A stretch of 64,000 bases of DNA from the IMG/VR virus record IMGVR_UViG_3300022752_004829, positions 1 through 64,000 of that record; one strand, 5' to 3'. Numbering within the stretch: the stretch's first letter is position 1; each line of letters starts with the position of its first letter. The notes beneath the pieces were generated by a model. That model saw only the letters and a list, made by a program, of their open reading frames with translations. It made no database searches and was not told where the DNA came from. This document shows positions 1 through 64,000 of this stretch, in pieces. The DNA is from a virus. Position numbers and translations under genes: made by a program.

Positions 1-81
1 ATTTTCGCTAGTAATAGTCTTTGGCTCATCGTTAAGAACGATAGTAAGACTACGATCAGTTAATATATATGGTATCTTCAT
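1..81 (-). CDS. rIIB: rIIB-like protein, N-terminal fragment
   Basis: The first 27 codons of a minus-strand gene that runs off the left edge of the window. The visible sequence MKIPYILTDRSLTIVLN continues with EPKTIT, the type of N terminus seen in rIIB-like proteins of T4-like and other marine phages (Y-x-LT-x-x-SLT pattern). A strong Shine-Dalgarno AAGGAG lies about 13 nt upstream of the ATG. It directly follows rIIA on the same strand, the classic rIIA-rIIB pairing. The molecular role of rIIB is poorly defined (membrane-associated, linked to lysis timing and superinfection exclusion in T4). The assignment rests on a short stretch plus context. Confidence 0.6.
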   Translation of the reverse strand, partial: MKIPYILTDRSLTIVLNDEPKTITSEN

Positions 82-102
82 ATTTATAGTTTTACTCCTT
101 TT

Positions 103-2310
103 TTAGTTTTTGTCAATAAGATTTATATATTCGGCAATCTTTTCAATTTTAGCTTTTGAATCAATTTGCCAAACATTAACACAAGGCAGAAAGATATTCA
201 ACATAGAATACTTTTCTTTCACAGCTTTAATGAGTTTTTGTAAATCATAAGTTGGCTGGACATCTTTGAATTTAATATCAAACTCTGCATTTTTCAAAAA
301 CTCCAAAACTTCATTTACTTTCTTAAAGTTAGATTTTTTATAGAACATAACCGCACTCAAGTATTGAGCAAACTCACTATTATTTTTAGTGATAGAGCTA
401 TGTTTATTAATTCTTTCTGCAAGATCAGAAAACTCATCACCATCATCTTCTTTAATATGATTTTGCCAATGCTTTGAATCTATAACGAGTTGAGCAGTTT
501 TATCAAACTCCTCACGAAGATGCTCCTCCATATACTCCCATAGATTAACAAGATTTTTATTCTTCGAAATTACTTTCTTTTTGCTTTCAAAAGTCTTGGA
601 TTTAATTCCATAGATTTCTGTAATCTTTTCGCCAGTAAGCTCCTCATACTTTTCTAGTGTGTCCTTGAAAGAACCATTACCAATTAAAGTTGTTCCATTC
701 TTTGCTACTGCTTGGAATGTATTAAGTTCCACATAGATAGCTTTGTCATTAGCAAGATCAATGCTCATAGTTTCCCAATGAGAGGATTTAGTTCCCCAAT
801 TACGAGCATCATCACGCTTAAACTTAAAGATTTGAGAAGAATGTTTCGGATTCTTTGGTGCTACTGATGAAGAACCAGAGCTAACTTGCTGAATACTAAT
901 CTTTTCGTAATCAGAAAGTTTAAGGTAATTCTTTTCTACAAGACCGAGTTGCTTATCAAATATGTTTTTATCGGCATCAGTTTTAGGTGTGATAACATAA
1001 GCACCATCAATCTCATCACCTAATTGATTCCAGAGCGTTGCTAATCTGAAAGTCACACCTTGCGTAGAACCAGTATCATTAATTAGAATCTTGTGAGACT
1101 TCTCACAAATGATTCTAGAATCTTCCGCTTCTGAAACGAGTTTTGTGCTTCTGCGAGACTTCTGATAAAATCTCACTACAACTTCACCAGCACACACTTT
1201 GTCTATGATAGTTTTATTGAACGGAATAATATGATCGTTGATAACTTTACCATTCCATTGAATCTTATTGTTCAAAGAGCTACGAACAATATAGCCTAAA
1301 CTGCCGTGAGTTCCAAATACTTCTTGGAACAAACACTTAACATCAAAAATATTGTCAGATGCTTTAAATTGATTTGAGATTGATTCTGCAATCTCTTGTT
1401 TTACTTTCTTGAATTTAGCTTTGATAGCTTTCTTGGTCTTGTCAGTATATTCAAGACTCTCACGGCTTGCAGTAATATCTAGTTCACCTAGCTCAAAATC
1501 TACTTCAAAACCTTGATTGCAAAGACTTTCCAAGTCATCATCTTTGAAATCTACATCACTAGTATCAATAGAGTATCCAACGCCCATTACTGCGACAGAG
1601 TTAGAGCGACTATAATAATCACCTTTTTCGGCATAATAACGCCAAGATTTGCCTTCAAATACAGGCTTACGATCATAAACTTTTGCTAGTTCGTCTTTAG
1701 TTGCACCTTTGATAACTGGCTTATTCTTAAAGTGTTTGAATAAATTAATCGCAGTATTCAAAAAGGTTTGAGTATCATCTTCACGAATCGGAACAGAAAT
1801 CATAACGCCAGAAGGCTCGGAAGATTTTTCTTCTTTGAGCTTTACAATCTTACCGATTTTAGTCTCGTCAATAAAAGCGTTGTAAGTGGTTTTCTTACCA
1901 GCGTGATAAGAAATCAAAACAAAATTATCACCATAGCTGAATGGTGCAAACTTACCAATGCCATAATAGCCAATAGCGGAATTATTATTACGCTTTGTGG
2001 ATTCACCATAAAAACAATAAAGATTCTTAATATCATCAGCAGAAAGACCATTACCAAAATCTCTGATAGTCAAAGTAGGGTCGAGCTTTGTAGGAAGTTT
2101 AACTTCGATAGAACGCTTGCTATTTGCTTCGATATTAGCGTCTTGTGCATTACAAGCGATCTCACGCAAAACTGCGAGAGGCTTGTTGGAATACAACTGA
2201 TTGCGAAGGATGTTAAAGATATAAGGAAGTCCAGATTGTTTGATTCCAAAACTTACGGACTCAAAACTATCGGACTCTACAACATTGATGGGTTTTTCGA
2301 TTAATTTCAT
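103..2310 (-). CDS. rIIA: rIIA-like GHKL-fold ATPase
   Basis: A 735-residue protein with the Bergerat ATP-binding fold near its N terminus: the N-box carries E50, N54 and D57 in REIACNAQDA, followed by DFGNG (84-88) and the glycine-rich lid GYYGIGKF (114-121). This arrangement, the length (T4 rIIA is about 725 aa) and the adjacent rIIB-like gene identify it as rIIA. In T4 the protein is membrane-associated and governs rapid lysis and exclusion of other phages; the biochemical activity is unsettled. The C-terminal half is lysine-rich with no motif I recognise. Its start is fixed by a promoter ending 6 nt upstream, so the mRNA is probably leaderless. Confidence 0.85.
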   Translation of the reverse strand: MKLIEKPINVVESDSFESVSFGIKQSGLPYIFNILRNQLYSNKPLAVLREIACNAQDANIEANSKRSIEVKLPTKLDPTLTIRDFGNGLSADDIKNLYCFYGESTKRNNNSAIGYYGIGKFAPFSYGDNFVLISYHAGKKTTYNAFIDETKIGKIVKLKEEKSSEPSGVMISVPIREDDTQTFLNTAINLFKHFKNKPVIKGATKDELAKVYDRKPVFEGKSWRYYAEKGDYYSRSNSVAVMGVGYSIDTSDVDFKDDDLESLCNQGFEVDFELGELDITASRESLEYTDKTKKAIKAKFKKVKQEIAESISNQFKASDNIFDVKCLFQEVFGTHGSLGYIVRSSLNNKIQWNGKVINDHIIPFNKTIIDKVCAGEVVVRFYQKSRRSTKLVSEAEDSRIICEKSHKILINDTGSTQGVTFRLATLWNQLGDEIDGAYVITPKTDADKNIFDKQLGLVEKNYLKLSDYEKISIQQVSSGSSSVAPKNPKHSSQIFKFKRDDARNWGTKSSHWETMSIDLANDKAIYVELNTFQAVAKNGTTLIGNGSFKDTLEKYEELTGEKITEIYGIKSKTFESKKKVISKNKNLVNLWEYMEEHLREEFDKTAQLVIDSKHWQNHIKEDDGDEFSDLAERINKHSSITKNNSEFAQYLSAVMFYKKSNFKKVNEVLEFLKNAEFDIKFKDVQPTYDLQKLIKAVKEKYSMLNIFLPCVNVWQIDSKAKIEKIAEYINLIDKN

Positions 2311-2316
2311 ATATTG

Positions 2317-2345
2317 AATTTAAATTAATTTTAAATGTGTGTCAA
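2317..2345 (-). promoter_or_regulatory. Promoter of rIIA (leaderless-type)
   Basis: Read on the minus strand: -35 TTGACA (2345-2340), 17-nt spacer, -10 TAAATT (2322-2317), then exactly 6 nt to the rIIA ATG. The expected transcription start falls on the start codon. Confidence 0.6.
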
Positions 2346-2353
2346 ATTATATT

Positions 2354-3469
2354 TTATTCGTAGCTATCTCTATCAATAGCAATCACATAAGGAAATCTTG
2401 GCACATCATCGGGCGTATAATTAAAAAACTTTATGGTAGCTTTTTTGCCAACAAGTTTATTTTTATCTTTAAGAAGTTTGGCTAGATAATCAAAATCACC
2501 TTTGATATTGCTCTTAAAGTTTCTGCCGTGTTTATTTTTGAAAACCATATAACCAGCAGTTCCTTTTCTATTGCCCTCACCTTCAACAACTTCTTGGATT
2601 ATAAATTCTTCGTCCATAAAATCTTTTCTTTTAAGAAGATTCTTACTACGCTTATTTTCATAAGGACGATTTAATCTAACCATTTGACCTTCATAGCCTT
2701 GCTCCATATATAATTCGTAGGCTTCATCAAGTTCTTCTTGTTTGTTAATTTTTAATGTAGTGACAACTTTGATCTTTTTATATTGATTACTCTTTTTAAG
2801 AGCATCTAATACAAGTTCATATCTTTCATAAAATGAATCGGTCTGAGAAGCTATACCGATTTTAGGTGCATCATAAACCCAATATTCAATAGTTTCTGCA
2901 CTTTCTTCTAGTTCTTCATCAGTAGGTTTCGTTCTCTTTACTAGCGAACAAATTTTATTAAAATCGTTTGCTAACTTATCACAATATAGTTCTCCATCTA
3001 GAATAGCGTTAGGATATTTTTTGAAGAATCCTTCTAGATTTTCTCGGATATGAGGAGCAGAAATTATTTTCTTACCATTACGAGAAAACATACCATCTTT
3101 TGTGACTATACAACGAATACCATCTAGTTTAGGTTGAGAATAAACAGGAAAATTAATATCGTAATCTCCGTATTTATGGGCAAGCATAGGTTCAAAGAAT
3201 TGAGTTTTATTAATATCTTTTATAGATTCAAAATAACCAGATTCCAATTTCTTTTTGCGTTTTGCTTCTGCTTCTTTGATTGCTTGTTCTTCTGGAGTTG
3301 TGGCGTTAGCACGACCAGCATTTTTTACATCACAATCTGTCCATTCATTTGTAATTTTCTCACCATCAGTATGACCAGAAATTGTGCGGTATTGATTTCC
3401 TTTAACTTCGATAGTCCACTCTTGGACTTTACCAGCCTTTGTCTTTTTATAAATTGTAGGTAGCTTCAT
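2354..3469 (-). CDS. ATP-dependent DNA ligase
   Basis: Seals nicks in DNA using ATP. The adenylation motif KLDG is at residues 114-117 with the nucleophile K114; further nucleotidyltransferase motifs follow (LDGELY near 157, EGQMVR and LLKRKDF in the second half) and a C-terminal OB-fold region. The first ~95 residues form a WGR-like N-terminal extension (pattern W-T-I-E, YRTISG, TTPEEQA) that I associate with a subset of phage ligases. At 371 aa it is a compact phage-type enzyme. It probably serves replication and repair with the RecA-like and polymerase genes. A TTGACA box lies upstream, and an inverted repeat CCAGT/ACTGG (3474-3487) overlaps the -10 region, which could be an operator. Confidence 0.9.
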   Translation of the reverse strand: MKLPTIYKKTKAGKVQEWTIEVKGNQYRTISGHTDGEKITNEWTDCDVKNAGRANATTPEEQAIKEAEAKRKKKLESGYFESIKDINKTQFFEPMLAHKYGDYDINFPVYSQPKLDGIRCIVTKDGMFSRNGKKIISAPHIRENLEGFFKKYPNAILDGELYCDKLANDFNKICSLVKRTKPTDEELEESAETIEYWVYDAPKIGIASQTDSFYERYELVLDALKKSNQYKKIKVVTTLKINKQEELDEAYELYMEQGYEGQMVRLNRPYENKRSKNLLKRKDFMDEEFIIQEVVEGEGNRKGTAGYMVFKNKHGRNFKSNIKGDFDYLAKLLKDKNKLVGKKATIKFFNYTPDDVPRFPYVIAIDRDSYE

Positions 3470-3475
3470 AGTTCC

Positions 3476-3504
3476 AGTTTATACTGGATAAGCCACGATG
3501 TCAA
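3476..3504 (-). promoter_or_regulatory. Promoter of the DNA ligase gene
   Basis: Minus-strand -35 TTGACA (3504-3499). Two -10 readings are possible: TATAAA with a 15-nt spacer, or TAAACT with a 17-nt spacer ending 6 nt before the ATG, like its neighbours. The -35 overlaps the end of the AbrB-like gene. Confidence 0.5.
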
Positions 3505-3695
3505 ATTTTGTTTTTTTTTGATTTAGAAGGAGTTGCGACTTTCAATAAAGTCCAAGTGCCGTTTTTGTTATCGTGCCAATCTATCGTATCACCGATTTTC
3601 CAACCCATCTTTTTTATCAAAGAATTTGGCAATTCAATATACAAATAACCATCTTTTTCTTTAACTTCAAGAGTATGAGAGTATTTATTTTTCAT
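3501..3695 (-). CDS. AbrB/SpoVT-type DNA-binding protein
   Basis: A small (64 aa) protein with the swapped-hairpin AbrB pattern: an N-terminal beta strand, then LPNSLIKKMGWKIGDTIDW, matching the usual 'iPk-x(3)-klgl-k-x-GD-x-v' core. Such proteins bind DNA as dimers and often act as transcriptional regulators or antitoxins; no toxin gene is adjacent, so regulation is more likely. I chose the ATG at 3695, which overlaps the end of the HNH gene by 11 nt and follows a GGAA-type ribosome site, rather than the TTG at 3707. The C terminus is lysine-rich. Confidence 0.65.
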   Translation of the reverse strand: MKNKYSHTLEVKEKDGYLYIELPNSLIKKMGWKIGDTIDWHDNKNGTWTLLKVATPSKSKKNKI

Positions 3696-4293
3696 TTTCC
3701 GAATCAAAAGTATTTAATTTAAATATGTGTTGTAAATTATATTTTATAATATTTTCATTTACAATTCTACCCGCTTCATCTTCGGTCTTATAAAAGCCTA
3801 GATGTATTTCTTTTGATTTTTTATTTAAAAAATCTGGATGATTTTTAGGAATTGTGATTCTTGCTCTCCAAATTTTACCTGTTTTTAATTTCGCCTGTTT
3901 CTTATCTAAGGTGACTCCAATATGCTTTGAAGATGTTTTCTTTCCATTAAAAAATTTTCTTTTATCTCCATAATATCTATTCTCTGGCATCGTTAATGGC
4001 CTTAAATTATCTATGCTATTATTTAAAGGATTAAAGTCTATATGATCTATTTCTTCTGGTAAATATCTATGTTTGTGATAAAAAAGAACATTATGTAATA
4101 ATAGTCTTATAACTTTTCCGTGTCTGCTATAATTAATTTGAGGATATTTGCAACCACCACTTACTTGAGGAATATATGTGTGATTAGTTTTTCTTCTAGA
4201 AACAGATTGTTTTTCTAAATCAATTAAAAACTCTTTGTCCATCTCATCTGCGGTAGGCCAAAGATGTGTGACTACTCTGAAATTTTTTTTCAT
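3685..4293 (-). CDS. HNH endonuclease with AP2-like DNA-binding domain
   Basis: A 202-aa homing-type endonuclease. The HNH core is visible as LLHNVLFYHKH, then EIDHIDFNPLNNSIDNLR around residues 70-100, and an AP2-like domain follows (KHIGVT, WRARI, HLGFYKTEDEA). Such enzymes nick or cut DNA to spread their own gene among phage genomes; here the gene stands free, not in a visible intron. It overlaps both neighbours by 4-11 nt. A second gene of the same architecture is at 5626-6291. Confidence 0.85.
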   Translation of the reverse strand: MKKNFRVVTHLWPTADEMDKEFLIDLEKQSVSRRKTNHTYIPQVSGGCKYPQINYSRHGKVIRLLLHNVLFYHKHRYLPEEIDHIDFNPLNNSIDNLRPLTMPENRYYGDKRKFFNGKKTSSKHIGVTLDKKQAKLKTGKIWRARITIPKNHPDFLNKKSKEIHLGFYKTEDEAGRIVNENIIKYNLQHIFKLNTFDSENEK

Positions 4294-4958
4294 CTTGGAG
4301 TTAAAACTTTAACAAAAAATCTAATACCCTTCCAATTCATCCAATCTAAAACTCTAATAAGTTTAGTAATATATTTTTGAATTGTCCAGCCAGTTTTTTC
4401 AACAGAACGAACATAATAATTAAAATAAATTCTATAAACTGGACAACGCATCTTCTTTTCGTGAAGATTGATCTCTGCTTCTAATTTTAATTGAGATTCA
4501 ATCCTATCTTTGCTAGGATATTTTTGATATTCTGGAAGGATTGTAAGTTCTTTTATCTCACCTTTAACTACAACAGCTTTCCAATCTGGATAAAAGTCTG
4601 TGGCATCAATATTATCACCATTCACAACACAACCAAAAGTAAAAGTTCCAGTATAATCGTCACGAAACTTATCATACTTTTTATCAACTACCCACTTTTG
4701 TTTCCAAAGAGAAGGAATCCTAATCCAATTATTATATTTTTTATTATCAGCTTCTATTTCTTCTTTTGTCTTATCTTCGTAATGTCCTTCAATTACTTCT
4801 TCATATAATTTATTATCTCTTAAAATATAAGTAGAAAGACAATTTTCTTCTATTTCTTTCGTCTGAAATTCCTCGTCTCGCCAATTACGATTTAGCGTTT
4901 TTAATGTAGCATCAAGAGGAAGTTCCTGTTCTACTCGGACATAATTAAATAATCCCAT
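4290..4958 (-). CDS. Conserved phage hypothetical protein (MGLF-type N terminus)
   Basis: A 222-aa protein of unknown function. Its N terminus (MGLFNYVRVE, then FQTKEIEENCLSTY and LRDNKLYEE) matches a widespread phage and prophage family beginning MGLFDYV with an F-QTK-L-Y pattern, none characterised to my knowledge. No catalytic motif or membrane segment is evident. It has its own promoter and shares a 4-nt overlap with the downstream HNH gene. Confidence 0.6.
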   Translation of the reverse strand: MGLFNYVRVEQELPLDATLKTLNRNWRDEEFQTKEIEENCLSTYILRDNKLYEEVIEGHYEDKTKEEIEADNKKYNNWIRIPSLWKQKWVVDKKYDKFRDDYTGTFTFGCVVNGDNIDATDFYPDWKAVVVKGEIKELTILPEYQKYPSKDRIESQLKLEAEINLHEKKMRCPVYRIYFNYYVRSVEKTGWTIQKYITKLIRVLDWMNWKGIRFFVKVLTPR

Positions 4959-4965
4959 ACTACTT

Positions 4966-4993
4966 ATTATAATTTAAATTTTTATTAAGTCAA
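4966..4993 (-). promoter_or_regulatory. Promoter of the 222-aa conserved gene
   Basis: Minus strand: -35 TTGACT (4993-4988), 16-nt spacer, -10 TATAAT (4971-4966), 7 nt to the ATG. The -35 lies inside the 3' end of the phosphoesterase gene. Confidence 0.6.
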
Positions 4994-5636
4994 TGTTATT
5001 CTTATTATCTATAACAACAAAAGAAGCTCGCTCCTCACAAAAACTACCAGTATTAATATATTTATCCGAGTATTCAGCTATATGTGAATGACCACAAATT
5101 ACTTTATCATAGTTATTATTTTCTATATATTTGAGAGCATTTCTTTTCATATCACAGCTTTTCTCTATGAAATTATTTGTTCTATTCTTAAAGATACTAA
5201 AGAAATCATCAGCAAATGGAGTATAATGTCTGAATATGTAATATAATCTTACAATAAAATTTGTTATCCATTTATATTTTGTAAAATAAATATCAAAAAT
5301 ATCGCCGTGAACAACAAGAATCTTTTGGTCTTTCAATTCTAAGATATATTCATCCTTGCAATCGAAGCCGAGAAGAATACTCATAAACTCTGCTTTGAGA
5401 AAACAATGGTTGCCAATTAGGTAAATTACTTTTTGTTTTTTAGATAATTTTCTTAACTTAGATAATACTTTCCAATGATTACCTTTTAAACGATTTAAGT
5501 TGTGGTGGTCAAAAAGATCACCAGCAATTATAATTGTTTTTGCCTTGTGTTTTTTTAAAACCTTTAGTAAGATTTCTGCCTTACAATCTTTATCGCCAAG
5601 ATGAATGTCAGAAATAATTAAGTATTTATTTTTCAT
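4974..5636 (-). CDS. Metallophosphoesterase, LpxH/UDP-diacylglucosamine hydrolase-like
   Basis: A calcineurin-fold phosphoesterase of 220 aa. Metal-binding motifs occur in order: SDIHLGD, AGDLFD, IGNHC, VVHGD and GHSH. The order and the insert after VVHGD resemble UDP-2,3-diacylglucosamine pyrophosphatases (LpxH-like), which act in lipid A synthesis at the inner membrane; other family members hydrolyse phosphodiesters or nucleotides. The usual GNHD is GNHC here. The gene overlaps the HNH gene upstream by 11 nt and is cotranscribed with it. The substrate cannot be told from sequence. Confidence 0.75.
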   Translation of the reverse strand: MKNKYLIISDIHLGDKDCKAEILLKVLKKHKAKTIIIAGDLFDHHNLNRLKGNHWKVLSKLRKLSKKQKVIYLIGNHCFLKAEFMSILLGFDCKDEYILELKDQKILVVHGDIFDIYFTKYKWITNFIVRLYYIFRHYTPFADDFFSIFKNRTNNFIEKSCDMKRNALKYIENNNYDKVICGHSHIAEYSDKYINTGSFCEERASFVVIDNKNNIDLIKI

Positions 5637-6291
5637 TCTTAATCTGCTCTTTAATTCGGATAAAATTATGTTTATCTATGTATTTTTCTTTTTGTTCTTC
5701 TAGTTCTTGTAGCTTATTGTGTTTAACTAATATTTCTTCATCAATATTTATTATATTTTCTTTGGCGTAATCTCCATATTCTTTTAATAAGAAGTTATTT
5801 CTACAAACAACCGCTAATTCTTCTGTGACAAAACCTTTATCACTAATAAAATTTCCTTTATAAAAAGGCCACCAATAAGAATATCTTTTCATAATTCCTA
5901 CATATTTTTTTGAGACTTTTGATCTTTTTGATTTTTTTCGTCTTTTTATTTTTTCTTCTTTTAATCTATTTAATTTTCCATTAGATGCTCTTAAGTTTGA
6001 AATAGCATCTTTATTTTTTATGTCTTTTTTATGATCTACACTTGGCGGTAATTCACCATAATAAGCGTAGTAAATTAATCTGTGGGCTAATACATCAATA
6101 GATTTGCCATTCTTTGTGACACTAATTCTTCTATAATTTCCCTTAGATGTTGTTGGTCTGCCTACTTCTTTTGGGTGTCCTTTGTCCCAAAATTTTTTAT
6201 CATAAATTTTCCCTGTTTCAAAATCTATGTGGAAATAATTAAAAATTTCTTTATGATCTGGAAATAAAGTTTTTAACTTATCTTGTTTCAT
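5626..6291 (-). CDS. HNH endonuclease with lysine-rich linker
   Basis: A 221-aa free-standing HNH endonuclease. The core reads LAHRLIYYAYYGELPPSVDH followed by NKDAISNLRASN, the typical H...(V/I)DHxD...N..NLR pattern. A very basic linker (KRRKKSKRSK) leads to a degraded AP2-like module (KYVGIMKR, SYWWPFYKGNF). The C-terminal 50 residues look coiled-coil. It is inserted between the UV endonuclease and phosphoesterase genes with short overlaps, as expected of a homing element that has integrated into an operon. Confidence 0.8.
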   Translation of the reverse strand: MKQDKLKTLFPDHKEIFNYFHIDFETGKIYDKKFWDKGHPKEVGRPTTSKGNYRRISVTKNGKSIDVLAHRLIYYAYYGELPPSVDHKKDIKNKDAISNLRASNGKLNRLKEEKIKRRKKSKRSKVSKKYVGIMKRYSYWWPFYKGNFISDKGFVTEELAVVCRNNFLLKEYGDYAKENIINIDEEILVKHNKLQELEEQKEKYIDKHNFIRIKEQIKNEK

Positions 6292-7181
6292 AACTTGGTA
6301 AAAGATTTTTCTTTCATTTTTAATTCAAAATCTACATCTACATTTAATCCGTATGAATCTGGTATGCGAGTTGCGTAGTCAGCGTGTTTGCGTGGATTCT
6401 TGTGTCCTTCAATACTTTCTGAATAATGAAACAATGGAGTAGTATTCCAAGTAGAATAAGCTAACTCAAACGCTTGCTTCTCGGTTAATCCATCTGGATG
6501 ACACTTGTGATGAAGATAATCAAAAGTAATTGGTATAGCTGTGACAGAATGAAAATGTCTCATAAGTTTTTTAATAGACCAACAAGAATCTTTGTCATCG
6601 TTTTCTATAACTAATCTAGTCTTAACATCCTCTGATAGCTTATCAAAGTTGCTCATAAACTTTTTGACTATACCATTTAGATCACCTTTGGAATTATGTA
6701 TGTGCATATTCATAGGCGAGTTATAGTTTAGTGGACAACCAATTTGCGTCATAAACCAACCATAAAAATTTAATTCTTTGATTGTTTTATCTACTGCATT
6801 TTGATTGTCACTAGCAAGAACATTAAATTCAGAGGGATGACAAGAAACTCTAACATTCGTAGATTGAATTAAAGATTTGATCTTATCGAATTGATCTAGT
6901 ATTAGATTATAGTCTGGTAAATCTTGTAGCGATACATTTGCCTTATCGTAAGTAATAAGAGGAAACAAATCAGAAGATAATCTATATGCGTGTCCATTAT
7001 CCGCACAATATTTAATAGCGTGATATGTGACATCCATATTGTTGAGAATACGAGAAGATAGCTCTCTCAATGCTTCTTCTCTAGGAAGTTGAGAGAATCT
7101 TTTATATGTCATTGTCTTAAACTTTTTTGGAACATCTTGTTCCTCTAGAGATAAGACAATACAGCATACTCCTTTTCTCAT
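6288..7181 (-). CDS. uvsE: UV damage endonuclease (UvdE/UvsE family)
   Basis: A TIM-barrel endonuclease that nicks DNA 5' to UV photoproducts and other lesions. At 297 aa it matches bacterial UvdE length (about 300). Family features visible include the N-terminal GVCCIVLSLE strand, VSCHPSEFNVLAS, NMHIHNSKGD, a conserved acidic metal ligand in RLVIENDDKDSCW, and FDYLHHKCHP. It probably repairs phage DNA outside host excision repair, useful to a phage exposed to sunlight. It has its own leaderless-type promoter and reads into the HNH gene with a 4-nt overlap. Confidence 0.88.
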   Translation of the reverse strand: MRKGVCCIVLSLEEQDVPKKFKTMTYKRFSQLPREEALRELSSRILNNMDVTYHAIKYCADNGHAYRLSSDLFPLITYDKANVSLQDLPDYNLILDQFDKIKSLIQSTNVRVSCHPSEFNVLASDNQNAVDKTIKELNFYGWFMTQIGCPLNYNSPMNMHIHNSKGDLNGIVKKFMSNFDKLSEDVKTRLVIENDDKDSCWSIKKLMRHFHSVTAIPITFDYLHHKCHPDGLTEKQAFELAYSTWNTTPLFHYSESIEGHKNPRKHADYATRIPDSYGLNVDVDFELKMKEKSFTKL

Positions 7182-7187
7182 TATCTA

Positions 7188-7216
7188 AATATACTAACCA
7201 TTGTCAATTTTGTCAA
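7188..7216 (-). promoter_or_regulatory. Promoter of the UV endonuclease gene
   Basis: Minus strand: -35 TTGACA (7216-7211), 17-nt spacer, -10 TATATT (7193-7188), 6 nt to the ATG at 7181. A second TTGACA lies 10 nt downstream inside the spacer. Confidence 0.7.
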
Positions 7217-7595
7217 TATCTACTTTTTCAAAGAATCCAAAACTATTTAGCCTTGTCGTGCCGTGGAACTTATATTTCATTGTAAATCTTTCTGGTTCAA
7301 TAAGAGACAAGAATCTTCTACCTTCTTCTGCTTCGTATAAATAATAATCTTGACCTATAATACATTCTATTCTGCACTCAAAAGTATCCACAAAGCTATT
7401 CCATTCGTGGAGAGAAACTAAAGCGTCATATTCAGCTTTGATCTCTTGGAGCCTCGTCTCTATTTTTTTATTGAGATTTAGATGTCTAACTTGTTGTAGT
7501 TTATCAAGATTCGCAAGCTCAATCTTTGGGGCAGAGTATTCCGCTATATAAGAAGAACTTGCACGATTCTCTAAGGCTCTTTTCAAATCTGTCAT
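7194..7595 (-). CDS. Hypothetical protein, 133 aa
   Basis: Not recognised. The first 70 residues (RALENRASSSYIAEYSAPKIELANLD region) look helical and charged; the C-terminal part is a beta-rich segment containing CRIECIIGQDYYLYEAEEG. No membrane segment or known motif. Its ATG overlaps the stop of the upstream 58-aa gene by 3 nt, so the two are translationally coupled. Confidence 0.5.
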   Translation of the reverse strand: MTDLKRALENRASSSYIAEYSAPKIELANLDKLQQVRHLNLNKKIETRLQEIKAEYDALVSLHEWNSFVDTFECRIECIIGQDYYLYEAEEGRRFLSLIEPERFTMKYKFHGTTRLNSFGFFEKVDIDKIDNG

Positions 7596-7768
7596 TTGTA
7601 AATATATGTAGATGAACCATTTTGTTTTTTTAATTCTTTTTTAATCAATGACTTTTGATCTTGCTCTTTCCAAGAAATACTATCATAGTTTTCTTTAAAC
7701 CTATCAGAAAAACAATTTCTTGGCGAATCACCTTTTCCAGCTCCTTTATTTGGCGTTTTTTCATTCAT
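7592..7768 (-). CDS. Small conserved-looking phage protein, 58 aa
   Basis: An ORF found by reading the gap: it begins MNEKTPNKGAGKGDSPRN and ends SSTYIYK. The KGDSPRNCFS segment resembles a small protein type I recall from marine T4-like phages, of unknown function. The protein is highly charged and lacks hydrophobic segments. It overlaps the next gene (133 aa) by 3 nt, which supports it being real, and it sits immediately downstream of three tandem copies of a 28-bp promoter-like repeat. Confidence 0.55.
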   Translation of the reverse strand: MNEKTPNKGAGKGDSPRNCFSDRFKENYDSISWKEQDQKSLIKKELKKQNGSSTYIYK

Positions 7769-7783
7769 AAATATGACTTTTTA

Positions 7784-7878
7784 TATATTTGGCAATTTTT
7801 AGTTAGCAAATAGCCTTTATTTGCAAAAATCCTGTTAGCAAATATGGTATTATATTTGGGATTTTTTTGTTAGCAAAT
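7784..7878 (-). repeat. Three tandem copies of a 28-bp promoter-like repeat
   Basis: Copies at 7784-7811, 7816-7843 and 7851-7878, each ending GTTAGCAAAT on the plus strand and mostly beginning TATATTTGG; a fourth copy is at 9349-9376. Spacers are 4 and 7 nt, so unit starts are 32 and 35 nt apart, about three helical turns. On the minus strand each unit reads ATTTGCTAAC-N8-CCAAATA (with variations). In copies 1 and 3 TTGCTA is followed after 16 nt by TATATA or TATAAT, resembling a promoter. Copy 2 also has a 6-bp inverted repeat ATTTGC/GCAAAT. Repressor operators, a promoter array or replication iterons are all possible. Confidence 0.65.
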
Positions 7879-7879
7879 G

Positions 7880-8173
7880 TTACTTTTTAAAATCGCCAAG
7901 ATCACGATCAAAAGAAAACTTTCCAGTCTTCTCGACAAGGCCTTCATAGGTTTCTTCCGTACAACCAGCCATTTCTGTAAATGGAGCTACTACAGCAAAA
8001 ATTCCGAATGCACCAATTGTCGCAGCAGATGAAATTGGGCGAACTAAGACTAGATCGCCAGTAGCTAGAAATCCATCTGATACATCGTAATCATTATTAC
8101 TTGAATCTACATCTGCCATAGAAACAGAGATAGTTAATACTAAACTTAGGATAATTTTATTTATTTTATTCAT
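7880..8173 (-). CDS. Secreted small protein with signal peptide (RP-x-ATxGxxxF family)
   Basis: A 97-aa protein with a clear Sec signal peptide (MNKINKIILSLVLTISVSMA, probable cleavage after SMA). The mature part contains GDLVLVRPISSAATIGAFG and APFTEM, ending KFSFDRDLGDF. This resembles an uncharacterised proteobacterial periplasmic family with 'RP-x(3)-AT-x-GxxxF...PF' and a terminal '(Y/F)-x-F-x-R-x-LGD' motif, so it was probably acquired from a bacterium. Function is unknown; an envelope role during infection is an inference. It has a perfect leaderless-type promoter. Confidence 0.6.
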   Translation of the reverse strand: MNKINKIILSLVLTISVSMADVDSSNNDYDVSDGFLATGDLVLVRPISSAATIGAFGIFAVVAPFTEMAGCTEETYEGLVEKTGKFSFDRDLGDFKK

Positions 8174-8179
8174 ATAGTC

Positions 8180-8208
8180 ATTATATGATAATTACAAGTA
8201 GAAATCAA
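8180..8208 (-). promoter_or_regulatory. Promoter of the secreted 97-aa gene
   Basis: Minus strand: -35 TTGATT (8208-8203), 17-nt spacer, -10 TATAAT (8185-8180), 6 nt to ATG 8173. Confidence 0.7.
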
Positions 8209-8217
8209 GATTTATAT

Positions 8218-8245
8218 TTGTTTTTTTTATACATGGAAATATAAT
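8218..8245 (+). promoter_or_regulatory. Promoter of the 240-aa gene
   Basis: TTGTTT (8218-8223), 16-nt spacer, TATAAT (8240-8245), then 5 nt to a GTG start at 8251. It diverges from the promoter of the 97-aa gene; no Shine-Dalgarno is present. Confidence 0.5.
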
Positions 8246-8250
8246 TATAT

Positions 8251-8973
8251 GTGTTTAAAGATTTCGAATATATTGATCATCCTTGCGCGGGTTTAGACTT
8301 CGCAGATGATATTGTATGCAAAACCTTCTCTAAAGAAGATTTTAAAGAAGAATATTGTTTTCATGTAAATTTAGATGGCATCTTAAATAAGAAAAAATAT
8401 TATATATTTAATTTAAATAACATAAAAGATAAAGCACTATTGTTTAATGTTTTAAAGAAAATTATAAAAAAGTTAAACTTATATAACTTTAAAAATGAAA
8501 TATATAAATATGTATTAATTGAGACAGGAATTAACTTAAATTCATTTTTTTATATAAACTTTAATAAAAAATTTACTGATAAAAAAATAGACCATTTTAT
8601 TATTAAGGTTGATATGAATAATAATTTTGGATTATATATTCGAGGCTTAAATGTTAATGACTCTTCAAATAATTCATCAGGAAGATCTTTATCTATTAAA
8701 GACGGAATTATAAATTATAAATTATATAGTATAACTAAATATTCAATTGATGAAAGGGACGCTTCTAAAGCAGAAAAAATATGGGCAGAAGAAATAAATT
8801 TAACTTTAAATAAATTGGAAAGTTATTATGAACCTATCGATTATATATTTTCTAATAAAAATTTTAAAGCAAGCTATATAACTAAAGAAGTTGATGGATC
8901 TAAAGGTTTCTACTATAGAAGAATTAATAAAAACGAATCTTCAAAGAAAAATATTTTAAGAATTTACTTTTAA
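8251..8973 (+). CDS. Hypothetical protein, 240 aa, Lys/Asn/Ile-rich
   Basis: Not recognised. A soluble-looking protein very rich in K, N, I and Y, more AT-biased than its neighbours. Segments that stand out are PCAGLDFADDI near the N terminus and SSGRSLSIKDG in the middle, then a charged C terminus. It is the only plus-strand gene in a minus-strand neighbourhood and appears to be a single-gene unit with its own promoter and GTG start, suggesting a recent acquisition (morphon-like insertion). Confidence 0.5.
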   Translation: MFKDFEYIDHPCAGLDFADDIVCKTFSKEDFKEEYCFHVNLDGILNKKKYYIFNLNNIKDKALLFNVLKKIIKKLNLYNFKNEIYKYVLIETGINLNSFFYINFNKKFTDKKIDHFIIKVDMNNNFGLYIRGLNVNDSSNNSSGRSLSIKDGIINYKLYSITKYSIDERDASKAEKIWAEEINLTLNKLESYYEPIDYIFSNKNFKASYITKEVDGSKGFYYRRINKNESSKKNILRIYF

Positions 8974-8975
8974 AG

Positions 8976-9083
8976 TTAGAGCCAATCCCAATCTCGCCAC
9001 CAGTATTTAGGTTTATTAGATCTTTCTAGTTTCTTAGGTGAAAATAAATATTTTATAATTTTTAATATAAAGTGGCTGTTCAT
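8976..9083 (-). CDS. Tiny protein, 35 aa
   Basis: An ORF of 35 codons beginning MNSHFILKIIKYLFSPKK and ending WWRDWDWL. It is basic and tryptophan-rich with an N-terminal amphipathic or membrane-seeking segment. Support comes from a perfect promoter (TTGATT, 17 nt, TATATA, 6 nt, ATG) identical in geometry to those of known genes nearby. It converges with the 240-aa gene, the two stops being 2 nt apart. Function unknown. Confidence 0.5.
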   Translation of the reverse strand: MNSHFILKIIKYLFSPKKLERSNKPKYWWRDWDWL

Positions 9084-9089
9084 TCTATA

Positions 9090-9118
9090 TATATACTATA
9101 TTTTTCTAAAAAAATCAA
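9090..9118 (-). promoter_or_regulatory. Promoter of the 35-aa gene
   Basis: Minus strand: -35 TTGATT (9118-9113), 17-nt spacer, -10 TATATA (9095-9090), 6 nt to ATG 9083. Confidence 0.6.
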
Positions 9119-9330
9119 CTATTATTTTGAGGTATAAAATTTACTAAAGCTTCGTCTCCATAGACTTTAAATGATTTTAATTTATAAGCTTTTCGTTCTA
9201 ACATATTCTTCAGTTCATTAATGTATTCGCTTTTCATATAAACTACAATACTTTCGCCGTCTTCAATATCTACGCCATATTCATCTGCAAATTCAGAGCA
9301 AATCGCAAGGGCTTCGTTTTCGTTGCTCAT
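9115..9330 (-). CDS. Hypothetical protein, 71 aa
   Basis: Not recognised. An acidic small protein (starts MSNENEALAICSEFADEYGV) with a predicted alpha-beta-alpha-beta pattern. A GTGTAA motif lies 8 nt before the ATG and the fourth copy of the 28-bp repeat is just upstream, so it may be under two controls. Confidence 0.5.
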   Translation of the reverse strand: MSNENEALAICSEFADEYGVDIEDGESIVVYMKSEYINELKNMLERKAYKLKSFKVYGDEALVNFIPQNNS

Positions 9331-9338
9331 ATATATTA

Positions 9339-9344
9339 TTACAC
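9339..9344 (-). promoter_or_regulatory. Candidate late-promoter element GTGTAA (71-aa gene)
   Basis: Minus strand GTGTAATAAT beginning at 9344, 8 nt before the ATG at 9330. One of seven such elements near starts in this window. Confidence 0.45.
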
Positions 9345-9348
9345 CTTA

Positions 9349-9376
9349 TATATTTGGCTCTTTTCTGTTAGTAAAT
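9349..9376 (-). repeat. Fourth copy of the 28-bp promoter-like repeat
   Basis: Plus-strand TATATTTGGC at its start and GTTAGTAAAT at its end align with the copies at 7784-7878 over the full 28 nt. On the minus strand TTACTA is followed after 16 nt by TATATA, oriented toward the 71-aa gene. Confidence 0.6.
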
Positions 9377-9381
9377 TAAAA

Positions 9382-9387
9382 GTGTAA
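9382..9387 (+). promoter_or_regulatory. Candidate late-promoter element GTGTAA (LRR gene)
   Basis: AAGTGTAAATTAAT with GTGTAA at 9382-9387, 12 nt before the ATG at 9400. It is divergent from the element at 9339-9344. Confidence 0.45.
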
Positions 9388-9399
9388 ATTAATTTACTT

Positions 9400-10176
9400 A
9401 TGGCTCTTGTTTTTACTCTTAAAGTTGATGATACATATGAAGTCTCATCTGGATCTTGCGCTGGAGCAGGAGACGTTATTATACCAAGTACTTATAATGG
9501 AAAAGCTGTCACAAGTATTGCGGCAAATGCTTTTGAATTTTGTTTAGACATAACTAGCATTATTATACCAGACTCTGTAACGAGTATAGGTAATTTTACA
9601 GCTTGCTATAATCTCACTAGTGTTATATTAGGTAATTCCGTAACAGCTATTGGAGATAATGCGTTCTCTGGATGTACAAATCTAACTACTATTACAATAC
9701 CTAACTCTGTAACAAGTATTGGAGGCACTGCTTTCGATTCTTGCTTCAATCTTTCCTTAGTAACTATTTTTAGTAATATAATAAATATTGACCCTAGTGC
9801 TTTTGCTAATTGTATCAATTTGCAGGAAGTTTATTTTTTAAGTGGGATTTCAAATTCAACTTCAATCATTCTTGAAGGTACGCTTTTTGCAAATTGCCCT
9901 AAATTAAAACATATATATTTTTCTGGAAATGCTCCTATTTGCGGTAATGAAACTTTTATGGCTAATGGTACAAATGATTTAAAACTATATCGTAAAAAAA
10001 ACTTTGTCAATAATTGGCCATCTTCTATAGAAAGGATTTTTGGTTATCCACCAGTAGAAGTGGTTCTTTGGTCTGATAATGTAATAAAAAGCGGAGGAAT
10101 TGGAAAGTTGGTGGCTAGAAAAAGAAATAATATCGAAGAACCTGGTGGTGGTGGTGGTACTGAAGGTGGAGATTAG
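9400..10176 (+). CDS. BspA-type leucine-rich repeat protein with Gly-rich tail
   Basis: A 258-aa protein built from several BspA-like (LRR_5) repeats of about 23 residues: units such as VTSIAANAFEFC, SVTAIGDNAFSGCTNLTTI and SVTSIGGTAFDSC repeat through residues 25-150. BspA-type LRRs occur in surface proteins and adhesins. The C terminus switches to VLWSDNVIKSGG and ends in a glycine run and TEGGD. No signal peptide is seen, so a virion surface or tail-associated role is more likely than secretion; this is inference. The EGGD ending recurs in the 100-aa protein at 13969-14271. The gene has a GTGTAA element and no sigma70-like promoter. Confidence 0.75.
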   Translation: MALVFTLKVDDTYEVSSGSCAGAGDVIIPSTYNGKAVTSIAANAFEFCLDITSIIIPDSVTSIGNFTACYNLTSVILGNSVTAIGDNAFSGCTNLTTITIPNSVTSIGGTAFDSCFNLSLVTIFSNIINIDPSAFANCINLQEVYFLSGISNSTSIILEGTLFANCPKLKHIYFSGNAPICGNETFMANGTNDLKLYRKKNFVNNWPSSIERIFGYPPVEVVLWSDNVIKSGGIGKLVARKRNNIEEPGGGGGTEGGD

Positions 10177-10186
10177 ACTTTCTCAT

Positions 10187-10274
10187 CGGAACGAGTAGGA
10201 TTCGAACCTACGGATGATATTAAACCATCGGAAGTTTAGTAAACTTCTGCTTTAGACCACTCAGCCATCGTTCC
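10187..10274 (-). tRNA. tRNA-Ser, anticodon ACT
   Basis: A complete class II tRNA on the minus strand: 7-bp acceptor GGAACGA/TCGTTCC, TG at 8-9, a D arm starting GCTGAGTGG, anticodon stem GAAGT/ACTTC with loop TTACTAA, long variable arm with stem GATG/CATC, and T arm GTAGG-TTCGAAT-CCTAC. Discriminator G (10187) and the long variable arm indicate serine. The anticodon is ACT, reading AGU, where the normal bacterial isoacceptor has GCT. CCA is not encoded. The gene starts 2 nt after the flavodoxin-like gene stop and is presumably cotranscribed with the purA operon. Confidence 0.92.
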
Positions 10275-10276
10275 AA

Positions 10277-10891
10277 TTATTTTAACCAAACTGATGTAGG
10301 ATTATAAGCTTCTGTATCAAGATAATCCCAAACTTTCCAGTCTTTCTCTCCTTTAGTATAAGAAATAATATTAGAAAGAAATGCTTGCAAATCTTCAATA
10401 TGCCAAACATCATCTAGTAGCTTTTTACCAAGATATCGTGATTGATGAGCGACATGATCTGCGTAACTATAAGCAAAGGCAGAAAACGGTGGGAGAACGC
10501 ATCCCATTGAGCAAAGAACTCCTTGCATTCTAGATGCTACTTCTTTACCTCCAACAGAATGCATTGTTACAATTACTCCAGTTGGTTTTCCAAGAAGATG
10601 TTTTTTACCTTCGATCTCAGTCATCTTTTCGAAAAGTTGTTGCATATTTGAACCCCAACTATCCCAATATGTTCCAGTGCAAAAAATTAACGCATCACTT
10701 TCTTTAATAATATGTCTTACTTTGGGCCAATAAAAATCTTTATGAAGATGAACAATCTTTATTTTTATATTCGAATCAATTTTATTGATTTTTTTCTTTA
10801 TCTTATTGATAAGAGATCCAGTATTTCCATTCTTCCCGCCTATAGAACCATTAATTATGGTAAGAGTTATTTTCTTTTCTGGCAAGTTCAT
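10277..10891 (-). CDS. Flavodoxin-like / NADPH-dependent FMN reductase family protein
   Basis: A 204-aa flavodoxin-fold protein: an N-terminal strand (ITLTIINGSIGGKNGNTG) gives the phosphate-binding loop for FMN, followed by DALIFCTGTYWDSWGSNM and KPTGVIVTMHSVGGK, both typical of the NAD(P)H-dependent FMN reductase/WrbA group. It likely moves electrons to FMN or a quinone. A link to ThyX (flavin- and NADPH-dependent) or RNR in this genome is possible but unproven. It is the last protein gene of the purA operon, overlapping the preceding gene by 41 nt. Confidence 0.72.
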   Translation of the reverse strand: MNLPEKKITLTIINGSIGGKNGNTGSLINKIKKKINKIDSNIKIKIVHLHKDFYWPKVRHIIKESDALIFCTGTYWDSWGSNMQQLFEKMTEIEGKKHLLGKPTGVIVTMHSVGGKEVASRMQGVLCSMGCVLPPFSAFAYSYADHVAHQSRYLGKKLLDDVWHIEDLQAFLSNIISYTKGEKDWKVWDYLDTEAYNPTSVWLK

Positions 10892-11144
10892 CTATATAGT
10901 CCTTTATTATATTATATAATCTAGATTCTTCTGGATTAGCTTCTCTTTCTACTTCATCAAAGTTATAAAATATATATTCTTTTAATTGATGATGCTTAAA
11001 TCTATGTATTCCTTTTTTATCGTCTCCACTAACGAATATATATCTAAATGGAAGCGGTTCATTTTTTATTTTGTATAGCTTTCCATATTTAGGAAAAGAT
11101 TGTTCGGTTTTATCAAGAAAATTTAATATCTTTTTAAAGATCAT
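10851..11144 (-). CDS. Hypothetical protein, 97 aa
   Basis: Not recognised. A basic, soluble-looking protein (MIFKKILNFLDKTEQSFPKY at the start; LPFRYIFVSGDDKKGIHRF in the middle; a charged helix at the end). It overlaps the membrane-protein gene upstream by 4 nt and the flavodoxin-like gene downstream by 41 nt. Confidence 0.5.
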   Translation of the reverse strand: MIFKKILNFLDKTEQSFPKYGKLYKIKNEPLPFRYIFVSGDDKKGIHRFKHHQLKEYIFYNFDEVEREANPEESRLYNIIKDYIDELARKENNSYHN

Positions 11145-11344
11145 AATACTCCAAAAACTTTTAACATAACAATAGAAGAAACGATTGCACCAATTAAGCT
11201 ACTGCAAGTTCTAATTATCTCAAGTTTATGATTATGATGATCCACCCATATCTCGAAAGGATCTCTTAACTTGCCCTTTGCAAGAAGCTTGCGTCTTTGT
11301 TTTTTGCTAAGTTTTAAATTTGATATATCTTTTAATGTTATCAT
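11141..11344 (-). CDS. Small protein with one C-terminal membrane segment, 67 aa
   Basis: Begins MITLKDISNLKLSKKQRRKL, a basic cytoplasmic part, and ends with a hydrophobic helix (SLIGAIVSSIVMLKVFGVL). I chose the ATG at 11344, whose ATGA overlaps the stop of the upstream 57-aa gene and which follows a purine-rich stretch, over a TTG nine codons upstream. Function unknown. Confidence 0.55.
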   Translation of the reverse strand: MITLKDISNLKLSKKQRRKLLAKGKLRDPFEIWVDHHNHKLEIIRTCSSLIGAIVSSIVMLKVFGVL

Positions 11345-11514
11345 CTTTTTTTCTTTCTTACTGGTTTCCAAAGAATATCGGTCGAATCTAAATTAGAACT
11401 CCAAATCATTAATTTTGAATATAATCCATACCCAATACCATTAAACCACTTCATGGTAGTTCTGCTAATGATATCTCCAATGTAATAGAATAAATATATA
11501 AAAAATACCCTCAC
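11341..11514 (-). CDS. Small membrane-associated protein, 57 aa
   Basis: A short ORF with GTG start: reads (M)RVFFIYLFYYIGDIIS, then TTMKWFNGIGYG, ending KPVRKKKR. The N terminus is a hydrophobic helix and the C terminus is basic, suggesting an inner-membrane anchor. TATAAT lies 5 nt before the GTG, though no good -35 is seen, so it may simply be part of the purA operon. It couples to the next gene through an ATGA overlap. An ATG at codon 21 is the alternative start. Confidence 0.5.
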   Translation of the reverse strand: MRVFFIYLFYYIGDIISRTTMKWFNGIGYGLYSKLMIWSSNLDSTDILWKPVRKKKR

Positions 11515-11526
11515 AATATATTATAA

Positions 11527-12519
11527 TTATATATATTCTTTGTTTCCAGAAAAAATTATGTCTACTGGTTCTTGTAAGGCATGATTTAATTGATTTTTAA
11601 TAAAGGATTGCATAGCTTGTAATGTATTAAATTTATATAGATTATTATTTTGAAACAATTTATATGTATGTATTTTTTCAAGAATATCACATTTATTAAT
11701 AATTAACTTAGTGACACCAGAAATTTTAATTGCGTCAATTAGTTTATTTAGATTTAACCAGTTTGCAATTCTGCGTCTTCCAGTAGTTGATCCAAATTCT
11801 TGACCAGCTTCAATTAACATATTTAATTCTGAGTCTTCCCATAAGCTTTCTGGAAATAGCGGATCTACTCCGCTTTTTGTATCATAAATCTTTGCCACGC
11901 CAATAATGTCTCGAATCTTCTTAGGAGAAAAACCTAAAGAGCAGGCGGAATAAGGTAAAGTTTCGCTACTTGTTACATATGGATAGTCTCCATAATTAAT
12001 ATCAAGCCAAAAACTTTGTGCTCCTTCACAAAGAATTTCTCCATAAAGTTCTCCATCCCAAAGATAATTTTTATCAATATAATCTCTTGCAAGCTTTCCG
12101 ACTCTTAACATCTTATCTCCGTAAGCGGGAGCAATGCCTTGACCAGTTGTTCCAAGCTTTTTCTTTAAAACAGCAAGATCATAATTTATATGTTTTTCTG
12201 TAATAATATGAGCTTTTGGACTTACTTTAATTAAAGAAGTGTTGAATCCTTCTTTATTTAAATACTCTATTTCATCAAAAAATTTATCAACATTAATAAC
12301 ACAATTAGGCCCAATAATACTAAGTTTGTTTTGAAAAACTCCGCATGGAATAATATGTGTTTTATATTTTTTCTCTCCTAAATAAACTGTATGTCCAGCA
12401 TTAGGTCCGCCATTCCAGCGACAAACAATATCATAATTTTTGCTAATAGCATTACTTATTTTCCCCTTCCCCTCATCTCCCCAAGCTAAACCAAAGATTA
12501 TATCAATATTTTTAATCAT
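11527..12519 (-). CDS. purA: Adenylosuccinate synthetase
   Basis: Joins IMP and aspartate, using GTP, to give adenylosuccinate, the committed step to AMP. The N-terminal P-loop GLAWGDEGKGK carries the catalytic aspartate (D14) and the second catalytic residue H43 is in NAGHT; STTGRRRIANW and the guanine-recognition NKCD follow. At 330 aa it is short, like archaeal PurA and phage PurZ (cellular bacterial PurA about 430). PurZ enzymes, which make 2-aminoadenine precursors, replace the catalytic Asp with Ser or Gly; here Asp is retained, so ordinary PurA activity is expected. It overlaps the SEC-C gene by 8 nt. It may act after the IMPDH/GMP-reductase family enzyme at 14909-16015. Confidence 0.92.
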   Translation of the reverse strand: MIKNIDIIFGLAWGDEGKGKISNAISKNYDIVCRWNGGPNAGHTVYLGEKKYKTHIIPCGVFQNKLSIIGPNCVINVDKFFDEIEYLNKEGFNTSLIKVSPKAHIITEKHINYDLAVLKKKLGTTGQGIAPAYGDKMLRVGKLARDYIDKNYLWDGELYGEILCEGAQSFWLDINYGDYPYVTSSETLPYSACSLGFSPKKIRDIIGVAKIYDTKSGVDPLFPESLWEDSELNMLIEAGQEFGSTTGRRRIANWLNLNKLIDAIKISGVTKLIINKCDILEKIHTYKLFQNNNLYKFNTLQAMQSFIKNQLNHALQEPVDIIFSGNKEYI

Positions 12520-12784
12520 CTTGAGCTGTCTGATTAATTTTTTCTATTGTTGTGTTCTTTTTATTTAAATCGTTCAAATATTTCTCAAGATTATCTTTTG
12601 CTCGATTACAGTAGTCTTGTCCACTTATTCCGCAACATTTTTTAAATTTTTTTCCAGAGAATGGACAAGTTGCGTTTCTGTTTATCTTTGGTAAAACTCG
12701 AACAATAGGGGAGAAATCTGTGGCTCTACCATAAGGTGTATTCCCCCATTCAATTGGTTTTTCATTATTGTTATTATCTTGCAT
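12512..12784 (-). CDS. SEC-C motif zinc-binding protein
   Basis: A 90-aa protein with a central SEC-C motif (NATCPFSGKKFKKCCG), the metal-binding tail module best known from SecA and found in many small proteins. The rest is polar and low-complexity. Its role is unknown; a zinc-dependent contact with host SecB/ribosome or nucleic acid is possible. It overlaps the 55-aa gene upstream by 11 nt and purA downstream by 8 nt. Confidence 0.65.
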   Translation of the reverse strand: MQDNNNNEKPIEWGNTPYGRATDFSPIVRVLPKINRNATCPFSGKKFKKCCGISGQDYCNRAKDNLEKYLNDLNKKNTTIEKINQTAQDD

Positions 12785-12941
12785 TATATATCTCCAGTAT
12801 TGTTTTTTTTAAAACATTTAGATGATGGATATTCCAATCCACCCCAGTCTTTTCACCATTATTCTTTTTAAAATCATCATAAATATTTTTTTCTATAATT
12901 TGATCTAATAATTGTAGCGCATATTCCCAGTTTGACTTCAT
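12774..12941 (-). CDS. Small protein, 55 aa, first gene of the purA operon
   Basis: A short ORF (starts MKSNWEYALQLLDQIIEKN, ends LKKTILEIYNAR), helical and charged. It is supported by a perfect promoter (TTGACT, 17 nt, TATAAT, 6 nt, ATG) and by an 11-nt overlap with the SEC-C gene. Function unknown. Confidence 0.6.
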   Translation of the reverse strand: MKSNWEYALQLLDQIIEKNIYDDFKKNNGEKTGVDWNIHHLNVLKKTILEIYNAR

Positions 12942-12947
12942 ATGGTT

Positions 12948-12976
12948 ATTATAATATAAGTATTGAAAAAAGTCAA
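12948..12976 (-). promoter_or_regulatory. Promoter of the purA operon
   Basis: Minus strand: -35 TTGACT (12976-12971), 17-nt spacer, -10 TATAAT (12953-12948), 6 nt to the ATG at 12941. No other convincing promoter is seen before purA, so this probably drives seven genes and the tRNA. Confidence 0.75.
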
Positions 12977-12977
12977 A

Positions 12978-12991
12978 GTGTAATATATAAT
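12978..12991 (+). promoter_or_regulatory. Candidate promoter region of the tmRNA gene
   Basis: GTGTAA (12978-12983) followed by TATAAT (12986-12991); the mature tmRNA starts 20 nt further on, leaving a short leader for RNase P to remove. Which of the two elements is used cannot be decided. Confidence 0.4.
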
Positions 12992-13010
12992 ACTTTAAGT
13001 TCTTTGAAAT

Positions 13011-13399
13011 GGGCCTGAATTTGGTTTCGATTTTAGTATTGAGAATTAAAATGCAGGTAGAGGTTTAGGTGGGTCTCTTTAAAAAGCCTTAAAAGTATTA
13101 ACTGCCAAAACAGCCAAATACAAAGGTCATATCTCTGCTAGAGTTTCTCTAGTCGAGGAGACCGTTTCTGTAGCTTAAGTTCTACAGCGTGATTACCGCG
13201 ACGCATCTAACGGATAATTGCGTATTTAGATGTCTTTGCTTATAAAGTTTTTTTATTCTTTATAAGTATAGTATTCAAAATAAAATCGCCAATTATGTCT
13301 GTTTTTCTTCTATAAAAGGTTAAAAATAAGAAAAACTAAACTTGTAGTATTTTAATTCAGATTATCTAGAAGACCTCGGTTCGACCCCGAGCAGGTCCA
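13011..13399 (+). ncRNA. ssrA: tmRNA (one-piece)
   Basis: Rescues stalled ribosomes and tags nascent peptides. The 5' end GGGCCTG pairs with CAGGTCC (13392-13398) to form a 7-bp tRNA-like acceptor stem with a G3-U70 wobble, the alanyl-tRNA synthetase identity element, and discriminator A (13399). A GGTTTCGA segment follows the 5' stem, as in other tmRNAs. The T arm is CTCGG-TTCGACC-CCGAG (13375-13391). The tag reading frame runs 13104-13178 and its stop codon sits in the loop of hairpin CTGTAG/CTACAG (13168-13187), the expected helix 5. A 9-bp hairpin (13239-13266) lies in the pseudoknot region. CCA is not encoded. Length 389 nt is normal. Confidence 0.93.
13104..13178 (+). other. tmRNA tag reading frame, 24 codons
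   Basis: Begins with resume codon GCC and reads AKTAKYKGHI, then SARVSLVE, ETVSVA, stop TAA. The start resembles the A/GKTN type of tag, and the VA end is a degron-like hydrophobic terminus. The stop codon position in the helix 5 loop fixes the frame. At 24 residues it is long compared with the common 10-15. Confidence 0.8.
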
Positions 13400-13431
13400 T
13401 TATATATTTTTTATATATGTAGAAAATTTTC

Positions 13432-13437
13432 GTGTAA
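13432..13437 (+). promoter_or_regulatory. Candidate late-promoter element GTGTAA (174-aa gene)
   Basis: CGTGTAATAGTAAG, with GTGTAA 10 nt before the ATG at 13448 and 33 nt downstream of the tmRNA end. Confidence 0.45.
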
Positions 13438-13447
13438 TAGTAAGTAT

Positions 13448-13972
13448 ATGGCATTAAGAACAAGCGATATTTATGCGGCTGATGCACAAATGATATTCTC
13501 GGTAATAGATCGAGATTTTGATGCTTTAACAAAGAAACCAACTTTAACTCTTAAAGATTTATCTACCTTTAAAGCCACAGATGAGGCGGCATTCTTTGGA
13601 GCTTACGTTAATAATTCAACGGTAAAAAGTGCAGTTTATAATCAATTAAGGATCAATGCATTTACTTTATTGAATAAAATCAGAACTAATCAAACTGCTC
13701 TTCAAACTATTCCAATATATTGCATGTCAAACACTAATGTTGTTAATGCCTTACAAGCAAGAGTTAATGAGGTAGCTAGATTAAAACATATTCGTGGATT
13801 TCAACAAGTTAGAAGTTATTTTCAAGGTATGTATAATTTTAATATCAAAACAAAAATACTAGTTAGTGCAACTTTTGATGATGTCACTTTAAAAGCTGAA
13901 TTTAACTATAAAAATAATACTCCTGCAAGTCCATTGTATCTAGATGCAATTAATTTTGATTATGTAACATGA
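13448..13972 (+). CDS. Probable virion-associated protein, 174 aa
   Basis: No family recognised. A mixed alpha/beta protein (begins MALRTSDIYAADAQMIFSVI) with an alpha-helical middle (LQARVNEVARLKHIRG) and a beta-rich end. Its composition resembles virion proteins more than the K/N-rich early genes, and it has a GTGTAA element. It overlaps the Pro/Gly-rich 100-aa gene by 4 nt, so the two are probably expressed together. Virion assignment is inference. Confidence 0.5.
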   Translation: MALRTSDIYAADAQMIFSVIDRDFDALTKKPTLTLKDLSTFKATDEAAFFGAYVNNSTVKSAVYNQLRINAFTLLNKIRTNQTALQTIPIYCMSNTNVVNALQARVNEVARLKHIRGFQQVRSYFQGMYNFNIKTKILVSATFDDVTLKAEFNYKNNTPASPLYLDAINFDYVT

Positions 13973-14271
13973 AATTAAATTTTTTAAAATTCTTAAATTC
14001 ATTTAATAGTAAATCTGTCGGATATGACATCGATCCAAATCTAGAAACGATGACTAATATTGATGTTATACTAGATCCTTTTAATGATCCAAATATTCCA
14101 GAGATTAGCGCGCCAGCCCGACCAGGTTTTAGACCACCAGTAAATCCTGGACCAAGGCCAGGTCCTGTTCCAGGAGGAAATGAAGGAGGCGGAGATAGCG
14201 GAGCTTGTGGTACTGGAGGATCTGGTGATGGTGGTACAACTCAGCCTGGTAGTAGTGAAGGTGGAGATTAA
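13969..14271 (+). CDS. Pro/Gly-rich protein with EGGD tail, 100 aa
   Basis: The N-terminal half (MKLNFLKFLNSFNSKSVGYD, then NPNIPEISAPARP-like) leads to a Pro/Gly-rich region (GFRPPVNPGPRPGPVPGG) and a glycine/serine tail ending SSEGGD. Low-complexity flexible tails of this kind occur on virion decoration or fibre-linked proteins. The last five residues nearly match the end of the LRR protein at 9400-10176, and the DNA GAAGGTGGAGATTA is identical in the two genes. Function unknown. Confidence 0.5.
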   Translation: MKLNFLKFLNSFNSKSVGYDIDPNLETMTNIDVILDPFNDPNIPEISAPARPGFRPPVNPGPRPGPVPGGNEGGGDSGACGTGGSGDGGTTQPGSSEGGD

Positions 14272-14561
14272 AAATTAATAATTATTAAACCTTCTTCGTT
14301 TTTTAAACTTAAATTTTCTGTATTTAGCTTTATTTTTAAATTATTTTTAAATTCATCTGAAAGAGTATTATTAAAATCTAAATATAATTTATACGCTTCA
14401 TTAAAAGCTTCTTCAGATAAAACTCTTGGTTTGCGTGGACAGTTACATGTTTTTTTACCCATCATAAGATAAAAGAACTTTAAATAGTGTTCATTACTTT
14501 TTACAAAATCAAAATCTAATTTCTTAGATTCTTCAAATAATTCTCTAATCGTTAATTGCAT
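14268..14561 (-). CDS. Hypothetical protein, 97 aa
   Basis: Not recognised. A helical, acidic protein (MQLTIRELFEESKKLDFDFV) with a CNCPRKPR segment in the middle that has two nearby cysteines. It overlaps the preceding membrane-protein gene by 17 nt and is convergent with the Pro/Gly-rich gene, the two stops overlapping. AAGTGTAATTAT lies 30 nt upstream of the ATG within the neighbouring gene. Confidence 0.5.
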   Translation of the reverse strand: MQLTIRELFEESKKLDFDFVKSNEHYLKFFYLMMGKKTCNCPRKPRVLSEEAFNEAYKLYLDFNNTLSDEFKNNLKIKLNTENLSLKNEEGLIIINF

Positions 14562-14919
14562 AATATAGTCTTTTAAAAATACTATACATAATTACACTTA
14601 AGTAGTATATACCAAAGAAAAGATAAAGTTTATTTACATATATTGATATCAAAATATTAACCCAAAAACCTAGACAAAGAGGACAGCTGATTAATTTAAT
14701 AAAAAAATTATTATAAACTGAGCCAATATAAGCTATATATAACTGACCATCATCCACCATTTCTTTATATTTTAAATAATCATTTATTTTAAATAATTTA
14801 TTTAAATATCGAATATGCTTAAAATATTCAACTATTACATTTGTATCATAGAAAATAATACAAATAAATGAATAGATAAAAGAATATTTAATTAAATCTA
14901 TAAAGAAATTACTTTCCAT
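14545..14919 (-). CDS. Membrane protein with CPLCLGFW motif (DUF1360-like)
   Basis: A small membrane protein with about three hydrophobic helices. The motif ISCPLCLGFWVNI matches the C-x-x-C-x-GFW signature of DUF1360, found in phages and sporeformers; function unknown. I chose the ATG at 14919, preceded by GAAGG at an 8-nt spacing and overlapping the end of the IMPDH/GMPR gene by 11 nt; an in-frame ATG five codons upstream (14934) is the alternative. Confidence 0.6.
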   Translation of the reverse strand: MESNFFIDLIKYSFIYSFICIIFYDTNVIVEYFKHIRYLNKLFKINDYLKYKEMVDDGQLYIAYIGSVYNNFFIKLISCPLCLGFWVNILISIYVNKLYLFFGIYYLSVIMYSIFKRLYYAIND

Positions 14920-16015
14920 GTGCAAAACCTTCATACATGCTATTAGTAGTAACTCTTACAGCTTGAATCTTATTTGTCCAGAGACCACCCCTCATATCTT
15001 TAAGATTCCTAAATCCTAAATAACTCATTGCACTTCTTAAGCCATTGGCAAAATCATAAATAACATCTTCTAATGATTTACCTTCAATGATAGGAATCAG
15101 AGTGTTATCGCCTTCAACAAAAAGATTCTTCTTTGTCCCATCATATAATTCATAGTCTTCTACTACGTCTTTGCTTGCCATACCTCGATATTTAGCAAAT
15201 CTCTGACCATTTTTCTCGACTATATCTTCATCATCAATAACGTCTGAGAGCCCAGCAAAAATTCTACCACAGATTACAGCATCGCATCCACTAACGATTG
15301 CTTTTACTAAATCTTTTGGATATCTGATTCCACCATCGGTTAAAATGCTTGGCCTATTAGCTGGATCTGGTTCATTTGAACTGAATAAATCTACTTGGGA
15401 TAGTTCCCAATTTCTTACGGCTTTCCATGCATAATAATTTCCAGTTATACTTGGACATCCTATTCCTGTTTTAACTTGGGTTAAACACATTGAGCCTGGA
15501 CCAATTAAATGTCTAAAACCATCTGCTTTTAAGATCGCTAGTCTATAAACGCTTTGCTTTGTTAATGTATTTCCAACAATAATATCTTGTCGAAATCCTG
15601 CTGTCTTATACCATCTTAGAAAATCCTCAACGTTTTTTGCTAGGCCATTAGCTGTATCTAAAAAATAAATATCTGTATAAGTACTAGTCGCCCTAATCCT
15701 ATCGTCAGCATCTCTTAGGCCTATCGCTGTAATACAAAAATTACTCTCATCCTTAATAAGTTTCGCTTTGGCAGCTTGATCGTCAATAGACATGAATCTA
15801 TGTATTACCCCAGCTCCACCAAGTTTGTTAATTTTAATGCAAGACTTTACAGAGGAGACTGTATCCATTGGAGATAAAATAATTGGAATATTTATTTCAT
15901 AATTTCTAGATATTTTGGTTTTAGTGCAAACTTCTTTTCTAGAGTTAATATCTGAAAAATTTGGTAGCAAAGAAATATCATCGTAACTAAGAGCTTGTTT
16001 AAAATCATTTATCAT
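14909..16015 (-). CDS. IMP dehydrogenase/GMP reductase family enzyme, probably GMP reductase
   Basis: A TIM-barrel purine enzyme of 368 aa with no CBS pair. N-terminal YDDISLLPNFSDINSR, ILSPMDTVSS and the catalytic loop IGPGSMCLTQVKTG (Cys177, Thr179) define the family. GMP reductase converts GMP to IMP; IMP dehydrogenase does the opposite branch, IMP to XMP. By my manual alignment the Arg-Tyr dyad that IMPDH uses to activate water (in RYF before the E-G/A-D segment) is Asn-Leu here (KKNLFVEGDN), and the C terminus (GLRSAMSYLGF, AVRVTTN) is closer to GMP reductase. With PurA nearby, GMP reductase would feed IMP to AMP synthesis. IMPDH remains possible. Confidence 0.75.
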   Translation of the reverse strand: MINDFKQALSYDDISLLPNFSDINSRKEVCTKTKISRNYEINIPIILSPMDTVSSVKSCIKINKLGGAGVIHRFMSIDDQAAKAKLIKDESNFCITAIGLRDADDRIRATSTYTDIYFLDTANGLAKNVEDFLRWYKTAGFRQDIIVGNTLTKQSVYRLAILKADGFRHLIGPGSMCLTQVKTGIGCPSITGNYYAWKAVRNWELSQVDLFSSNEPDPANRPSILTDGGIRYPKDLVKAIVSGCDAVICGRIFAGLSDVIDDEDIVEKNGQRFAKYRGMASKDVVEDYELYDGTKKNLFVEGDNTLIPIIEGKSLEDVIYDFANGLRSAMSYLGFRNLKDMRGGLWTNKIQAVRVTTNSMYEGFAHGK

Positions 16016-16021
16016 TTATAT

Positions 16022-16050
16022 ATCATATAACTTTCTAAATTGAATGTCAA
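16022..16050 (-). promoter_or_regulatory. Promoter of the GMPR/IMPDH-family gene
   Basis: Minus strand: -35 TTGACA (16050-16045), 17-nt spacer, -10 TATGAT (16027-16022), 6 nt to ATG 16015. The same TGTCAA on the plus strand lies 17 nt before TATAAT (16068-16073), so a divergent promoter toward the deaminase operon may share it. Confidence 0.7.
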
Positions 16051-16093
16051 GTTTCTATTTGACAAGTTATAATATTTGGAGTAAGATCAAAAA

Positions 16094-16168
16094 ATGGATT
16101 ACCAAAATTTATTCTGCATATCATCTGGTATAGCAATATCTATATATTGGTGGTATAAAAATTTATGA
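16094..16168 (+). CDS. Possible 24-aa hydrophobic peptide before dCMP deaminase
   Basis: A short ORF (MDYQNLFCISSGIAISIYWW, then YKNL) with a GGAG sequence about 12 nt upstream, ending in an ATGA overlap with the dCMP deaminase start. It could be a tiny membrane peptide or a leader that couples translation of the deaminase. No homolog is known to me. Confidence 0.35.
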   Translation: MDYQNLFCISSGIAISIYWWYKNL

Positions 16169-16581
16169 AAAGGCCTTCATTTTTAGATATGGCTATTGCA
16201 ACTGCGAAAGTATGGTCCATAAGATCAGAAGATCCTTATAGGAAAGTAGGATGCTGTATCTTAAATAAGAATGGAAGAGTTCTTTCTGTCGGATATAATG
16301 GATTACCTTCAAAATTCTCCGCAGCTGGAGATTTCTGGAAAGATAGAGATTCAAGAAGAAAATACATGCTTCACGCTGAGATTAATGCTCTGAGCTTAAT
16401 TAGGGAAAGTGATGATCCTAATTTATTAGCCTGTACTCTTTTGCCTTGCCCATCTTGCGCTACCGCTATAATTGCTCATGGTATAAAAAATGTAATATAT
16501 ATTGATAATTATGAATCTGATTCAAGTTCTATTGATATATTTGAATATTATAATATAAATATTAAAAAATATGAAATTTAA
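16165..16581 (+). CDS. dCMP deaminase
   Basis: Converts dCMP to dUMP, the substrate for thymidylate synthase. The zinc site is complete: H70-A-E72 (HAEINAL) and P94-C95-P-S-C98. At 138 aa it is close to phage and bacterial deoxycytidylate deaminases; GYNGLPSKFS is a typical substrate-side motif. With ThyX (43493) and dNMP kinase (17077) it forms the dTTP supply route. It overlaps the following secreted-protein gene by 11 nt. Confidence 0.93.
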   Translation: MKRPSFLDMAIATAKVWSIRSEDPYRKVGCCILNKNGRVLSVGYNGLPSKFSAAGDFWKDRDSRRKYMLHAEINALSLIRESDDPNLLACTLLPCPSCATAIIAHGIKNVIYIDNYESDSSSIDIFEYYNINIKKYEI

Positions 16582-17074
16582 AATTCTATTAATTCTATTC
16601 TCTATTATGGCAAACCACCATTTATTTGCTCAACAGGGTTCAGTATATGAAACTTATAAATCCAGAAATGATTCTACTAATTCTTCTCATGGAAGTATTT
16701 TCCCAAAAGCTTTCCAAGAATATAATTATATTAAAACCCCAAGAGGTATTGAAGTTTACGAAACTTATAAAAATTATAGCGGCAACACTAACCAATCCTC
16801 GGGGACTATTTTCTCTAAACCATTCCCTTCTTATATAATAATCAATGATAAAATATATAGAACTTATGTAAATAGACCTAGTTCAACTAATGTTTCTGGT
16901 GGTACAATATTCACTAAACCTTTTGAGGCTAAAGTAATTGATCCTAGCGTTAAAAATATAAGAGACATATATTCAACATCAAATTCTATTATTAATAATG
17001 ATATTAAATATACAAAAAGTATTTCTACTGGCCCTACCTACGATGGCGAAACTTTTTCTGAAGGAGGAAATTAA
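16571..17074 (+). CDS. Secreted protein with three internal repeats
   Basis: A 167-aa protein with a Sec signal peptide (MKFKILLILFSIMANHHLFA, cleavage before QQG). The mature part has three imperfect repeats of about 40 residues sharing Y-x-TY-x(6-7)-STN/NTN-x(2-4)-G-(S/T)IF-x-K-x-F: they begin VYETYKSRN, VYETYKNYS and IYRTYVNRP. No family recognised. Export means it acts in the periplasm, outer membrane or outside the cell; an envelope-protective or exclusion role is inference. It ends FSEGGN, but those codons also contain the AAGGAGG ribosome site of the next gene. Confidence 0.6.
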   Translation: MKFKILLILFSIMANHHLFAQQGSVYETYKSRNDSTNSSHGSIFPKAFQEYNYIKTPRGIEVYETYKNYSGNTNQSSGTIFSKPFPSYIIINDKIYRTYVNRPSSTNVSGGTIFTKPFEAKVIDPSVKNIRDIYSTSNSIINNDIKYTKSISTGPTYDGETFSEGGN

Positions 17075-17076
17075 AT

Positions 17077-17667
17077 ATGATAGGACTAACTGGAGTTGCT
17101 AGATCTGGAAAAGATACTTTTTATTCTATATTAAAAAGATATTTTAAAGAGAAGAATATTCAATCTCAAAGGATAGCTCTTGCTGATGAGCTAAAAAAAG
17201 AACTAGGAGATTTCGTAGAAAAAAAATTTAAAATTGATCTAAACAAATGTGATGGATCAGATAAAGAATTAATTCGACCTCTTATGGTTGCATATGGAAA
17301 ATGCAGAAGAGTGCAAACTGAAGGTAAATATTGGACATCACTTGTAGATTCTAAAATTAAAGAATTAAAGAAAGATAATATAATACCTATTATCACAGAT
17401 ATAAGATATATTGAATATAAAGATGATGAATATGCGTGGCTTAAAAATCATAATGGTATCTTAATACATATCTCAAGAAAGAGAGATGATGGAAGTCTTG
17501 TGCCTCCAGCTAACATAGAAGAGAAATCTAATGATAATAAATTAAAGGCTGTTGCTGATTATTCGGTTAGTTGGGAAACTTGTCAAGATGTCAATTTTCT
17601 TTATGAACTAAGTCAAAAACATCTAAAGAATATATATGAAAAATACTTACAGGATAAAATAAAATGA
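17077..17667 (+). CDS. Deoxynucleoside monophosphate kinase
   Basis: A 196-aa P-loop kinase: Walker A GVARSGKDTFYS near the N terminus, LADELKKELGDF, and a lid-type region rich in Arg/Lys (ISRKRDDGSLVPP). This is the layout of T4 gp1-type dNMP kinases, which phosphorylate dTMP, dGMP and related monophosphates. It follows a strong AAGGAGG ribosome site and overlaps the sigma-like gene by 4 nt. It would link dCMP deaminase/ThyX output to dNTP formation. Confidence 0.82.
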   Translation: MIGLTGVARSGKDTFYSILKRYFKEKNIQSQRIALADELKKELGDFVEKKFKIDLNKCDGSDKELIRPLMVAYGKCRRVQTEGKYWTSLVDSKIKELKKDNIIPIITDIRYIEYKDDEYAWLKNHNGILIHISRKRDDGSLVPPANIEEKSNDNKLKAVADYSVSWETCQDVNFLYELSQKHLKNIYEKYLQDKIK

Positions 17668-18263
17668 AATATACAATAGAAAAAACAGATGAAGAATTAA
17701 TAAAGAGTATAAAAACTCTTAATGACGAACAATGTCTAAAAAAATTAATAGAACGTCATTCTCCTCTTTGTAATAATATTTATAATAAATATTCGCATGT
17801 TCTTAATGGTTCTGGAATATATATTGATGACGTTAAGAAAGAGAAAGATTATATTGTATATAAATCTGCCATATCATTCGATCCAGAGAAGAAGTCTAAA
17901 TTTTCTACTTGGCTATATAATCAAGTAAGATATCAATGTTTAAATTTAATTAATAATCAAAGCAGATATATAAATATGGAAGAAAAAGATTTAATATATC
18001 ATATAGATAAAAATTCAATACAGACTGAAATTAAAAAAGATGAAGTAAGAGAATATATATTTGATATATTAAATTCATTAAATGATCAAAGGATAAAAAA
18101 AGTCTATGAATTAAGATACTTCTCTGGTAAGAAAAATATGCCATGGAAAAGAATAGGTCAAAAATTAAAGATAAGCACTCAAACTGCTATTAATTTGCAT
18201 AATAAAGCTATTGGATTATTAAAAATAAAATTTAATAGTAAAAATTGTTTTGACAAAATATAA
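17664..18263 (+). CDS. Sigma-70 family-like factor
   Basis: A 199-aa protein with sigma region 2 features (residues ~65-100: ISFDPEKKSKFSTWLYNQVR then YQCLNLINN) and a C-terminal region 4 helix-turn-helix (YELRYFSGKKNMPWKRIGQK, LKISTQTAINLHNKAIGLL). Region 1 is absent, as in ECF-type and phage sigma factors such as T4 gp55. It probably redirects host RNA polymerase to late phage promoters. The GTGTAA element found before virion-like genes is a candidate target; this link is inference. It overlaps the dNMP kinase gene by 4 nt. Confidence 0.72.
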   Translation: MKYTIEKTDEELIKSIKTLNDEQCLKKLIERHSPLCNNIYNKYSHVLNGSGIYIDDVKKEKDYIVYKSAISFDPEKKSKFSTWLYNQVRYQCLNLINNQSRYINMEEKDLIYHIDKNSIQTEIKKDEVREYIFDILNSLNDQRIKKVYELRYFSGKKNMPWKRIGQKLKISTQTAINLHNKAIGLLKIKFNSKNCFDKI

Positions 18264-18278
18264 TAAAGGATATACAAT
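18250..18278 (+). promoter_or_regulatory. Promoter of the 97-aa acidic-tail gene
   Basis: TTGACA (18250-18255), 17-nt spacer, TACAAT (18273-18278), 6 nt to ATG 18285. The -35 lies inside the last codons of the sigma-like gene. Confidence 0.6.
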
Positions 18279-18284
18279 ATAAAA

Positions 18285-18578
18285 ATGAATAATACAAATA
18301 CAAATAAAAATCAAAATGAGCTAGGTGCTCTTTGGAAAAAGAAAAGTAAAACTGGGATGTCGTTTCTATCTGGTTATATTAATGACCATGATGGTCAAAG
18401 AATTGATGTAGTAGTTTTTGCTAATAGCAATAAGAAGAATGAAAAAGCTCCTGATTATAGACTCTATGTTTCTAAGCCATTAGAAAATAAGACAACTCAA
18501 AAGGCTAGTCCTCAGAAACAAAATGTTGTAAAGAAGGCAGTTCAGCAAGTTCAAGAGGATGAAGATGACATTCTATGA
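18285..18578 (+). CDS. DUF736-like small protein with acidic C-terminal tail
   Basis: A 97-aa protein: LGALWKKKSKTGMSFLSGYI, RIDVVVFANS and APDYRLYVSKP match the pattern of DUF736-like proteins (short beta-rich protein with G-x-L-W-x(3)-K-x-G...PD-Y). A linker rich in Gln/Lys leads to the acidic tail QEDEDDIL, reminiscent of the C-terminal tips of SSB proteins. Function unknown; nucleic-acid or protein binding is plausible. It overlaps the next gene by 4 nt. Confidence 0.55.
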   Translation: MNNTNTNKNQNELGALWKKKSKTGMSFLSGYINDHDGQRIDVVVFANSNKKNEKAPDYRLYVSKPLENKTTQKASPQKQNVVKKAVQQVQEDEDDIL

Positions 18579-19663
18579 GTTTGAGTTTAAATTTACCAAT
18601 AAATAGCGTAAGTTTTGGTCAAACTAGTACCCTGTTACTTAGGGAATTAATTAATAAAAATAAAGATATATTAATATTTCCTATTGGAAATAATATAGAT
18701 CTTAGTTCTCAAACAAATTTAGATAAAAATTTTACAGATTATATACAAAAAAGTATATCAAATTCTTTATCTAATCATAAAAGATCGGATAATATATTTA
18801 AACTTTGGCATCTAAATGGTTCCTTAGAAAGCTTTTCTCAAAAGCAAATACTTTTTTCATTCTATGAATTAGACTCTCCGACTAAATTTGAAATTAATAT
18901 TGTAAAGAATCAAGAGAAGGTACTTTTTAGTTCAAATTACTCTGTAGACTTATTCAAGTCATACGGATGCAAAAATGTAGAATTTGTCCCATTACCTTTT
19001 GATAAATATAACTTCTCTCGTAAGGATAAAAAATATTTTAGCGATGATAGAATCGTATTTAATTTAGTTGGAAAACTTGAAAAAAGAAAACACCATAAAA
19101 AATTAATTCAGACTTGGTTAAAGAAATATGGCAATAATAGAAAATACTATTTACAATGTGCAATAAACAACCCATTTATTCCAGCAGAACAGCATCAACC
19201 ATTAATTGCTTCTATTTTAGAGGGTAAAAATTATTTTAATGTATCATTTATTGGTGGAATGCCATTAAATTCTTCTTATAATGATTACTTAAATAGTTCA
19301 GATATTGTAATAGGTATGAGTGGTGGAGAGGGTTGGGGATTACCAGAATTTCATTCTGTAGCTTTAGGAAAACATGCAGTTATATTAAATGCTCACGCTT
19401 ATAAAGATTGGGCTAATGAGAATAATTCTATTTTAATTGAGCCTAATGGTAAAATCGAAGCCTATGATAATATGTTCTTTCATAAAGGCGCGCCATTTAA
19501 TCAAGGTAGCATTTTTGATTTCAATGTAGATGATTTTATTAGTGGATGTGAAAAAGCAATTGAAAAAGTATCATCTAATAGACTCAATCAAGAAGGCTTA
19601 AAACTTCAAGATAAATTTAATTCTGAATCTTTTTCGAATAAAATATTATCTTATATTGAGTAA
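18575..19663 (+). CDS. Glycosyltransferase, GT4-like
   Basis: A 362-aa GT-B fold enzyme. The C-terminal half has the GT4 signature: FNLVGKLEKRKHHKKLIQTW, then IVIGMSGGEGWGLPEFHSVA with the E-x(7)-E-like region (GEGWGLPE), and HAVILNAHAY. The N-terminal domain is poorly conserved. It probably transfers a sugar from a nucleotide donor to a glycan or to a phage component. It lies outside the large glycan operon, between a DUF736-like gene and an FmdB-like gene. Confidence 0.75.
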   Translation: MSLSLNLPINSVSFGQTSTLLLRELINKNKDILIFPIGNNIDLSSQTNLDKNFTDYIQKSISNSLSNHKRSDNIFKLWHLNGSLESFSQKQILFSFYELDSPTKFEINIVKNQEKVLFSSNYSVDLFKSYGCKNVEFVPLPFDKYNFSRKDKKYFSDDRIVFNLVGKLEKRKHHKKLIQTWLKKYGNNRKYYLQCAINNPFIPAEQHQPLIASILEGKNYFNVSFIGGMPLNSSYNDYLNSSDIVIGMSGGEGWGLPEFHSVALGKHAVILNAHAYKDWANENNSILIEPNGKIEAYDNMFFHKGAPFNQGSIFDFNVDDFISGCEKAIEKVSSNRLNQEGLKLQDKFNSESFSNKILSYIE

Positions 19664-20010
19664 TGCCAATATATATCTATCAAAATCCAAAAACTGAAGA
19701 GATAATTGAATTAGTTCAATCTGTCCATGATAATCATGAATATATTGATTCGTCTGGTTTAAAATGGCATAGAATATTTACTGTACCACAAGTTGGAATA
19801 GATACTAAGTTAGATGCATTTAGTACTAGTAAAGATTTTATAGAGAAAACTAAAAATAAGAAAGATAATATTGGCCATTTATGGGATAGAAGTAAAGAAC
19901 TCTCAGAAAAGAGAAAATCCAAATTTGGAGAAGATAAATTAAAAACTAAATACTTAGAAAATTGGAGTAAAAAAAGAAAGGGTAGAAAACCACCTAATAC
20001 TCTATTATGA
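19663..20010 (+). CDS. FmdB-like phage protein lacking the zinc cysteines
   Basis: A 115-aa protein whose start MPIYIYQNPKTEEIIELVQS follows FmdB/zinc-ribbon proteins (MPIYEYxCxxC), but the cysteines are absent. The rest (HRIFTVPQVGIDTKLDAFST, then HLWDRSKELSEKR) resembles a marine phage family often annotated FmdB-like, of unknown role. Highly basic C terminus. It overlaps both neighbours by 1-4 nt. Confidence 0.55.
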   Translation: MPIYIYQNPKTEEIIELVQSVHDNHEYIDSSGLKWHRIFTVPQVGIDTKLDAFSTSKDFIEKTKNKKDNIGHLWDRSKELSEKRKSKFGEDKLKTKYLENWSKKRKGRKPPNTLL

Positions 20011-20441
20011 ACTTGGATAAATATTTTTATTCAAATTATCTGTATTTAGAAAGATCTAATATTAGTGGTTATGGAGTTTTTGCTAAAAAAGATCTTGATG
20101 CGAATTCTATTATAGAATGCCCAAGATATATATTAATACCTAATTATTTTATTAAATATAAAATATATAAAATATTAAATTATATTCTTTCCCCTAGATA
20201 TCAGAGGAAATTTAGTAAAGAAAACGATATATTTTATTTTAGTACCTATATATTTAAATCAAAATTCTATATAAAAAATAAAATGAATTTAATTTATTTT
20301 ATACCCATAACTCAATTAGTATTTTGTAATAGTAGCAATAAACCTAATATTGAAGTTAGATATAATCCTAATTCTCAAAAAATATACTTTAAAACAATCG
20401 ATATTATAACAAAAGATACAGAAATTTTACTAAAATATTAA
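20007..20441 (+). CDS. SET-domain protein (lysine methyltransferase-like)
   Basis: A 144-aa minimal SET domain: the N-terminal SNISGYGVFAKKDLDANSII matches the G-x-GvfA...i-x-k-G-x-x-i SET opening; LVFCNSSNKPNIEVRYN corresponds to the catalytic NH-x-C-x-PN motif (NH reads NS here), and the end DIITKDTEILLKY matches GEEL-x-x-Y. Such enzymes methylate protein lysines with SAM. The His to Ser change may reduce or alter activity. The target is unknown. It is the last gene of this plus-strand unit and converges on the 171-aa gene. Confidence 0.7.
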   Translation: MNLDKYFYSNYLYLERSNISGYGVFAKKDLDANSIIECPRYILIPNYFIKYKIYKILNYILSPRYQRKFSKENDIFYFSTYIFKSKFYIKNKMNLIYFIPITQLVFCNSSNKPNIEVRYNPNSQKIYFKTIDIITKDTEILLKY

Positions 20442-20444
20442 TAA

Positions 20445-20960
20445 TTAAAACCATACCTCATTATGGATTAATCTGAGTATTTTAATCCAATCATCTAGAT
20501 GATAAGATATTTCTTCTTTCTCTGAATTTTCAAATCCATTTTTAGCAATATTATAGTAAATGCTTTCTGATGGATAAGATCTTCTTAATTTTCTTAAATT
20601 TTTATAAAAGAATCCAAGAAAAACAGTAATTGATTTTGCAGTATCCTCATTATGCTCTAATGTAAAGAAATATTTATTTTGCAATGGAGTTTCTATTAGA
20701 TCGTAGAATTTAGAACCAACTGCCTCTGATATATATTCTTTTTCTTCAAATGGGTATTTTAGATCTTTACTATATTTTATAATAGTTAGTTCTGCGAAAA
20801 CTGGAAAACTAATATCAATAATACCATCTATATTTTCTTCTGACACTTTATTTAAAATCTCTGGAAGACAATCTGGATCCTGCAGAAGTAGAAAAGTTTT
20901 CTCTGGTGATAAATTTAATTTTTTGGCAAAAAAATCTATGTCTCTTTCTGAAACCGTCAC
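20445..20960 (-). CDS. Hypothetical protein, 171 aa
   Basis: Not recognised. An acidic helical protein beginning MTVSERDIDFFAKKLNLSPE with a beta-strand middle (ELTIIKYSKDLKYPFEE) and a helical end (WIKILRLIHNEVW). It follows the membrane coiled-coil gene by 14 nt on the same strand. Confidence 0.5.
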   Translation of the reverse strand: MTVSERDIDFFAKKLNLSPEKTFLLLQDPDCLPEILNKVSEENIDGIIDISFPVFAELTIIKYSKDLKYPFEEKEYISEAVGSKFYDLIETPLQNKYFFTLEHNEDTAKSITVFLGFFYKNLRKLRRSYPSESIYYNIAKNGFENSEKEEISYHLDDWIKILRLIHNEVWF

Positions 20961-20974
20961 ATTAACTATTACAG

Positions 20975-21313
20975 TTAATTTTTATTTTTATTCATTAAAT
21001 AATTTTGTATAGTCTCAAAATTACGATCTAATTTAGCTTCTATCCTATCAAAATAAGCTTCAAAAGACTCTTTAGTAACATATGTAGTACTAACTTTTAA
21101 AGCTAAATCCGCTATCTCTTGTTGATGTTTACGGCTTTCTAGTTCTACTTCTTTTCTTAAAGCTATAAAATCACTAAATGTTTTATCATTTAGATCTTTG
21201 ATAAGCTTCTCTTGACGATCTGATATAGAGAATACTCTAGTAAAAAGCCATCCACCAAGAAATGATAAGGCTCCGATAACAAGGTTAAATACTGTTGTTA
21301 TATCTAAATTCAC
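20975..21313 (-). CDS. Membrane-anchored coiled-coil protein (holin/spanin-like topology)
   Basis: A 112-aa protein with one N-terminal membrane helix (FNLVIGALSFLGGWLFTRVF) followed by a long charged coiled coil (residues ~30-105). The topology resembles small phage holins, spanins or signal-anchor proteins, but no family signature is clear. It uses a GTG start with a GTGTAA element 8 nt upstream, the candidate late signal, which fits a lysis function. Assignment is tentative. Confidence 0.5.
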   Translation of the reverse strand: MNLDITTVFNLVIGALSFLGGWLFTRVFSISDRQEKLIKDLNDKTFSDFIALRKEVELESRKHQQEIADLALKVSTTYVTKESFEAYFDRIEAKLDRNFETIQNYLMNKNKN

Positions 21314-21321
21314 ACATATAT

Positions 21322-21327
21322 TTACAC
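21322..21327 (-). promoter_or_regulatory. Candidate late-promoter element GTGTAA (coiled-coil gene)
   Basis: Minus-strand AAAGTGTAAATATAT; GTGTAA is 8 nt before the GTG start at 21313, in the gap after nrdB. Confidence 0.45.
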
Positions 21328-21341
21328 TTTAATATTAAATA

Positions 21342-22406
21342 TTATAGCTTAAAATCGCCAAAATCATCATCAGATATATCTGTTTTCCTTGCCCCAATTT
21401 TATATGTTGAAATTTCTGTTTCTTGTGGAGCAACTTGGACTTTGCTACTATCAAGATAGCTATCTAACCATCCAGCAATAGGATTATCTTTTTGATTAAA
21501 GATTTTCTTATATCCTAATGATCGCAAACGAGCGTCACAAAGCCACTTAGAATAACCAGCTAAAACTTCTGCGTTTAAACCTAACAAAGAACCCTTACTA
21601 AATAGATATTCAGCCCATTCAATTTCATTTTTAGCAGCTTGTTCATAAAAAGCATATATCTTATCTTCACTCTTTTTAACTATAGAAGTAAAACCTTCTT
21701 TATCTTCTTCTTTAAGAATCTTAATTAGATTTTGAGTTGTAGCAAAATGAAGAGCTTCATCTCTTTGAATAAATTTAATAATCTTAGCATTACCTTCCAT
21801 CTTACCTCGATATCCAAAATAAAAAGAACAAGCGAATGAGACATAAAATACAAGACCTTCCATAACATTAACAGAAAGAATACAATCAAAAATCTTTTGT
21901 TTTAAATCTTTTTTATCATCATCGCCAAGGATCTTATCAAAATTATTTCTAATTAATTCTGCACGAGATACTATTTCTTTATCTTCCATAATACTATCAA
22001 AAAATTTACTAGCATCTGGATGTACGTTATTAAGTAAGTACGAATAAGAATAACTATGAATACCTTCAAATCTTTGCCAAGTATTCATGCATATTTCAAG
22101 CTCTGGATTACTGACGTAATCTTTTAAAGAATGGATACTTCTAGACAGCATACTATCTCCAAGGGTTTGGAATTTTAGATTAGTATCAAATACGAATCTT
22201 TCTTGACCAGCTAAATCTTTATAATCACTACGATCTTTATTTAGTGCTATCTCATGAGGCCACCAAAAGAATTCTTCTTGTTTCTTAAATAGTTCAAAAA
22301 ATATAGGATATTTAAAACGATCATATCTTTGAAGATTAAGATCCTCTCCAAAAAATAATGGTTGTTTCGTATGATCTATATTTTTAAGATTTAAAACGCT
22401 TTTCAT
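21342..22406 (-). CDS. nrdB: Ribonucleotide reductase class Ia, small (radical) subunit
   Basis: A 354-aa di-iron protein that generates the tyrosyl radical for ribonucleotide reduction. Ligands are visible in order: Asp in LGDSMLSRS, Glu and His in RFEGIHSYSYSY (the second Tyr, four residues after His, is the radical tyrosine position), Glu in MEGLVFYV, and Glu/His in RDEALHFATT. The C terminus (DDDFGDFKL) carries the acidic/aromatic tail that docks on NrdA. It starts 3 nt after nrdA ends, so the two form an operon. Confidence 0.95.
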   Translation of the reverse strand: MKSVLNLKNIDHTKQPLFFGEDLNLQRYDRFKYPIFFELFKKQEEFFWWPHEIALNKDRSDYKDLAGQERFVFDTNLKFQTLGDSMLSRSIHSLKDYVSNPELEICMNTWQRFEGIHSYSYSYLLNNVHPDASKFFDSIMEDKEIVSRAELIRNNFDKILGDDDKKDLKQKIFDCILSVNVMEGLVFYVSFACSFYFGYRGKMEGNAKIIKFIQRDEALHFATTQNLIKILKEEDKEGFTSIVKKSEDKIYAFYEQAAKNEIEWAEYLFSKGSLLGLNAEVLAGYSKWLCDARLRSLGYKKIFNQKDNPIAGWLDSYLDSSKVQVAPQETEISTYKIGARKTDISDDDFGDFKL

Positions 22407-22409
22407 AAG

Positions 22410-24671
22410 TTATAATTTACACGCTCCAGAAGAGCAATCTCGATCTTCTTTTTGATTCATTAGTTGTTCTTTATCTCCATCGTCTGTATTATTATAATAA
22501 AGACTAATTAACCCTAAAGAATAAGCATACATAATTTCCTTCATTACTTTTGCATCTGGAAGAACATTATTTTCATAATGAGAATAGTTATAGTATACAT
22601 TAGTTGATATTGCCATGTCAATATATTTTTGAATAACTGCATTTACTTTTAATAAGCCAGAGTTATCTTTGAAATTATAAGCTAATTCGTAATTATCATC
22701 ATATTTTCCAACTCCAGGAACTAATACTGGTAACTTACCCATTTTACTCATTTTATAAGTAATTAAACTACGAATTGGCTCTACTCCATTGGTTGAAGAT
22801 TGAATTACTGAACTACTTTCGCATGGCATACAAGATGATAAAGTTGAATGCCTTAAACCAAATTCCTTAATATCTTTCCTTAGCTTCTCCCAGTCAAGAG
22901 ATAGTTTCCTTTTACAAAATTCATCTACTTTATCTTTATAAGTATCAATAGGAAGAATTCCTTTAGAGTATTTTGTTCTATCAAATTTTTCACACTTGCC
23001 TTTTTCTTTAGCAAGTTCTAAACTTGATTTTAAAAGATAGTATTGAAAATGTTCCATCCATTCATCAAGAACTGGAAGAGCCTTATCGGATGTATATTTT
23101 AATTCATTTTTAGCAAGATAGGCTGCTAAATTAGTTATACCTACCCCAAGACTACGACGTTTTTTTGCAAAATTTTCAGCAGCAGTATTAAAATAATCTT
23201 GAATCTCAATAATTTCATCAAGAAATCTTACAATAAGATCGCAAGTCTTTTCAAGATCCTGCCAGTTTTTAATTTCTAGCATATTTACTGCGGAAAGAAT
23301 ACACATACCAATTTCACCATTTTTATCATGATAATCATTTAATGGTATTGTGGGATGAATAACTTCTGTGCAAAGATTACTCATTGTAACTTTATCTAAC
23401 CAAGCTCCATGATTATTAGCGTGATCTACATTTAGAATATAAATTCTACCAGTTTCAACTCTTTCTTTTATAATTAAAGAAAATAGTTTACGAGCAGATA
23501 CTTTTTTCTTTATCTTTAGCTTCTTCGTTTCGCATTCTTTATAGACTTTATCGAAATCTTTTGTTCCCCAAGCTTCATATAATTCTGGAACTTCTGAAGT
23601 ATTGAATAGAGTAATCTCTTCATCTTTTAAAACTCTATCATAGAATAGTTTACTCATGCCAACAGTATAATCTAATTTACGGACACGATTATCATCTGTT
23701 CCTGCGTTATTTTTTAATACTACAATATCTTCAATTTCGTAGTGCCACCATTGAATATTGCAAGTAGCACTTCCGCCACGAAGACCATTTTGTTGCCATG
23801 CCTTTACGCTACTCTCATAAATTTTAAGAAATGGAATCAATCCAGTATGAACTACTTCTCCATTTTTTATAGGAGATCCAATAGCTCTTATCTTTGATAC
23901 GTCTATACCTATTCCGCACCTACTAGCTGTAGCCATACTTACGGCAGTTGCACTTGCAGTAATACTTTCTCTACTATCATCAACTCCAATCAAACAGCAA
24001 CTAGCATAATTTTTACTGGGGGTTCTTACTCCAGCCATTACTGGTGTTGGGAGATTGATTTTATGTTTGCTAATAGCATCATAAAATTTACGAACATAAT
24101 TTAATCTTGTCTCTTGTGGATAGTTTATGAAAGCATAAGCTGCAATTAAAACGTAAGCGAATTGAGGAGTTTCATAAATTTTTCCTGTTACGCGATCTTT
24201 AATAAGATACTTATCGCATAATTGTTTTATTCCAGCGTATGTAAAATTATAATCTCTTTCATGATCAATAAATTCACCCATCTTATTCATTTCGTCTTCA
24301 GAGTATTTTTCTAAAATTATAGAATCATAAATTTTATTTTTTAAACCTTGATTTATAAATTCTAATAAACGAGGAGCATGCTTACCTTTCCAAACATCTT
24401 TTCTTAGCTGATAATTCAGTAATCTTCCTGCGACATATTGATAATTTGGTTTTTCTACAGAAATTAAATTCGCTGAAGACTCAATTAATAATTTATGTAT
24501 TTCTTTTGTACTAACACCATCTGTCATATTTATCTTCGCATTGATTTCAATATCAGTCAAACTTACGTTACTCAAATCTTTCGTTGCCCAACTAATAACT
24601 CTATGAATTTTTTCTATATTAAATTTTTCAGTTGATCCATTTCTTTTTCTTACGTTTATATTCTTACTCAT
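22410..24671 (-). CDS. nrdA: Ribonucleotide reductase class Ia, large subunit
   Basis: A 753-aa catalytic subunit reducing NDPs to dNDPs. An N-terminal ATP-cone (residues ~1-95, begins INVRKRNGSTEKFNIEKIH) indicates dATP regulation. The ten-stranded barrel motifs follow (YASCCLIGVDDSRE, MSNLCTEV, RSLGVGITNLAAY, GLRHSTLSSCMPCESSSV), and the C-terminal CSSGACKL has the redox cysteine pair C-x4-C. No intein or intron is seen. No thioredoxin or glutaredoxin gene is in this window, so the host's is probably used. A long structured leader precedes it. Confidence 0.96.
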   Translation of the reverse strand: MSKNINVRKRNGSTEKFNIEKIHRVISWATKDLSNVSLTDIEINAKINMTDGVSTKEIHKLLIESSANLISVEKPNYQYVAGRLLNYQLRKDVWKGKHAPRLLEFINQGLKNKIYDSIILEKYSEDEMNKMGEFIDHERDYNFTYAGIKQLCDKYLIKDRVTGKIYETPQFAYVLIAAYAFINYPQETRLNYVRKFYDAISKHKINLPTPVMAGVRTPSKNYASCCLIGVDDSRESITASATAVSMATASRCGIGIDVSKIRAIGSPIKNGEVVHTGLIPFLKIYESSVKAWQQNGLRGGSATCNIQWWHYEIEDIVVLKNNAGTDDNRVRKLDYTVGMSKLFYDRVLKDEEITLFNTSEVPELYEAWGTKDFDKVYKECETKKLKIKKKVSARKLFSLIIKERVETGRIYILNVDHANNHGAWLDKVTMSNLCTEVIHPTIPLNDYHDKNGEIGMCILSAVNMLEIKNWQDLEKTCDLIVRFLDEIIEIQDYFNTAAENFAKKRRSLGVGITNLAAYLAKNELKYTSDKALPVLDEWMEHFQYYLLKSSLELAKEKGKCEKFDRTKYSKGILPIDTYKDKVDEFCKRKLSLDWEKLRKDIKEFGLRHSTLSSCMPCESSSVIQSSTNGVEPIRSLITYKMSKMGKLPVLVPGVGKYDDNYELAYNFKDNSGLLKVNAVIQKYIDMAISTNVYYNYSHYENNVLPDAKVMKEIMYAYSLGLISLYYNNTDDGDKEQLMNQKEDRDCSSGACKL

Positions 24672-24784
24672 ATCTTTAGTGTGAATATAAGTTTACAGTA
24701 TTTTTTTAAAATATAAAAGAAAAAATATTGTGTTATTAACAAATAAATAAATCTTAATACATATAGGTGTACGTAATATTTATT

Positions 24785-25067
24785 ATTATCTTCCCAATGA
24801 GCTCCTGCAAAGCGAAGCTTTCCCTGTAATCAGGGTATTTAGAGCTGATTAATTCTTCTTCCCAATTGAGTCCATAAGCCTTTCGGCTTGCCTAGCACTT
24901 ATCGGATGTCGGTAGGATCATCCATCGCGCGCTAGCCCTTCCACCTACACTCCCTTAATTTCTTAAGGTTCCTCGGGTCGCAAGCTTCGTTAGCGTTGCC
25001 CGACGTTTGAATTAATCTAACTCGCTATTTATGTAAATAGCAAAACTTGTGCTTATTTGGCACTATG
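24785..25067 (-). ncRNA. Structured RNA: candidate ncRNA or nrdAB 5' leader
   Basis: About 280 nt without a gene and clearly richer in G+C than its surroundings, transcribed leftward from a strong promoter at 25074-25102. Possible helices (plus coordinates): 8-bp hairpin 25024-25041, CCTTAA/TTAAGG 24953-24968, AAGCC/GGCTT tetraloop 24876-24889, GGATG/CATCC 24904-24923, and a three-way junction closed by AGCTC/GAGCT (24800-24804 with 24842-24846) containing hairpins 24809-24821 and 24822-24835. CTTCCCAAT occurs twice (24790, 24859). The remaining 110 nt to nrdA are AT-rich. No known riboswitch, RNase P or 6S motif is recognised. Confidence 0.65.
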
Positions 25068-25073
25068 TATAGT

Positions 25074-25102
25074 ATCATACTAACTTATTTTTTATTTGTC
25101 AA
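25074..25102 (-). promoter_or_regulatory. Promoter of the structured RNA/nrdAB
   Basis: Minus strand: -35 TTGACA (25102-25097), 17-nt spacer, -10 TATGAT (25079-25074). Predicted start near 25067, 396 nt before the nrdA ATG. Confidence 0.75.
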
Positions 25103-25123
25103 TTTTATTTTTTGTGGTATAAT
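25096..25123 (+). promoter_or_regulatory. Promoter of the glycan operon (shares -35 with the divergent promoter)
   Basis: TTGTCA (25096-25101), 16-nt spacer, extended -10 TGGTATAAT (TATAAT 25118-25123), exactly 6 nt to the ATG at 25130. The -35 is nearly the same 7 bp as the -35 of the leftward promoter. Confidence 0.7.
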
Positions 25124-25129
25124 ATTTAA

Positions 25130-25891
25130 ATGTTTAGTATCTATAGTTCGGCCTTTAATCTCATTAATAATAATTTTGATTATACTGAATCTATTAATAA
25201 TTTTTGTAGTTTTGCTGATGAAGTAGTAATAGCAGTAAATAAATCAGAGGATAATACATTTGAATCGTTAAAATCATTAAATTTTCATAATTTAAAATTA
25301 ATTAAAACAAACTTCTCTTATCAAGATCCGTTATTAGATGGTAAAATTAAAAATGAAGCATTACAGAATACGAAAGAAGAATTTAAGATTGGTCTTGATA
25401 TGGATGAATATATTCCATTATGGCAAAAAGATATCTGGACAAATTTAGCCTATCAGTTAAGATTTGATATCTATGATTGCTATATGATACCTTCATTGAA
25501 TCTCTATAAAGATAGAGACAATTATTTTTCAATAGGACATAAATGGTATTTGCACAAAGGTAATCTTTTTAGAGGAGCAGTTAATTTTGCCAAAAATAAA
25601 GACGGAACAGTTGATACCTCAAGGAGTGATACCTGTGAATTGATAGATCTAAATGGAAATTTAGTACAATCTAAAATATTTGACAAAGATATTAATACGC
25701 TAAGATCTAAAATAGCTCCATTCGTAGTTCATAAAGGATATTTAGATTTACAGAATAGAATATTAAGAAACAAAAATTTTTGGAAACAACATTGGAAAAT
25801 TGAGTCTGGAGGTTTTGAGCCAAAGCATAAAGTCCATGAATCACTGGAAGATTTTAATGAGAACTATTATAATCATTTACTAGATATATGA
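25130..25891 (+). CDS. Glycosyltransferase, GT2-like
   Basis: A 253-aa protein in the GT-A fold class: an N-terminal strand (FSIYSSAFNLINNNFDYTES), EVVIAVNKSEDNTFESL, and the DxD-like metal site in FKIGLDMDEYIPLW. It resembles 'glycosyltransferase family 2' proteins of phage and capsule loci. First gene of the glycan operon, leaderless-type start, and a 4-nt overlap with the FkbM methyltransferase gene. Donor and acceptor unknown. Confidence 0.72.
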   Translation: MFSIYSSAFNLINNNFDYTESINNFCSFADEVVIAVNKSEDNTFESLKSLNFHNLKLIKTNFSYQDPLLDGKIKNEALQNTKEEFKIGLDMDEYIPLWQKDIWTNLAYQLRFDIYDCYMIPSLNLYKDRDNYFSIGHKWYLHKGNLFRGAVNFAKNKDGTVDTSRSDTCELIDLNGNLVQSKIFDKDINTLRSKIAPFVVHKGYLDLQNRILRNKNFWKQHWKIESGGFEPKHKVHESLEDFNENYYNHLLDI

Positions 25892-26589
25892 AGAAGTTGC
25901 CTTTATTTAACGACTCAGAAATAGAAGTAGATGATATAATTTACGATCAGATGATCGATCAATGGTATAAGATGGAAGAGTGTATCGAAGAAGCAAAATC
26001 ATCTTATAATTTTTATGATGGCGGTAACTTTTTTGATATAGGTGCTTTTAATGGCATATATAGCTATATATTAGCCCCAAAAGCTAAAAATGATTTCTTT
26101 ATCTCCTTTGAGCCAGATACAAGATTTCTGGATTTAATTAAATATGCTCTAGAAAATCTATCTAGGAAATATAGTAATATTTATCATCAACTTATTGCTA
26201 CCCCAGTTGGAAACGGAGAGAATATAAGTTATAATCTACCTAATCTTGGACCAAATGGTGAAGTTGGTAATCCGTGTTTTTTTGGAGATTCAAATTCAAA
26301 AAATGGCATAAAAACCATAACAATTGATCAATACGTTAATGATACGAATATTATACCTAATATTATTAAAATTGATGTAGAGGGTGCAGAGCTTAATGTT
26401 CTTAATGGCTGTAAAGAGGTACTAACAAAATATAAACCTAAGATAATCCTTGAAATTCATAACGATTATTTAAGAAAAAATTTTAATACCGAGCCAGTAG
26501 AAGTAATAAATTTCATAGAAAAATTTAATTATAAAGAGAATTTAAATGCAAAAAATCAAAAAGTACAAAAAATATTATATTTTGAATAA
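25888..26589 (+). CDS. FkbM-family SAM methyltransferase
   Basis: A 233-aa class I methyltransferase. The SAM site reads FFDIGAFNGIYSYILA, then SFEPDTRFLDLIKYAL; IIKIDVEGAELNVLNGC is the FkbM hallmark. FkbM enzymes O-methylate sugars and polyketides; here a sugar hydroxyl of the phage-directed glycan is likely. Coupled by 4-nt and 1-nt overlaps to flanking glycosyltransferase genes. Confidence 0.85.
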   Translation: MKKLPLFNDSEIEVDDIIYDQMIDQWYKMEECIEEAKSSYNFYDGGNFFDIGAFNGIYSYILAPKAKNDFFISFEPDTRFLDLIKYALENLSRKYSNIYHQLIATPVGNGENISYNLPNLGPNGEVGNPCFFGDSNSKNGIKTITIDQYVNDTNIIPNIIKIDVEGAELNVLNGCKEVLTKYKPKIILEIHNDYLRKNFNTEPVEVINFIEKFNYKENLNAKNQKVQKILYFE

Positions 26590-27602
26590 TGAAAATAGCT
26601 TTAATAGGTAATGATTATGTTCAGCAATTTCCATTAGAAAATTATGGTGGAATTGAGACTTGTGTTGAAAATTTAGCGCAAGGTTTATACGATAATAAAA
26701 ATGATTTTTTTGTTGTTTGTCCTAAAAGAAAAAATAAGAAAGAATATCCTTTTGATATCTATGAGACAGAAGAACAGCCTACATCAATAACGAATAAGAA
26801 TAGTTCTTATTACGCCTATTCTGTAGCTAAGATTTTAAAAAACTTAGAATTTGATATAATTTGGAGTCAAAGTAATTGGAGTATAGATCCATTATTATCA
26901 TTAAAAAAACCAATTATATGTACGTTTCATGATAGTTGTGAAAAACAATATGGGTGGATGAAAGATTTAGATAGAGTAAAATATAGATTTATTTCTAATT
27001 TTCAATACAATAACTGGGTCAAAGAAGGATGGGAAAAGCAAAAAAGTTTTATGTGTTACACTGGTCTTTCTAATTCAGAATTTAAATTAAATAAATCTAA
27101 GAAAGATTATTTCTTATGGTGTGCTGGATTAAACTGGGGTCTAAACGCAAAAGGTTTAGATGTTTTTATAAAATTATCTGAAATTTTTAAGAATAAAAAT
27201 TTTATCGCATATGGGGCAGGAAATAAACAGCTGGAAGAATATCTTTTAAATAAAAATCAAACAAATTCTAATTTTTTATTTAAAGGTAAATTAAATAGAG
27301 GAGAAGAACATGAAATAGTTTTCTCGAATGCCAAAGCTTTCTTTTTCCCAACTAGACTACCAGAAGCATTCGGAAGAACAATTATCGAAAGCTTTTCTAA
27401 AGGAACACCTGTTTATGGATCAAGAAATGGCGCATCAGAAGAATTAATAGAAGATAATATAAATGGACTAAAATTTGATTTAGATAATATCAATATAAAT
27501 TTAGATATTAATTTCGATTATTCCAATATATTTAATATGTCAAAAAAATTTCATATAGGAAATGAGATAGAGAAACTTTTACAAGAATCTAGAGACTTAT
27601 GA
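26589..27602 (+). CDS. Glycosyltransferase, GT4 family
   Basis: A 337-aa GT-B enzyme. N-terminal PLENYGGIETCVENLAQGLY is the usual GT4 acceptor-domain glycine loop; the C-terminal nucleotide-sugar site is RLPEAFGRTIIESFSKGTPV with the E-x7-E pattern, followed by GSRNGASEELIEDNINGL. It transfers a sugar with retention from an NDP or GDP donor. Next gene overlaps by 4 nt. Confidence 0.85.
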   Translation: MKIALIGNDYVQQFPLENYGGIETCVENLAQGLYDNKNDFFVVCPKRKNKKEYPFDIYETEEQPTSITNKNSSYYAYSVAKILKNLEFDIIWSQSNWSIDPLLSLKKPIICTFHDSCEKQYGWMKDLDRVKYRFISNFQYNNWVKEGWEKQKSFMCYTGLSNSEFKLNKSKKDYFLWCAGLNWGLNAKGLDVFIKLSEIFKNKNFIAYGAGNKQLEEYLLNKNQTNSNFLFKGKLNRGEEHEIVFSNAKAFFFPTRLPEAFGRTIIESFSKGTPVYGSRNGASEELIEDNINGLKFDLDNININLDINFDYSNIFNMSKKFHIGNEIEKLLQESRDL

Positions 27603-28303
27603 AAATATTAGAAAATGTTACTCTTTTAACAATAATGGGCAATCCAAAGCCATCGTTCAAAGAAAACTATAATTTGATGGACAAAATAATAGATAGATCA
27701 TATAGCGAGCTAAGATTTAATAGTATAAAGATACTATCCGCGCAGGATGAAGATTTTGATTTTAAAAACAAGAATGTATCAATTATAAAAATTAATCCTA
27801 TGTCACAAGCAGGATATAATGCTTTTTGCATAAATCATTTATATAAATATGTAGACACAGACTTTGTTCTACTTTTTCAGAATGATGGGTTTATTTTAAA
27901 TCCAAAACATTGGTCAGATGACTTCTTAAATTATGATTATATCGGAGCCCCATGGCCAAGTTATGAGAATTCTAGAGTAGGAAATGGAGGATTTTCTTTG
28001 AGAAGCAAAAAGTTTCTAAATGCGGTTAAAAATTTAGTTTATATAGATGGTATAGGTTTGTCTGGAGGAGAGTTTACTCCAGAAGATCATCTGCTATGTA
28101 GACATTATTATGATTACCTAATTAAATTAGGTATAAAATTTGCACCAATTGATATAGCTATTAGATTCTCTTTTGAACAAGCAATACAAGAATATCCATT
28201 TTGGAATAATGATATGTCTTTAGGATTTCATGGTTTATTTCAAAGTGGATGGGATAATGATGAATTTAGAATTAATTTAAAAAAAGAATATAATCTATTA
28301 TGA
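27599..28303 (+). CDS. DUF5672 family protein (putative glycosyltransferase)
   Basis: A 234-aa protein with the DUF5672 signature: FVLLFQNDGFILNPKHWSDD, YDYIGAPWP, VGNGGFSLRSKKFL and LSGGEFTPEDHLLC. DUF5672 occurs in bacterial and phage polysaccharide loci and looks like a GT-A-like transferase with an ND/DxD-type metal site. Function not proven biochemically to my knowledge. Confidence 0.75.
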   Translation: MKILENVTLLTIMGNPKPSFKENYNLMDKIIDRSYSELRFNSIKILSAQDEDFDFKNKNVSIIKINPMSQAGYNAFCINHLYKYVDTDFVLLFQNDGFILNPKHWSDDFLNYDYIGAPWPSYENSRVGNGGFSLRSKKFLNAVKNLVYIDGIGLSGGEFTPEDHLLCRHYYDYLIKLGIKFAPIDIAIRFSFEQAIQEYPFWNNDMSLGFHGLFQSGWDNDEFRINLKKEYNLL

Positions 28304-29268
28304 AAGTAGCGTTTTTTAATCATCAATTATGTATAAGAGGATCTACTGTGTCTTTATATAATTATGCGTTAGCTAATCAAACACTATTAGGCAATGAATC
28401 AATTATTGTATATATGACTGATCCAGATAATCTTCCTCACACAGATTCTACAGTATTAGAAAAGTTTAATAAAACATTTAAAACTAGGGGGTTTGATAAT
28501 TGGGAAACATTAGATCAATACCTAAAAGAAGAAAAAGTTGATGTACTCTTTAAGAGTTGCGGTGGGTGGAACGATGGTAAAGTAAGTAAACATGCAAAAA
28601 CGTGCGTTCAAGCAATTTTTGATATATATCAACCACACGGAGACGTTTACTCATATCTTCATGAATATATGTCAAATAAGATGACTAGCGGAAAGGCCCC
28701 ATATGTTTATGGTATATGCGACTATCTGCCAGAGTCTAATTTAAATTTAAGAAAGATTTATAATATTCCATCTAGCGCAAAAGTCTTTGGTAGAATTGGA
28801 GCGAAAGATTCATTTAATGTAGATTGTGCAAAACATGCAATTATAGATTTAGTCAATAATACAGAAGATGTTTATTTTATGTTTTTTGGTACAGATTCTT
28901 TTTATGAACATCCTAGAATTATATACTTACCAAAGTCTCATGAATATCAAGATAAATCAAATTTTGTAAATGCTTGTGATGCAATGCTTCATGCAAGAAT
29001 AGATGGAGAAATTTTTAGTTTATCTATATCAGAATTTTTATGGTTTGATAAACCAATTATTACATATCATATAGGACATCAAACTGGACATTTTGAAATT
29101 CTAAAAGATAAAGCTATAATTTATAAAGATAAAGAATCTTTATGCTCTATTATTAAAAATTTTAATAAAAATAATTATCCTAAAAATTACTATAAATCAA
29201 TTATAATAGATAATGGATTTACGACAGAAAAAGTAATGCAAAAATTTAAAGAAGTTTATTTAAGTTAA
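28300..29268 (+). CDS. Glycosyltransferase, GT4-like
   Basis: A 322-aa GT-B-like protein. N-terminal FFNHQLCIRGSTVSLYNYAL resembles the acceptor domain of GT4 enzymes; the C-terminal half contains VFGRIGAKDSF, CDAMLHARIDGEIFSLSISE and KPIITYHIGHQTGHFEIL, equivalent to the donor-binding loop. The E-x7-E is modified. Overlaps neighbours by 1-4 nt. Confidence 0.68.
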   Translation: MKVAFFNHQLCIRGSTVSLYNYALANQTLLGNESIIVYMTDPDNLPHTDSTVLEKFNKTFKTRGFDNWETLDQYLKEEKVDVLFKSCGGWNDGKVSKHAKTCVQAIFDIYQPHGDVYSYLHEYMSNKMTSGKAPYVYGICDYLPESNLNLRKIYNIPSSAKVFGRIGAKDSFNVDCAKHAIIDLVNNTEDVYFMFFGTDSFYEHPRIIYLPKSHEYQDKSNFVNACDAMLHARIDGEIFSLSISEFLWFDKPIITYHIGHQTGHFEILKDKAIIYKDKESLCSIIKNFNKNNYPKNYYKSIIIDNGFTTEKVMQKFKEVYLS

Positions 29269-30068
29269 TGAATCTTATAATAGATAGATCAAATCGTTTA
29301 GCAAATGAATGGTGCTGGGAATGGCATTATATTATGAATATTTTTAGAGAATTAGAGAAAAATGAGTCAAATAATTATCAATATATATTTACAGATAATT
29401 TAGAAAAACTTCCAGTAGAACCAACTAAAAATACAGTAGTTTTTATTGTTTCCGATGAACATTATACTATTCCAAAATATACAGAAAAAGTTAAAGCTAT
29501 TTTTAAAAATTATGTTTTTCCAGAACAAGAGGGTTTAAGTATATACCCTATTCCCCAAGGTCATAATAAAGATTTAATTTTTTATCCTTACAAAAATATA
29601 GAAGAAAAAACCTATGATATAGGTTTTCAAGGTAATTTTCATACATCTAGACCAATAGTTATTAAAGGTATTCTTGAAGAAATAAATAAAAGAAATTTAA
29701 AATTAAATATTTTATTAAATCAAAGCTCAAATGCATTTGATTATTCTAATAATCTGTGGAATACAAAAATATCATTATCATTAGATGGCCAAGTAACACC
29801 AGAAAATTTTAGATTTTTTGAATCAAGTATCTTAGGATGCGCAATTATTGCTTCAAATAATTTACCTAAGAATTGGATATATGATCAGAATCATTATATC
29901 AAAGTAGATTGGATGAATCCCAAACAGGTTGTAGATAATATAGAAAATTTATTAAAAAACATAGATTTATTAAAAAAATTTTCTAAAGAATCTTATAATG
30001 CATGGAATAATATCTATAATCCTAAAAACGTATCGGACTATATAAAGAATAAATTAAATCAATTATGA
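29268..30068 (+). CDS. Putative glycosyltransferase (exostosin-like), paralog 1
   Basis: A 266-aa protein. KISLSLDGQVTPENFRFFES followed by GCAIIASNNLPKNW matches the donor-binding end of exostosin-like/GT-B transferases. It shares order and motifs (DEHY-x-IP near the N terminus; (C)LDG-x-TPE-x-(Y/F)RF-x-ES) with the protein at 30636-31463, so the two are paralogs, separated by a methyltransferase gene. Confidence 0.6.
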   Translation: MNLIIDRSNRLANEWCWEWHYIMNIFRELEKNESNNYQYIFTDNLEKLPVEPTKNTVVFIVSDEHYTIPKYTEKVKAIFKNYVFPEQEGLSIYPIPQGHNKDLIFYPYKNIEEKTYDIGFQGNFHTSRPIVIKGILEEINKRNLKLNILLNQSSNAFDYSNNLWNTKISLSLDGQVTPENFRFFESSILGCAIIASNNLPKNWIYDQNHYIKVDWMNPKQVVDNIENLLKNIDLLKKFSKESYNAWNNIYNPKNVSDYIKNKLNQL

Positions 30069-30664
30069 AAAATAAAATAAAAGATATATTATTAGAATAT
30101 GGACATAAAGGTATTTTTACACACGATGGACATTTTCAATGTTTAACAGATAAAGCAGCAAGATCATCTCAAGTTGGGCATTCATATGATCATGTATACC
30201 CAGATTTGTTAAATAAATTTCTTGGATTAGAAAAATTTACTATGTTTGAAATCGGTATTCATAAAGGATATAGCTTAGAAATGTGGACAAAAATATTTCC
30301 TCAAGCAGATATTTATGGATTGGATATTGATCATTCTTTAATCGATCCTTATGCTAACCTAAATCAAAAGAATATTACTATCCTCCCTCAAGCAAGTCAA
30401 ATAGACACAAATATTTTAAACTTAATACCCAATATGGATCTAATAATAGATGATGCATCTCATAGACCCGATCTAACTATGCGCTCATGGGAAATTTTTA
30501 AACATAAATTAAATAAAAATGGACTATATATTATTGAAGATGTACCAGATACAATTTTCAATGAACAAGTTTTCCCGAAATCTTTTAAAGATAATTTTAA
30601 ATTAATAGATTTAAGATCTGTAAAAAACAGAAGCGATGACATTATTTTATATTATGAGAATTAA
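30065..30664 (+). CDS. Class I SAM methyltransferase (sugar O-methyltransferase-like)
   Basis: A 199-aa methyltransferase: MFEIGIHKGYSLEMWTKIFP is the SAM loop, IYGLDIDHSLIDP the acidic loop, and MDLIIDDASHRPDLTMRSWE the catalytic/metal DD-x-SH region of the Methyltransf_24/macrolide sugar O-methyltransferase group. Probably methylates a sugar in the glycan. It overlaps the next gene by 29 nt. Confidence 0.72.
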   Translation: MKNKIKDILLEYGHKGIFTHDGHFQCLTDKAARSSQVGHSYDHVYPDLLNKFLGLEKFTMFEIGIHKGYSLEMWTKIFPQADIYGLDIDHSLIDPYANLNQKNITILPQASQIDTNILNLIPNMDLIIDDASHRPDLTMRSWEIFKHKLNKNGLYIIEDVPDTIFNEQVFPKSFKDNFKLIDLRSVKNRSDDIILYYEN

Positions 30665-31463
30665 ATACTCAATCCAAGAAAACCCAAAAATTACAAGCCA
30701 ATTTAATAATTTTCCATTTGGATGTGGAGAAATAAAATACTTCATAGATATATGTAGAGAAATTCAATCTATAAAAAATATAGATAATACAGTTTGGTAT
30801 GTTGACCCAGATTATAACTATCAAAATCCACCAGATGGTTTATGTAAAGAAGATATAGTCTTTTATAAAGGAGACGAACATTATAGAATTCCTTCTTGGT
30901 ATAAAGACTGCAAATTAATTTTAAAACATACAGTTAGAAATAATTTTCCAGAAAATATTATACATATACCATTTTTATATACCTCAGATTTTATAGAATT
31001 CCCATATGTTCCATTTAATGATAGAAAAATAGATATATTTTTTACTGGAACTTGTTGGCCAGAAACAAACAGAAGATTTATTCTAGAATATCTAAAGTCA
31101 AAATTAAAAAAAGTAAATTTTATTCTTGGTGATTTTATTAATCCGAAAGAATATTATTATATTTTAGCTAATACTAAAATCTCTTTATGCTTAGATGGAA
31201 AATGGACTCCAGAGTGCTATAGATTTTCAGAATCCGTACAAGCAGGCTCATTAGCTTTCTCATCTAATTTATCCTATTCAAGACTATTTGATAATTGTCC
31301 ATATATAGAAACTAACTGGTCAAATCTTGATCAAGTCATAGATCAAATATATTTTTATTTAAATAATAAAAATTCTGAAGAAATTTCAATTCAGGCTCAT
31401 AACTTTTGGTTGAATAATTGGCATCCTAAAAAATGGGCAGAATTAATTCTAGCTAGGATTTAA
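30636..31463 (+). CDS. Putative glycosyltransferase (exostosin-like), paralog 2
   Basis: A 275-aa paralog of the protein at 29268-30068: GDEHYRIPSWY, ISLCLDGKWTPECYRFSESV and the ending WHPKKWAELILARI align with it. The N terminus as given overlaps the methyltransferase by 29 nt; an ATG at 30654 (MRIKYSIQEN) would shorten the overlap and is equally plausible. Confidence 0.6.
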   Translation: MTLFYIMRIKYSIQENPKITSQFNNFPFGCGEIKYFIDICREIQSIKNIDNTVWYVDPDYNYQNPPDGLCKEDIVFYKGDEHYRIPSWYKDCKLILKHTVRNNFPENIIHIPFLYTSDFIEFPYVPFNDRKIDIFFTGTCWPETNRRFILEYLKSKLKKVNFILGDFINPKEYYYILANTKISLCLDGKWTPECYRFSESVQAGSLAFSSNLSYSRLFDNCPYIETNWSNLDQVIDQIYFYLNNKNSEEISIQAHNFWLNNWHPKKWAELILARI

Positions 31464-32413
31464 TGATAATAGCCAAGACACCATTTAGGATTTCACTGGC
31501 TGGAGGATCTACAGATCTTGAATCTTTTTTAGATTTATATGGGCAAGGGTCTGTCATAAGTTTTCCATGTAATCTTTATACCTATATATCAATTTTTGAT
31601 GATAAATTAGGTTTTAATTCTTATGATAAGAAATATATAGTTGCATATTCTAAAAGAGAAGCGACCAATCAAGTAGATAAGATAAAGAATGATATTGCAA
31701 GAATTATTCTAAAGAAATATAATATCGCTCCAATTAATGCTACATTTAATTCTGATATATTTAGTTCAAACTGTGGGCTGGCTTCATCTAGTTCTTATAC
31801 ATTATCATTTTTAAATGCTATTTTAAAATTCAAAGGATTAGATTACTCTAATATAGATTTATGTAAAGAGGCTTTAGCCATAGAAAGAGAATTCAACCCA
31901 TTAACTGGACAGCAAGATATTTTTGGATGTGGTATAGGTGGATTCAAAAAGATGGATTTTTTTAAAGAGAAGAATCCAACATTTAAATATCTCAACGCAG
32001 ATATGTTTAATAGATATGATTTTAGTTTAATATATACAGGGGTATTGAGATCTTCAACTAAAATATTAAAAGAAATAGACCCAAGGAAATCATTTTCTTT
32101 ACTTAATTTGGTACAGGAAATGGAAATAGCCATAGAAAAAAATAGACATAAAGATTTTATCTCTATAATAAAAGAGGGTTGGGTAAAAAAGAAAGAATCA
32201 AATCCAAATATTGTATCTAATAAAATAATTAAAAAAATTGATGAAGACCTATCAAATGATAAATCTATTTTAGCTCATAGATTATGTGGAGCAGGAAATG
32301 GTGGATATTTTTTAGCTATAAAAGAGAAAAGATCAAAAATAAATTTGAATACTAAGTCTAATATTATTAATATACTTTATGATAAAGAAGGACCAAGGTG
32401 CTACAGGATTTAA
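31463..32413 (+). CDS. hddA: GHMP kinase, D-glycero-D-manno-heptose 7-phosphate kinase-like
   Basis: Phosphorylates a sugar phosphate at the anomeric carbon. The GHMP motifs are AKTPFRISLAGGSTDLESFL (motif 1), CGLASSSSYTLSFLNAI (motif 2, ATP loop) and HRLCGAGNGGYFLAI (motif 3). The N terminus (PFR(I/V)S-x-x-GGGTD) and the adjacent gmhA and nucleotidyltransferase genes point to HddA, which makes heptose 1,7-bisphosphate in GDP-heptose pathways; fucose or mannose kinases of the same family are alternatives. 316 aa, close to HddA (about 340). Overlaps gmhA by 35 nt. Confidence 0.8.
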   Translation: MIIAKTPFRISLAGGSTDLESFLDLYGQGSVISFPCNLYTYISIFDDKLGFNSYDKKYIVAYSKREATNQVDKIKNDIARIILKKYNIAPINATFNSDIFSSNCGLASSSSYTLSFLNAILKFKGLDYSNIDLCKEALAIEREFNPLTGQQDIFGCGIGGFKKMDFFKEKNPTFKYLNADMFNRYDFSLIYTGVLRSSTKILKEIDPRKSFSLLNLVQEMEIAIEKNRHKDFISIIKEGWVKKKESNPNIVSNKIIKKIDEDLSNDKSILAHRLCGAGNGGYFLAIKEKRSKINLNTKSNIINILYDKEGPRCYRI

Positions 32414-32927
32414 AAATAGCATTGATTTGATTAGTAGACTTATAGCTAAAATAACTAATGCAGATTTAGTTAAATTCAGAGAAATAATATTTGATTATGA
32501 TAATATTATTATTATAGGAAATGGCGGAAGCAATTCAATATCTAGTCATATAGCTGTAGATTATAATAAATTTCTTAAGAAGAGAACATTAGCATTTACT
32601 GATCCATCAATGCTTAGTGCATACTTTAATGATTATGGTTTTGAAAAAGTATACGTTAAGTTTATCGAGCAGAATTTAACCAAAAAAACATTGGTGATAT
32701 TAATATCTTCTTCTGGAAATTCTTTAAATATTTTAGAATGTGCTAATTTCTGCGAAAAAAATAAAATAGGATTCTGCTCTTTTACTGGTTTTAATAAAGA
32801 TAATAAACTTAAAGTAAAATCAGAAAAATCTAAGAATTGCAAATTTAATTATTGGGTCGAATCAAAAAGCTATGGAGTAGTAGAAAATTGTCATCAAATA
32901 TTTTTGCATGCGGTTGTCGTAAATTAA
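32379..32927 (+). CDS. gmhA: Sedoheptulose-7-phosphate isomerase (SIS domain)
   Basis: Converts sedoheptulose 7-phosphate to D-glycero-D-manno-heptose 7-phosphate. The SIS fold shows IIIGNGGSNSISSHIAVDYN, LVILISSSGNSLNILECANF (phosphate loop SSSGNS) and VVENCHQIFLHAVV, whose Glu and His match the GmhA active site. 182 aa, near the usual 190. It overlaps the kinase gene by 35 nt, and the next gene follows after 1 nt. Confidence 0.85.
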   Translation: MIKKDQGATGFKNSIDLISRLIAKITNADLVKFREIIFDYDNIIIIGNGGSNSISSHIAVDYNKFLKKRTLAFTDPSMLSAYFNDYGFEKVYVKFIEQNLTKKTLVILISSSGNSLNILECANFCEKNKIGFCSFTGFNKDNKLKVKSEKSKNCKFNYWVESKSYGVVENCHQIFLHAVVVN

Positions 32928-32928
32928 T

Positions 32929-34257
32929 ATGAGATATTGCTTAGATTTAGATAATACAATTTGTATAACCGAGAAGAGTGATTATAATAACTCGAAATTA
33001 ATAGAAAAAGCTAAGACCTTAATTAATAAACTATACGATAATGGAAATTATATTATTATAAATACAGCAAGAGGTGCGTCTTCTGGTATAGATTGGACGG
33101 ATTTTACTAAGAAACAATTAATAGATTGGGGAATTAAATATCATGAGCTTATTATGAATGCAAAGCCTAATGCAGATATATTCGTTGATGATAAAAATAT
33201 TTCTATAGAAGAATGGTATAATTCCGATAAATCTCCAAAAGGATTTATAGCTGGCACATTCGATCTTATACATAATGGATACATTAAACTTTTTGAATTT
33301 GCAAAACAACATTGTAATAAACTAATTGTAGCAATTCATGAAGATCCATCTTTAGAAAAGAAAGAGAAAAGCAAGCCTATTCATAGTATAGAAGAAAGAA
33401 TTGAGATTTTAAAGTCAATTAAGTATATAGACGATATCTTAATATATCAAACAGAAGAAGATTTATACGAATTAATAAAATTAATGAAACCTAGCATAAG
33501 ATTTTTGGATGAAACATATAAAAATAAGAAAATAACTGGAGAAAATCTATGCCCAATTATGTTTCATGAGAGAAAACATAATTATTCTTATACAAATTTA
33601 AAAAATAAAATTTTTGGTGATGAAGCTTTATCAAATAAAATTAATCAAATTATTTTAGACTTAGTAGAAAAAGATAATGCTAATATTGATCTTCCGAATC
33701 CATTACCTAATGAAATTTTAATAAATTCTTTTATAGATACGGCAATTTCTAATATTACCATTAAAAATGGTTTAGTATTAGAATTTGGAGTTTATCAAGG
33801 AAGAACGATAAACTATATTGCTTCAAAATTCCCAGATAATATAATATATGGATTTGATTCATTCGAAGGTCTTCCAGAGCAATGGAATGATAAGAATCCA
33901 AAAGGAATATATACATTGGATGGTAACTTGCCTAAAGTCGAAAAAAACGTTAAATTAATTAAAGGATGGTTTAACGAAACTTTACCTACTTTTGTAGCGG
34001 AGCATAAAGACCCAATTTCCCTACTGCACGTAGATTGTGATATTTATTCTTCTACAGTATGCGTTTTAGAATCATTAAAAGATCAAATTATTGATGGAAC
34101 AGTAGTTATATTCGATGAAATTTGGAAATATCCAAATTATAAAGAACACGAGATAAAGGCTTTTGCAGAATTTCTTTTGAAATATGATTTTAAATATGAA
34201 TGCATCAGAACACTTAAATCAAGATACGCAAAAGCTATATTTATATTAAAAAAATGA
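32929..34257 (+). CDS. Three-domain fusion: HAD phosphatase, cytidylyltransferase-like, SAM methyltransferase
   Basis: A 442-aa protein. Residues 1-97 form a small HAD phosphatase of the EcbF/BcbF capsule type (LDLDNTI 5-11, INTARG 44-49, DIFVDDKN 83-90). Residues 104-225 are a nucleotidyltransferase (GTFDLIHNGYIKLF 109-122; HSIEERIEIL 152-161), with H-x-G-Y instead of H-x-G-H, a variant I recall in a bacterial cytidylyltransferase subgroup. Residues 260-442 are a TylF/macrocin-type O-methyltransferase (LEFGVYQGRTI, DSFEGLPEQW, VDCDIYSST). With HddA and GmhA it could complete NDP-heptose synthesis: the HAD would remove the 7-phosphate and the transferase add the nucleotide. Substrates are inferred. 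Confidence 0.8.
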   Translation: MRYCLDLDNTICITEKSDYNNSKLIEKAKTLINKLYDNGNYIIINTARGASSGIDWTDFTKKQLIDWGIKYHELIMNAKPNADIFVDDKNISIEEWYNSDKSPKGFIAGTFDLIHNGYIKLFEFAKQHCNKLIVAIHEDPSLEKKEKSKPIHSIEERIEILKSIKYIDDILIYQTEEDLYELIKLMKPSIRFLDETYKNKKITGENLCPIMFHERKHNYSYTNLKNKIFGDEALSNKINQIILDLVEKDNANIDLPNPLPNEILINSFIDTAISNITIKNGLVLEFGVYQGRTINYIASKFPDNIIYGFDSFEGLPEQWNDKNPKGIYTLDGNLPKVEKNVKLIKGWFNETLPTFVAEHKDPISLLHVDCDIYSSTVCVLESLKDQIIDGTVVIFDEIWKYPNYKEHEIKAFAEFLLKYDFKYECIRTLKSRYAKAIFILKK

Positions 34258-35144
34258 AAACTAAAGTAATCGTAACAGGCGGATGTGGCTTTATAGGAAG
34301 TCATGTAGTAGATCTATTAATAGAAAAGAATTTCGATGTGCATGTAGTAGATAATATTTCTACTTCAAAAAATAATAAATATATACATCAAGATGCTGTG
34401 TACTTGAACCTAGATATAACTCAAAATGTTGAAAAATTAAAAGAAGTATTTAACGGAGCTAAGTATATATTTCATTTAGCAGCTTTTGCGAGAGTAATTC
34501 CATCTATACACGATCCAGTTACTTTTCATAATATAAACGTTAATGGATCTTTAAATGTTTTCTTAGCGGCGAAAGAAGTTGGGGCAAAAATTATATTTTC
34601 TTCTTCATCATCAGTATATGGAAATCCAATAGAATTACCAGTAAAAGAAACTCATAGACTAGACCCAATGTGTCCATATGCACTTCATAAGCAAATAGGC
34701 GAAGAATATCTTCAATTATTTAATAAAATCTATTCTCTAAATAGTGTTTCTTTACGATATTTTAATGTCTTTGGAGAGAGAGCCCCAAGAGAAGGAGCTT
34801 ATGTTCCAGTAGTTGGAATATTTTTAAGGCAAAAAGAAGCTGGTGAATCACTAACTATAGTTGGTGATGGACTCCAAAATAGAGACTTCGTTCACGCAAA
34901 AGATGTAGCTAGAGCAAATTTAGCCGCAGCTTTAGATGAAAGAAGCGGGGCATTTGCATATAATGTTGGTTCTGGTAAATCATTATCGGTAATAGAAATA
35001 GCAGATAAAATATCAAAAAATATAGTCCATATACCAGAAAGATTTGAATACAAAAGCGCAAGAAGCGATGTTACTAAAATTAAAAAAGAATTAGGCTGGG
35101 AATATGAAATTGAATTAATGCAATGGCTTGAGAAATACGTATGA
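34254..35144 (+). CDS. NAD-dependent nucleotide-sugar epimerase/dehydratase (extended SDR)
   Basis: A 296-aa SDR: VTGGCGFIGSHVVDLLIEKN (NAD site), SSSSSVYGNPIELPV, catalytic Y-x3-K in PYALHKQIGEEY, RYFNVFGERAP and RDFVHAKDVARANL. The pattern is that of GalE-like UDP-sugar 4-epimerases; other NDP-sugar reactions (dehydratase, reductase) cannot be excluded. Overlaps the methyltransferase fusion and the GT17 gene by 4 nt each. Confidence 0.82.
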   Translation: MKTKVIVTGGCGFIGSHVVDLLIEKNFDVHVVDNISTSKNNKYIHQDAVYLNLDITQNVEKLKEVFNGAKYIFHLAAFARVIPSIHDPVTFHNINVNGSLNVFLAAKEVGAKIIFSSSSSVYGNPIELPVKETHRLDPMCPYALHKQIGEEYLQLFNKIYSLNSVSLRYFNVFGERAPREGAYVPVVGIFLRQKEAGESLTIVGDGLQNRDFVHAKDVARANLAAALDERSGAFAYNVGSGKSLSVIEIADKISKNIVHIPERFEYKSARSDVTKIKKELGWEYEIELMQWLEKYV

Positions 35145-35914
35145 AAATAATTGATTGTTTTCTTTTCTCAAATGAATTAGATATACTTGAGATTCGTCTA
35201 AATGAATTAAATGATAAAGTAGATAAATTCCTTATCTGTGAATCAAAAGAGACTTTTGCAGGAAATTCGAAAGAACTTATATATGAAAAAAATAAAAATA
35301 GATTCTATCAATTTAATGAAAAGATTATTCATATAATAGTTGATAAATTTCCGCAAAATATTTCAGCCGAAAATAGAGAATATTTTAATAGAAATTATAT
35401 TTTAAATGGTATACCAAACTCATTTACTGATGAAGATATAATTATATTCTCAGATGTAGATGAAATTCCTAAAATAAACAATCTCAATAAATCCTTAGAT
35501 CTTTCTGTTTTTAGGCAAGATATGTATTATTTTAATTTCAATACTAAATTTATAGAACCAAATGATCACGCTAATTGGCATGGCTCAATAGCATTCAAAG
35601 CTAAATTTAAAAGTCAAGTAAATTTACAAAACCTTAGATTTAATAGATACAATATAAATACAGTAGTACAAGATGGTGGATGGCATTTTTCTTACTTTAG
35701 TAATCCACAGAATGTTATCAATAAAATTAAAAATGGAGGGCATACGGAAATGTTTGATTTAAGTCTAAACGAGAATATAATTGCGGAAAGAATTGAGAAA
35801 AGAATTGATGTTCTTGGCAGAACTGGTTATATATTAAAAGGAATAGAAAATAATAAAGATTTACCAAAATATGTCTTAGACAATAAAGAAAAGTATAGAC
35901 ATCTATTTTACTAA
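35141..35914 (+). CDS. GT17-family glycosyltransferase (beta-1,4-GlcNAc transferase-like)
   Basis: A 257-aa protein with the GT17 signature: IIDCFLFSNELDILEIRLNE, DKFLICESKETFAG, IIIFSDVDEIPK (DxD-type metal site), and GGWHFSYFSNPQNVINKIKN. GT17 is best known from eukaryotic N-glycan GlcNAc-transferase III; bacterial and phage members occur in polysaccharide loci. Acceptor unknown. Confidence 0.8.
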   Translation: MKIIDCFLFSNELDILEIRLNELNDKVDKFLICESKETFAGNSKELIYEKNKNRFYQFNEKIIHIIVDKFPQNISAENREYFNRNYILNGIPNSFTDEDIIIFSDVDEIPKINNLNKSLDLSVFRQDMYYFNFNTKFIEPNDHANWHGSIAFKAKFKSQVNLQNLRFNRYNINTVVQDGGWHFSYFSNPQNVINKIKNGGHTEMFDLSLNENIIAERIEKRIDVLGRTGYILKGIENNKDLPKYVLDNKEKYRHLFY

Positions 35915-35935
35915 TAGATATTATATTAAATAAAA

Positions 35936-36934
35936 ATGAATAAAAAACTTTTAATAACTGGCGGTGCAGGAATGATAGGATCGGTATTAGCTAGATTTTT
36001 TATTGATAAAAAATATCAAGTTATTGTTCTGGACGATTTAAGCGGTGGGTTTATAGAGAATATTCCCCAACAAGCAAAATTTTATTTAGGTAATATTTGT
36101 GACCAAAATTTTATTAATAAAATCTTTGAAATTGAAAAACCACATTTTGTAATTCATTGCGCGGCTTATGCAGCTGAAATACTTAGCCCTTTTATAAGAA
36201 ACTATAATTATCAAAATAATCTAATTGGATCAATAAATATTATCAATGCATGCATTAATAATGATGTTGACAAAATTATTAATTTTTCTAGTTTTGCTAC
36301 TTATGGAGAAGGTAAACCGCCATTCAAGGAATCAGATCAAAGAGATCCGAAAGATTGTTATGGAATAGCTAAATTAGCCGTAGAGATGGACTTGAAAGAG
36401 GCGCATGAGCATTTTGGATTAAGGTATTCGACAATACTCCCGCATAATGTAGTTTCTAAATATCAAAATTATTGGGATAGGTATAGGAATGCAATAGCTA
36501 TATGGATTAGACAATGTTCACTTGGCGAAGATATAACTATATATGGAGATGGTTTACAAACAAGAGCTTTTTCTGATTGTAAATATTTATGCGAACCAAT
36601 TGAAAAATTACTTTATTCTTTTGATAATAATTTTTACAATATTGGATCAGATAATCCAATTACAATTAAAGACGCAGCGGAGTTAGTATTAAAAGTGGGA
36701 ACAGAGTTTGGGTTCAATAAATCTAAGTTAGTTTTTCTTGAGAAAAGGAAAGAAGTAATCCATGCATATTGCGACCATGAAAAAGCCAAAAAAGATTTAA
36801 ATTTCGATGATCATACCAATTTAGAATCTCTGATAAAGGATATGTATAGTCATTATCTCATTTTTCCAGAAAAAAAAGTTGAATATATGAAATATGAAAT
36901 AGAAAAAAATATGTATAGTTTTTGGAAAAAATAA
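35936..36934 (+). CDS. NAD-dependent nucleotide-sugar epimerase/dehydratase
   Basis: A second extended SDR, 332 aa: ITGGAGMIGSVLARFFIDKK, HCAAYAAEILSPF, SSFATYGEGKPPF, catalytic Y-x3-K in DCYGIAKLAVEMD and ITIYGDGLQTRAFSD. Resembles NDP-hexose 4-epimerases; the exact substrate is unknown. A 21-nt gap separates it from the GT17 gene. The C terminus extends past the fold with a charged helix. Confidence 0.8.
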   Translation: MNKKLLITGGAGMIGSVLARFFIDKKYQVIVLDDLSGGFIENIPQQAKFYLGNICDQNFINKIFEIEKPHFVIHCAAYAAEILSPFIRNYNYQNNLIGSINIINACINNDVDKIINFSSFATYGEGKPPFKESDQRDPKDCYGIAKLAVEMDLKEAHEHFGLRYSTILPHNVVSKYQNYWDRYRNAIAIWIRQCSLGEDITIYGDGLQTRAFSDCKYLCEPIEKLLYSFDNNFYNIGSDNPITIKDAAELVLKVGTEFGFNKSKLVFLEKRKEVIHAYCDHEKAKKDLNFDDHTNLESLIKDMYSHYLIFPEKKVEYMKYEIEKNMYSFWKK

Positions 36935-36935
36935 T

Positions 36936-37586
36936 ATGAAATTTGAAAATACAGATCTTGTCATTGCTAGATACAATGAAGATGTAGATTGGATTAAATC
37001 TGAATATTCTAGGATTTTTATTTATAATAAAGGACAACATCTAAACAGAAAGGATGAAATATCTTTACCTAATATAGGAAGAGAATCTCAAACATATTTG
37101 CATCATATTGTAGAAAATTTTAATAACTTAAATAATATAACAATATTTACCCAAGGAAATCCAGATGTTCATTATTTTCATAATAGACATTATAATGAAG
37201 AATATTTTTTTGAAATGAAAAAACAAGCAGAAATATATGGCTATTCTTTAAATAAAGATTACTATCCAAATGTTATGTTTGGTGGATACAAAGATGGAAA
37301 TTATAGAGATCATCACCCAACGCTTAGAGATCCAAATATACCGTTATCTAGATTTGCGACTATAGGTAAATTTCACGAATATATTTTTGGAAAATCATTT
37401 GATCAGTATAAATGGTATGCGAATGGAATATTCGCTATATCGAAAGAAAAAATTTTATCAAGAAGCATAGATTTTTATAAAAAAATTCTACTAGACGAAG
37501 AACAATTTTATATATCAGGAGAACTAGGCTCTTACTTAGAGAGGACTTGGACCTTAATATTCAATATTCCAGACAATGAAGTATGA
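36936..37586 (+). CDS. DUF3431 family protein
   Basis: A 216-aa protein of the DUF3431 type: LVIARYNEDVDWIKSEYSRI, IYNKG, LPNIGRESQTYLHHIVENFN, TIFTQGNP and the C-terminal ANGIFAISKEKILSR. DUF3431 proteins are uncharacterised and look GT-A-like; they occur in fungi, bacteria and phages beside glycosyltransferases. It overlaps the glf gene by 11 nt. Confidence 0.75.
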   Translation: MKFENTDLVIARYNEDVDWIKSEYSRIFIYNKGQHLNRKDEISLPNIGRESQTYLHHIVENFNNLNNITIFTQGNPDVHYFHNRHYNEEYFFEMKKQAEIYGYSLNKDYYPNVMFGGYKDGNYRDHHPTLRDPNIPLSRFATIGKFHEYIFGKSFDQYKWYANGIFAISKEKILSRSIDFYKKILLDEEQFYISGELGSYLERTWTLIFNIPDNEV

Positions 37587-38667
37587 TTTTCTAATAGTTG
37601 GATGTGGTCTATTTGGAGTAACATTCGCCCAGCAAGCAAAAGAAAAGGGCAAGAGATCCTTAATCATTGATTCCAGAAACCATATTGGTGGAAATGTTTA
37701 CACAGAGAATAAAGATGGTATTAATATTCATACTTATGGCGCACATATATTTCATACGAATAATGATGAAATATGGAATTATATAAATAAATTTACAAAA
37801 TTTAACCACTTTGTCAACAGGCCTAAAGTAAACTACAAAGATAAAATTTATTCATTTCCAATTAACTTATTTACCTTATATCAACTCTGGGGAGTAAAAA
37901 ATCCAGAAGAAGCCAAAATAAAATTAGAGTCTGTAAAAGTAAAGATTCAAGAGCCAAAGAATCTCGAAGAATGGATACTATCGCAAGTCGGAGAAGAGAT
38001 TTATTATACCTTTATTTATGGATACACAAAAAAGCAATGGAATAAAGAACCCAAAGATCTTCCTTCCTTTATTATAAAAAGATTACCGATTAGATTGAAT
38101 TTTGATGATAATTACTTTTTTGATAAATATCAAGGTATTCCAATTGGAGGATATACAAAAATTATAGAAAATATGACAGAAGGAATAGAAGTAATATTAA
38201 ATGAAAATTATTTTGATAGGAGAGATTACTGGGATCAAAAAGCTAAAAAAATTATTTTTACTGGTAAGATAGATGAATTTTATAATTATAAATATGGAGA
38301 ATTAGAGTATAGATCTTTAAAATTTGAGGAAATTAGATTAGATATAAAAGACTATCAAGGTAATTCATGCGTTAACTATACAGACGAAAATATCCCATAC
38401 ACAAGAATAATAGAACATAAACATTTTGAGTTCGGACAACAAGACCTGACCTATATCACTAAAGAATATCCAGCAAATTATATTAAAGAATTAAATACGC
38501 CATACTATCCGATAAATAATGATGTAAATAATGATTTATATAAAAAATATAGACAAATGAGCGAAAAGGAGAATAATATATTATTCGGAGGTAGATTAGC
38601 TGAATATAGATATTATGATATGCACCAAATCATCGGATCAGCATTACAAAAAAGCAAAATCATATAA
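37576..38667 (+). CDS. glf: UDP-galactopyranose mutase
   Basis: A 363-aa flavoenzyme interconverting UDP-galactopyranose and UDP-galactofuranose. The FAD motif GCGLFGVTFAQQAKEKG is at the N terminus, followed by RNHIGGNVYTE, HTYGAHIFHT, FVNRPKVNY, GYTKKQWNKEP and PIGGYTKIIENM, all family hallmarks. Length is normal. It indicates galactofuranose in the glycan. It abuts the GMD-like gene with a 1-nt overlap. Confidence 0.95.
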   Translation: MKYDFLIVGCGLFGVTFAQQAKEKGKRSLIIDSRNHIGGNVYTENKDGINIHTYGAHIFHTNNDEIWNYINKFTKFNHFVNRPKVNYKDKIYSFPINLFTLYQLWGVKNPEEAKIKLESVKVKIQEPKNLEEWILSQVGEEIYYTFIYGYTKKQWNKEPKDLPSFIIKRLPIRLNFDDNYFFDKYQGIPIGGYTKIIENMTEGIEVILNENYFDRRDYWDQKAKKIIFTGKIDEFYNYKYGELEYRSLKFEEIRLDIKDYQGNSCVNYTDENIPYTRIIEHKHFEFGQQDLTYITKEYPANYIKELNTPYYPINNDVNNDLYKKYRQMSEKENNILFGGRLAEYRYYDMHQIIGSALQKSKII

Positions 38668-39812
38668 TGAATATAAATCTTATGGAAACATATCATGGTA
38701 AAAAAATAGACACAGCCAATATCTTAAATATTGAAGATGCGAGTAGACTTATAAAAGGAAGAAAAACTGTAGTTATAACTGGAGTCACAGGTCAAGATGG
38801 TAGTCATATGGCCGACTTTCTTTTAAAGAATACCGATTTACTAATTTTTGGAGGAGTAAGAAGATTAAGCGTATATAATCATGAGAATATTAAGCATATT
38901 CAATCTGATAGATTCCATTTAATTAATTTTGATTTAACAGATTCTCATGCTATAGCGCGTACAGTAGAAAAACTGCAGCCAGATTATTTTATTAATTTTG
39001 CAGCTCAAAGTTTTGTGGCTAGTAGTTGGGACTTTGCAAAACAAACATGGGCGACAAATTCTACCAGTGTTTTAGATATACTTGAAGCGATTAGACTTTA
39101 TAAACCATCTTGTAGATTATATCAAGCAGGATCTAGCGAAGAATTTGGTAATGTATTGTATAGCCCACAAGATGAGAAGCACCCACTAAGGCCAAGGAGT
39201 CCATATGGAGCAAGCAAAGCGGCCTCTAGGCAATTAATTAAAGTATATAGAGACTCTTACAATCTTTACGCAATTCAAGGCTGGTTATTTAATCACGAAG
39301 GGACAAGAAGAGGTGAAGAATTTGTTACGAGAAAAATTACCAAGAATATAGCAAGAATACATAATGCTTTAAAAAATAATCAAGAATTTAAGCCTATGGA
39401 GCTTGGAAATATGGAAGCAAAAAGAGATTGGAGTGATGCAGAAGATTTCATAGAAGGAGTTTGGAGAATGTTAAATCAAGATGAATACAATACAGAATAT
39501 AATGGAATACCAGAGGAATATGTATTTTCATCTAATGAAACTCATACTATTAAGGAATTTGTAGAAAAAGCTTTTAGTGTGGCTGGTATTAAAGGAAGTT
39601 GGATAGGTGAAAATGAGCATACTATGTATATATCAAATGATAATAAAATCCTAGTGCAAGTTAATCCTAAATTCTATAGACCAGCCGAAGTAGAATTATT
39701 GTTGGGAAATTCGAATAAAGCAAGAAAAGAGCTTAATTGGAAACCTAAAATTTCATTTGACAATCTTGTTGAAAAGATGGTAGAATGTGATATTGAAAAA
39801 TATAAATCATAA
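38667..39812 (+). CDS. gmd: GDP-mannose 4,6-dehydratase family (possibly GDP-heptose dehydratase)
   Basis: A 381-aa SDR dehydratase: TGVTGQDGSHMADFLL (40-55), FNFAAQSFV-like (INFAAQSFVASSW), SSEEFG (catalytic Ser/Glu), Y-x3-K in PYGASKAAS, NHEGTRRGEEFVTRKIT, all GMD hallmarks. It makes a GDP-4-keto-6-deoxy sugar. In Campylobacter and Yersinia heptose capsules a GMD homolog acts on GDP-manno-heptose; since heptose genes are in the same operon, that substrate is worth considering, but GDP-mannose cannot be excluded. It has a ~35-aa N-terminal extension; Met6 is an alternative start. Confidence 0.88.
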   Translation: MNINLMETYHGKKIDTANILNIEDASRLIKGRKTVVITGVTGQDGSHMADFLLKNTDLLIFGGVRRLSVYNHENIKHIQSDRFHLINFDLTDSHAIARTVEKLQPDYFINFAAQSFVASSWDFAKQTWATNSTSVLDILEAIRLYKPSCRLYQAGSSEEFGNVLYSPQDEKHPLRPRSPYGASKAASRQLIKVYRDSYNLYAIQGWLFNHEGTRRGEEFVTRKITKNIARIHNALKNNQEFKPMELGNMEAKRDWSDAEDFIEGVWRMLNQDEYNTEYNGIPEEYVFSSNETHTIKEFVEKAFSVAGIKGSWIGENEHTMYISNDNKILVQVNPKFYRPAEVELLLGNSNKARKELNWKPKISFDNLVEKMVECDIEKYKS

Positions 39813-40137
39813 ACTTTGTCAATTCATAGTTAAAAAATATATAAAAGTAAATATAAATTGGCCAAGAGAAATTAAAATAGCTCAAAGATTAATTAAAAGA
39901 TTTAAAGAGTTCGAATTTTGGGACAATCTTCAAGAACTTAAAAGCCCACCTCCATCTCTAGCTTGGTTTCTTAAACCAGAAGGTAAAGCTTTTTTATTAG
40001 CTGAATATGAAAAATTTAAATTAAATTTAAATCAAAAAGAAATAAAAATAGAAAAATATAAAATAAATGAAGATAAAAAGATTTGCCAAAAGCCTAAAAC
40101 TCTGTTAGAATTTATAAGATATGGGAAGAAAACCTAA
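39787..40137 (+). CDS. Hypothetical protein, 116 aa
   Basis: Not recognised. A very basic protein with a GTG start inside the end of the gmd gene (26-nt overlap). Segments NINWPREIKIAQRLIKRF and FEFWDNLQELKSPPPSLAWF look structured; the C terminus is lysine-rich. It sits between the glycan operon and recA and overlaps the recA start by 17 nt. Confidence 0.5.
   Translation: MILKNINHKLCQFIVKKYIKVNINWPREIKIAQRLIKRFKEFEFWDNLQELKSPPPSLAWFLKPEGKAFLLAEYEKFKLNLNQKEIKIEKYKINEDKKICQKPKTLLEFIRYGKKT
40084..40111 (+). promoter_or_regulatory. Promoter of the RecA-like gene
   Basis: TTGCCA (40084-40089), 16-nt spacer, TAGAAT (40106-40111), 9 nt to ATG 40121. Weaker than the other promoters; inside the 116-aa gene. 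Confidence 0.45.
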
Positions 40138-41263
40138 AGAAGAAGTAGTTCAATCTATCGGTCCATCAGCATCGGATAGATTATTATCATTTTTAAAGGA
40201 TAATAAAGAAGATCATTATAACTTTGAAGAAGAAATTTATTATAAAGTATCTACTGGTAGTCTTAATCTGGATATAGCTACAAGCGGTGGTCTATCTCCT
40301 GGTCTTCATAGATTTATAGGCATGAATGAAGGTGGTAAAACTTCAGAGGCGCTAGAAGTTGCTAAAAATTTTCTCAAAACAGTAGAGAATTCAAGAGCTT
40401 TACTTTTTAAAGCAGAAGGTCGCCTAAGTAAAGAGATCAAGGAAAGATCAGGAATTAAATTCGTTACAGATCCTAAAGAATGGGTAGATGGAACATGTTT
40501 CGTATTTGAATGTAATATTTTTGAAACAGTATCTGAATTAATGAAAGACTTAGTTCAATCAAATGACGAAAACAAAAGATATATGTTCATACTTGATTCT
40601 GTTGATGGCCTTATTACAAAAGGTGATAAAGATAAAACTTTAAGTGAAGCAACTAAAGTTGCAGGAGGAGCAGTTATATCTTCTATGCTTATGAAGAAAA
40701 TTTCATTAGCACTATCAAAGCGCGGTCATATGGCAATTTTTATCAGTCAAGTTCGTTCTGATATTAAACTTGATCCTTACGCAGCAAATAAAGAAGTAAG
40801 ACAAACTACAGCGACTGGCGGAAATGCATTATTACATTTTGCAAATTGGATTCTTGAATTCGAACCTCGTTACAATAAAGATCTTATTCTTGAGAAACCA
40901 AATGAAAAATATGATCCAGTGAAAAATAAAATTATTGGACATAATGTAAAAATTGCAATTAAAAAATCTACAAATGAATCAACAAACTCCAAGATTCAAT
41001 ATCCAATCAAATACGGAAGAAAAGAAGGTTCTTCTGTATGGAAAGAATACGAAGTAATTGATCAAATTCTTGCTTGGGAATTTGCAACAGCTAAAGGGGC
41101 ATGGGTTACTTTCTCTGATGAAATTATAGAAGAACTCAAAAAATCAAATATTGAACTTAAAAAACAACATCAAGGCGTAGATAATCTTCGACTTTATCTT
41201 GAAGAAAATAAATTAATAGTTGATTATTTTTATAATAAGTTTATTCAAACATTAGCGTCATGA
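40121..41263 (+). CDS. RecA/UvsX-family recombinase
   Basis: A 380-aa strand-exchange ATPase: GLSPGLHRFIGMNEGGKTSE contains Walker A GMNEGGKT (67-74); Walker B is YMFILDSVDGLI; MAIFISQVRSD and QTTATGGNAL correspond to the RecA L1/L2 DNA-binding region. It resembles phage RecA-like proteins rather than bacterial RecA. It would drive recombination-dependent replication and repair. Overlaps the nuclease gene by 4 nt. Confidence 0.9.
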   Translation: MGRKPKEEVVQSIGPSASDRLLSFLKDNKEDHYNFEEEIYYKVSTGSLNLDIATSGGLSPGLHRFIGMNEGGKTSEALEVAKNFLKTVENSRALLFKAEGRLSKEIKERSGIKFVTDPKEWVDGTCFVFECNIFETVSELMKDLVQSNDENKRYMFILDSVDGLITKGDKDKTLSEATKVAGGAVISSMLMKKISLALSKRGHMAIFISQVRSDIKLDPYAANKEVRQTTATGGNALLHFANWILEFEPRYNKDLILEKPNEKYDPVKNKIIGHNVKIAIKKSTNESTNSKIQYPIKYGRKEGSSVWKEYEVIDQILAWEFATAKGAWVTFSDEIIEELKKSNIELKKQHQGVDNLRLYLEENKLIVDYFYNKFIQTLAS

Positions 41264-41679
41264 GATTGTTAAATATTAACGGGAAACTCGTTAATAAAAA
41301 TGTAAGAAATAATCTGGTAGACTGGCAGGGTAAAAGCCGCAGTAAATTACAATTTAAATTTAAACAATTTTTTTATCCATATTGGAAAAATCATATAGTC
41401 TACGAAGAGTTTCCTGTTTATGGCACTATGCTTAAAGTAGACATATTAAATGCAACAAAACGAATAGCAATAGAGGTGCAAGGTAATCAACACGAATCAT
41501 TTAATCAATTTTTTCATGATAATTCTCGTCTTAAATACCTTGAGAGTATAAAAAGGGACGTTAAAAAAGAAAAATGGTTAGAAATGAATGGATTTAAATT
41601 CTTAGAACTATATGAAAGTGATTTAAAAAGTTTATCACCACAATATATAGAAGAAAAATTTGGAATTTTAATCATTTAA
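41260..41679 (+). CDS. PD-(D/E)XK-like nuclease, possible junction resolvase
   Basis: A 139-aa protein with a Vsr/PD-(D/E)XK layout: KVDILNATKRIAIEVQGNQH contains D-x(10)-E-x-Q, a plausible D...E-x-K variant, followed by SIKRDVKKEKWLEMNGFKFL as in very-short-patch-like nucleases. Between recA and dnaB it may resolve recombination intermediates or nick DNA; the exact activity is unknown. Confidence 0.65.
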   Translation: MRLLNINGKLVNKNVRNNLVDWQGKSRSKLQFKFKQFFYPYWKNHIVYEEFPVYGTMLKVDILNATKRIAIEVQGNQHESFNQFFHDNSRLKYLESIKRDVKKEKWLEMNGFKFLELYESDLKSLSPQYIEEKFGILII

Positions 41680-41685
41680 GTGTAA
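41680..41685 (+). promoter_or_regulatory. Candidate late-promoter element GTGTAA (91-aa gene)
   Basis: AAGTGTAAAAGTTT with GTGTAA 9 nt before the GTG start at 41695; overlaps the stop region of the nuclease gene. Confidence 0.35.
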
Positions 41686-41694
41686 AAGTTTTAG

Positions 41695-41970
41695 GTGACA
41701 AACAAGAAAAAAACTTTTAAAATTCCCGATTCGCTACTAAAGCAGATTGATGAATGTAGTTTTGGTGGATATATTATGTTTAATTTTTCAAGCAAAGGGG
41801 AGCCTCAAGTCTTTACTAAATTCGATAATCAGATAAATGCTATGGCACTCTTATATTATGTTAATACTTGGAGTCAAAGTGTAGATCAATTAAATTTGGA
41901 AGCAACGACAGATCAAATAGCTCGCACAAATCAAGAAGATGATTTTGATGAGCCAGAAGATAAAGATTAA
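41695..41970 (+). CDS. Hypothetical protein with acidic tail, 91 aa
   Basis: Not recognised. GTG start. The core (KIPDSLLKQIDECSFGGYIM, then VFTKFDNQINAMALLYYVNT) is mixed alpha/beta; the C terminus is strongly acidic (EDDFDEPEDKD). It lies in the replication block, so a partner-binding role is possible. Confidence 0.5.
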   Translation: MTNKKKTFKIPDSLLKQIDECSFGGYIMFNFSSKGEPQVFTKFDNQINAMALLYYVNTWSQSVDQLNLEATTDQIARTNQEDDFDEPEDKD

Positions 41971-41973
41971 AAC

Positions 41974-42002
41974 TTGACTTTTAATTTCTAGTTTGGTATC
42001 AT
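41974..42002 (+). promoter_or_regulatory. Promoter of dnaB
   Basis: TTGACT (41974-41979), 17-nt spacer, TATCAT (41997-42002), 9 nt to ATG 42012; AAAGG directly precedes the ATG. Confidence 0.65.
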
Positions 42003-42011
42003 ATATAAAGG

Positions 42012-43496
42012 ATGATTTATTCTTTACAAGTAGAAAGACATGTATTAAGTGGTTTATTAAAACATCAAGATTTATTTGCAGATATTGATGTATTTTTAAC
42101 TGAAAATGATTTTTATAATGATGTTCACTCATCAATATATACTGTATTTAAAAATATAAAACATAAAGGTGAAAAAGTAGATAAAGTACTTCTAGCTGAA
42201 AAGATTAAAAATCTTGGAATAACATTTAAGGATGAGATTAATATTTTCGATTATATTGATAATCTAAGCTTTTCTCAGATTACAGAAGAAGCAACAATGA
42301 ATGCTTGTAAGGAATTAATTAAATTAAGAATTCGAAGGGAGATATCTCAAACTGCCGACAAACTAAAAGAATATATAAATAAGAATTCAGAAGATTCTAT
42401 AGATGATATTATAGGTAAGATAGATCAAATATATAATAAAAAAATTTCAGCATATTCAGAAAATGATATGCCAGTTAATATCTTTGCGGAAGTCGAAGAT
42501 CTTATTGAAGAAATTGGTAATTCTCCAAAAGAAGATACTGGATTAATTACTCCATATTCTGAATTTAATAGAATGTACGGTGGTCTAAAGAATGCGAATA
42601 TTTACGCTATCGCAAGTAGACCTGGTCAAGGAAAATCTACATGGTTAAACGATATTTGTTTTAAAACTTCTATTAATCCTAAAAATAAAACTAAGACGCT
42701 TATTCTTGATACAGAAATGCAAACTGTAGATATTCAATTAAGAATGGTCGCATCATTAACTGATGTACCTGTATGGTATCTTGAAACAGGAAATTGGCGT
42801 AAAAATGAAGAAATGACTAAAAAAGTCCGAGCTGCTTGGGCAAAAGTTAAAACATATGAATATTTTCATTATCATGTAGGTAATAAAAATATAGATCAAG
42901 TCTGCTCTCTTATTAGAAGATGGTATCTTTCAAAAGTTGGAAGAGGCAATCAAGCGATGATCGCGTATGATTATATCAAATTAACTGGTGAGAAGGTTGG
43001 TCAAAATTGGGCAGAGCATCAAGCTATTGGAGAAAAAATTGATAAACTAAAAAGAATATCTGAAGAAATACATTGCCCAATCATTACTGCTATGCAATTA
43101 AATAGAACTGGAGAGAACTTTAATAGAAATTCAAATAACGTTGTAGATGATAGTTCAGTTATTTCTTTATCAGATAGACTTCAATGGTTTGCTTCATTTG
43201 TAGCAATTTTCAGAAGAAAAACTCTTGATGAAGTGACACTTGATGGACAAGCGTTTGGGACACATAAATTAATTCCAACAAAAACAAGATTCCAAGGGAA
43301 AGATGCAGCTGGACATCAAGATCTAGTTAGAAGACTAGATTCAACAGGCAAAGAAATATGGGCCCAAAATTATCTTAATTATCAGGTTACAAATTTTAAT
43401 ATTGAAGAAAGAGGATCTTTGAGAGATGTCGCAGAAAGACAAAGAGAGCAATACGAACTCACCGATCAAAATGCAAATGATGGAGAATTACTATGA
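42012..43496 (+). CDS. dnaB: Replicative DNA helicase, DnaB family
   Basis: A 494-aa hexameric helicase. N-terminal domain (LQVERHVLSGLLKHQDLFAD) is DnaB-like; the RecA-fold domain has Walker A ASRPGQGKST (about residue 200), then TLILDTEMQTVDIQLRMVAS, and MQLNRTGENF with a DSSVISLSDRLQWF arginine-finger region. It unwinds DNA ahead of the phage polymerase and presumably works with the primase two genes downstream. Overlaps thyX by 4 nt. Confidence 0.93.
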   Translation: MIYSLQVERHVLSGLLKHQDLFADIDVFLTENDFYNDVHSSIYTVFKNIKHKGEKVDKVLLAEKIKNLGITFKDEINIFDYIDNLSFSQITEEATMNACKELIKLRIRREISQTADKLKEYINKNSEDSIDDIIGKIDQIYNKKISAYSENDMPVNIFAEVEDLIEEIGNSPKEDTGLITPYSEFNRMYGGLKNANIYAIASRPGQGKSTWLNDICFKTSINPKNKTKTLILDTEMQTVDIQLRMVASLTDVPVWYLETGNWRKNEEMTKKVRAAWAKVKTYEYFHYHVGNKNIDQVCSLIRRWYLSKVGRGNQAMIAYDYIKLTGEKVGQNWAEHQAIGEKIDKLKRISEEIHCPIITAMQLNRTGENFNRNSNNVVDDSSVISLSDRLQWFASFVAIFRRKTLDEVTLDGQAFGTHKLIPTKTRFQGKDAAGHQDLVRRLDSTGKEIWAQNYLNYQVTNFNIEERGSLRDVAERQREQYELTDQNANDGELL

Positions 43497-44149
43497 ATGT
43501 CGAATTAGTTTCAATTACAAAACCAGAAATAAAAAACTTACAGAAAGCTGAAGATCTTGTAGCGTACTGCGCTAGAGTCAGCAATCCTTCTAATCAATTA
43601 AATACAGAGACTGCTCCAAAACTATTAAAATTTTTAATTAAAAATAAACATTGGAGTCCATTTGAATTAGTAGATATGTGTGTTGAGATAAAAACCAGTA
43701 GAGCAATCGCAGCGCAAATTCTACGTCATAGATCATTTTCATTTCAAGAATTTAGTCAAAGATATAGTTTAGCTAACGAATATGAAGATGTAGAACTAAG
43801 ATTACAAGGCGACAAAAACAGGCAAGTGGGAGAGAAACTTTTACCAACAAATACGGATGCTTATGATGATATATCGCATCTCGTAGCAGAATCTATATCA
43901 TTAGCCCAGCATTGTTATGATACAATGATAGAAAATGGAGTAGCAAAAGAAGTGGCAAGAATGATTCTACCGCTAACTACTCAAACTACAATGTATATGA
44001 AAGGTTCTTTAAGAAGTTGGATACATTATATAGAGTTGAGAACTGAACAGAATACTCAGAAAGAACATCGAGAAATTGCAGAAAGATGTAGAAAAATTTT
44101 TGTAAAAGAATTTCCAATTATAAGTGAGGCTTTGGAATGGAACAGATAA
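43493..44149 (+). CDS. thyX: Flavin-dependent thymidylate synthase
   Basis: Makes dTMP from dUMP using methylenetetrahydrofolate, FAD and NADPH. The ThyX motif RHRSFSFQEFSQRYS (RHR-x7-S-x-R) is present near residue 77, with LPLTTQTTMYMKGSLRSWIH and LRTEQNTQKEHREIAE further on. 218 aa is normal. Uses dUMP from dCMP deaminase. Overlaps the primase gene by 13 nt. Confidence 0.96.
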   Translation: MNVELVSITKPEIKNLQKAEDLVAYCARVSNPSNQLNTETAPKLLKFLIKNKHWSPFELVDMCVEIKTSRAIAAQILRHRSFSFQEFSQRYSLANEYEDVELRLQGDKNRQVGEKLLPTNTDAYDDISHLVAESISLAQHCYDTMIENGVAKEVARMILPLTTQTTMYMKGSLRSWIHYIELRTEQNTQKEHREIAERCRKIFVKEFPIISEALEWNR

Positions 44150-45042
44150 GCGTTTACGAAATTCTTACAGAATTAGGCTATAAGCTTAAAGACTATGGTA
44201 AAGAGTTTAGAACAAAACCTCTATATAGAGATAGCGATAATGATACAGTATTAAGAATCTATAAAGATACTGGTAAGTGGTTTGATTTTAAGCAGAACAT
44301 TAGTGGAGACATAAATTCATTAATAAGACTCACTTTAAAAATTGATGATCCAGAGAAAGCTCAAGAATGGTTAAAGAATAAAAACTTTCATGTTAATTAC
44401 AATATTGAATATGTAAAACCGATTTTAAAGTCAACTCAAAAATTTGATATTAATTTATTAGAGAATCTTGAGAATAATAATTCATACTGGAATAAAAGAG
44501 GTATCACGGACGATATCTTACTACAATTCAAAGGTGGAGTCGGAAAAGCTGGCAAAATGAAAAATAGATATGTATTTCCAATATTTGATGCAAAAGGCGA
44601 TATAATAGGATTCTCTGGAAGAGATATCACAAATCTATCTAAAATTAAATGGAAACATTTAGGAGAAAAGAATGATTTTGTTTATCCATTGTTCTTAAAT
44701 AATAAATCAATTGAAGAACAAAAAGAAGTGATCTTAGTTGAAAGTATTGGGGATATGCTAAGTCTTTACCAAGCTGAAATAAAAAATGTTTTAGTTACAT
44801 TTGGGACAAATCTAAGTCTATCAATTTTAAATTATTGTTTAAAGATGGATATTCGTAAAATCTTTATAAGTTTAAATAATGATATAGAAAAGAATATGGC
44901 TGGAAATATTGGTGCAGAAAAAATATATTCAAGACTTAAAAGATATTTTGATGATAAACAATTAAAAATAGCACTGCCAACGAAAAAAGATTTTGGCGAA
45001 ATGACGGAAGAAGAGATTTTACAATGGAAAGCAAATCTTTAA
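44137..45042 (+). CDS. DnaG-like primase with TOPRIM domain
   Basis: A 301-aa primase. The N-terminal part (KEFRTKPLYRDSDNDTVLRI, FDFKQNISGDINSLI) resembles a CHC2-like domain without the zinc cysteines. The middle (NKRGITDDILLQFKGGVG, YVFPIFDAKGDIIGFSGRDI) matches DnaG, and the TOPRIM region is ILVESIGDMLSLYQA plus ISLNNDIEKNMAGNIGAEKI. It is short, lacking a helicase-binding C terminus. It overlaps the Cas4-like gene by 19 nt. Confidence 0.85.
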   Translation: MEQISVYEILTELGYKLKDYGKEFRTKPLYRDSDNDTVLRIYKDTGKWFDFKQNISGDINSLIRLTLKIDDPEKAQEWLKNKNFHVNYNIEYVKPILKSTQKFDINLLENLENNNSYWNKRGITDDILLQFKGGVGKAGKMKNRYVFPIFDAKGDIIGFSGRDITNLSKIKWKHLGEKNDFVYPLFLNNKSIEEQKEVILVESIGDMLSLYQAEIKNVLVTFGTNLSLSILNYCLKMDIRKIFISLNNDIEKNMAGNIGAEKIYSRLKRYFDDKQLKIALPTKKDFGEMTEEEILQWKANL

Positions 45043-45989
45043 AAGTATTATCCGCTTCCAGAATAAAAACTCTTGAGACTTGTTCTTGGGTCTATTGGAA
45101 TAACTATCACACCAAAGTCCCTCAGACTCAAAATGATGGCGCTCTTAGAGGCACAATCTGTCATACAGTTTTTGAACTACTTTTAAATCCAAAGCATAAA
45201 AATCATTTTAATAAAATAATAAAAAAGAATTCTATTAAAGGAAGTAAAGCAATTACAAGATTAGTCAAGAGATTAAAAGCTAAAGTTGGGCTAGATGAGT
45301 CAAATTTTGATATTTTAGATCAAATGATTATGGTTGGTCTAAAACATGACTTTTTTGGCGAGAAAGATGGCGAGATTGTTTCTCCAGAATACGCCTTTGA
45401 AATCAAAAATGATACGCCTAAATATCATATTAAGGGATTCATTGACAAGCCCATTAAATCAAAGAATAAAATGGTTATAATTGACTACAAAAGCTCAAAG
45501 GCTAAATTTAGAGGAGATGATCTTGAGGCAAATATCCAAGCAATGATGTATAGTCTTGCTAGTAAAAAATTGTGGCCAAAACTTAAACCTATTGTAAGAT
45601 TTTTATTTCTTAGATTTCCAAAGCAGCCCATACAAGAACTTCAATTTACAGAAGATCAAATAAATGGTTTTGAGCATTACCTAGAGCATATAAATGATTA
45701 TATTAATAAATTTGATTATAATGCAGCTAAAGCTAATTTTGCTATAGATAATGACAAAAGCAAATGGATGTGTGGAGTTGGCAATTGGAGATGTCCTTAT
45801 AGAGATCCTTATGAATATTACGTTAAATTAAACGAAAAAGGCGAAATCCTAGAATCTAGTCTGGATGGTAAATTTAAAGATATAAAAGGATTCCAGATAG
45901 AAAAAAGAAAATATGAGGGATGTCCAAAATTTAATACCTTTAATAAAGATAAATTTTTAGATAAAAAAGAAGACGAATTTTTAGATTGA
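45024..45989 (+). CDS. Cas4/AddB-like PD-(D/E)XK exonuclease with iron-sulfur cysteines
   Basis: A 321-aa RecB-family nuclease: LSASRIKTLETCSWVYW starts the fold, ALRGTICHTVFELLL is the helix with conserved His, and the core is IKGFIDKPI...MVIIDYKSSKA (D...D-Y-K, with EANIQAMMYSL). Four cysteines (C20 and about 249, 256, 299) are placed as in Cas4/AddB 4Fe-4S clusters. It likely processes DNA ends for recombination with the RecA-like protein. No CRISPR genes are nearby, so it is not part of adaptation. Confidence 0.85.
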   Translation: MESKSLKVLSASRIKTLETCSWVYWNNYHTKVPQTQNDGALRGTICHTVFELLLNPKHKNHFNKIIKKNSIKGSKAITRLVKRLKAKVGLDESNFDILDQMIMVGLKHDFFGEKDGEIVSPEYAFEIKNDTPKYHIKGFIDKPIKSKNKMVIIDYKSSKAKFRGDDLEANIQAMMYSLASKKLWPKLKPIVRFLFLRFPKQPIQELQFTEDQINGFEHYLEHINDYINKFDYNAAKANFAIDNDKSKWMCGVGNWRCPYRDPYEYYVKLNEKGEILESSLDGKFKDIKGFQIEKRKYEGCPKFNTFNKDKFLDKKEDEFLD

Positions 45990-46014
45990 TTGTCAATAAA
46001 ATCTAAGTTATAAT
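45986..46014 (+). promoter_or_regulatory. Promoter of the PHP/exonuclease/dnaE operon
   Basis: TTGATT (45986-45991), 17-nt spacer, TATAAT (46009-46014), 7 nt to ATG 46022. Confidence 0.7.
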
Positions 46015-46021
46015 ACATAAA

Positions 46022-46771
46022 ATGATACCCTTATTTAAGTCTCATTATTCATTAGGCAGGTCTATACTTACCCTTGAAGACAAAGAAGAGAGGGATGACT
46101 ATCCAGACTCTATAATTCAAATAGCTAAAGAAAATAATCTGAAACAAGTACATATTGTGGAAGATAACATGTCATCATTTTTAGAGGCATATACAAATAC
46201 AAAAAATAACAATATTAGTCTCAATTATGGATTGAGAATCTCTATAACAGAATCTATAGAAGATAAAACCGAAGAGTCTAGAGCCAAAACATCCAAGATT
46301 GTTATTTTTATAAAAAATAAACAAGGATATGAATCATTAATTAAACTATTTAGTATCGCCGCAAAAGCAGGATTCTATTATGAGCCAAGGCTAGATTATC
46401 AAACTTTAAAAAATAATTGGTCTAATAATTTAATACTTTGTATACCATTTTATGATTCATTTATATTTAATAACACATTAAAGAATTTTATATGTATACC
46501 ACAATTTGATTTCGCAAAACCAATATTTCTTCTAGAGGATAATGATTTACCTTTTGATTTTATTATAAAAGATAAGATCAATAAATATATAAAAGAAAAC
46601 AATTACGAACTTTACAAAGCAAAAAGTATCTATTATAATAAGAGAAATGATTTTAAGACATATCTTACATTTAGATGTATCAATAACAGAACTATTTTAA
46701 ATAAACCAGAGCTTGAGCATATGAGTAGCAACGAATTTTCTTTTGAGAGTTGGAAGGAGATGGATAAATGA
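46022..46771 (+). CDS. Detached, degenerate PHP domain of DNA polymerase III alpha
   Basis: A 249-aa protein starting MIPLFKSHYSLGRSILTL, equivalent to the DnaE N-terminal 'hLHvHSdYSLLDG' PHP motif, followed by DSIIQIAKENNLKQVHIVED, SLNYGLRISITES and QGYESLIKLFSIAAKAGFYY, the order found in the DnaE PHP domain. Metal-binding residues are mostly lost (SH instead of HxH; EDN instead of TDHG), so the domain is probably structural. The polymerase core is encoded separately at 48146-50743. Overlaps the next gene by 4 nt. Confidence 0.72.
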   Translation: MIPLFKSHYSLGRSILTLEDKEERDDYPDSIIQIAKENNLKQVHIVEDNMSSFLEAYTNTKNNNISLNYGLRISITESIEDKTEESRAKTSKIVIFIKNKQGYESLIKLFSIAAKAGFYYEPRLDYQTLKNNWSNNLILCIPFYDSFIFNNTLKNFICIPQFDFAKPIFLLEDNDLPFDFIIKDKINKYIKENNYELYKAKSIYYNKRNDFKTYLTFRCINNRTILNKPELEHMSSNEFSFESWKEMDK

Positions 46772-47331
46772 AACTTCAAGATCCACAAAAAATTGTAAAT
46801 AAATATGCACAAAAAGTGAATGATTATGGCCAAAAAGATAAGCAGCGATTAGATGACGAAGATAGATCTGCGGGCTATAGAAGAATGATATATAAAGAAA
46901 ATGGGCTATACTCGACTGATGTAGATTTAATGTGTATAAAAGAGCAAAGAAATAAACAAGCCGAAGTTGTAGCTGGATTAGAGCTTACTATGATAAGTGA
47001 TCATACCTCAAGACCACATAATAATTATTTTGCTAGCATTATGGCTAGATATAGAAAAGATGGCCAAGGTAAGTACAGCATAATGATAACAGGCTTCTGC
47101 AAAGCTCCATCTATAATAGTAGCTTTCTCTAGAGATCTTATGAATTTCTATTTATATAATTTAACAAAAGATAATGGCATGTGGTATTACCAAAATAAAC
47201 TAAGACATCTAGAATGGCATTATAAAATTAGAGATGTAGCACCACCAGAAGATTTATATACAAAAAATAAAATGGACTCTTATCAAGAAAAATTTTTAGT
47301 CGAGGTCCCATCATGGATGATCACTTACTAA
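46768..47331 (+). CDS. Hypothetical protein in the polymerase operon, 187 aa
   Basis: Not recognised. A mixed alpha/beta protein with YSTDVDLMCIKEQRNKQAEV then VAGLELTMI, an arrangement of D...E-x-E in beta strands that might be a degraded nuclease fold, and YRKDGQGKYSIMITGFCKAP. Tightly packed between the PHP-domain and exonuclease genes (4- and 19-nt overlaps), so a link to the polymerase is likely. Confidence 0.5.
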   Translation: MKLQDPQKIVNKYAQKVNDYGQKDKQRLDDEDRSAGYRRMIYKENGLYSTDVDLMCIKEQRNKQAEVVAGLELTMISDHTSRPHNNYFASIMARYRKDGQGKYSIMITGFCKAPSIIVAFSRDLMNFYLYNLTKDNGMWYYQNKLRHLEWHYKIRDVAPPEDLYTKNKMDSYQEKFLVEVPSWMITY

Positions 47332-47951
47332 GGTACAATAATAAAAAGAACTTAGTCTTCGTGGACTGCGAGACTTTTAATCTTTGCTTAAATTTCTGCC
47401 ATAATCTTCCATGGCAGATCGCTATGATTAAAGTGCAGGGAGATAAAAAAATTGATGAAAAGAATTACTATCTTAAATGGCAAACCGAATTAAAAATAAG
47501 CCAAGACGCAGCAAGAATTACGAGGTATGATCATAAAAAAGTACAGAAAGAAGGCCATGACCCAAAAGAAATATTTCCCACAATTAAAGATTGGCTAGAT
47601 CATGCAGATTATATAATTGGTCACAATACTATAGGATTTGACATTTATCTTATAAAAGAGTATTATAAGTATATGGGTTGTAATTGGCGACATTTAACAA
47701 ATAAATTTATTGATACAAATGCGATAGCTCGTGGAATTAAATATGGCATGCCTTATAATTCAAAGGAAAGCTTAATAGAATATCAATATAAGATATATCA
47801 TACAAGAAAGAAAAATGTTAAAAGCTCTTTAACAACACTAGGTAAAGAAAATGGTATAGACCATGACTATGATAAGTTGCATGATGCTATAAATGATCTT
47901 GACTTAAACTTAAAAGTATGGAATAAATTAAAGTGGCAGGCAGAGGTATAA
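47313..47951 (+). CDS. DnaQ-like 3'-5' proofreading exonuclease
   Basis: A 212-aa DEDDh exonuclease: LVFVDCETFNLCLNFC (D-x-E), YIIGHNTIGFDIYLIKEY (N...D) and KLHDAINDLDLNLKVW (H-x4-D). This matches the epsilon subunit of bacterial polymerase III. It sits between the PHP-domain and polymerase-core genes, so it probably proofreads for the phage DnaE. Overlaps the previous gene by 19 nt; 1 nt to the next. Confidence 0.88.
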   Translation: MDDHLLRYNNKKNLVFVDCETFNLCLNFCHNLPWQIAMIKVQGDKKIDEKNYYLKWQTELKISQDAARITRYDHKKVQKEGHDPKEIFPTIKDWLDHADYIIGHNTIGFDIYLIKEYYKYMGCNWRHLTNKFIDTNAIARGIKYGMPYNSKESLIEYQYKIYHTRKKNVKSSLTTLGKENGIDHDYDKLHDAINDLDLNLKVWNKLKWQAEV

Positions 47952-47952
47952 A

Positions 47953-48168
47953 ATGGCATCATTAGATGATATTTATGATATGGTTCAAAAATTAGATGAT
48001 TCTAATATAGAATATCTTTTAATTACAATCCAAAAAGGTAAAAAGAATGGTAAGGCGGATGTCTTTTATTCTTTAAAAGATAAAAATTCAATGAAAATAC
48101 TAACTCATGGATTAAATCAATTTAGTAAAGAAGTAGATAGGTTAGATGATGAAGGAAAATTTGAATAA
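47953..48168 (+). CDS. Hypothetical protein, 71 aa
   Basis: Not recognised. Small acidic/basic mixed protein (MASLDDIYDMVQKLDDSNIE, then YLLITIQKGKKNGKADVFY). Overlaps dnaE by 23 nt. May be a small polymerase accessory, by position only. Confidence 0.45.
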   Translation: MASLDDIYDMVQKLDDSNIEYLLITIQKGKKNGKADVFYSLKDKNSMKILTHGLNQFSKEVDRLDDEGKFE

Positions 48169-50743
48169 TATTTTAGACGATAAAGATTTTTTTTCTAAAT
48201 TCGAAGATTTAGATTTAGGTTTGCATGGAGTAAGACTTCCAGAATTTGATATTGAGTCTTCGGCTAAAAGACATCTTAATGTTAGTGAAGATGTATCCAA
48301 CTATGATTTTCTTAGAGCCTTAGCTTTAAATGGCTTCAAAGATTTAAAAATAGATAAAAATTTACCAGAATATAAAAAATATGTAGATCGTGCTAAGTAT
48401 GAACTTGAAACCTTAAAAGAACTTGGTTTTATTGACTACATTTTGCTTGTATGGGATGTTATTAATTTCTGTAAAACAAATAATATTCCAGTTGGCCTTG
48501 GTAGAGGTTCAGCCGCTGGATCTTTGATTCTCTATTTGATAGGAGTAACAAGAATCGATCCAGTTAAATATAATCTTTATTTTGAAAGATTTATATCTAA
48601 GATTCGAGCTAAAAAGCAGGTTGTTGATGGGATAACATATCTAGATGGTAGTTTGATGTGTGACGTAGATCTTGATATTTGTTATTATAATCGCCATAAA
48701 GTATTGGAATATCTAGAAACTAAATTCAAGGGTAAAACAAGTAAGATTTTAACACTTAATACCTTAAGCGGAAAACTTTTGATTAAAGAATGCGGAAAAA
48801 TTGTTGGTGAAAAAACAGAAGAGGAGATGACCACAATTTCTTCTTTAATTCCTAAGATCTTTGGTCAAGTCAAAGATATTACAACCGCTTATCAGGATGT
48901 ATCTAAATTTAAAGAATGGTGTGATGAAAATATAGAGGTATACAAGATCGCTTTAAAATTAAGAGATTTAATTAAAAATAAAGGGGTACATCCATCTGGA
49001 GTCTTGTTATCTTGCAATGATCTAGAAAAAACTTGCCCAACTGAATTTTCATCTGATAAAGAATCAGTATCAAGTTTTGACATGAATTGGGTTAGTTTAT
49101 TTAATATAAAACTAGACATTTTAGGTTTAAGAAGCGTCTCCGTTGTTGATGATGTCTGTAAAAATATTGGAATCAAAGTCCAGGATATTGATTTAAATAA
49201 TTTATCAATTTATCAAAATCTTCAAGATTTAAAATCTCCACATGGGTTATTTCAAATCGAAGCAGATACAAACTTTAAAGTATGCCAAAAGGTAAAGCCT
49301 AAGAATCTAGAAGAACTTAGCGGAGTTCTAGCTCTAGCAAGACCAGGCGCTTTACAATTCGTTGATAAATATGCTAAATATACAAACACTGGTGATTATG
49401 AAGGTATTCATCCATTTTTCGATGATATCTTAAAACAAACTGGTGGAGTCGCACTTTACCAAGAGCAATTAATGCAAATGGCGCATAAAATTGGATTTAA
49501 TCTTGATGAAGCAGAAATCTTAAGAAGAATTGTGGGTAAAAAAAAGATTGACGAAATTAAAGCTTGGCAAAAGAAAATTGATACAAAAATAAAACAGAAT
49601 AAATTACCCAAAGAAGTCGGTGAAATTTTATGGAAAATTATGGAAGATTCCGCTAACTATTCTTTTAATAAATCCCATTCATTAGCTTATGCAGCCTTAG
49701 CTGCAGTTACAATATATCTCAAATTCAATTACCCACAGCAGTTTTTCCTTTCTTTACTTAAAATGAGCAGAAATGAACCAGATCCAATCGGAGAGATTTC
49801 TAAAATCCAAAAAGAAATGTATGAATTTAATATCAAACTACTACCCCCACATATAATAAAGTCTGATATGGATTTCTCTATTGAAGATAAAGACATTAGA
49901 TTTGGTCTTTTATCAATAAAGGGAATTTCTGATAAATCAATAGAGAAACTAAACAGTTTTAGAAATAAATATTCAAATAAATTTGAGATATTTCAAGCCG
50001 CAGAAGAAGCAGGCTTAAACATAGGAGTTCTTTCCGCATTAATTCAAGCGGGAGCATTAAGTGGTTTTAACCAATCAAGATCAAAGATCGTATTGGAGGC
50101 TCAACTTTGGAATATATTAACCTCTAAAGAAAAGAAATATGCCATATCATTTGCTGAAAAATTTGAATATGATTTAATTAGGATTATTAAACATTTAAAT
50201 AAGTTTACTGATGAAAAAAATAATATTGTTATCAAAAATACAAGGCTAGATACAATCAAATCAAAATATGAGCCTTATTTAAAAATTTATAACCAAAACA
50301 GTAAAAGTGAAACATTTGCGAATTGGTATTATGAGAAGAAACTTCTTGGATATACCTACAATAAAAATCTAAAAGAAATATTTACTGAAAAAAGAGAAAA
50401 TTTAAAATATATATCAGATATTGCAGATGAACCAATTAACTCTAAAGTAGTATTTGTTGGACAAATTGACGATGTATATTCTGGAATATCTAAAAATCAG
50501 AAGAAAACAAGATATCTAAGATTAAAAATATCAGACGAAACTGGGATAGCTACAGCATTAATATTTAATGATAATATTGAAAATAATAAATTATTAAATA
50601 ATAAATCTTTTGAAAAAGGTAATATAGTTATTGTTAAAGGATTAAAGAAAGATGATTGTATATTTGCAGATCTAATAGCTATACAAGATCAAGATATTTA
50701 TATGAAATTAAATGATTTAAAGAAAAATGATAAAAATAGTTGA
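48146..50743 (+). CDS. dnaE: DNA polymerase III alpha subunit core (C-family), PHP domain absent
   Basis: An 865-aa replicative polymerase lacking the usual N-terminal PHP domain. Core motifs: VGLGRGSAAGSLILYLIGVT (about 117), the catalytic MCDVDLDI (about 170), LARPGALQFVDKYA, LYQEQLMQMAHKIGFNLDEA and YSFNKSHSLAYAALAAVTIY. A helix-hairpin-helix-like segment (GLLSIKGISDKSIEKL) and an OB-fold domain (VVFVGQIDDVYSG to TALIFNDN) follow. Bacterial DnaE is about 1,160 aa; adding the 249-aa PHP protein at 46022 restores that length. The beta-clamp-binding motif is not obvious. Confidence 0.93.
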   Translation: MMKENLNNILDDKDFFSKFEDLDLGLHGVRLPEFDIESSAKRHLNVSEDVSNYDFLRALALNGFKDLKIDKNLPEYKKYVDRAKYELETLKELGFIDYILLVWDVINFCKTNNIPVGLGRGSAAGSLILYLIGVTRIDPVKYNLYFERFISKIRAKKQVVDGITYLDGSLMCDVDLDICYYNRHKVLEYLETKFKGKTSKILTLNTLSGKLLIKECGKIVGEKTEEEMTTISSLIPKIFGQVKDITTAYQDVSKFKEWCDENIEVYKIALKLRDLIKNKGVHPSGVLLSCNDLEKTCPTEFSSDKESVSSFDMNWVSLFNIKLDILGLRSVSVVDDVCKNIGIKVQDIDLNNLSIYQNLQDLKSPHGLFQIEADTNFKVCQKVKPKNLEELSGVLALARPGALQFVDKYAKYTNTGDYEGIHPFFDDILKQTGGVALYQEQLMQMAHKIGFNLDEAEILRRIVGKKKIDEIKAWQKKIDTKIKQNKLPKEVGEILWKIMEDSANYSFNKSHSLAYAALAAVTIYLKFNYPQQFFLSLLKMSRNEPDPIGEISKIQKEMYEFNIKLLPPHIIKSDMDFSIEDKDIRFGLLSIKGISDKSIEKLNSFRNKYSNKFEIFQAAEEAGLNIGVLSALIQAGALSGFNQSRSKIVLEAQLWNILTSKEKKYAISFAEKFEYDLIRIIKHLNKFTDEKNNIVIKNTRLDTIKSKYEPYLKIYNQNSKSETFANWYYEKKLLGYTYNKNLKEIFTEKRENLKYISDIADEPINSKVVFVGQIDDVYSGISKNQKKTRYLRLKISDETGIATALIFNDNIENNKLLNNKSFEKGNIVIVKGLKKDDCIFADLIAIQDQDIYMKLNDLKKNDKNS

Positions 50744-50768
50744 CATTTATTCATACTTAATATAATAT
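50740..50768 (+). promoter_or_regulatory. Promoter of the candidate ssDNA-binding protein gene
   Basis: TTGACA (50740-50745) overlaps the dnaE stop. -10 is TAATAT (50763-50768, spacer 17, 7 nt to ATG 50776) or TATAAT (50761-50766, spacer 15). Confidence 0.55.
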
Positions 50769-50775
50769 AAGCTAT

Positions 50776-51324
50776 ATGATTTCATTTTATAAACCAAATA
50801 GTAAAAATACTGGAACTGCTTGCAGTTTCACGGTAAATGCAAAGGATGCCTCAATATGGGGATCTTTAATAAAACAATCTTCATGGAACGAAGTAAAAAA
50901 GATAGGTTCATTTTCAGAAAATCAAAATAATCCAAATAAAAGCGTAAAAATTAAATTTTCTTTAACAGAAGCCGCTGGTATATTAGACGCAATAGAGAGG
51001 AATGTCGAATTTTCGGCATACCACACTTCAGAAAAACAAACAACTAGAATAAAATTCTGTCCTTATATTAAAGAAGAAAAGCAAGTGGGATATTCATACT
51101 CTGTAAATAAAGAGGATAAGCAAAATAGCGAAAATAAACAATCTTATTTAATTGGATTTTATTTTAATGAGGCTACTCTTATAAGAGAATTTTTAAAATT
51201 TGCATTGAATAATATATTTCATCAACAAGAAATAGAAAATATTAAAAAATTAAAAAATAGAAAGATTGAAGCTAAACCTCCAACCGAATCTAATCAAGAA
51301 GATGGAGATGGCGAAATTTGGTGA
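50776..51324 (+). CDS. Candidate ssDNA-binding protein (PC4/Whirly-like) with acidic tail
   Basis: A 182-aa protein beginning MISFYKPNSKNTGTACSFTV, with SVKIKFSLTEAAGILDAIER, TRIKFCPYI and YLIGFYFNEATLIREFLKFA. The strand-helix pattern suggests the PC4/Whirly single-stranded-DNA-binding fold; I recall similar phage proteins by this start. The C terminus is acidic and ends in an aromatic residue (NQEDGDGEIW), like SSB tips that recruit partners. Location just after dnaE and absence of any other SSB in the window support the role. Unproven. Confidence 0.55.
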   Translation: MISFYKPNSKNTGTACSFTVNAKDASIWGSLIKQSSWNEVKKIGSFSENQNNPNKSVKIKFSLTEAAGILDAIERNVEFSAYHTSEKQTTRIKFCPYIKEEKQVGYSYSVNKEDKQNSENKQSYLIGFYFNEATLIREFLKFALNNIFHQQEIENIKKLKNRKIEAKPPTESNQEDGDGEIW

Positions 51325-53237
51325 AAAAGAAAAAAGTTTTAATACAAACAGATTTTGCCTTAGCGAAAACAGGCTTCGGTAGAAATGCGAAAGCATTATT
51401 AAAATATCTATATAATTTAAATAAATATGATATCACACATTACTGCTGTGGTATGCCATGGAGTCATCCAGAATTAAAAAGAACTCCATGGAAATCCTTT
51501 GGGTCACTACCAGACACACAACAAGAATTGGAATTATTAAATAGAGATCCTAATCTAGCTAGAATGGCTAGTTATGGCGCGCACTTTTTAGATAGAATAA
51601 TTGAACAAGAAAAGCCAGATATATACATTGCGATCCAAGATATTTGGGGGGTTGATTTTGCAATAGATAAACCTTGGTTTAATAAAATAAACTCAGTTAT
51701 TTGGACTACGTTAGATTCTTTGCCTATATTAGATTCTGCGATATCATGCGCTCCTAAAGTTAAAAATTATTGGATATGGAGTAATTTCGCAACTAAAGCT
51801 CTAAATAATATGGGATTTGGTCATGTCAAAACTGTTCATGGATGTCTAGAAACTAAAGATTTTTATAAACTATCAGATTTTGATAGAAAAAAGCTAAGAA
51901 ATAAATATAACTTGCCTCAAGATGCATTCATAATTGGGTATGTATTTAGAAATCAATTAAGGAAAAGCGTTCCTAATTTATTAGAGGGATACGCTTTATG
52001 GAAAAAGGAAAATCCAAATATAAAAAATACTTTTTTACTTTTGCATACTCACTGGGGAGAAGGCTGGAATATTCCAAAGCTTTGTAGTGAACTTGGAGTA
52101 AATATTCAAGAAGTTTTAACAACTTACGTATGTAGAAATTGTGGCGAATATGAAATTAAGAATTTTGCTGGACAGGATCTAAATTGTAAATACTGCGGAG
52201 CAGAAAAGAGTCAAACAACCACAAACGTTAGCATCGGAGTATCAGAAGAACAACTTAATGAAGTATATAACCTTATGGATGTTTATTGCCATCCATTTAC
52301 TAGTGGTGGTCAAGAAATTCCTATTCAAGAAGCTAAATTAACAGAACTCATTACTTTAGTTACAAATTATTCTTGTGGCGAAGAAATGTGTGAAAAAGAC
52401 GCGTATTCTATTCCATTAGAATGGTCAGAATATAGAGAGCATGGAACAGAATTTAGAAAAGCTTCAACCTGTCCAAAATCTATAGCAAAAAACTTAAATA
52501 AAGTATATAAGATGTCTAAAACGGAAAAGATTGAAATGGGTAAGAATGCTAGAGATTGGACTATAAAAAATTTCTCAGTAGAATCTGTAGGATCATTTAT
52601 ATCAAATTTCATCGATAATTGTGAATATGTAGATCTTGATTTATCTCAAAGTCATATCGAAAGAAATCCTAATGTAGTAATTCCAGATATAAAAGATAAT
52701 AAAGAATGGATATTATACTTATATCATAATGTTTTATGTCTTAAGAATATAAATGAAAAAGACTCTGGATTTATATACTGGATGGATCAAATTTCCAAAG
52801 GAATGCCTAGGAATGAAATAGAAACTTACTTTAGGAAAGTCGCCTCAGAAGATTTAAATAAAAATAAACAAATCCCATTCGAAGAAATCTTAGATAAAGA
52901 TGATAATGGTAAAAGAATCTTAGTTGTTATGCCAGAAAGCGCTGGAGATGTTTTCATGATCACTAGCCTATTGCCATCCATAAAAAATATATATCCAGAA
53001 TATAATATATACTTTGCTACAAAACCAGAATATTTTTCAATTTTAAATGGAAATAAATATATTCATAAAACTATACCATACATTCCTCAAATGGACAATT
53101 TAATGTGGTTAGAAGGAGCTGGCGACCATAAAGGTTTTTTTGAAATAGCATTCCTACCTCACATAGGAACACAGAGAATTTTAAATTATTTGCATAATGG
53201 CAAAGATAAAATAGAATTTAAAATTAAAAATTTTTAA
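51321..53237 (+). CDS. Glycosyltransferase: GT4 domain with zinc ribbon, plus N-terminal half of a GT9 domain
   Basis: A 638-aa protein. Residues ~1-430 form a GT4 enzyme (FALAKTGFGRNAKALLKYLY at the start; YCHPFTSGGQEIPIQEAKL as the donor loop), interrupted near 275-295 by a CxxC...CxxC ribbon (VCRNCG, CKYCG). From ~530 a GT9/heptosyltransferase Rossmann half begins (RILVVMPESAGDVFMITSLL), ending abruptly at TAA; the matching C-terminal half is the next gene, in the same frame. I chose GTG 51321, which overlaps the previous stop as GTGA; TTG 51318 is the alternative. Confidence 0.75.
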   Translation: MKKKKVLIQTDFALAKTGFGRNAKALLKYLYNLNKYDITHYCCGMPWSHPELKRTPWKSFGSLPDTQQELELLNRDPNLARMASYGAHFLDRIIEQEKPDIYIAIQDIWGVDFAIDKPWFNKINSVIWTTLDSLPILDSAISCAPKVKNYWIWSNFATKALNNMGFGHVKTVHGCLETKDFYKLSDFDRKKLRNKYNLPQDAFIIGYVFRNQLRKSVPNLLEGYALWKKENPNIKNTFLLLHTHWGEGWNIPKLCSELGVNIQEVLTTYVCRNCGEYEIKNFAGQDLNCKYCGAEKSQTTTNVSIGVSEEQLNEVYNLMDVYCHPFTSGGQEIPIQEAKLTELITLVTNYSCGEEMCEKDAYSIPLEWSEYREHGTEFRKASTCPKSIAKNLNKVYKMSKTEKIEMGKNARDWTIKNFSVESVGSFISNFIDNCEYVDLDLSQSHIERNPNVVIPDIKDNKEWILYLYHNVLCLKNINEKDSGFIYWMDQISKGMPRNEIETYFRKVASEDLNKNKQIPFEEILDKDDNGKRILVVMPESAGDVFMITSLLPSIKNIYPEYNIYFATKPEYFSILNGNKYIHKTIPYIPQMDNLMWLEGAGDHKGFFEIAFLPHIGTQRILNYLHNGKDKIEFKIKNF

Positions 53238-53246
53238 TATAAATAT

Positions 53247-54425
53247 ATGCATATATTAGAACAATACGCATTAAATTGTGGGGTATCTATATCCAAGCCA
53301 TTTATAAATGAAGAATTTTTTCCATTACCATTTGAAAAGTATATAACCCTACATCCAAAAGGAAAATTCCATTCCAGAGAATATGATTATTGGGAGGAAG
53401 TAACTACTAATCTTTATCCGATCCTAAATAAGCATAATATTAAAATTGTTCAAATTGGAAATAAAGAGGATAATCTTATCCCCTTCTGTTATTCAATAAA
53501 CGGTCAGACTAACTTGAATAATTTAGCTTATATAATAAAGAATTCGCTTTTGCATCTAGGAATAGATAGCCTTCCAATTCATTTAGCTTCTGCTTATGAT
53601 AAAAAAATAGTTGGATTATATTGCAACATGTATCCAAATCAATCTAAACCATATTGGTCAGATTCAAATGATTACGAGATTTTATTTGCAGATCTAAAAG
53701 ATAAAAAGCCTTCATACGCAGCTATAGAAAATCCAAAAACAATAAATACCATAAAACCAGAATCTATAGTTAACGCAGTTTTAAAAAAATTAAATATAAA
53801 TGAAAAAATTACTAATAAAACAATTTATAATGGTGAATCAAGTCATTTAAGATCTATTGAGATAATACCAGATCATGTTCCAAACTTGTCTTCTTTTAAT
53901 ATAAATATTGCTAATATAAGAATGGATTATCATTTTGACGAACAATTTTTATTTAATATTCTTAGCGTATATCAAAGCAATATATTAACAAATAAAGCTA
54001 TTAATATAAATCAACTAATTAAATTTAAGAAGAATATATTAAATATTTTCTTTATCATAGATAGTGAATCAAATTTTGATATTAAATTTATAAAGAATTT
54101 AAAAGCAAATGGAATAAAATTCTCCATTATATCTTTTATATCAGAAGAAAAGATTGAAAAATTTAAAATTGATACAATGGATTTCTCTAACATTATAATT
54201 AAGAATTTAGAAAAAAACAAAGATACAATAAAATCATTCTATAAAGATAATCTTAAGTTTAAATCAAGTAAGCTTCTCCTAAGTCAGGGTAAAATGTACC
54301 CATCTTTTGGAAGCTTTAAATCAAATATACATTATAAAGAATCCCTCCATGAATATTTTGATTTTGATAATAAAGACGATCTTTATAAAGAATTGGAAAA
54401 TTTTTATATTTTTAGCATTGACTAA
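53247..54425 (+). CDS. C-terminal half of a GT9-like glycosyltransferase plus unknown domain
   Basis: A 392-aa protein in the same reading frame as the upstream gene, three codons after its TAA. Residues 1-180 match the donor-binding half of heptosyltransferases: YITLHPKGKFHSREYDYWEE, IVQIGN, NLNNLAYIIKNSLLHLGIDS and LPIHLASAYDKKIVGLYCNM. The last ~200 residues (after KLNINEKITNKTI) are Lys/Ile/Asn-rich with no recognised domain. No Shine-Dalgarno precedes the ATG. It may be made by readthrough or reinitiation, or be a broken gene. Confidence 0.65.
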   Translation: MHILEQYALNCGVSISKPFINEEFFPLPFEKYITLHPKGKFHSREYDYWEEVTTNLYPILNKHNIKIVQIGNKEDNLIPFCYSINGQTNLNNLAYIIKNSLLHLGIDSLPIHLASAYDKKIVGLYCNMYPNQSKPYWSDSNDYEILFADLKDKKPSYAAIENPKTINTIKPESIVNAVLKKLNINEKITNKTIYNGESSHLRSIEIIPDHVPNLSSFNINIANIRMDYHFDEQFLFNILSVYQSNILTNKAININQLIKFKKNILNIFFIIDSESNFDIKFIKNLKANGIKFSIISFISEEKIEKFKIDTMDFSNIIIKNLEKNKDTIKSFYKDNLKFKSSKLLLSQGKMYPSFGSFKSNIHYKESLHEYFDFDNKDDLYKELENFYIFSID

Positions 54426-54446
54426 TATAATAATTTCGGATATCAT
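54418..54446 (+). promoter_or_regulatory. Promoter of the 271-aa gene
   Basis: TTGACT (54418-54423), 17-nt spacer, TATCAT (54441-54446), 6 nt to ATG 54453. Confidence 0.7.
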
Positions 54447-54452
54447 ATATAA

Positions 54453-55268
54453 ATGAATCCAAAAAACAAGAAAGAAGAGAATACAATTTCTATTGGTAGC
54501 TCAGAACTTTCAAATTTCATTTCTCAAAAAATTGAAATTAATTCAATTGATGCAGTCGAATCAATAACTCAAATTCCACCAAATATTATTTCAAGAAACA
54601 AATATGGTCTTTTAGAAAATTCAAACGTAAATTATATCTATAATGAAGATGGTACAATTAATTGGCGAAAAATGGTAAAGACAGAGTACCTAGTTCCAAA
54701 TCGTCAAAAGACACAAGAGACGGACGTATCTAAATTAGAAGATAAAGATCTATTAATTTTACTTGGAGGAATTAAAGAGCTCGCTCAAATACGTGGATAT
54801 ACAAGCGTTGAGTATAAAGTTATTTCAGCTTCAGAAAACTATTTCGCTACTTCATGTAAGATTAAATGGATTCCAAATTACGAAACAGATAATCGAGCTA
54901 TAGAATTTGAAGCGCTTGCGGATGCTACAAGTAATAATACAAAGTCTTTTGCTCGTTTCTTTTTGGCTGCAATCGCAGAAAATAGGGCTTTTGTAAGATG
55001 TGTCCGTAATTTTCTTAAGATTAATATTGTATCTCAAGAGGAACTTGGAGATGTAAAGCTACTAGAAGATTCTTCAGCAAATCAAGACAATCCTACATCT
55101 CCACACACATTACTTGATAAAGTAATGAAACATAAATCTATTTCCTTCGAGCAGCTAAAAAAGAAATTAATTAAAGAAAATTTCGAAAATGCAGAAGGTA
55201 TAAATGAATTATCCGATATTCCAAAAGCAAAAATTTTTGAACTTATTGAAAGAATTAAGAAATCTTAA
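54453..55268 (+). CDS. Hypothetical protein, possible ssDNA-annealing (Rad52-like) protein
   Basis: A 271-aa protein. The middle (LLILLGGIKELAQIRGYTSV, YKVISASENYFATSCKIKW, then SFARFFLAAIAENRAFVRCV) has the beta-sheet plus A-E-x-RA-x-x-RC helix pattern of phage annealing proteins of the Rad52 superfamily, and it stands at the end of the replication/recombination block. The C-terminal 60 residues may be an SAP-like or winged helix (SFEQLKKKLIKENFENAEGI). The family match is weak; it could be a different DNA-binding protein. Confidence 0.4.
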   Translation: MNPKNKKEENTISIGSSELSNFISQKIEINSIDAVESITQIPPNIISRNKYGLLENSNVNYIYNEDGTINWRKMVKTEYLVPNRQKTQETDVSKLEDKDLLILLGGIKELAQIRGYTSVEYKVISASENYFATSCKIKWIPNYETDNRAIEFEALADATSNNTKSFARFFLAAIAENRAFVRCVRNFLKINIVSQEELGDVKLLEDSSANQDNPTSPHTLLDKVMKHKSISFEQLKKKLIKENFENAEGINELSDIPKAKIFELIERIKKS

Positions 55269-56062
55269 CTTAAAATATAAGTTGAAAAGTTTATAGAAAC
55301 CTTACCATTTTCACTAACATTTAAATTTAAATCCTCATTATTTTTAATAATATTATTAAATGTAAAAGATAAAATATTTTCTAGAGTAGAATATTTTTTA
55401 AAATTTACCTGCATAGATTGTATCTGTCCGTTTAGCAAAAAAGATCGCATATTAGACATCATAAAGTTATCTATATCTAAATCAAAAGAAAAATTAATTT
55501 TTATTGGATAGCTTACTAATACTTGATTAGGATAATACTCTCCAATATCATATTGAGGTATACGATCTGTTGATATCGTCATCTCAAAAGAGCTTAATCG
55601 ATTCGATGTTGCCTCATTGAATATTATTTCAGTATAACATATATCATAAGGATCTATATTATAATTTAAAGGCGCATTTACACTAATACCAGTATTCTCT
55701 GCAAAAGCTCCATAGACATCTATATTTGCTCGACATACCACTGGATTCTCTATAGAACTCTTTATATTATATCTAGTTAAATATCCGCTCGTAAAATTTA
55801 CATATTTATTTGCATATCCAAAAGTACCACTTATAGGAGCTTCTCCCGTAAAAGAAAGTAAGGGATCAATATTAGAAGGAATGTATTCAATAGATAATGA
55901 AGATTTATTTTGATCGGTTACTAAATAATTGAATCCTGTATCCTCTAAAGCTAAAGATGGAAATATATTGGTATCATATGATACACCAAAAGATTGAACT
56001 CCAGATACAAACTGGTTATTTAGATAAATATTTTGATTTTGTTTAGAAGAAAAGATAGGCAT
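55265..56062 (-). CDS. Probable tail structural protein, 265 aa
   Basis: A beta-rich protein (QNIYLNNQFVSGVQSFGVSY, FTGEAPISGTFGYANKYVNF, RIPQYDIGEYYPNQVLVSYP) of the type seen in siphovirus tail tube or tail-completion proteins; no signature is decisive. It is transcribed leftward, opposite to the tail-tip genes, from a GTGTAA element facing the one that serves them. Its stop overlaps that of the 271-aa gene. Confidence 0.5.
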   Translation of the reverse strand: MPIFSSKQNQNIYLNNQFVSGVQSFGVSYDTNIFPSLALEDTGFNYLVTDQNKSSLSIEYIPSNIDPLLSFTGEAPISGTFGYANKYVNFTSGYLTRYNIKSSIENPVVCRANIDVYGAFAENTGISVNAPLNYNIDPYDICYTEIIFNEATSNRLSSFEMTISTDRIPQYDIGEYYPNQVLVSYPIKINFSFDLDIDNFMMSNMRSFLLNGQIQSMQVNFKKYSTLENILSFTFNNIIKNNEDLNLNVSENGKVSINFSTYILS

Positions 56063-56071
56063 TTAATATAA

Positions 56072-56077
56072 TTACAC
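56072..56077 (-). promoter_or_regulatory. Candidate late-promoter element GTGTAA (tail protein gene)
   Basis: Minus-strand TGGTGTAATTATATT; GTGTAA is 9 nt before ATG 56062. Divergent partner at 56089-56094. Confidence 0.5.
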
Positions 56078-56088
56078 CATTAAAACAA

Positions 56089-56094
56089 GTGTAA
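56089..56094 (+). promoter_or_regulatory. Candidate late-promoter element GTGTAA (tail-tip operon)
   Basis: AAGTGTAATTATTT, 21 nt before ATG 56116; AAAAGG and AAGG sequences between could be ribosome sites. It precedes the M-L-K-I-J-like genes. Confidence 0.5.
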
Positions 56095-56115
56095 TTATTT
56101 AAAAGGTATAAGGTC

Positions 56116-56658
56116 ATGGCAAGTATATACGATACAGTTTCTGGCTGGTCTAGCGCTGTTAACTATATTAAATACAATATAGTTTCTGGATCAGATTCTA
56201 GATATTATTATTCTATTATAAATAATAATAGTGGAGCAGGAAATAATCCAACTTCGCTGGCCAATCTTCAAACTCAATGGGATGGATATATAAATATTAA
56301 TGGAACGCTAATGCCTAATTTCTTCTGGAAACCATCCTATACAAGTACATTGAATATTAATCCATATACAAATGTTATTCAATTTGGTAATGGATATCAG
56401 CAAAGAATTAATCAAACAATTAACCCTAATCTATCTGAATTTGAAGCGCAATTTGATAATAGAACTGAGTTTGAATCTGTCTCTCTACTTCATTTTTTAA
56501 ATGCTAGATCTGCAAAAGAAGCTTTTATATATAATGTTCCAACAATATTTAGGAAATCTACTTTTTCCACTAAATTTATATCACCAAATTGGTCAGTTAC
56601 ATATAATTCATATAATAATTATTCAATAAAAGTTAAACTTCAAGAGGTCTCTGCATAA
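56116..56658 (+). CDS. Tail-tip protein, lambda gpM-like, with N-terminal carbohydrate-binding-like module
   Basis: A 180-aa minor tail protein. PNFFWKPSYTS followed by VIQFGNGYQQRIN matches gpM (F-x-P-x-Y...FGDGYEQR). Residues 1-60 (YDTVSGWSSAVNYIKYNIVS, GSDSRYYYSIINNNSG) resemble a CBM5/12-type module (W-S...Y-x-x-G/N-D-x-V...Y-Y-x-x-x-x-N), an addition absent from lambda gpM. First gene of the tail-tip operon; overlaps the gpL-like gene by 1 nt. Confidence 0.8.
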   Translation: MASIYDTVSGWSSAVNYIKYNIVSGSDSRYYYSIINNNSGAGNNPTSLANLQTQWDGYININGTLMPNFFWKPSYTSTLNINPYTNVIQFGNGYQQRINQTINPNLSEFEAQFDNRTEFESVSLLHFLNARSAKEAFIYNVPTIFRKSTFSTKFISPNWSVTYNSYNNYSIKVKLQEVSA

Positions 56659-58466
56659 TGCCAACTCAACAAGAAGTATTTAATGAAATTGTAAGTGGAT
56701 ATAAATCTTTAAATGCAGAACTATCCAAATTAGAACCAAGTACTCCAATCTCTTTCTACGAAATAGATCTTAACGAAATCTATCCCAAGGCAAATTATGC
56801 TCAATCAGATCAGCCCATTGTAAATGGTATTCTAAGAATATATAATGATTACAATTTATTTAACATTTCATCTAATCCTTATGGGACAATAAATTGGCAA
56901 GGTAATTATTATTATCCATTTCCTATATACGCAGAAGGATTTGACCTAACCTCTTCTACTACATTACCGACACCCATGGTTTCTTTTTCTAATTTTTCGC
57001 CAGATTTATCTAATAATTCATTTTATAAATATATTAGAATGCAAGTAGAATCATTAGGTGATATTGTAGGCTGTAAATTTACTAGAATAAGAAGTTTCTT
57101 AAAATATCTAAGATCTAGTAATTTTTCAAATAATATAAATCCTTACAATACCGATCCTTCAATTGTAGAAATAGAATTACCAAGAGATATATATTATATT
57201 GATAGAAAAAATTTAGAAACAAGATCAAAATTAGAATTTACATTGTCTTCTATATTAGATGTAGAAAATGTAAATCTACCTGGAAGAATGATTTTAGGAA
57301 CAAGATGCCCCTATCAATATAGAGGTGAAGGTTGTTTATATGAATATGAAAAAAGAAAAACTTATATTCACAGCGGAATATATGGACAAGTGGTTAATCC
57401 AGATATTAATATTACGTTACCATTAGAAGCACCACCAGTTGCAACAGATAATGATGAATTATTTATTGGAACAATATTTACTGGAAATTCTGAAGCAGCA
57501 AGGTTTAGCGGACTAGATTATAAAAGAGTTGGTACTGGTAATTATGGAAATTTAAGTCAATGGACTTTTACAAATTATACTCGTGGTGGAGCTGGAACAG
57601 ATTTAGCTGCAGCAACAATTTTGAATGATGGAAACGGAGCAGTTGCAGGAATTACTTCTCAGGCTTCAATTGGAGTTGTACAATTAAATCTAAATACTGG
57701 AGCCGAAATTACAAGAATTAGATTGACATCAATTACGACTATTAATAATAATTATCAAGTTCAATTTTCAATGAATAATGGATCATGGAATACAGTTAGA
57801 AATGTTAGTGGTTTAGATTTAACATGGCCATTAAATGGTAGTGCATCAGGAACATATCAACTTGATTTTCCATCTAGAGGAATACATACTGGGTGGAGAT
57901 TAATAACGACTAATTCTTCTGCTGGCACGCAAATCTCCGAATTAAATTTTAGTGGTCAGTATAGGGTCGGAGACGAAGGATTATGGAACACGGGTATTGC
58001 GTATGAAAAAGGAGATTATGTATATTTAGAAAAAGAAGGAATAAAATACTACTTTGTTTCAATTACTGGTCATACATCTGATGTTTTTAATAATCCACCA
58101 AATAGAAATTATTGGGGTTCAGATAATTGTAGTAAAACAATATATGGTTGTAATCTTAGATGGCTAAAGAATCCTTATTTCAGACCAGTCTTATGGCCAA
58201 CTACAAGAGAAGGTTGGGATCAAGATGGTTTTATACGTAGGTATCAAATTACGGGTACTGGAGGACTTAATTCAAATACAAATATTAGAAGACTAATTAC
58301 TCCTCCTTGGTATAGGACTGGAATAAATGATGGTTGGCCAAGAAGACCTGATGTTCATGACCCAAATAGTAATTATGCACATGGATTACCAAAAGATATT
58401 AGTGGAGAATATCTAAATGGATTTATTCCATTCGGAGGATTTCCAGGAGTAGAAAAATTACAATGA
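56658..58466 (+). CDS. Tail-tip protein, lambda gpL-like, enlarged by an inserted beta-sandwich
   Basis: A 602-aa minor tail protein (lambda gpL is about 232). The gpL body is recognisable: LETRSKLEFTLSSILDVENV, LGTRCPYQYRGEGCLY (Cys ~217, 226), and near the C terminus DNCSKTIYGCNLRW (Cys ~490, 497) and FIPFGGFPG. The four cysteines are those that bind an iron-sulfur cluster in gpL. Between the pairs about 260 residues are inserted, including a discoidin-like sandwich (EITRIRLTSITTINNNYQVQ, STGWRL-type ending) and a second CBM5/12-like stretch. Overlaps gpK-like gene by 4 nt. Confidence 0.82.
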   Translation: MPTQQEVFNEIVSGYKSLNAELSKLEPSTPISFYEIDLNEIYPKANYAQSDQPIVNGILRIYNDYNLFNISSNPYGTINWQGNYYYPFPIYAEGFDLTSSTTLPTPMVSFSNFSPDLSNNSFYKYIRMQVESLGDIVGCKFTRIRSFLKYLRSSNFSNNINPYNTDPSIVEIELPRDIYYIDRKNLETRSKLEFTLSSILDVENVNLPGRMILGTRCPYQYRGEGCLYEYEKRKTYIHSGIYGQVVNPDINITLPLEAPPVATDNDELFIGTIFTGNSEAARFSGLDYKRVGTGNYGNLSQWTFTNYTRGGAGTDLAAATILNDGNGAVAGITSQASIGVVQLNLNTGAEITRIRLTSITTINNNYQVQFSMNNGSWNTVRNVSGLDLTWPLNGSASGTYQLDFPSRGIHTGWRLITTNSSAGTQISELNFSGQYRVGDEGLWNTGIAYEKGDYVYLEKEGIKYYFVSITGHTSDVFNNPPNRNYWGSDNCSKTIYGCNLRWLKNPYFRPVLWPTTREGWDQDGFIRRYQITGTGGLNSNTNIRRLITPPWYRTGINDGWPRRPDVHDPNSNYAHGLPKDISGEYLNGFIPFGGFPGVEKLQ

Positions 58467-59197
58467 AACTTAATAAAATTAAAAAATTTATTAAAAATCA
58501 TGCTTTAGAAGAATTTCCTAAAGAATGTTGTGGTTTTATAGTAGAAAAAGAAAATGACTTCTATTGCATTAAATCAGATAATATAGCTAAAATACCAACT
58601 AGAGACTTTAAAATAAAAATCTCTGATTATCTAAATATAAAAAATCAATATAATATATTATATATATATCATAGTCATTGCGATGAAAAGTATACAGAAT
58701 TTTCTGGAAAAGATATTTTAAGTTCCGATGGAATAGGAATTAATTATCTATTACATGTAGTAAATACTGATATATTTAAAACATATGAAGCAAATAGTTT
58801 TTCTAAAAAATATATTGGAAGAATTTATGAATATAAAAAATATGATTGTATGACTTTAATTTTAGATTTCTTAAAAAATGAATTTAATCTTTCTATAAAT
58901 GTTGATTCACTATATGATTTCTTTGAGAAAAATGGATATATGCATGCAGATGTAACGAATCTCGTAGAAAAGGTTTTTCTTGAATCTAAAAAATTAGAAA
59001 AGATAAATGATTTAGAAAATATTAAAAAAAATGATATATTCTTAATGAAAAACCATCTAAATAAAGCTTGTCATTTTTCAATTTATATGGGAGATGATAA
59101 AGTGCTTCATCATACACCAGATCGCTTTTCTAGAATAGAAGATTATTCTAGTGGATGGAAAAAAAAGACAGTCTTAGCATTTAGGGTTAATAATTAA
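58463..59197 (+). CDS. Tail-tip protein, lambda gpK-like (JAB/MPN plus NlpC/P60 peptidase)
   Basis: A 244-aa protein with two peptidase domains. JAB/MPN: EEFPKECCGFIV, then YIYHSHCDEKYTEFSGKDI carrying H-x-H-x(8)-S-x2-D. NlpC/P60: YDCMTLILDFL with Cys131 and ACHFSIYMGDDKVLHHT with His203. gpK proteins act at the tail tip during assembly and may cut peptidoglycan on DNA entry. Active residues are retained in both domains. Confidence 0.88.
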   Translation: MKLNKIKKFIKNHALEEFPKECCGFIVEKENDFYCIKSDNIAKIPTRDFKIKISDYLNIKNQYNILYIYHSHCDEKYTEFSGKDILSSDGIGINYLLHVVNTDIFKTYEANSFSKKYIGRIYEYKKYDCMTLILDFLKNEFNLSINVDSLYDFFEKNGYMHADVTNLVEKVFLESKKLEKINDLENIKKNDIFLMKNHLNKACHFSIYMGDDKVLHHTPDRFSRIEDYSSGWKKKTVLAFRVNN

Positions 59198-59198
59198 T

Positions 59199-59978
59199 AT
59201 GGTAAAAGTAACTTTACATGGAAAATTAGGTGAAGACATAGGTCCTGAATGGGATCTAGATGTCAAAAGCGTACAGGAAGCATTTCGGGCAATTGAGGCT
59301 AATACTAGAAAATTAAAAAAATGGATGTTTAATCAAGGCTCTCAATATTCTTTGTCTATCTTTATAAATAAAAAACCAATTGATCTTAGTAATCAAAAAA
59401 ATATTAAATCTTCCGAGATATTTTTTATTTTTAATAATCAATTAAAATCTATAGATGTTATTCCAGATATAGAAGGATCTATAACATTACCAAGTTGGGC
59501 AGAGAGGTGGGCTTCTCCAGTTTTAGGAATAGTGGGTGGTGCAGCTAGTATCGGCGCGGGAGTTTGGTTAGACAATGATTTTTCTCCATACTTAGTAACT
59601 GCAGGAGTAGGCCTAATAAGCGCTGGCGTAACCTCATTATTAGCTAAACCTCCACCAAATATACCTTATCAAGCTCAACAGGCCACAACTCAAACTCAAG
59701 GAGCAATCGGGCAAAATGGAGGTCCACAATCTTACCTGTTTAATGGCCCAGTAAATATTGTTGGAGAAGGTGGTCCAGTTCCAGTAGGTTATGGGCAATT
59801 GATGGTTGGAAGTAATGCTGTTAATGTCTTTTATGAAAATCTTTATCTTACAAATAGGAGGAGTGTATATACTGATCCGACGGATGTTAGATATCTACAA
59901 GATACAAATCAAGGTTATCAATATCCATTTAATGAGCAAATGATGCTTATTAGTCAAAAAGCAGGATATAACGTTTAA
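59199..59978 (+). CDS. Tail-tip assembly protein, lambda gpI-like
   Basis: A 259-aa protein: VKVTLHGKLGEDIGPEWDLD and VQEAFRAIEANTRKLKKWM match the ubiquitin-like N-terminal part of gpI, followed by a Gly/Ala-rich hydrophobic region (LGIVGGAASIGAGVWLDND, LVTAGVGLISAGVTSLLAKP) and NGPVNIVGEGGPVPVGYGQL, typical of the gpI C terminus. In lambda it assists tail-tip assembly and is not found in the mature tail. 3 nt before the gpJ-like gene. Confidence 0.88.
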   Translation: MVKVTLHGKLGEDIGPEWDLDVKSVQEAFRAIEANTRKLKKWMFNQGSQYSLSIFINKKPIDLSNQKNIKSSEIFFIFNNQLKSIDVIPDIEGSITLPSWAERWASPVLGIVGGAASIGAGVWLDNDFSPYLVTAGVGLISAGVTSLLAKPPPNIPYQAQQATTQTQGAIGQNGGPQSYLFNGPVNIVGEGGPVPVGYGQLMVGSNAVNVFYENLYLTNRRSVYTDPTDVRYLQDTNQGYQYPFNEQMMLISQKAGYNV

Positions 59979-59981
59979 TTT

Positions 59982-62900
59982 ATGCCTGGAAATCCAAATC
60001 TTTTTAGTGAGGGGTATGAAGGCATAGATTATGTCAGTAATATGGGAATCATGTGGGGTAATTCTGATATTCCAGATTCATATGCAGCAAGGCATTTTGG
60101 TGGAGGTCATACTCTAATTTTTAGTGGTTATGATTGGTGGGGAGCTAATGCTTTTAATACTACTTTATCTTATGCATGGAGTGGTATAGTAGGACCAAGA
60201 TCACCAATTATAGATTTAACTGGCTCAATGTGGAATGGAAGTGGTACATCAAATATTTGGCCAAATAATATATTTTTCCAAACAGGAAATACTAGAATAC
60301 ATTGGGATACTCGAAGAGGAGTAGGAGTAGTTACAGATGAAGTTGGAAGATTTTGGACTGTTCCACCAGATCCAGATTTTCAAAGACTTTATCATACGGG
60401 TGCGCCTAGTTTAAGAACATTATATACTATTCCAAATAGAGTTGGATATAGAGAATTTTATAATGTTCGTCCATCAGAATCAGGATACTATGATGTCTCA
60501 ATATCTACATCTCAAAATGTTCACATTTTAGATTTAATATCCGAAGGACCAATTGAAGGGCTTGTAACAGGATTATATACATATAATGTAAGTGGTAAAT
60601 CTGCTGGAGATATTGGTTATACATCTTATACTTTTAACCCATTTACTTCACAGAATGCAGGAGTAGTTTCATCTATATTGGATCCTAGTATAACTATTCC
60701 ACCAGAAGCTAGATCAATATATTGGAATGATACCCCAGTAGCTACAAATGACGGACTTTTAAATTTTAGATATACAAACTATAAATTTGATTATGGATCA
60801 ACAAATATACATACCGTTTCTCAACCATATGTTTATCTATACGAAGATAGATTTCATTACGATGGTTACCAAGTTGATAAAAATAAAGTTCCAGTATTGA
60901 CCGCAAATACTACTCAAGTAAATGAAAGATTATATGGACCATTTTTCTATAGTGGTATTGTCTCAGGTTTAATACCTCAGAAAAAATATTATGTATATAA
61001 TACAGACGCGGACGCAATTAAAATTATTTATAATGTTAATGCTTTATATTCAAATATTGTTTCTGGAGAATACGCTGGTACATCACTAAGAGACCAAATA
61101 AAAATGGGTGTTAAATTATATAGAGTATTTTCTGATAGAAGAGAATCTTTAGCTACTACAAGATATATTCAATCAAATCCAGAAAAATGGGCAAGCGATA
61201 GCTTTCTTATAAAAGGAAAAATTACTCAACCAGCTTTGATGCATTATACTTTTTGGCTAAGGCCTTATGCAGATAATGGATTTTTAGTTGAAGTTTTACC
61301 AGATCAAATTGGTTGGGCAATTGAAGTACAGAAAATTACAGAAGAATTTTCTCAAAGCGCAAGATCAAATGCGACTTTCGTTAATAGTATTACAGAAGTA
61401 TACGCGAATAGATTTACATATCCAAACTCAGCAATGATGTATAATGTATTTAATTCAAAGTATTTCTCTGAAATTCCAACTAGAAAATATAAAGTACGGC
61501 TTTTAAAAGTTAAAGTCCCAATAAATTATGATCCAATAGGCAAAACATATAGTGGGGCATGGAATGGACAATTTAAATTAGCCTGGACAGATAATCCAGC
61601 CTGGTGTTTTTATGATATAGTAACGAGCAATAGATTTGGATTAGGAAAATATATAAATAGTGCTTTGGTTGATAAATGGTCTCTATATGAAATTTCTCAA
61701 TATTGTGATCAATTAGTTCCAGATGGATATGGAGGATTAGAGCCTAGATTTACATGTAATTTACTTATGACAGCTAGAGAAGAAGCCTATAAAGTATTAA
61801 ATGATATGGCTTCTATTTTTAATGGTTTAGTTTATTATAATGCTGGTTTAATTTTCGTTAGTCAAGATCGCCCAAAAGATCCAATTTATACTTTTAACTC
61901 AAGTAATGTTGTTAATGGTGAATTTAGATATTCAAATAGCTCAAAAAGAGTGCGCAGATCTGTTGCCCTTGTTAGATTTAATGATGAATATAATAATTAT
62001 TTACCTGCAGTTGAATATGTAGAAGATAGAAATAGCGTATTAAAATATGGCATTAGAGAAGTAGAAGTTACAGCATTTGGATGCACAAAAAGAAGTCAAG
62101 CGAGAAGATTAGGAAAATGGTATTTGACTAGTGAAAATCTAGAAACAGAAACGGTAAACTTTGATGTTGGTTTAGATGGAAATTTTCTAAGACCAGGAGA
62201 TATCATAGATCTATATGATGAAAATAGAAAGAATAGGGTCTTCGCAGGTAGGACTTTAACGTTTAATAGTAGTGAAGCAATACTAGACGTACCGTATAAT
62301 AATTCAAATTTATTTGCTTTTACTGGAGTTGTGAATCCAATTTCTATTAATTTTTTAACACCAACATATAATTTAAATTTTGGAACTTATTTGGGAGATT
62401 TATATATAACTGGATTTCCAAATTCTACCAGTTCTAGCGGAATTTCAGGAATTAATTCTAATTTTATAAGAAGATCGCAAATTCAAAAATTAACAATAAC
62501 AGACCCAAAAAATTACGCTTCTCAAGGCACTGGTAATTATACAGGATTTTTAAGAATAACATTTCCTTCTGGTCTTAATAGCACAGATTATATTCTTCCA
62601 AATAATACAGTCTGGACCATAGACTATAATGCGGCAATTTATTCTGGAAGTAATTTAGGATTGAATAATAGATATAATATAAATAGTCAAAAAGATCAAA
62701 ATTTACTTTATCCTGGTTGGTACTTAGAGGGTTACCTAAATGATATAAAACCTTATAGAATAGTAGATGTAAGGCATAAAGAAGATTCGATATATTCCGT
62801 AACAGCGCTTGAGTATACTCCACAGAAATATACAGATATTGTTACTGGCGAATCTTTAATTTCTGTTCCTACTAAAATACCTGCTCCAGATTCGCCATCT

Positions 62901-63362
62901 CTTTCTCTTTCTATTTTATATAGAGATCCAGCTGGAAATTATGGGCCAAATGGAAGTTCGCCAGCTTATACAATTGATAAAACTGGAGTTAATTCTGTAG
63001 CTTATTCAATAACTCCTCCTTCAAATTCTGGCGTAGTTTCATTTTATAATATATATAGAAGATTAGGATCTAATTTTAATACCCCAATTCAAGCAGGAGA
63101 CTTATTTGATGTTCAATCCGCGAATCTAAGAGGCCAAACTTTAGTATTACCTATAGCTAGCATTTCTGGAAATACTCCACCATTTTTCACGCCAACAGGC
63201 ATTGGTACTTGGTATATAGGTTTAGAAGCAGTAAATGCATATGGAGAAAAATCTCCATTTGTAAGCGGAACAATAACACTAAGTTCTCAAGCTCCATTAG
63301 CTACTGTATTAGCTTCTGGATTTAATATTGTTGGTGGTAATAATTTACCAGATAATATATAA
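59982..63362 (+). CDS. Central tail-tip/receptor-binding protein, lambda gpJ-like
   Basis: A 1,126-aa hub protein. ILDLISEGPIEGLVTGLYTY is the gpJ signature near residue 180; TRKYKVRLLKVKVPINYDP, AWTDNPAWCFYDIVTSNRFGLG, LVPDGYGGLEPRFTCNLLMT and VYYNAGLIFVSQDRPKDPIY follow as in gpJ. Fibronectin-like repeats lie toward the C terminus (PDSPSLSLSILYRDPAGNYG, TYNIYRRL-type). The first ~170 residues are an extra N-terminal extension. The C terminus (~1126) is shorter than in some gpJ, so host-recognition domains may be in the next gene. Confidence 0.9.
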   Translation: MPGNPNLFSEGYEGIDYVSNMGIMWGNSDIPDSYAARHFGGGHTLIFSGYDWWGANAFNTTLSYAWSGIVGPRSPIIDLTGSMWNGSGTSNIWPNNIFFQTGNTRIHWDTRRGVGVVTDEVGRFWTVPPDPDFQRLYHTGAPSLRTLYTIPNRVGYREFYNVRPSESGYYDVSISTSQNVHILDLISEGPIEGLVTGLYTYNVSGKSAGDIGYTSYTFNPFTSQNAGVVSSILDPSITIPPEARSIYWNDTPVATNDGLLNFRYTNYKFDYGSTNIHTVSQPYVYLYEDRFHYDGYQVDKNKVPVLTANTTQVNERLYGPFFYSGIVSGLIPQKKYYVYNTDADAIKIIYNVNALYSNIVSGEYAGTSLRDQIKMGVKLYRVFSDRRESLATTRYIQSNPEKWASDSFLIKGKITQPALMHYTFWLRPYADNGFLVEVLPDQIGWAIEVQKITEEFSQSARSNATFVNSITEVYANRFTYPNSAMMYNVFNSKYFSEIPTRKYKVRLLKVKVPINYDPIGKTYSGAWNGQFKLAWTDNPAWCFYDIVTSNRFGLGKYINSALVDKWSLYEISQYCDQLVPDGYGGLEPRFTCNLLMTAREEAYKVLNDMASIFNGLVYYNAGLIFVSQDRPKDPIYTFNSSNVVNGEFRYSNSSKRVRRSVALVRFNDEYNNYLPAVEYVEDRNSVLKYGIREVEVTAFGCTKRSQARRLGKWYLTSENLETETVNFDVGLDGNFLRPGDIIDLYDENRKNRVFAGRTLTFNSSEAILDVPYNNSNLFAFTGVVNPISINFLTPTYNLNFGTYLGDLYITGFPNSTSSSGISGINSNFIRRSQIQKLTITDPKNYASQGTGNYTGFLRITFPSGLNSTDYILPNNTVWTIDYNAAIYSGSNLGLNNRYNINSQKDQNLLYPGWYLEGYLNDIKPYRIVDVRHKEDSIYSVTALEYTPQKYTDIVTGESLISVPTKIPAPDSPSLSLSILYRDPAGNYGPNGSSPAYTIDKTGVNSVAYSITPPSNSGVVSFYNIYRRLGSNFNTPIQAGDLFDVQSANLRGQTLVLPIASISGNTPPFFTPTGIGTWYIGLEAVNAYGEKSPFVSGTITLSSQAPLATVLASGFNIVGGNNLPDNI

Positions 63363-63364
63363 TT

Positions 63365-64000
63365 ATGAATAAGATATTCTCAAAAGATATAGAAATTAAA
63401 TGGAATATATATCCTAATATTCCAGCATATATTAGTAAAGAATTAGATTTTTTCAACATGTTATCTTTTAATGTTTCTATTATTAATCCAGATGGTATTA
63501 TGCTGGACAGAAAAAATCAAGTATTATCTATCAATAATGAATTTATCATAGATGCAGATAGCTTAAATGAATATTTTGATGGAAATAGACCAGTTTTGTA
63601 TGAATATGCTTCGGGAAATACTCGCGGATTATATGAGATTACAGAAGTAAAAAAGATACTGCCTCAGAATTTTATATATACATTAGAAGATAATTATAAT
63701 CACTTTTTAAAATTATATAATAAAAAAGGATTTTTTAAATCACTTTCTTTTGAAATTAAATATGATAATTTTGATATTTATAAAAAATTAGATATAGAAT
63801 ATGATATTTTTAAAATAGAAGATTTTAATAAAATTTTCTTAAATATCTATAAAAATTCTGATGATTTATCATTAAAATTTAAGATAAATAAAAAAGAATA
63901 TTTCAATTCAAAATCTAATGGACTCTATATTATTCCTTATGATTTAAAGACAAATAAACAGTTAAATACAATTTATATAAATAATATACATGATAAATGG
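63365..64000 (+). CDS. Protein downstream of gpJ, incomplete at window end
   Basis: At least 212 codons in frame to the end of the window without a stop. Starts MNKIFSKDIEIKWNIYPNIP, with NVSIINPDGIMLDRKNQVLS and a very K/N/I/Y-rich remainder. 2 nt after the gpJ-like gene. By position it could be a tail fibre or receptor-binding component; no motif identified. Confidence 0.55.
   Translation, partial: MNKIFSKDIEIKWNIYPNIPAYISKELDFFNMLSFNVSIINPDGIMLDRKNQVLSINNEFIIDADSLNEYFDGNRPVLYEYASGNTRGLYEITEVKKILPQNFIYTLEDNYNHFLKLYNKKGFFKSLSFEIKYDNFDIYKKLDIEYDIFKIEDFNKIFLNIYKNSDDLSLKFKINKKEYFNSKSNGLYIIPYDLKTNKQLNTIYINNIHDKW

Follow-up and report, generated by a model that had tools for sequence, protein, structure and literature searches.

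A structured non-coding RNA gene with two matching 3' repeats in a clade of tmRNA-bearing aquatic phages

Small RNAs of the CsrB/RsmZ type sequester proteins by means of repeated identical sites for one partner. GOLLD and ROOL are two orphan RNAs that are not known to have a function. They are described as large, ornate, structured non-coding RNAs of phage or environmental origin (PMC12286853). The RNA family reported here appears to be undescribed; the broad class of orphan phage RNAs to which it belongs is known already. The representative RNA lies in a window of 64,000 nucleotides (the whole stretch of DNA that was analysed), which is part of an IMG/VR virus record of 83,358 bases.

A first-pass annotation of the window had singled out positions 24785-25067 as a gene-free, G+C-rich and stably folding stretch located between a strong promoter and nrdA. 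This description agrees with our analysis. The G+C content of the stretch is 0.47-0.50 (140-nt windows, 24820-25029), compared with 0.17-0.30 around it, and its minus strand contains no open reading frame of at least 40 aa. The minimum free energy of the minus strand has a z-score of -4.46 relative to dinucleotide shuffles, none of 100 shuffles being equally stable; the z-score of the plus strand is -2.95. The promoter is found directly upstream of the RNA, and the nrdA (24671-22410) and nrdB (22406-21342) genes follow downstream on the same strand. TTGACA and a -10-like hexamer immediately precede the conserved ACATAG 5' end in those copies of types B and D (defined below) for which upstream sequence is available, and also in most type A relatives. 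The 5' end of the RNA is near 25066-25068; its extent is approximate and derives from sequence comparison. The features of the locus are listed in Table 1.

Table 1. Features of the RNA gene and of the region upstream of nrdA, in window coordinates.
Feature	Position	Strand	Evidence
Sigma-70 type promoter of the RNA gene, TTGACA-17-TATGAT	25074..25102	-	11 of 12 consensus matches
Structured non-coding RNA, ~280 nt	24789..25068 (approximate mature extent)	-	conservation, covariation, minimum free energy, model R2 match
P1 hairpin, 7-nt loop	25049..25063	-	among the best covarying helices (unsupervised B/D scan); in type A by inspection
P2 hairpin	25024..25041	-	type A: pairing in 100% of cells; two pairs changed on both sides
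P3 5' strand, long-range helix closing the core	25009..25023	-	7 of 14 pairs with compensatory change
P3 3' strand	24842..24855	-	same P3 evidence, 7 of 14 pairs compensatory
P4 hairpin (CGGG-CAACGC..GCGA-CCCG)	24974..25002	-	covaries in type A; outer and inner stems in B/D
P5 hairpin	24953..24968	-	3 of 6 pairs with double changes
Pseudoknot strand GUAGG, upstream of P6	24944..24948	-	pairs with 24912-24916; covaries in B/D
Pseudoknot strand CCUAC, P6b loop	24912..24916	-	pairs with 24944-24948
P6 stem (24929-24935 with 24892-24898) carrying P6b (24904-24923)	24892..24935	-	compensatory changes in A and B/D
P7 hairpin	24878..24887	-	type A: one covarying pair; B/D: 6 of 8 pairs covary
P8 hairpin	24822..24835	-	type A alignment, one-sided changes only
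P9 hairpin	24809..24821	-	nearly invariant in type A, so that covariation is uninformative
Putative recognition repeat R1 (GGACUCAAUUGGGAAGA)	24857..24873	-	same Y sequence (see text) as repeat R2 in all 92 records; one extra A and different letters before UCA
Putative recognition repeat R2 (GGAGCUCAUUGGGAAGA)	24789..24805	-	same Y sequence (see text) as repeat R1 in all 92 records
Separate conserved block upstream of nrdA and belonging to it (TACAC..TGTTAATAA..TGTAA)	24691..24772	-	conserved upstream of nrdA

The RNA could not be assigned to a known class in the first-pass annotation, and the same holds for Rfam 15, whose only matches to the window at the gathering score are a tmRNA and one tRNA, both outside the RNA. 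When nine loci of types B, C and D were searched at this score, tmRNA was again the only family to match. A permissive scan of the window RNA (E up to 10) returned only chance-level matches, and such scans of single copies of types A-D yielded chance-level matches or none. The RNA has neither the tRNA-like ends nor the tag reading frame of a tmRNA, and both ARAGORN and Rfam place a tmRNA at 13011-13402 only. No description of the family was found in open-access PMC papers; an unindexed description is possible because the coverage of Rfam and of the open-access literature is incomplete.

The tmRNA gene of the phage (plus strand) encodes an unusual 24-residue tag, AKTAKYKGHISARVSLVEETVSVA; the tags of related phages have SVA or IAA as their last residues. 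In L167 (record G040), which is more distantly related, a second copy of the terminal GGCGGCGGGGTTCGA sequence of the tmRNA gene flanks an insert at the end of this gene that looks like an endonuclease gene. A tRNA-Ser gene with anticodon ACT is located at 10186-10275 (minus strand).

A scan for NrdA relatives produced 80 viral contigs, and relatives of the RNA itself were found in about 80 IMG/VR contigs. Type A comprises 16 loci with an RNA 72-84% identical to that of the window and located upstream of nrdA. Diverged versions occur upstream of nrdA in five loci (type B; L004, L005, L023, L036 and L058) and, in another form, in L013 only (type C). A covariance model built from type A (model R1) gives weak but full-length matches in a further group, type D, where the RNA is consistently located downstream of nrdB and on the other strand; the type D phages have no RNA upstream of nrdA. 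Pattern scans of IMG/VR yielded 22 stretches of type A and 57 of type B/D. A second covariance model (model R2), built from types B and D only, scores 46.2 bits (E 3.5e-10) on the window RNA, over 24854-25006, the next match in the window having 11.5 bits. It also matches two other type A records and type C (26.8 bits, E 4.7e-5). Since a model without type A and C sequences recognizes the RNAs of both, types A, B, C and D constitute one family.

By hand count, a copy of the RNA is present in 57 of the 68 contigs with NrdA at least 87% identical (16 of type A, 5 of B, 1 of C and 35 of D); none of the remaining 11 is longer than about 52 kb. Records that were searched whole have one convincing copy each. 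Model R2 gave no convincing match in 12 contigs at 78-80% NrdA identity, and a copy beside the tmRNA, sought in this clade in L167, was not seen there. In blastn searches of 50,697 phage records, neither the RNA of the window nor those of type D had a homolog, so at blastn sensitivity the isolated phages of this set lack the RNA. A pattern match in a Rhodoluna MAG (L104) was taken as chance, as models R1 and R2 both find no RNA there. The family belongs to a clade of aquatic phages that carry a tmRNA, and at least 57 of the 68 contigs of this NrdA-defined clade contain the well-supported orphan RNA gene.

The predicted fold starts with hairpins P1 and P2, continues with the long-range helix P3 that encloses P4, P5, P6 with P6b, P7 and repeat R1, and ends with P8, P9 and repeat R2. 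Alignment of related phages, proposed in the first-pass annotation as a check of the RNA, revealed strong covariation both in type A and in types B/D. Among the 16 sequences of type A, pairing is kept in 98.1% of cells, and changes on both sides occur in 18 of the 58 pairs (57 cells), a level reached by 0 of 500 shuffles, with at most 3 pairs when the partner strand is slid. In the 24 B/D sequences, 94.2% of cells pair and 21 of the 37 pairs (125 cells) covary, compared with 3 to 9 pairs in slid controls; because the helices were first read from the same alignments, the slid and shuffled controls somewhat favour them, a weakness from which the cross-type match of model R2 to the window is free. 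In an unsupervised column-pair scan of the B/D alignment, the highest ranks went to P6b, P7, P1, P4 and P6, and the pseudoknot was among the top nine helices.

Two pairs of the pseudoknot are among the 21 covarying B/D pairs. The interacting strands read GUAGG/CCUAC in type A, GUAGCU/AGCUAC, GUGGAU/AUCCAC or GUGGCU/AGCCAC in type D, and GUAGUU/AACUAC in type C. Within type A the pairs hardly vary, and support for the pseudoknot there is conservation; the covariation comes from B/D. From the three-way junction proposed earlier at 24800-24846, hairpins P8 and P9 are retained. Its closing stem was rejected: no compensatory change supports it in 16 relatives, and it competes with P3, a helix with seven covarying pairs. 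Sequence comparison strongly supports a specific fold, as predicted from these alignments.

The duplicated CTTCCCAAT of the first-pass annotation is present as well; it reads ATTGGGAAG on the RNA strand and forms part of two 3' repeats with the general formula GAN(N)UCA(A)-Y, where Y is a sequence of ~9 nt. Repeat R1 has one extra A relative to repeat R2, and the letters before UCA also differ between them. The Y sequence is UUGGGAAGU and its variants in type A, AAGAAAAGU in types B/D and GGGAAAAAG in type C. It occurs in nine variants and is identical in the two repeats of each record (34 of 34 in type A, 57 of 57 in B/D and 1 of 1 in type C). When repeat R2 was shuffled among the 34 type A records, irrespective of their relatedness, the mean number of identical pairs was 13.3 and the maximum 20, compared with 34 observed. 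In B/D the lockstep concerns a single C/T position, because the search pattern fixed the rest of Y; this position is changed in both copies in 12 of the 57 records. Overlapping or near-identical sequences are frequent among the 92 records, hence the independent Y changes are fewer than the records: by inspection, type A has about five of them and B/D a few.

The simplest reading of this lockstep would be that one external partner reads both copies of the repeat. Short-tract homogenisation by recombination could also keep the repeats identical; it is less likely because the differences just outside Y stay constant. Pairing of the Y tails inside the RNA was considered and rejected, as no type A column complements the Y changes in a plausible helix. 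That the two repeats always change together suggests a free-acting RNA with a partner rather than an nrdA switch, and provides a direct, testable handle on this partner.

The partner could be a nucleic acid target, of phage or host origin, with which the identical Y tails of an antisense RNA would base-pair. The tails are the same within a record and differ between records, as target-matching seeds would. However, complementary sites do not recur in the available flanks of the A or B/D loci or in the window, a search of the tmRNA for pairing with Y found no type-specific site, and the excess of type A 9-mer complements over a reversed control consists of scattered sites. We consider the antisense role unlikely. 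The repeats might also be cleavage or joining sites, used by the RNA itself or by one nuclease, in a ribozyme or processed RNA. The compact pseudoknotted core and the position of the two identical site-like repeats, which flank about 50-80 nt, would suit such a role, but an internal guide covarying with Y is absent, and none of the Rfam models of known catalytic cores (self-cleaving ribozymes, self-splicing introns) matches. As far as catalysis can be judged from sequence, this explanation is distinctly improbable.

The first-pass annotation had left two readings, a free non-coding RNA and a cis-regulatory leader responding to a nucleotide or cofactor. A leader or riboswitch of nrdAB has in its favour that the RNA precedes nrdA on the same strand, both in the window and in types A, B and C. 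This position is not constant: in 35 of the 57 RNA-carrying NrdA contigs the RNA is elsewhere, mostly on the strand opposite to nrdA and often beside the tmRNA, and in most carriers it is found either beyond nrdB, on the opposite strand, or outside the range of nrdA. In L011, an ORF of 371 aa separates the RNA from nrdA. Moreover, nrdA has a conserved upstream block of its own in every type, whether or not an RNA precedes the gene, and no riboswitch class among the Rfam models matches the RNA. A leader function for nrdA is therefore very doubtful, although occasional transcriptional read-through may take place. The nrdA block is conserved in all phages compared; within it, TACAC is accompanied by TGTTAATAA or TGTGAATAA, which resembles a DnaA box, and by TGTAATAT, which resembles an extended -10 element.

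The free RNA, by comparison, is favoured by the covariation, by the constant promoter directly upstream and by the variable neighbourhoods. Neighbouring protein genes vary among the loci compared, and none of them is constantly adjacent to the RNA. The type D copies are divergent from the phage tmRNA gene in a head-to-head orientation, mostly within about 110-300 nt, at nearly every locus whose sequence includes the tmRNA. That the stretch acts as DNA, as an origin, packaging or recombination site, is hardly credible: its position differs among related genomes and it contains direct repeats, but the compensatory changes, including G-U intermediates, follow a pseudoknotted RNA fold, and the directly adjacent consensus promoter is kept. 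With its own promoter, no ORF, covariation beyond chance and a varied gene context, the element has the sequence characteristics of a free-standing structured non-coding RNA.

In the window, a long island of genes that by eye resemble those for glycosyltransferases, methyltransferases and sugar-nucleotide enzymes (25130-39812, plus strand) starts beside the RNA gene and is oriented away from it. Two further genes identified by eye on the minus strand are similar to adenylosuccinate synthetase (PurA/PurZ; 11527-12519) and IMP dehydrogenase (14909-16015); they may indicate altered purine metabolism or modified DNA.

We propose that the element is probably a free-standing phage RNA that acts in trans, as a scaffold or decoy with two sites for one partner. 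Host RNA polymerase would synthesize it early in infection from the sigma-70-like promoter. A single partner in trans, either a protein or a second RNA and derived from the phage or the host, would then read both copies of Y, and because both copies would be read by the same partner, the RNA could serve it as a two-site scaffold or decoy. The role is perhaps connected with translation or ribosome rescue, for which the head-to-head arrangement of type D copies with the tmRNA gives a hint. More tentatively, the family might represent a phage RNA machine of a new class, in which a pseudoknotted RNA presents one recognition element in two copies, co-evolves with a fast-changing partner and seizes or guards a host or phage factor early in infection, possibly in translation or ribosome rescue.

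Among the described systems, GOLLD and ROOL are similar to this family in being large, ornate, structured non-coding RNAs of phage or environmental origin. They extend over several hundred nucleotides, whereas the RNA described here has about 280-320 nt, two 3' repeats that change in lockstep and, in the scans made here, no match to an Rfam model. The tmRNA (RF00023) is found in the same phages, is likewise a pseudoknotted RNA gene, and in type D is the head-to-head neighbour; however, it is a separate gene, and our RNA does not match the tmRNA model. With nrd leader elements and riboswitches the window RNA shares the location upstream of nrdA, to which it is unlinked in most relatives. The resemblance to the CsrB/RsmZ type is one of principle only, namely the use of repeated identical sites; in contrast to those RNAs, the phage RNA has only two copies and a large conserved core, and its tail motif differs from phage to phage.

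Follow-up and report, generated by a model that had tools for sequence, protein, structure and literature searches.

A phage gene cassette, probably for a nucleotide-activated heptose, with a HAD phosphatase fused to a nucleotidyltransferase

Which activated sugar is made by a compact group of phage sugar genes, and do these genes encode all steps of the route? The locus lies in the window, i.e., the whole 64-kb stretch of DNA that was analyzed, which is part of an 83,358-bp IMG/VR virus record. Tail genes and genes for DNA polymerase III alpha, a DnaB-like helicase, a primase, a RecA/UvsX-like protein and ribonucleotide reductase indicate a phage setting. The initial annotation had proposed that three consecutive genes encode the isomerase, C1 kinase, bisphosphatase and nucleotidyltransferase that are needed to turn sedoheptulose 7-phosphate into an NDP-heptose. 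The three genes are indeed consecutive and on one strand (Table 1), and their family matches are far beyond chance. The kinase and isomerase genes share 35 nt, and the gap between the isomerase gene and the third gene is 1 nt. The unit is larger than proposed, as the start of a GalE-type epimerase gene lies 4 nt inside the end of the third gene and this fourth gene completes the cassette. The tight packing suggests co-transcription.

Table 1. Sugar and glycan genes and protein domains in the 64-kb window.
Feature	Position	Strand	Details
Upstream glycan genes	25130..31463	+	glycosyltransferase families, FkbM and Methyltransf_24 methyltransferases
Kinase ORF	31463-32413	+	316 aa, intact
Isomerase ORF	32379-32927	+	182 aa, intact
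HAD/nucleotidyltransferase fusion ORF	32929-34257	+	442 aa, intact
HAD phosphatase domain, EcbF/BcbF/AfhF type	32929..33225	+	aa 1-99
Cytidylyltransferase-fold domain	33238..33618	+	aa 104-230; HNGY for HxGH; R215-x-H-x-Y-S-x-T
TylF-like SAM methyltransferase domain	33715..34239	+	about aa 263-437; TylF/Methyltransf_24 match at about aa 281-437, 1.5e-13
Extended SDR, GalE-type NDP-sugar epimerase	34254..35144	+	conserved fourth cassette gene
Downstream glycan genes	35141..39812	+	GT17, SDR, DUF3431, UDP-galactopyranose mutase, GDP-mannose 4,6-dehydratase-like
GT9 (heptosyltransferase family) protein	53247..54425	+	PF01075 E 3.3e-9

The first protein is a GHMP sugar C1-kinase. The family model search gave matches to GHMP_kinases_N (2.4e-8) and to the HddA model NF049969 (1.4e-24), and the motifs GLASSSSY, GQQD and CGAGNGG are all intact. 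Family profiles were built from viral contigs and Synechococcus phage SynMITS9220M01, and the best match of the kinase profile was the solved HddA of C. jejuni (1.3e-30). HddA is thus the nearest characterized relative, in line with the proposed HddA-like kinase, at a score of 87.2 bits, which is below the NF049969 equivalog cut-off of 600 bits.

The second protein is a SIS-fold aldose/ketose-phosphate isomerase, and the proposed likeness to GmhA was confirmed by the match to TIGR00441 (1.1e-12) and by the family profile, which reached GmhA structures at 3e-17. The predicted model had a pLDDT of 93.8. Its 33 best PDB matches were 31 GmhA chains and two DiaA chains, with TM-scores of about 0.8 to most GmhA structures, and arabinose-5-phosphate isomerase did not occur among these 33. 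The score of 48.3 bits was below the TIGR00441 cut-off of 209.45 bits. H57, D61, E169, H172 and H177 were invariant in 28 aligned members of the cassette family; these invariant active-site positions make a DiaA-like, non-catalytic SIS protein unlikely. The catalytic residues of GmhA, Glu65 and His180 in E. coli numbering, do not both recur: the His is invariant in the cassette isomerases, and the Glu is replaced by Asp in the window protein and in 92 of 96 scorable relatives, which is a conservative change. One Gln is also changed to Glu. In Azospirillum, an isomerase of the Asp type adjoins an HldE-like kinase/adenylyltransferase, and, thus, a heptose pathway can accommodate the change from Glu to Asp.

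The third gene had been described as encoding a HAD phosphatase and a nucleotidyltransferase in one polypeptide. Both domains were matched, and a third one, a TylF-type methyltransferase domain, had been missed. In the AlphaFold model the first two domains have mostly high confidence, and the methyltransferase domain is poorly modeled, with low confidence. The HAD motifs DLDNT, T46, K79 and DD87-88 are intact; D6, D8, K79, D87 and D88 were invariant in 44 aligned fusions, and T46 nearly so. The match was to the EcbF/BcbF type (E 7e-5), and in the search for a GmhB/HAD-IIIA match, none of the NCBIfam models hit at E 0.01 was a GmhB model. The HAD family profile reached a solved phage HAD phosphatase at 5.5e-18, and the closest solved relative, 9iqw, is described as the D-arabinose 1,5-diphosphate phosphatase AfhF of phage HY126. 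This likeness supports a phosphatase role of the HAD domain, without fixing the sugar.

The nucleotidyltransferase domain matched CTP_transf_like (1.8e-14) and RfaE domain II (9.5e-19), and its 67.7 bits were below the cut-off of 181.5 bits for the HldE C-domain TIGR02199. Its profile reached glycerol-3-phosphate cytidylyltransferase at 5e-19, and the best structural matches of the fusion model were CTP:glycerol-3-phosphate cytidylyltransferases; of the bacterial sugar enzymes, HldC came next. The HxGH motif of the cytidylyltransferase superfamily is replaced by HNGY in the window and by HxGY in 42 of the 44 aligned fusions. The STTR5 motif of NTP-promiscuous heptose nucleotidyltransferases, given in a commentary as (F/L)xxGRSTT (PMC11461863), is likewise absent; the window has RKHNYSYT, and its R-x-H-x-Y-S-x-T aligns with RTEGISTT of the glycerol-3-phosphate cytidylyltransferase TagD. 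Because an arginine stands where the heptose enzymes have F or L, CTP is presumably the nucleotide used. A suggested link to innate-immune signaling by ADP-heptose found no support, as the signature resembles that of CTP enzymes.

A wider scan with the HAD/nucleotidyltransferase query confirmed 413 candidates and gave the 80 best loci. The order kinase, isomerase, HAD/nucleotidyltransferase, epimerase was complete in at least 79 of the loci retrieved overall, 72 of which were from IMG/VR contigs. These viral loci comprise at least 62 distinct fusion sequences, which is the safer count because some loci share a contig. The cassette and its neighbors were also observed in hosts (L018 and L151-L152), and it was found in two metagenome bins, of an Acidimicrobiaceae member and of a 'Mycobacterium', both of which may be misbinned. 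In the tree the window is on a long branch near L134, L144, L145 and L140, in an unsure position. Among the relatives examined, the methyltransferase fusion occurs in the window alone. In L140 a separate TylF-type gene directly follows the HAD/nucleotidyltransferase gene, and in L145 one lies some kilobases away. In about ten further relatives, kinase and isomerase are separated by a different methyltransferase-like gene. An assignment of this extra gene as HddC was rejected, since a search with one of them identified a methyltransferase, and the rest begin similarly and have a SAM-binding-like motif.

Taken together, we estimate a probability of roughly 0.6 that the cassette serves to make a nucleotide-activated heptose from sedoheptulose 7-phosphate; the GalE-type SDR would then epimerize this heptose, and the fused TylF domain of this phage would probably O-methylate it. 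Neighboring glycosyltransferases would attach the sugar to a surface glycan or another glycoconjugate, and the GT9 protein is a possible user of the product. The most likely product is a CDP- or other NDP-heptose, epimerized and perhaps O-methylated. The main grounds for this reading are the families of isomerase and kinase, with their GmhA structural matches and HddA match, the Azospirillum pairing, and a direct fusion of a GmhA-like isomerase to an HxGY nucleotidyltransferase in a Pacearchaeota MAG (L032, 5497-6429), with an HddA-like kinase nearby. It is supported further by the conserved gene order, by the HddA- and GmhA-type genes that lie close together in Caulobacter phage Cr30, and by the methyltransferase genes inside the cassette of several relatives and after the HAD/nucleotidyltransferase gene in L140. 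By analogy, AfhF, named as a sugar 1,5-bisphosphate phosphatase, would perform the same kind of chemistry, and the GT9 protein gives mild support. The heptose reading is opposed by the non-GmhB phosphatase, by HxGY in nearly all fusions, and by the combination of a GHMP kinase with an HldE/TagD-fold nucleotidyltransferase, which fits neither textbook route. Because kinase, isomerase and nucleotidyltransferase all score far below the curated NCBIfam cut-offs and conserved sites differ, we can only infer the seven-carbon specificity. The initial four-activity proposal is therefore a sound reading of a conserved unit, except that the HAD domain is not of the GmhB type and its closest solved relative acts on arabinose 1,5-bisphosphate.

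Comparison with known systems revealed that the unusual enzyme fusion is new, and not the pathway. Contrary to the initial statement, the complete route is not without precedent in described phages. Heptose-related LPS genes of phage SynMITS9220M01 (MT408532) were reported in 2020 (PMC7378029); its four genes match those of the window in kind and order, with 44-49% identity for the first three. Its HAD-nucleotidyltransferase, annotated as hypothetical, has only 250 aa and, unlike that of the window, no methyltransferase domain. In addition, viral NDP-heptose enzymes were functional according to commentaries on Tang et al. (Science 2024), by which the phosphatase was absent in viruses (PMC11461863, PMC11573728). 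As far as these commentaries describe the survey, a good candidate for the missing phosphatase is the HAD domain that shares a polypeptide with the nucleotidyltransferase; the cassette differs from known ones in that such a candidate is present, is not of the GmhB type, and is part of a fusion.

The heptose system of Aneurinibacillus and C. jejuni has the GmhA-like isomerase and the HddA-like GHMP kinase in common with the cassette, in which no PF00483 HddC was found and which has a TagD/HldE-fold nucleotidyltransferase and a non-GmhB phosphatase. GDP-heptose formation by HddC was rejected, as the scan of genes from the sugar cluster yielded no PF00483 match. The ADP-heptose pathway (GmhA, HldE, GmhB, HldD) shares the isomerase and a distant relative of the HldE C-domain. 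The window differs from it, and from the viral enzymes of 2024 as the commentaries present them, by a GHMP instead of a PfkB kinase, the absence of STTR5 and the presence of a candidate phosphatase. The sugar cluster of the cyanophages P-SSM2 and S-CAM shares a cytidylyltransferase-like gene and a homologous HAD; it differs by a PfkB-type kinase (P-SSM2), an HxGH nucleotidyltransferase and a cupin, and no GmhA-type isomerase was seen nearby. A more specific proposal, put forward tentatively and held to be possible rather than probable, is a largely viral route to CDP-heptose. Its kinase would be of the HddA type, its phosphatase, not of the GmhB type, would be joined in one protein to the HxGY cytidylyltransferase, and it would have a dedicated epimerase and, in the phage studied here, an O-methyltransferase as part of the fusion. 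Such a route would supply the bisphosphatase step that the commentaries report as missing from viral NDP-heptose pathways.

Another NDP-aldose, i.e., a hexose or another heptose epimer made by an isomerase and a kinase of shifted specificity, is unlikely. The consistent change from Glu to Asp, the HxGY motif and the low scores to all characterized enzymes would fit such a shift, but the best matches of kinase and isomerase are still heptose enzymes, and the Asp-type isomerase of Azospirillum again stands beside an HldE-like protein.

A serious, though likewise improbable, alternative is a nucleotide-activated pentose, D-arabinose, made from ribulose 5-phosphate by the same four steps, possibly for DNA hypermodification as in Mosigvirus. 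RB69-type phages, the home of the AfhF arabinose module, modify cytosine in DNA (PMC6024577, PMC13390438). In its chemical logic the module equals the cassette, its HAD phosphatase is a homologue, AfhF being the closest solved relative, and the RB69-type isomerase/NTP-transferase/HAD genes lie just before UvsX, as the sugar genes of the window stop directly before the RecA/UvsX-like gene. However, the module draws its isomerase, kinase and nucleotidyltransferase from different families. The genes around AfhF in HY126 encode a SIS isomerase, an NTP_transferase protein of 562 aa, the HAD itself and a member of the thymidylate synthase family. This isomerase is a SIS protein of another type (PF01380, with a GVGKNANIA motif and an annotation as D-arabinose-5-phosphate isomerase), the nucleotidyltransferase is PF00483, and a GHMP kinase is absent; neither this isomerase type nor a PF00483 NTP-transferase was found in the cassette. 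Searched against the HY126 proteins, only the HAD profile matched clearly, and the kinase, isomerase and nucleotidyltransferase profiles gave no match; in a 12-protein set, one isomerase of a related phage matched the SIS profile very weakly (2e-5). Furthermore, no PF00303 dCMP-modifying synthase was found among the window genes scanned, only ThyX, and a glycan as destination of the sugar agrees with the GT9 protein, the UDP-galactopyranose mutase and the numerous other glycan genes.

The least probable explanation by far is that the phage carries a standard surface-glycan cassette of the host type as cargo, without a role specific to the phage. These four genes are chromosomal in all four genomes of one Prochlorococcus genus and in one further family member, but hosts rarely have them (5 of 300 family genomes), and in viral contigs they are frequent and kept intact.

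Several further features were observed. The window has an adenylosuccinate-synthetase-like gene (11527-12519, minus strand) and an IMP dehydrogenase/GMP reductase-like gene (14909-16015, minus strand). The PurZ model matches at 2.6e-28 and PurA models score better; purine DNA modification is one possible role that the gene families suggest. A dCMP deaminase gene (16165-16581) and a deoxynucleotide monophosphate kinase-like gene (17077-17667) are also present; such genes are frequent in phages with modified nucleotides. A phage-encoded tmRNA (13011-13399, plus strand; Rfam 111.9 bits) has the unusual predicted tag AKTAKYKGHISARVSLVEETVSVA. The HAD domain was matched by 380 phage records, many of which are labeled 'phosphoheptose isomerase'. 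In PHROG 1238, L002:6086-6430 and many phage records, this label sits on homologues of the HAD domain and not on SIS isomerases; P-SSM2 PSSM2_311 has the HAD motifs and no SIS match. In the cellular clusters L055, L059 and L061, the same HAD family is paired with GmhA-like isomerases, beside genes that resemble the NeuB and NeuA types when read by eye.

If the heptose reading is true, a phage-encoded route to an activated rare sugar is widespread among aquatic phages, and this route includes the phosphatase step that, by the commentaries, a recent survey found lacking in viruses. The phage HAD proteins that are often labeled 'phosphoheptose isomerase' would then obtain their likely real role, namely that of sugar-bisphosphate phosphatases.
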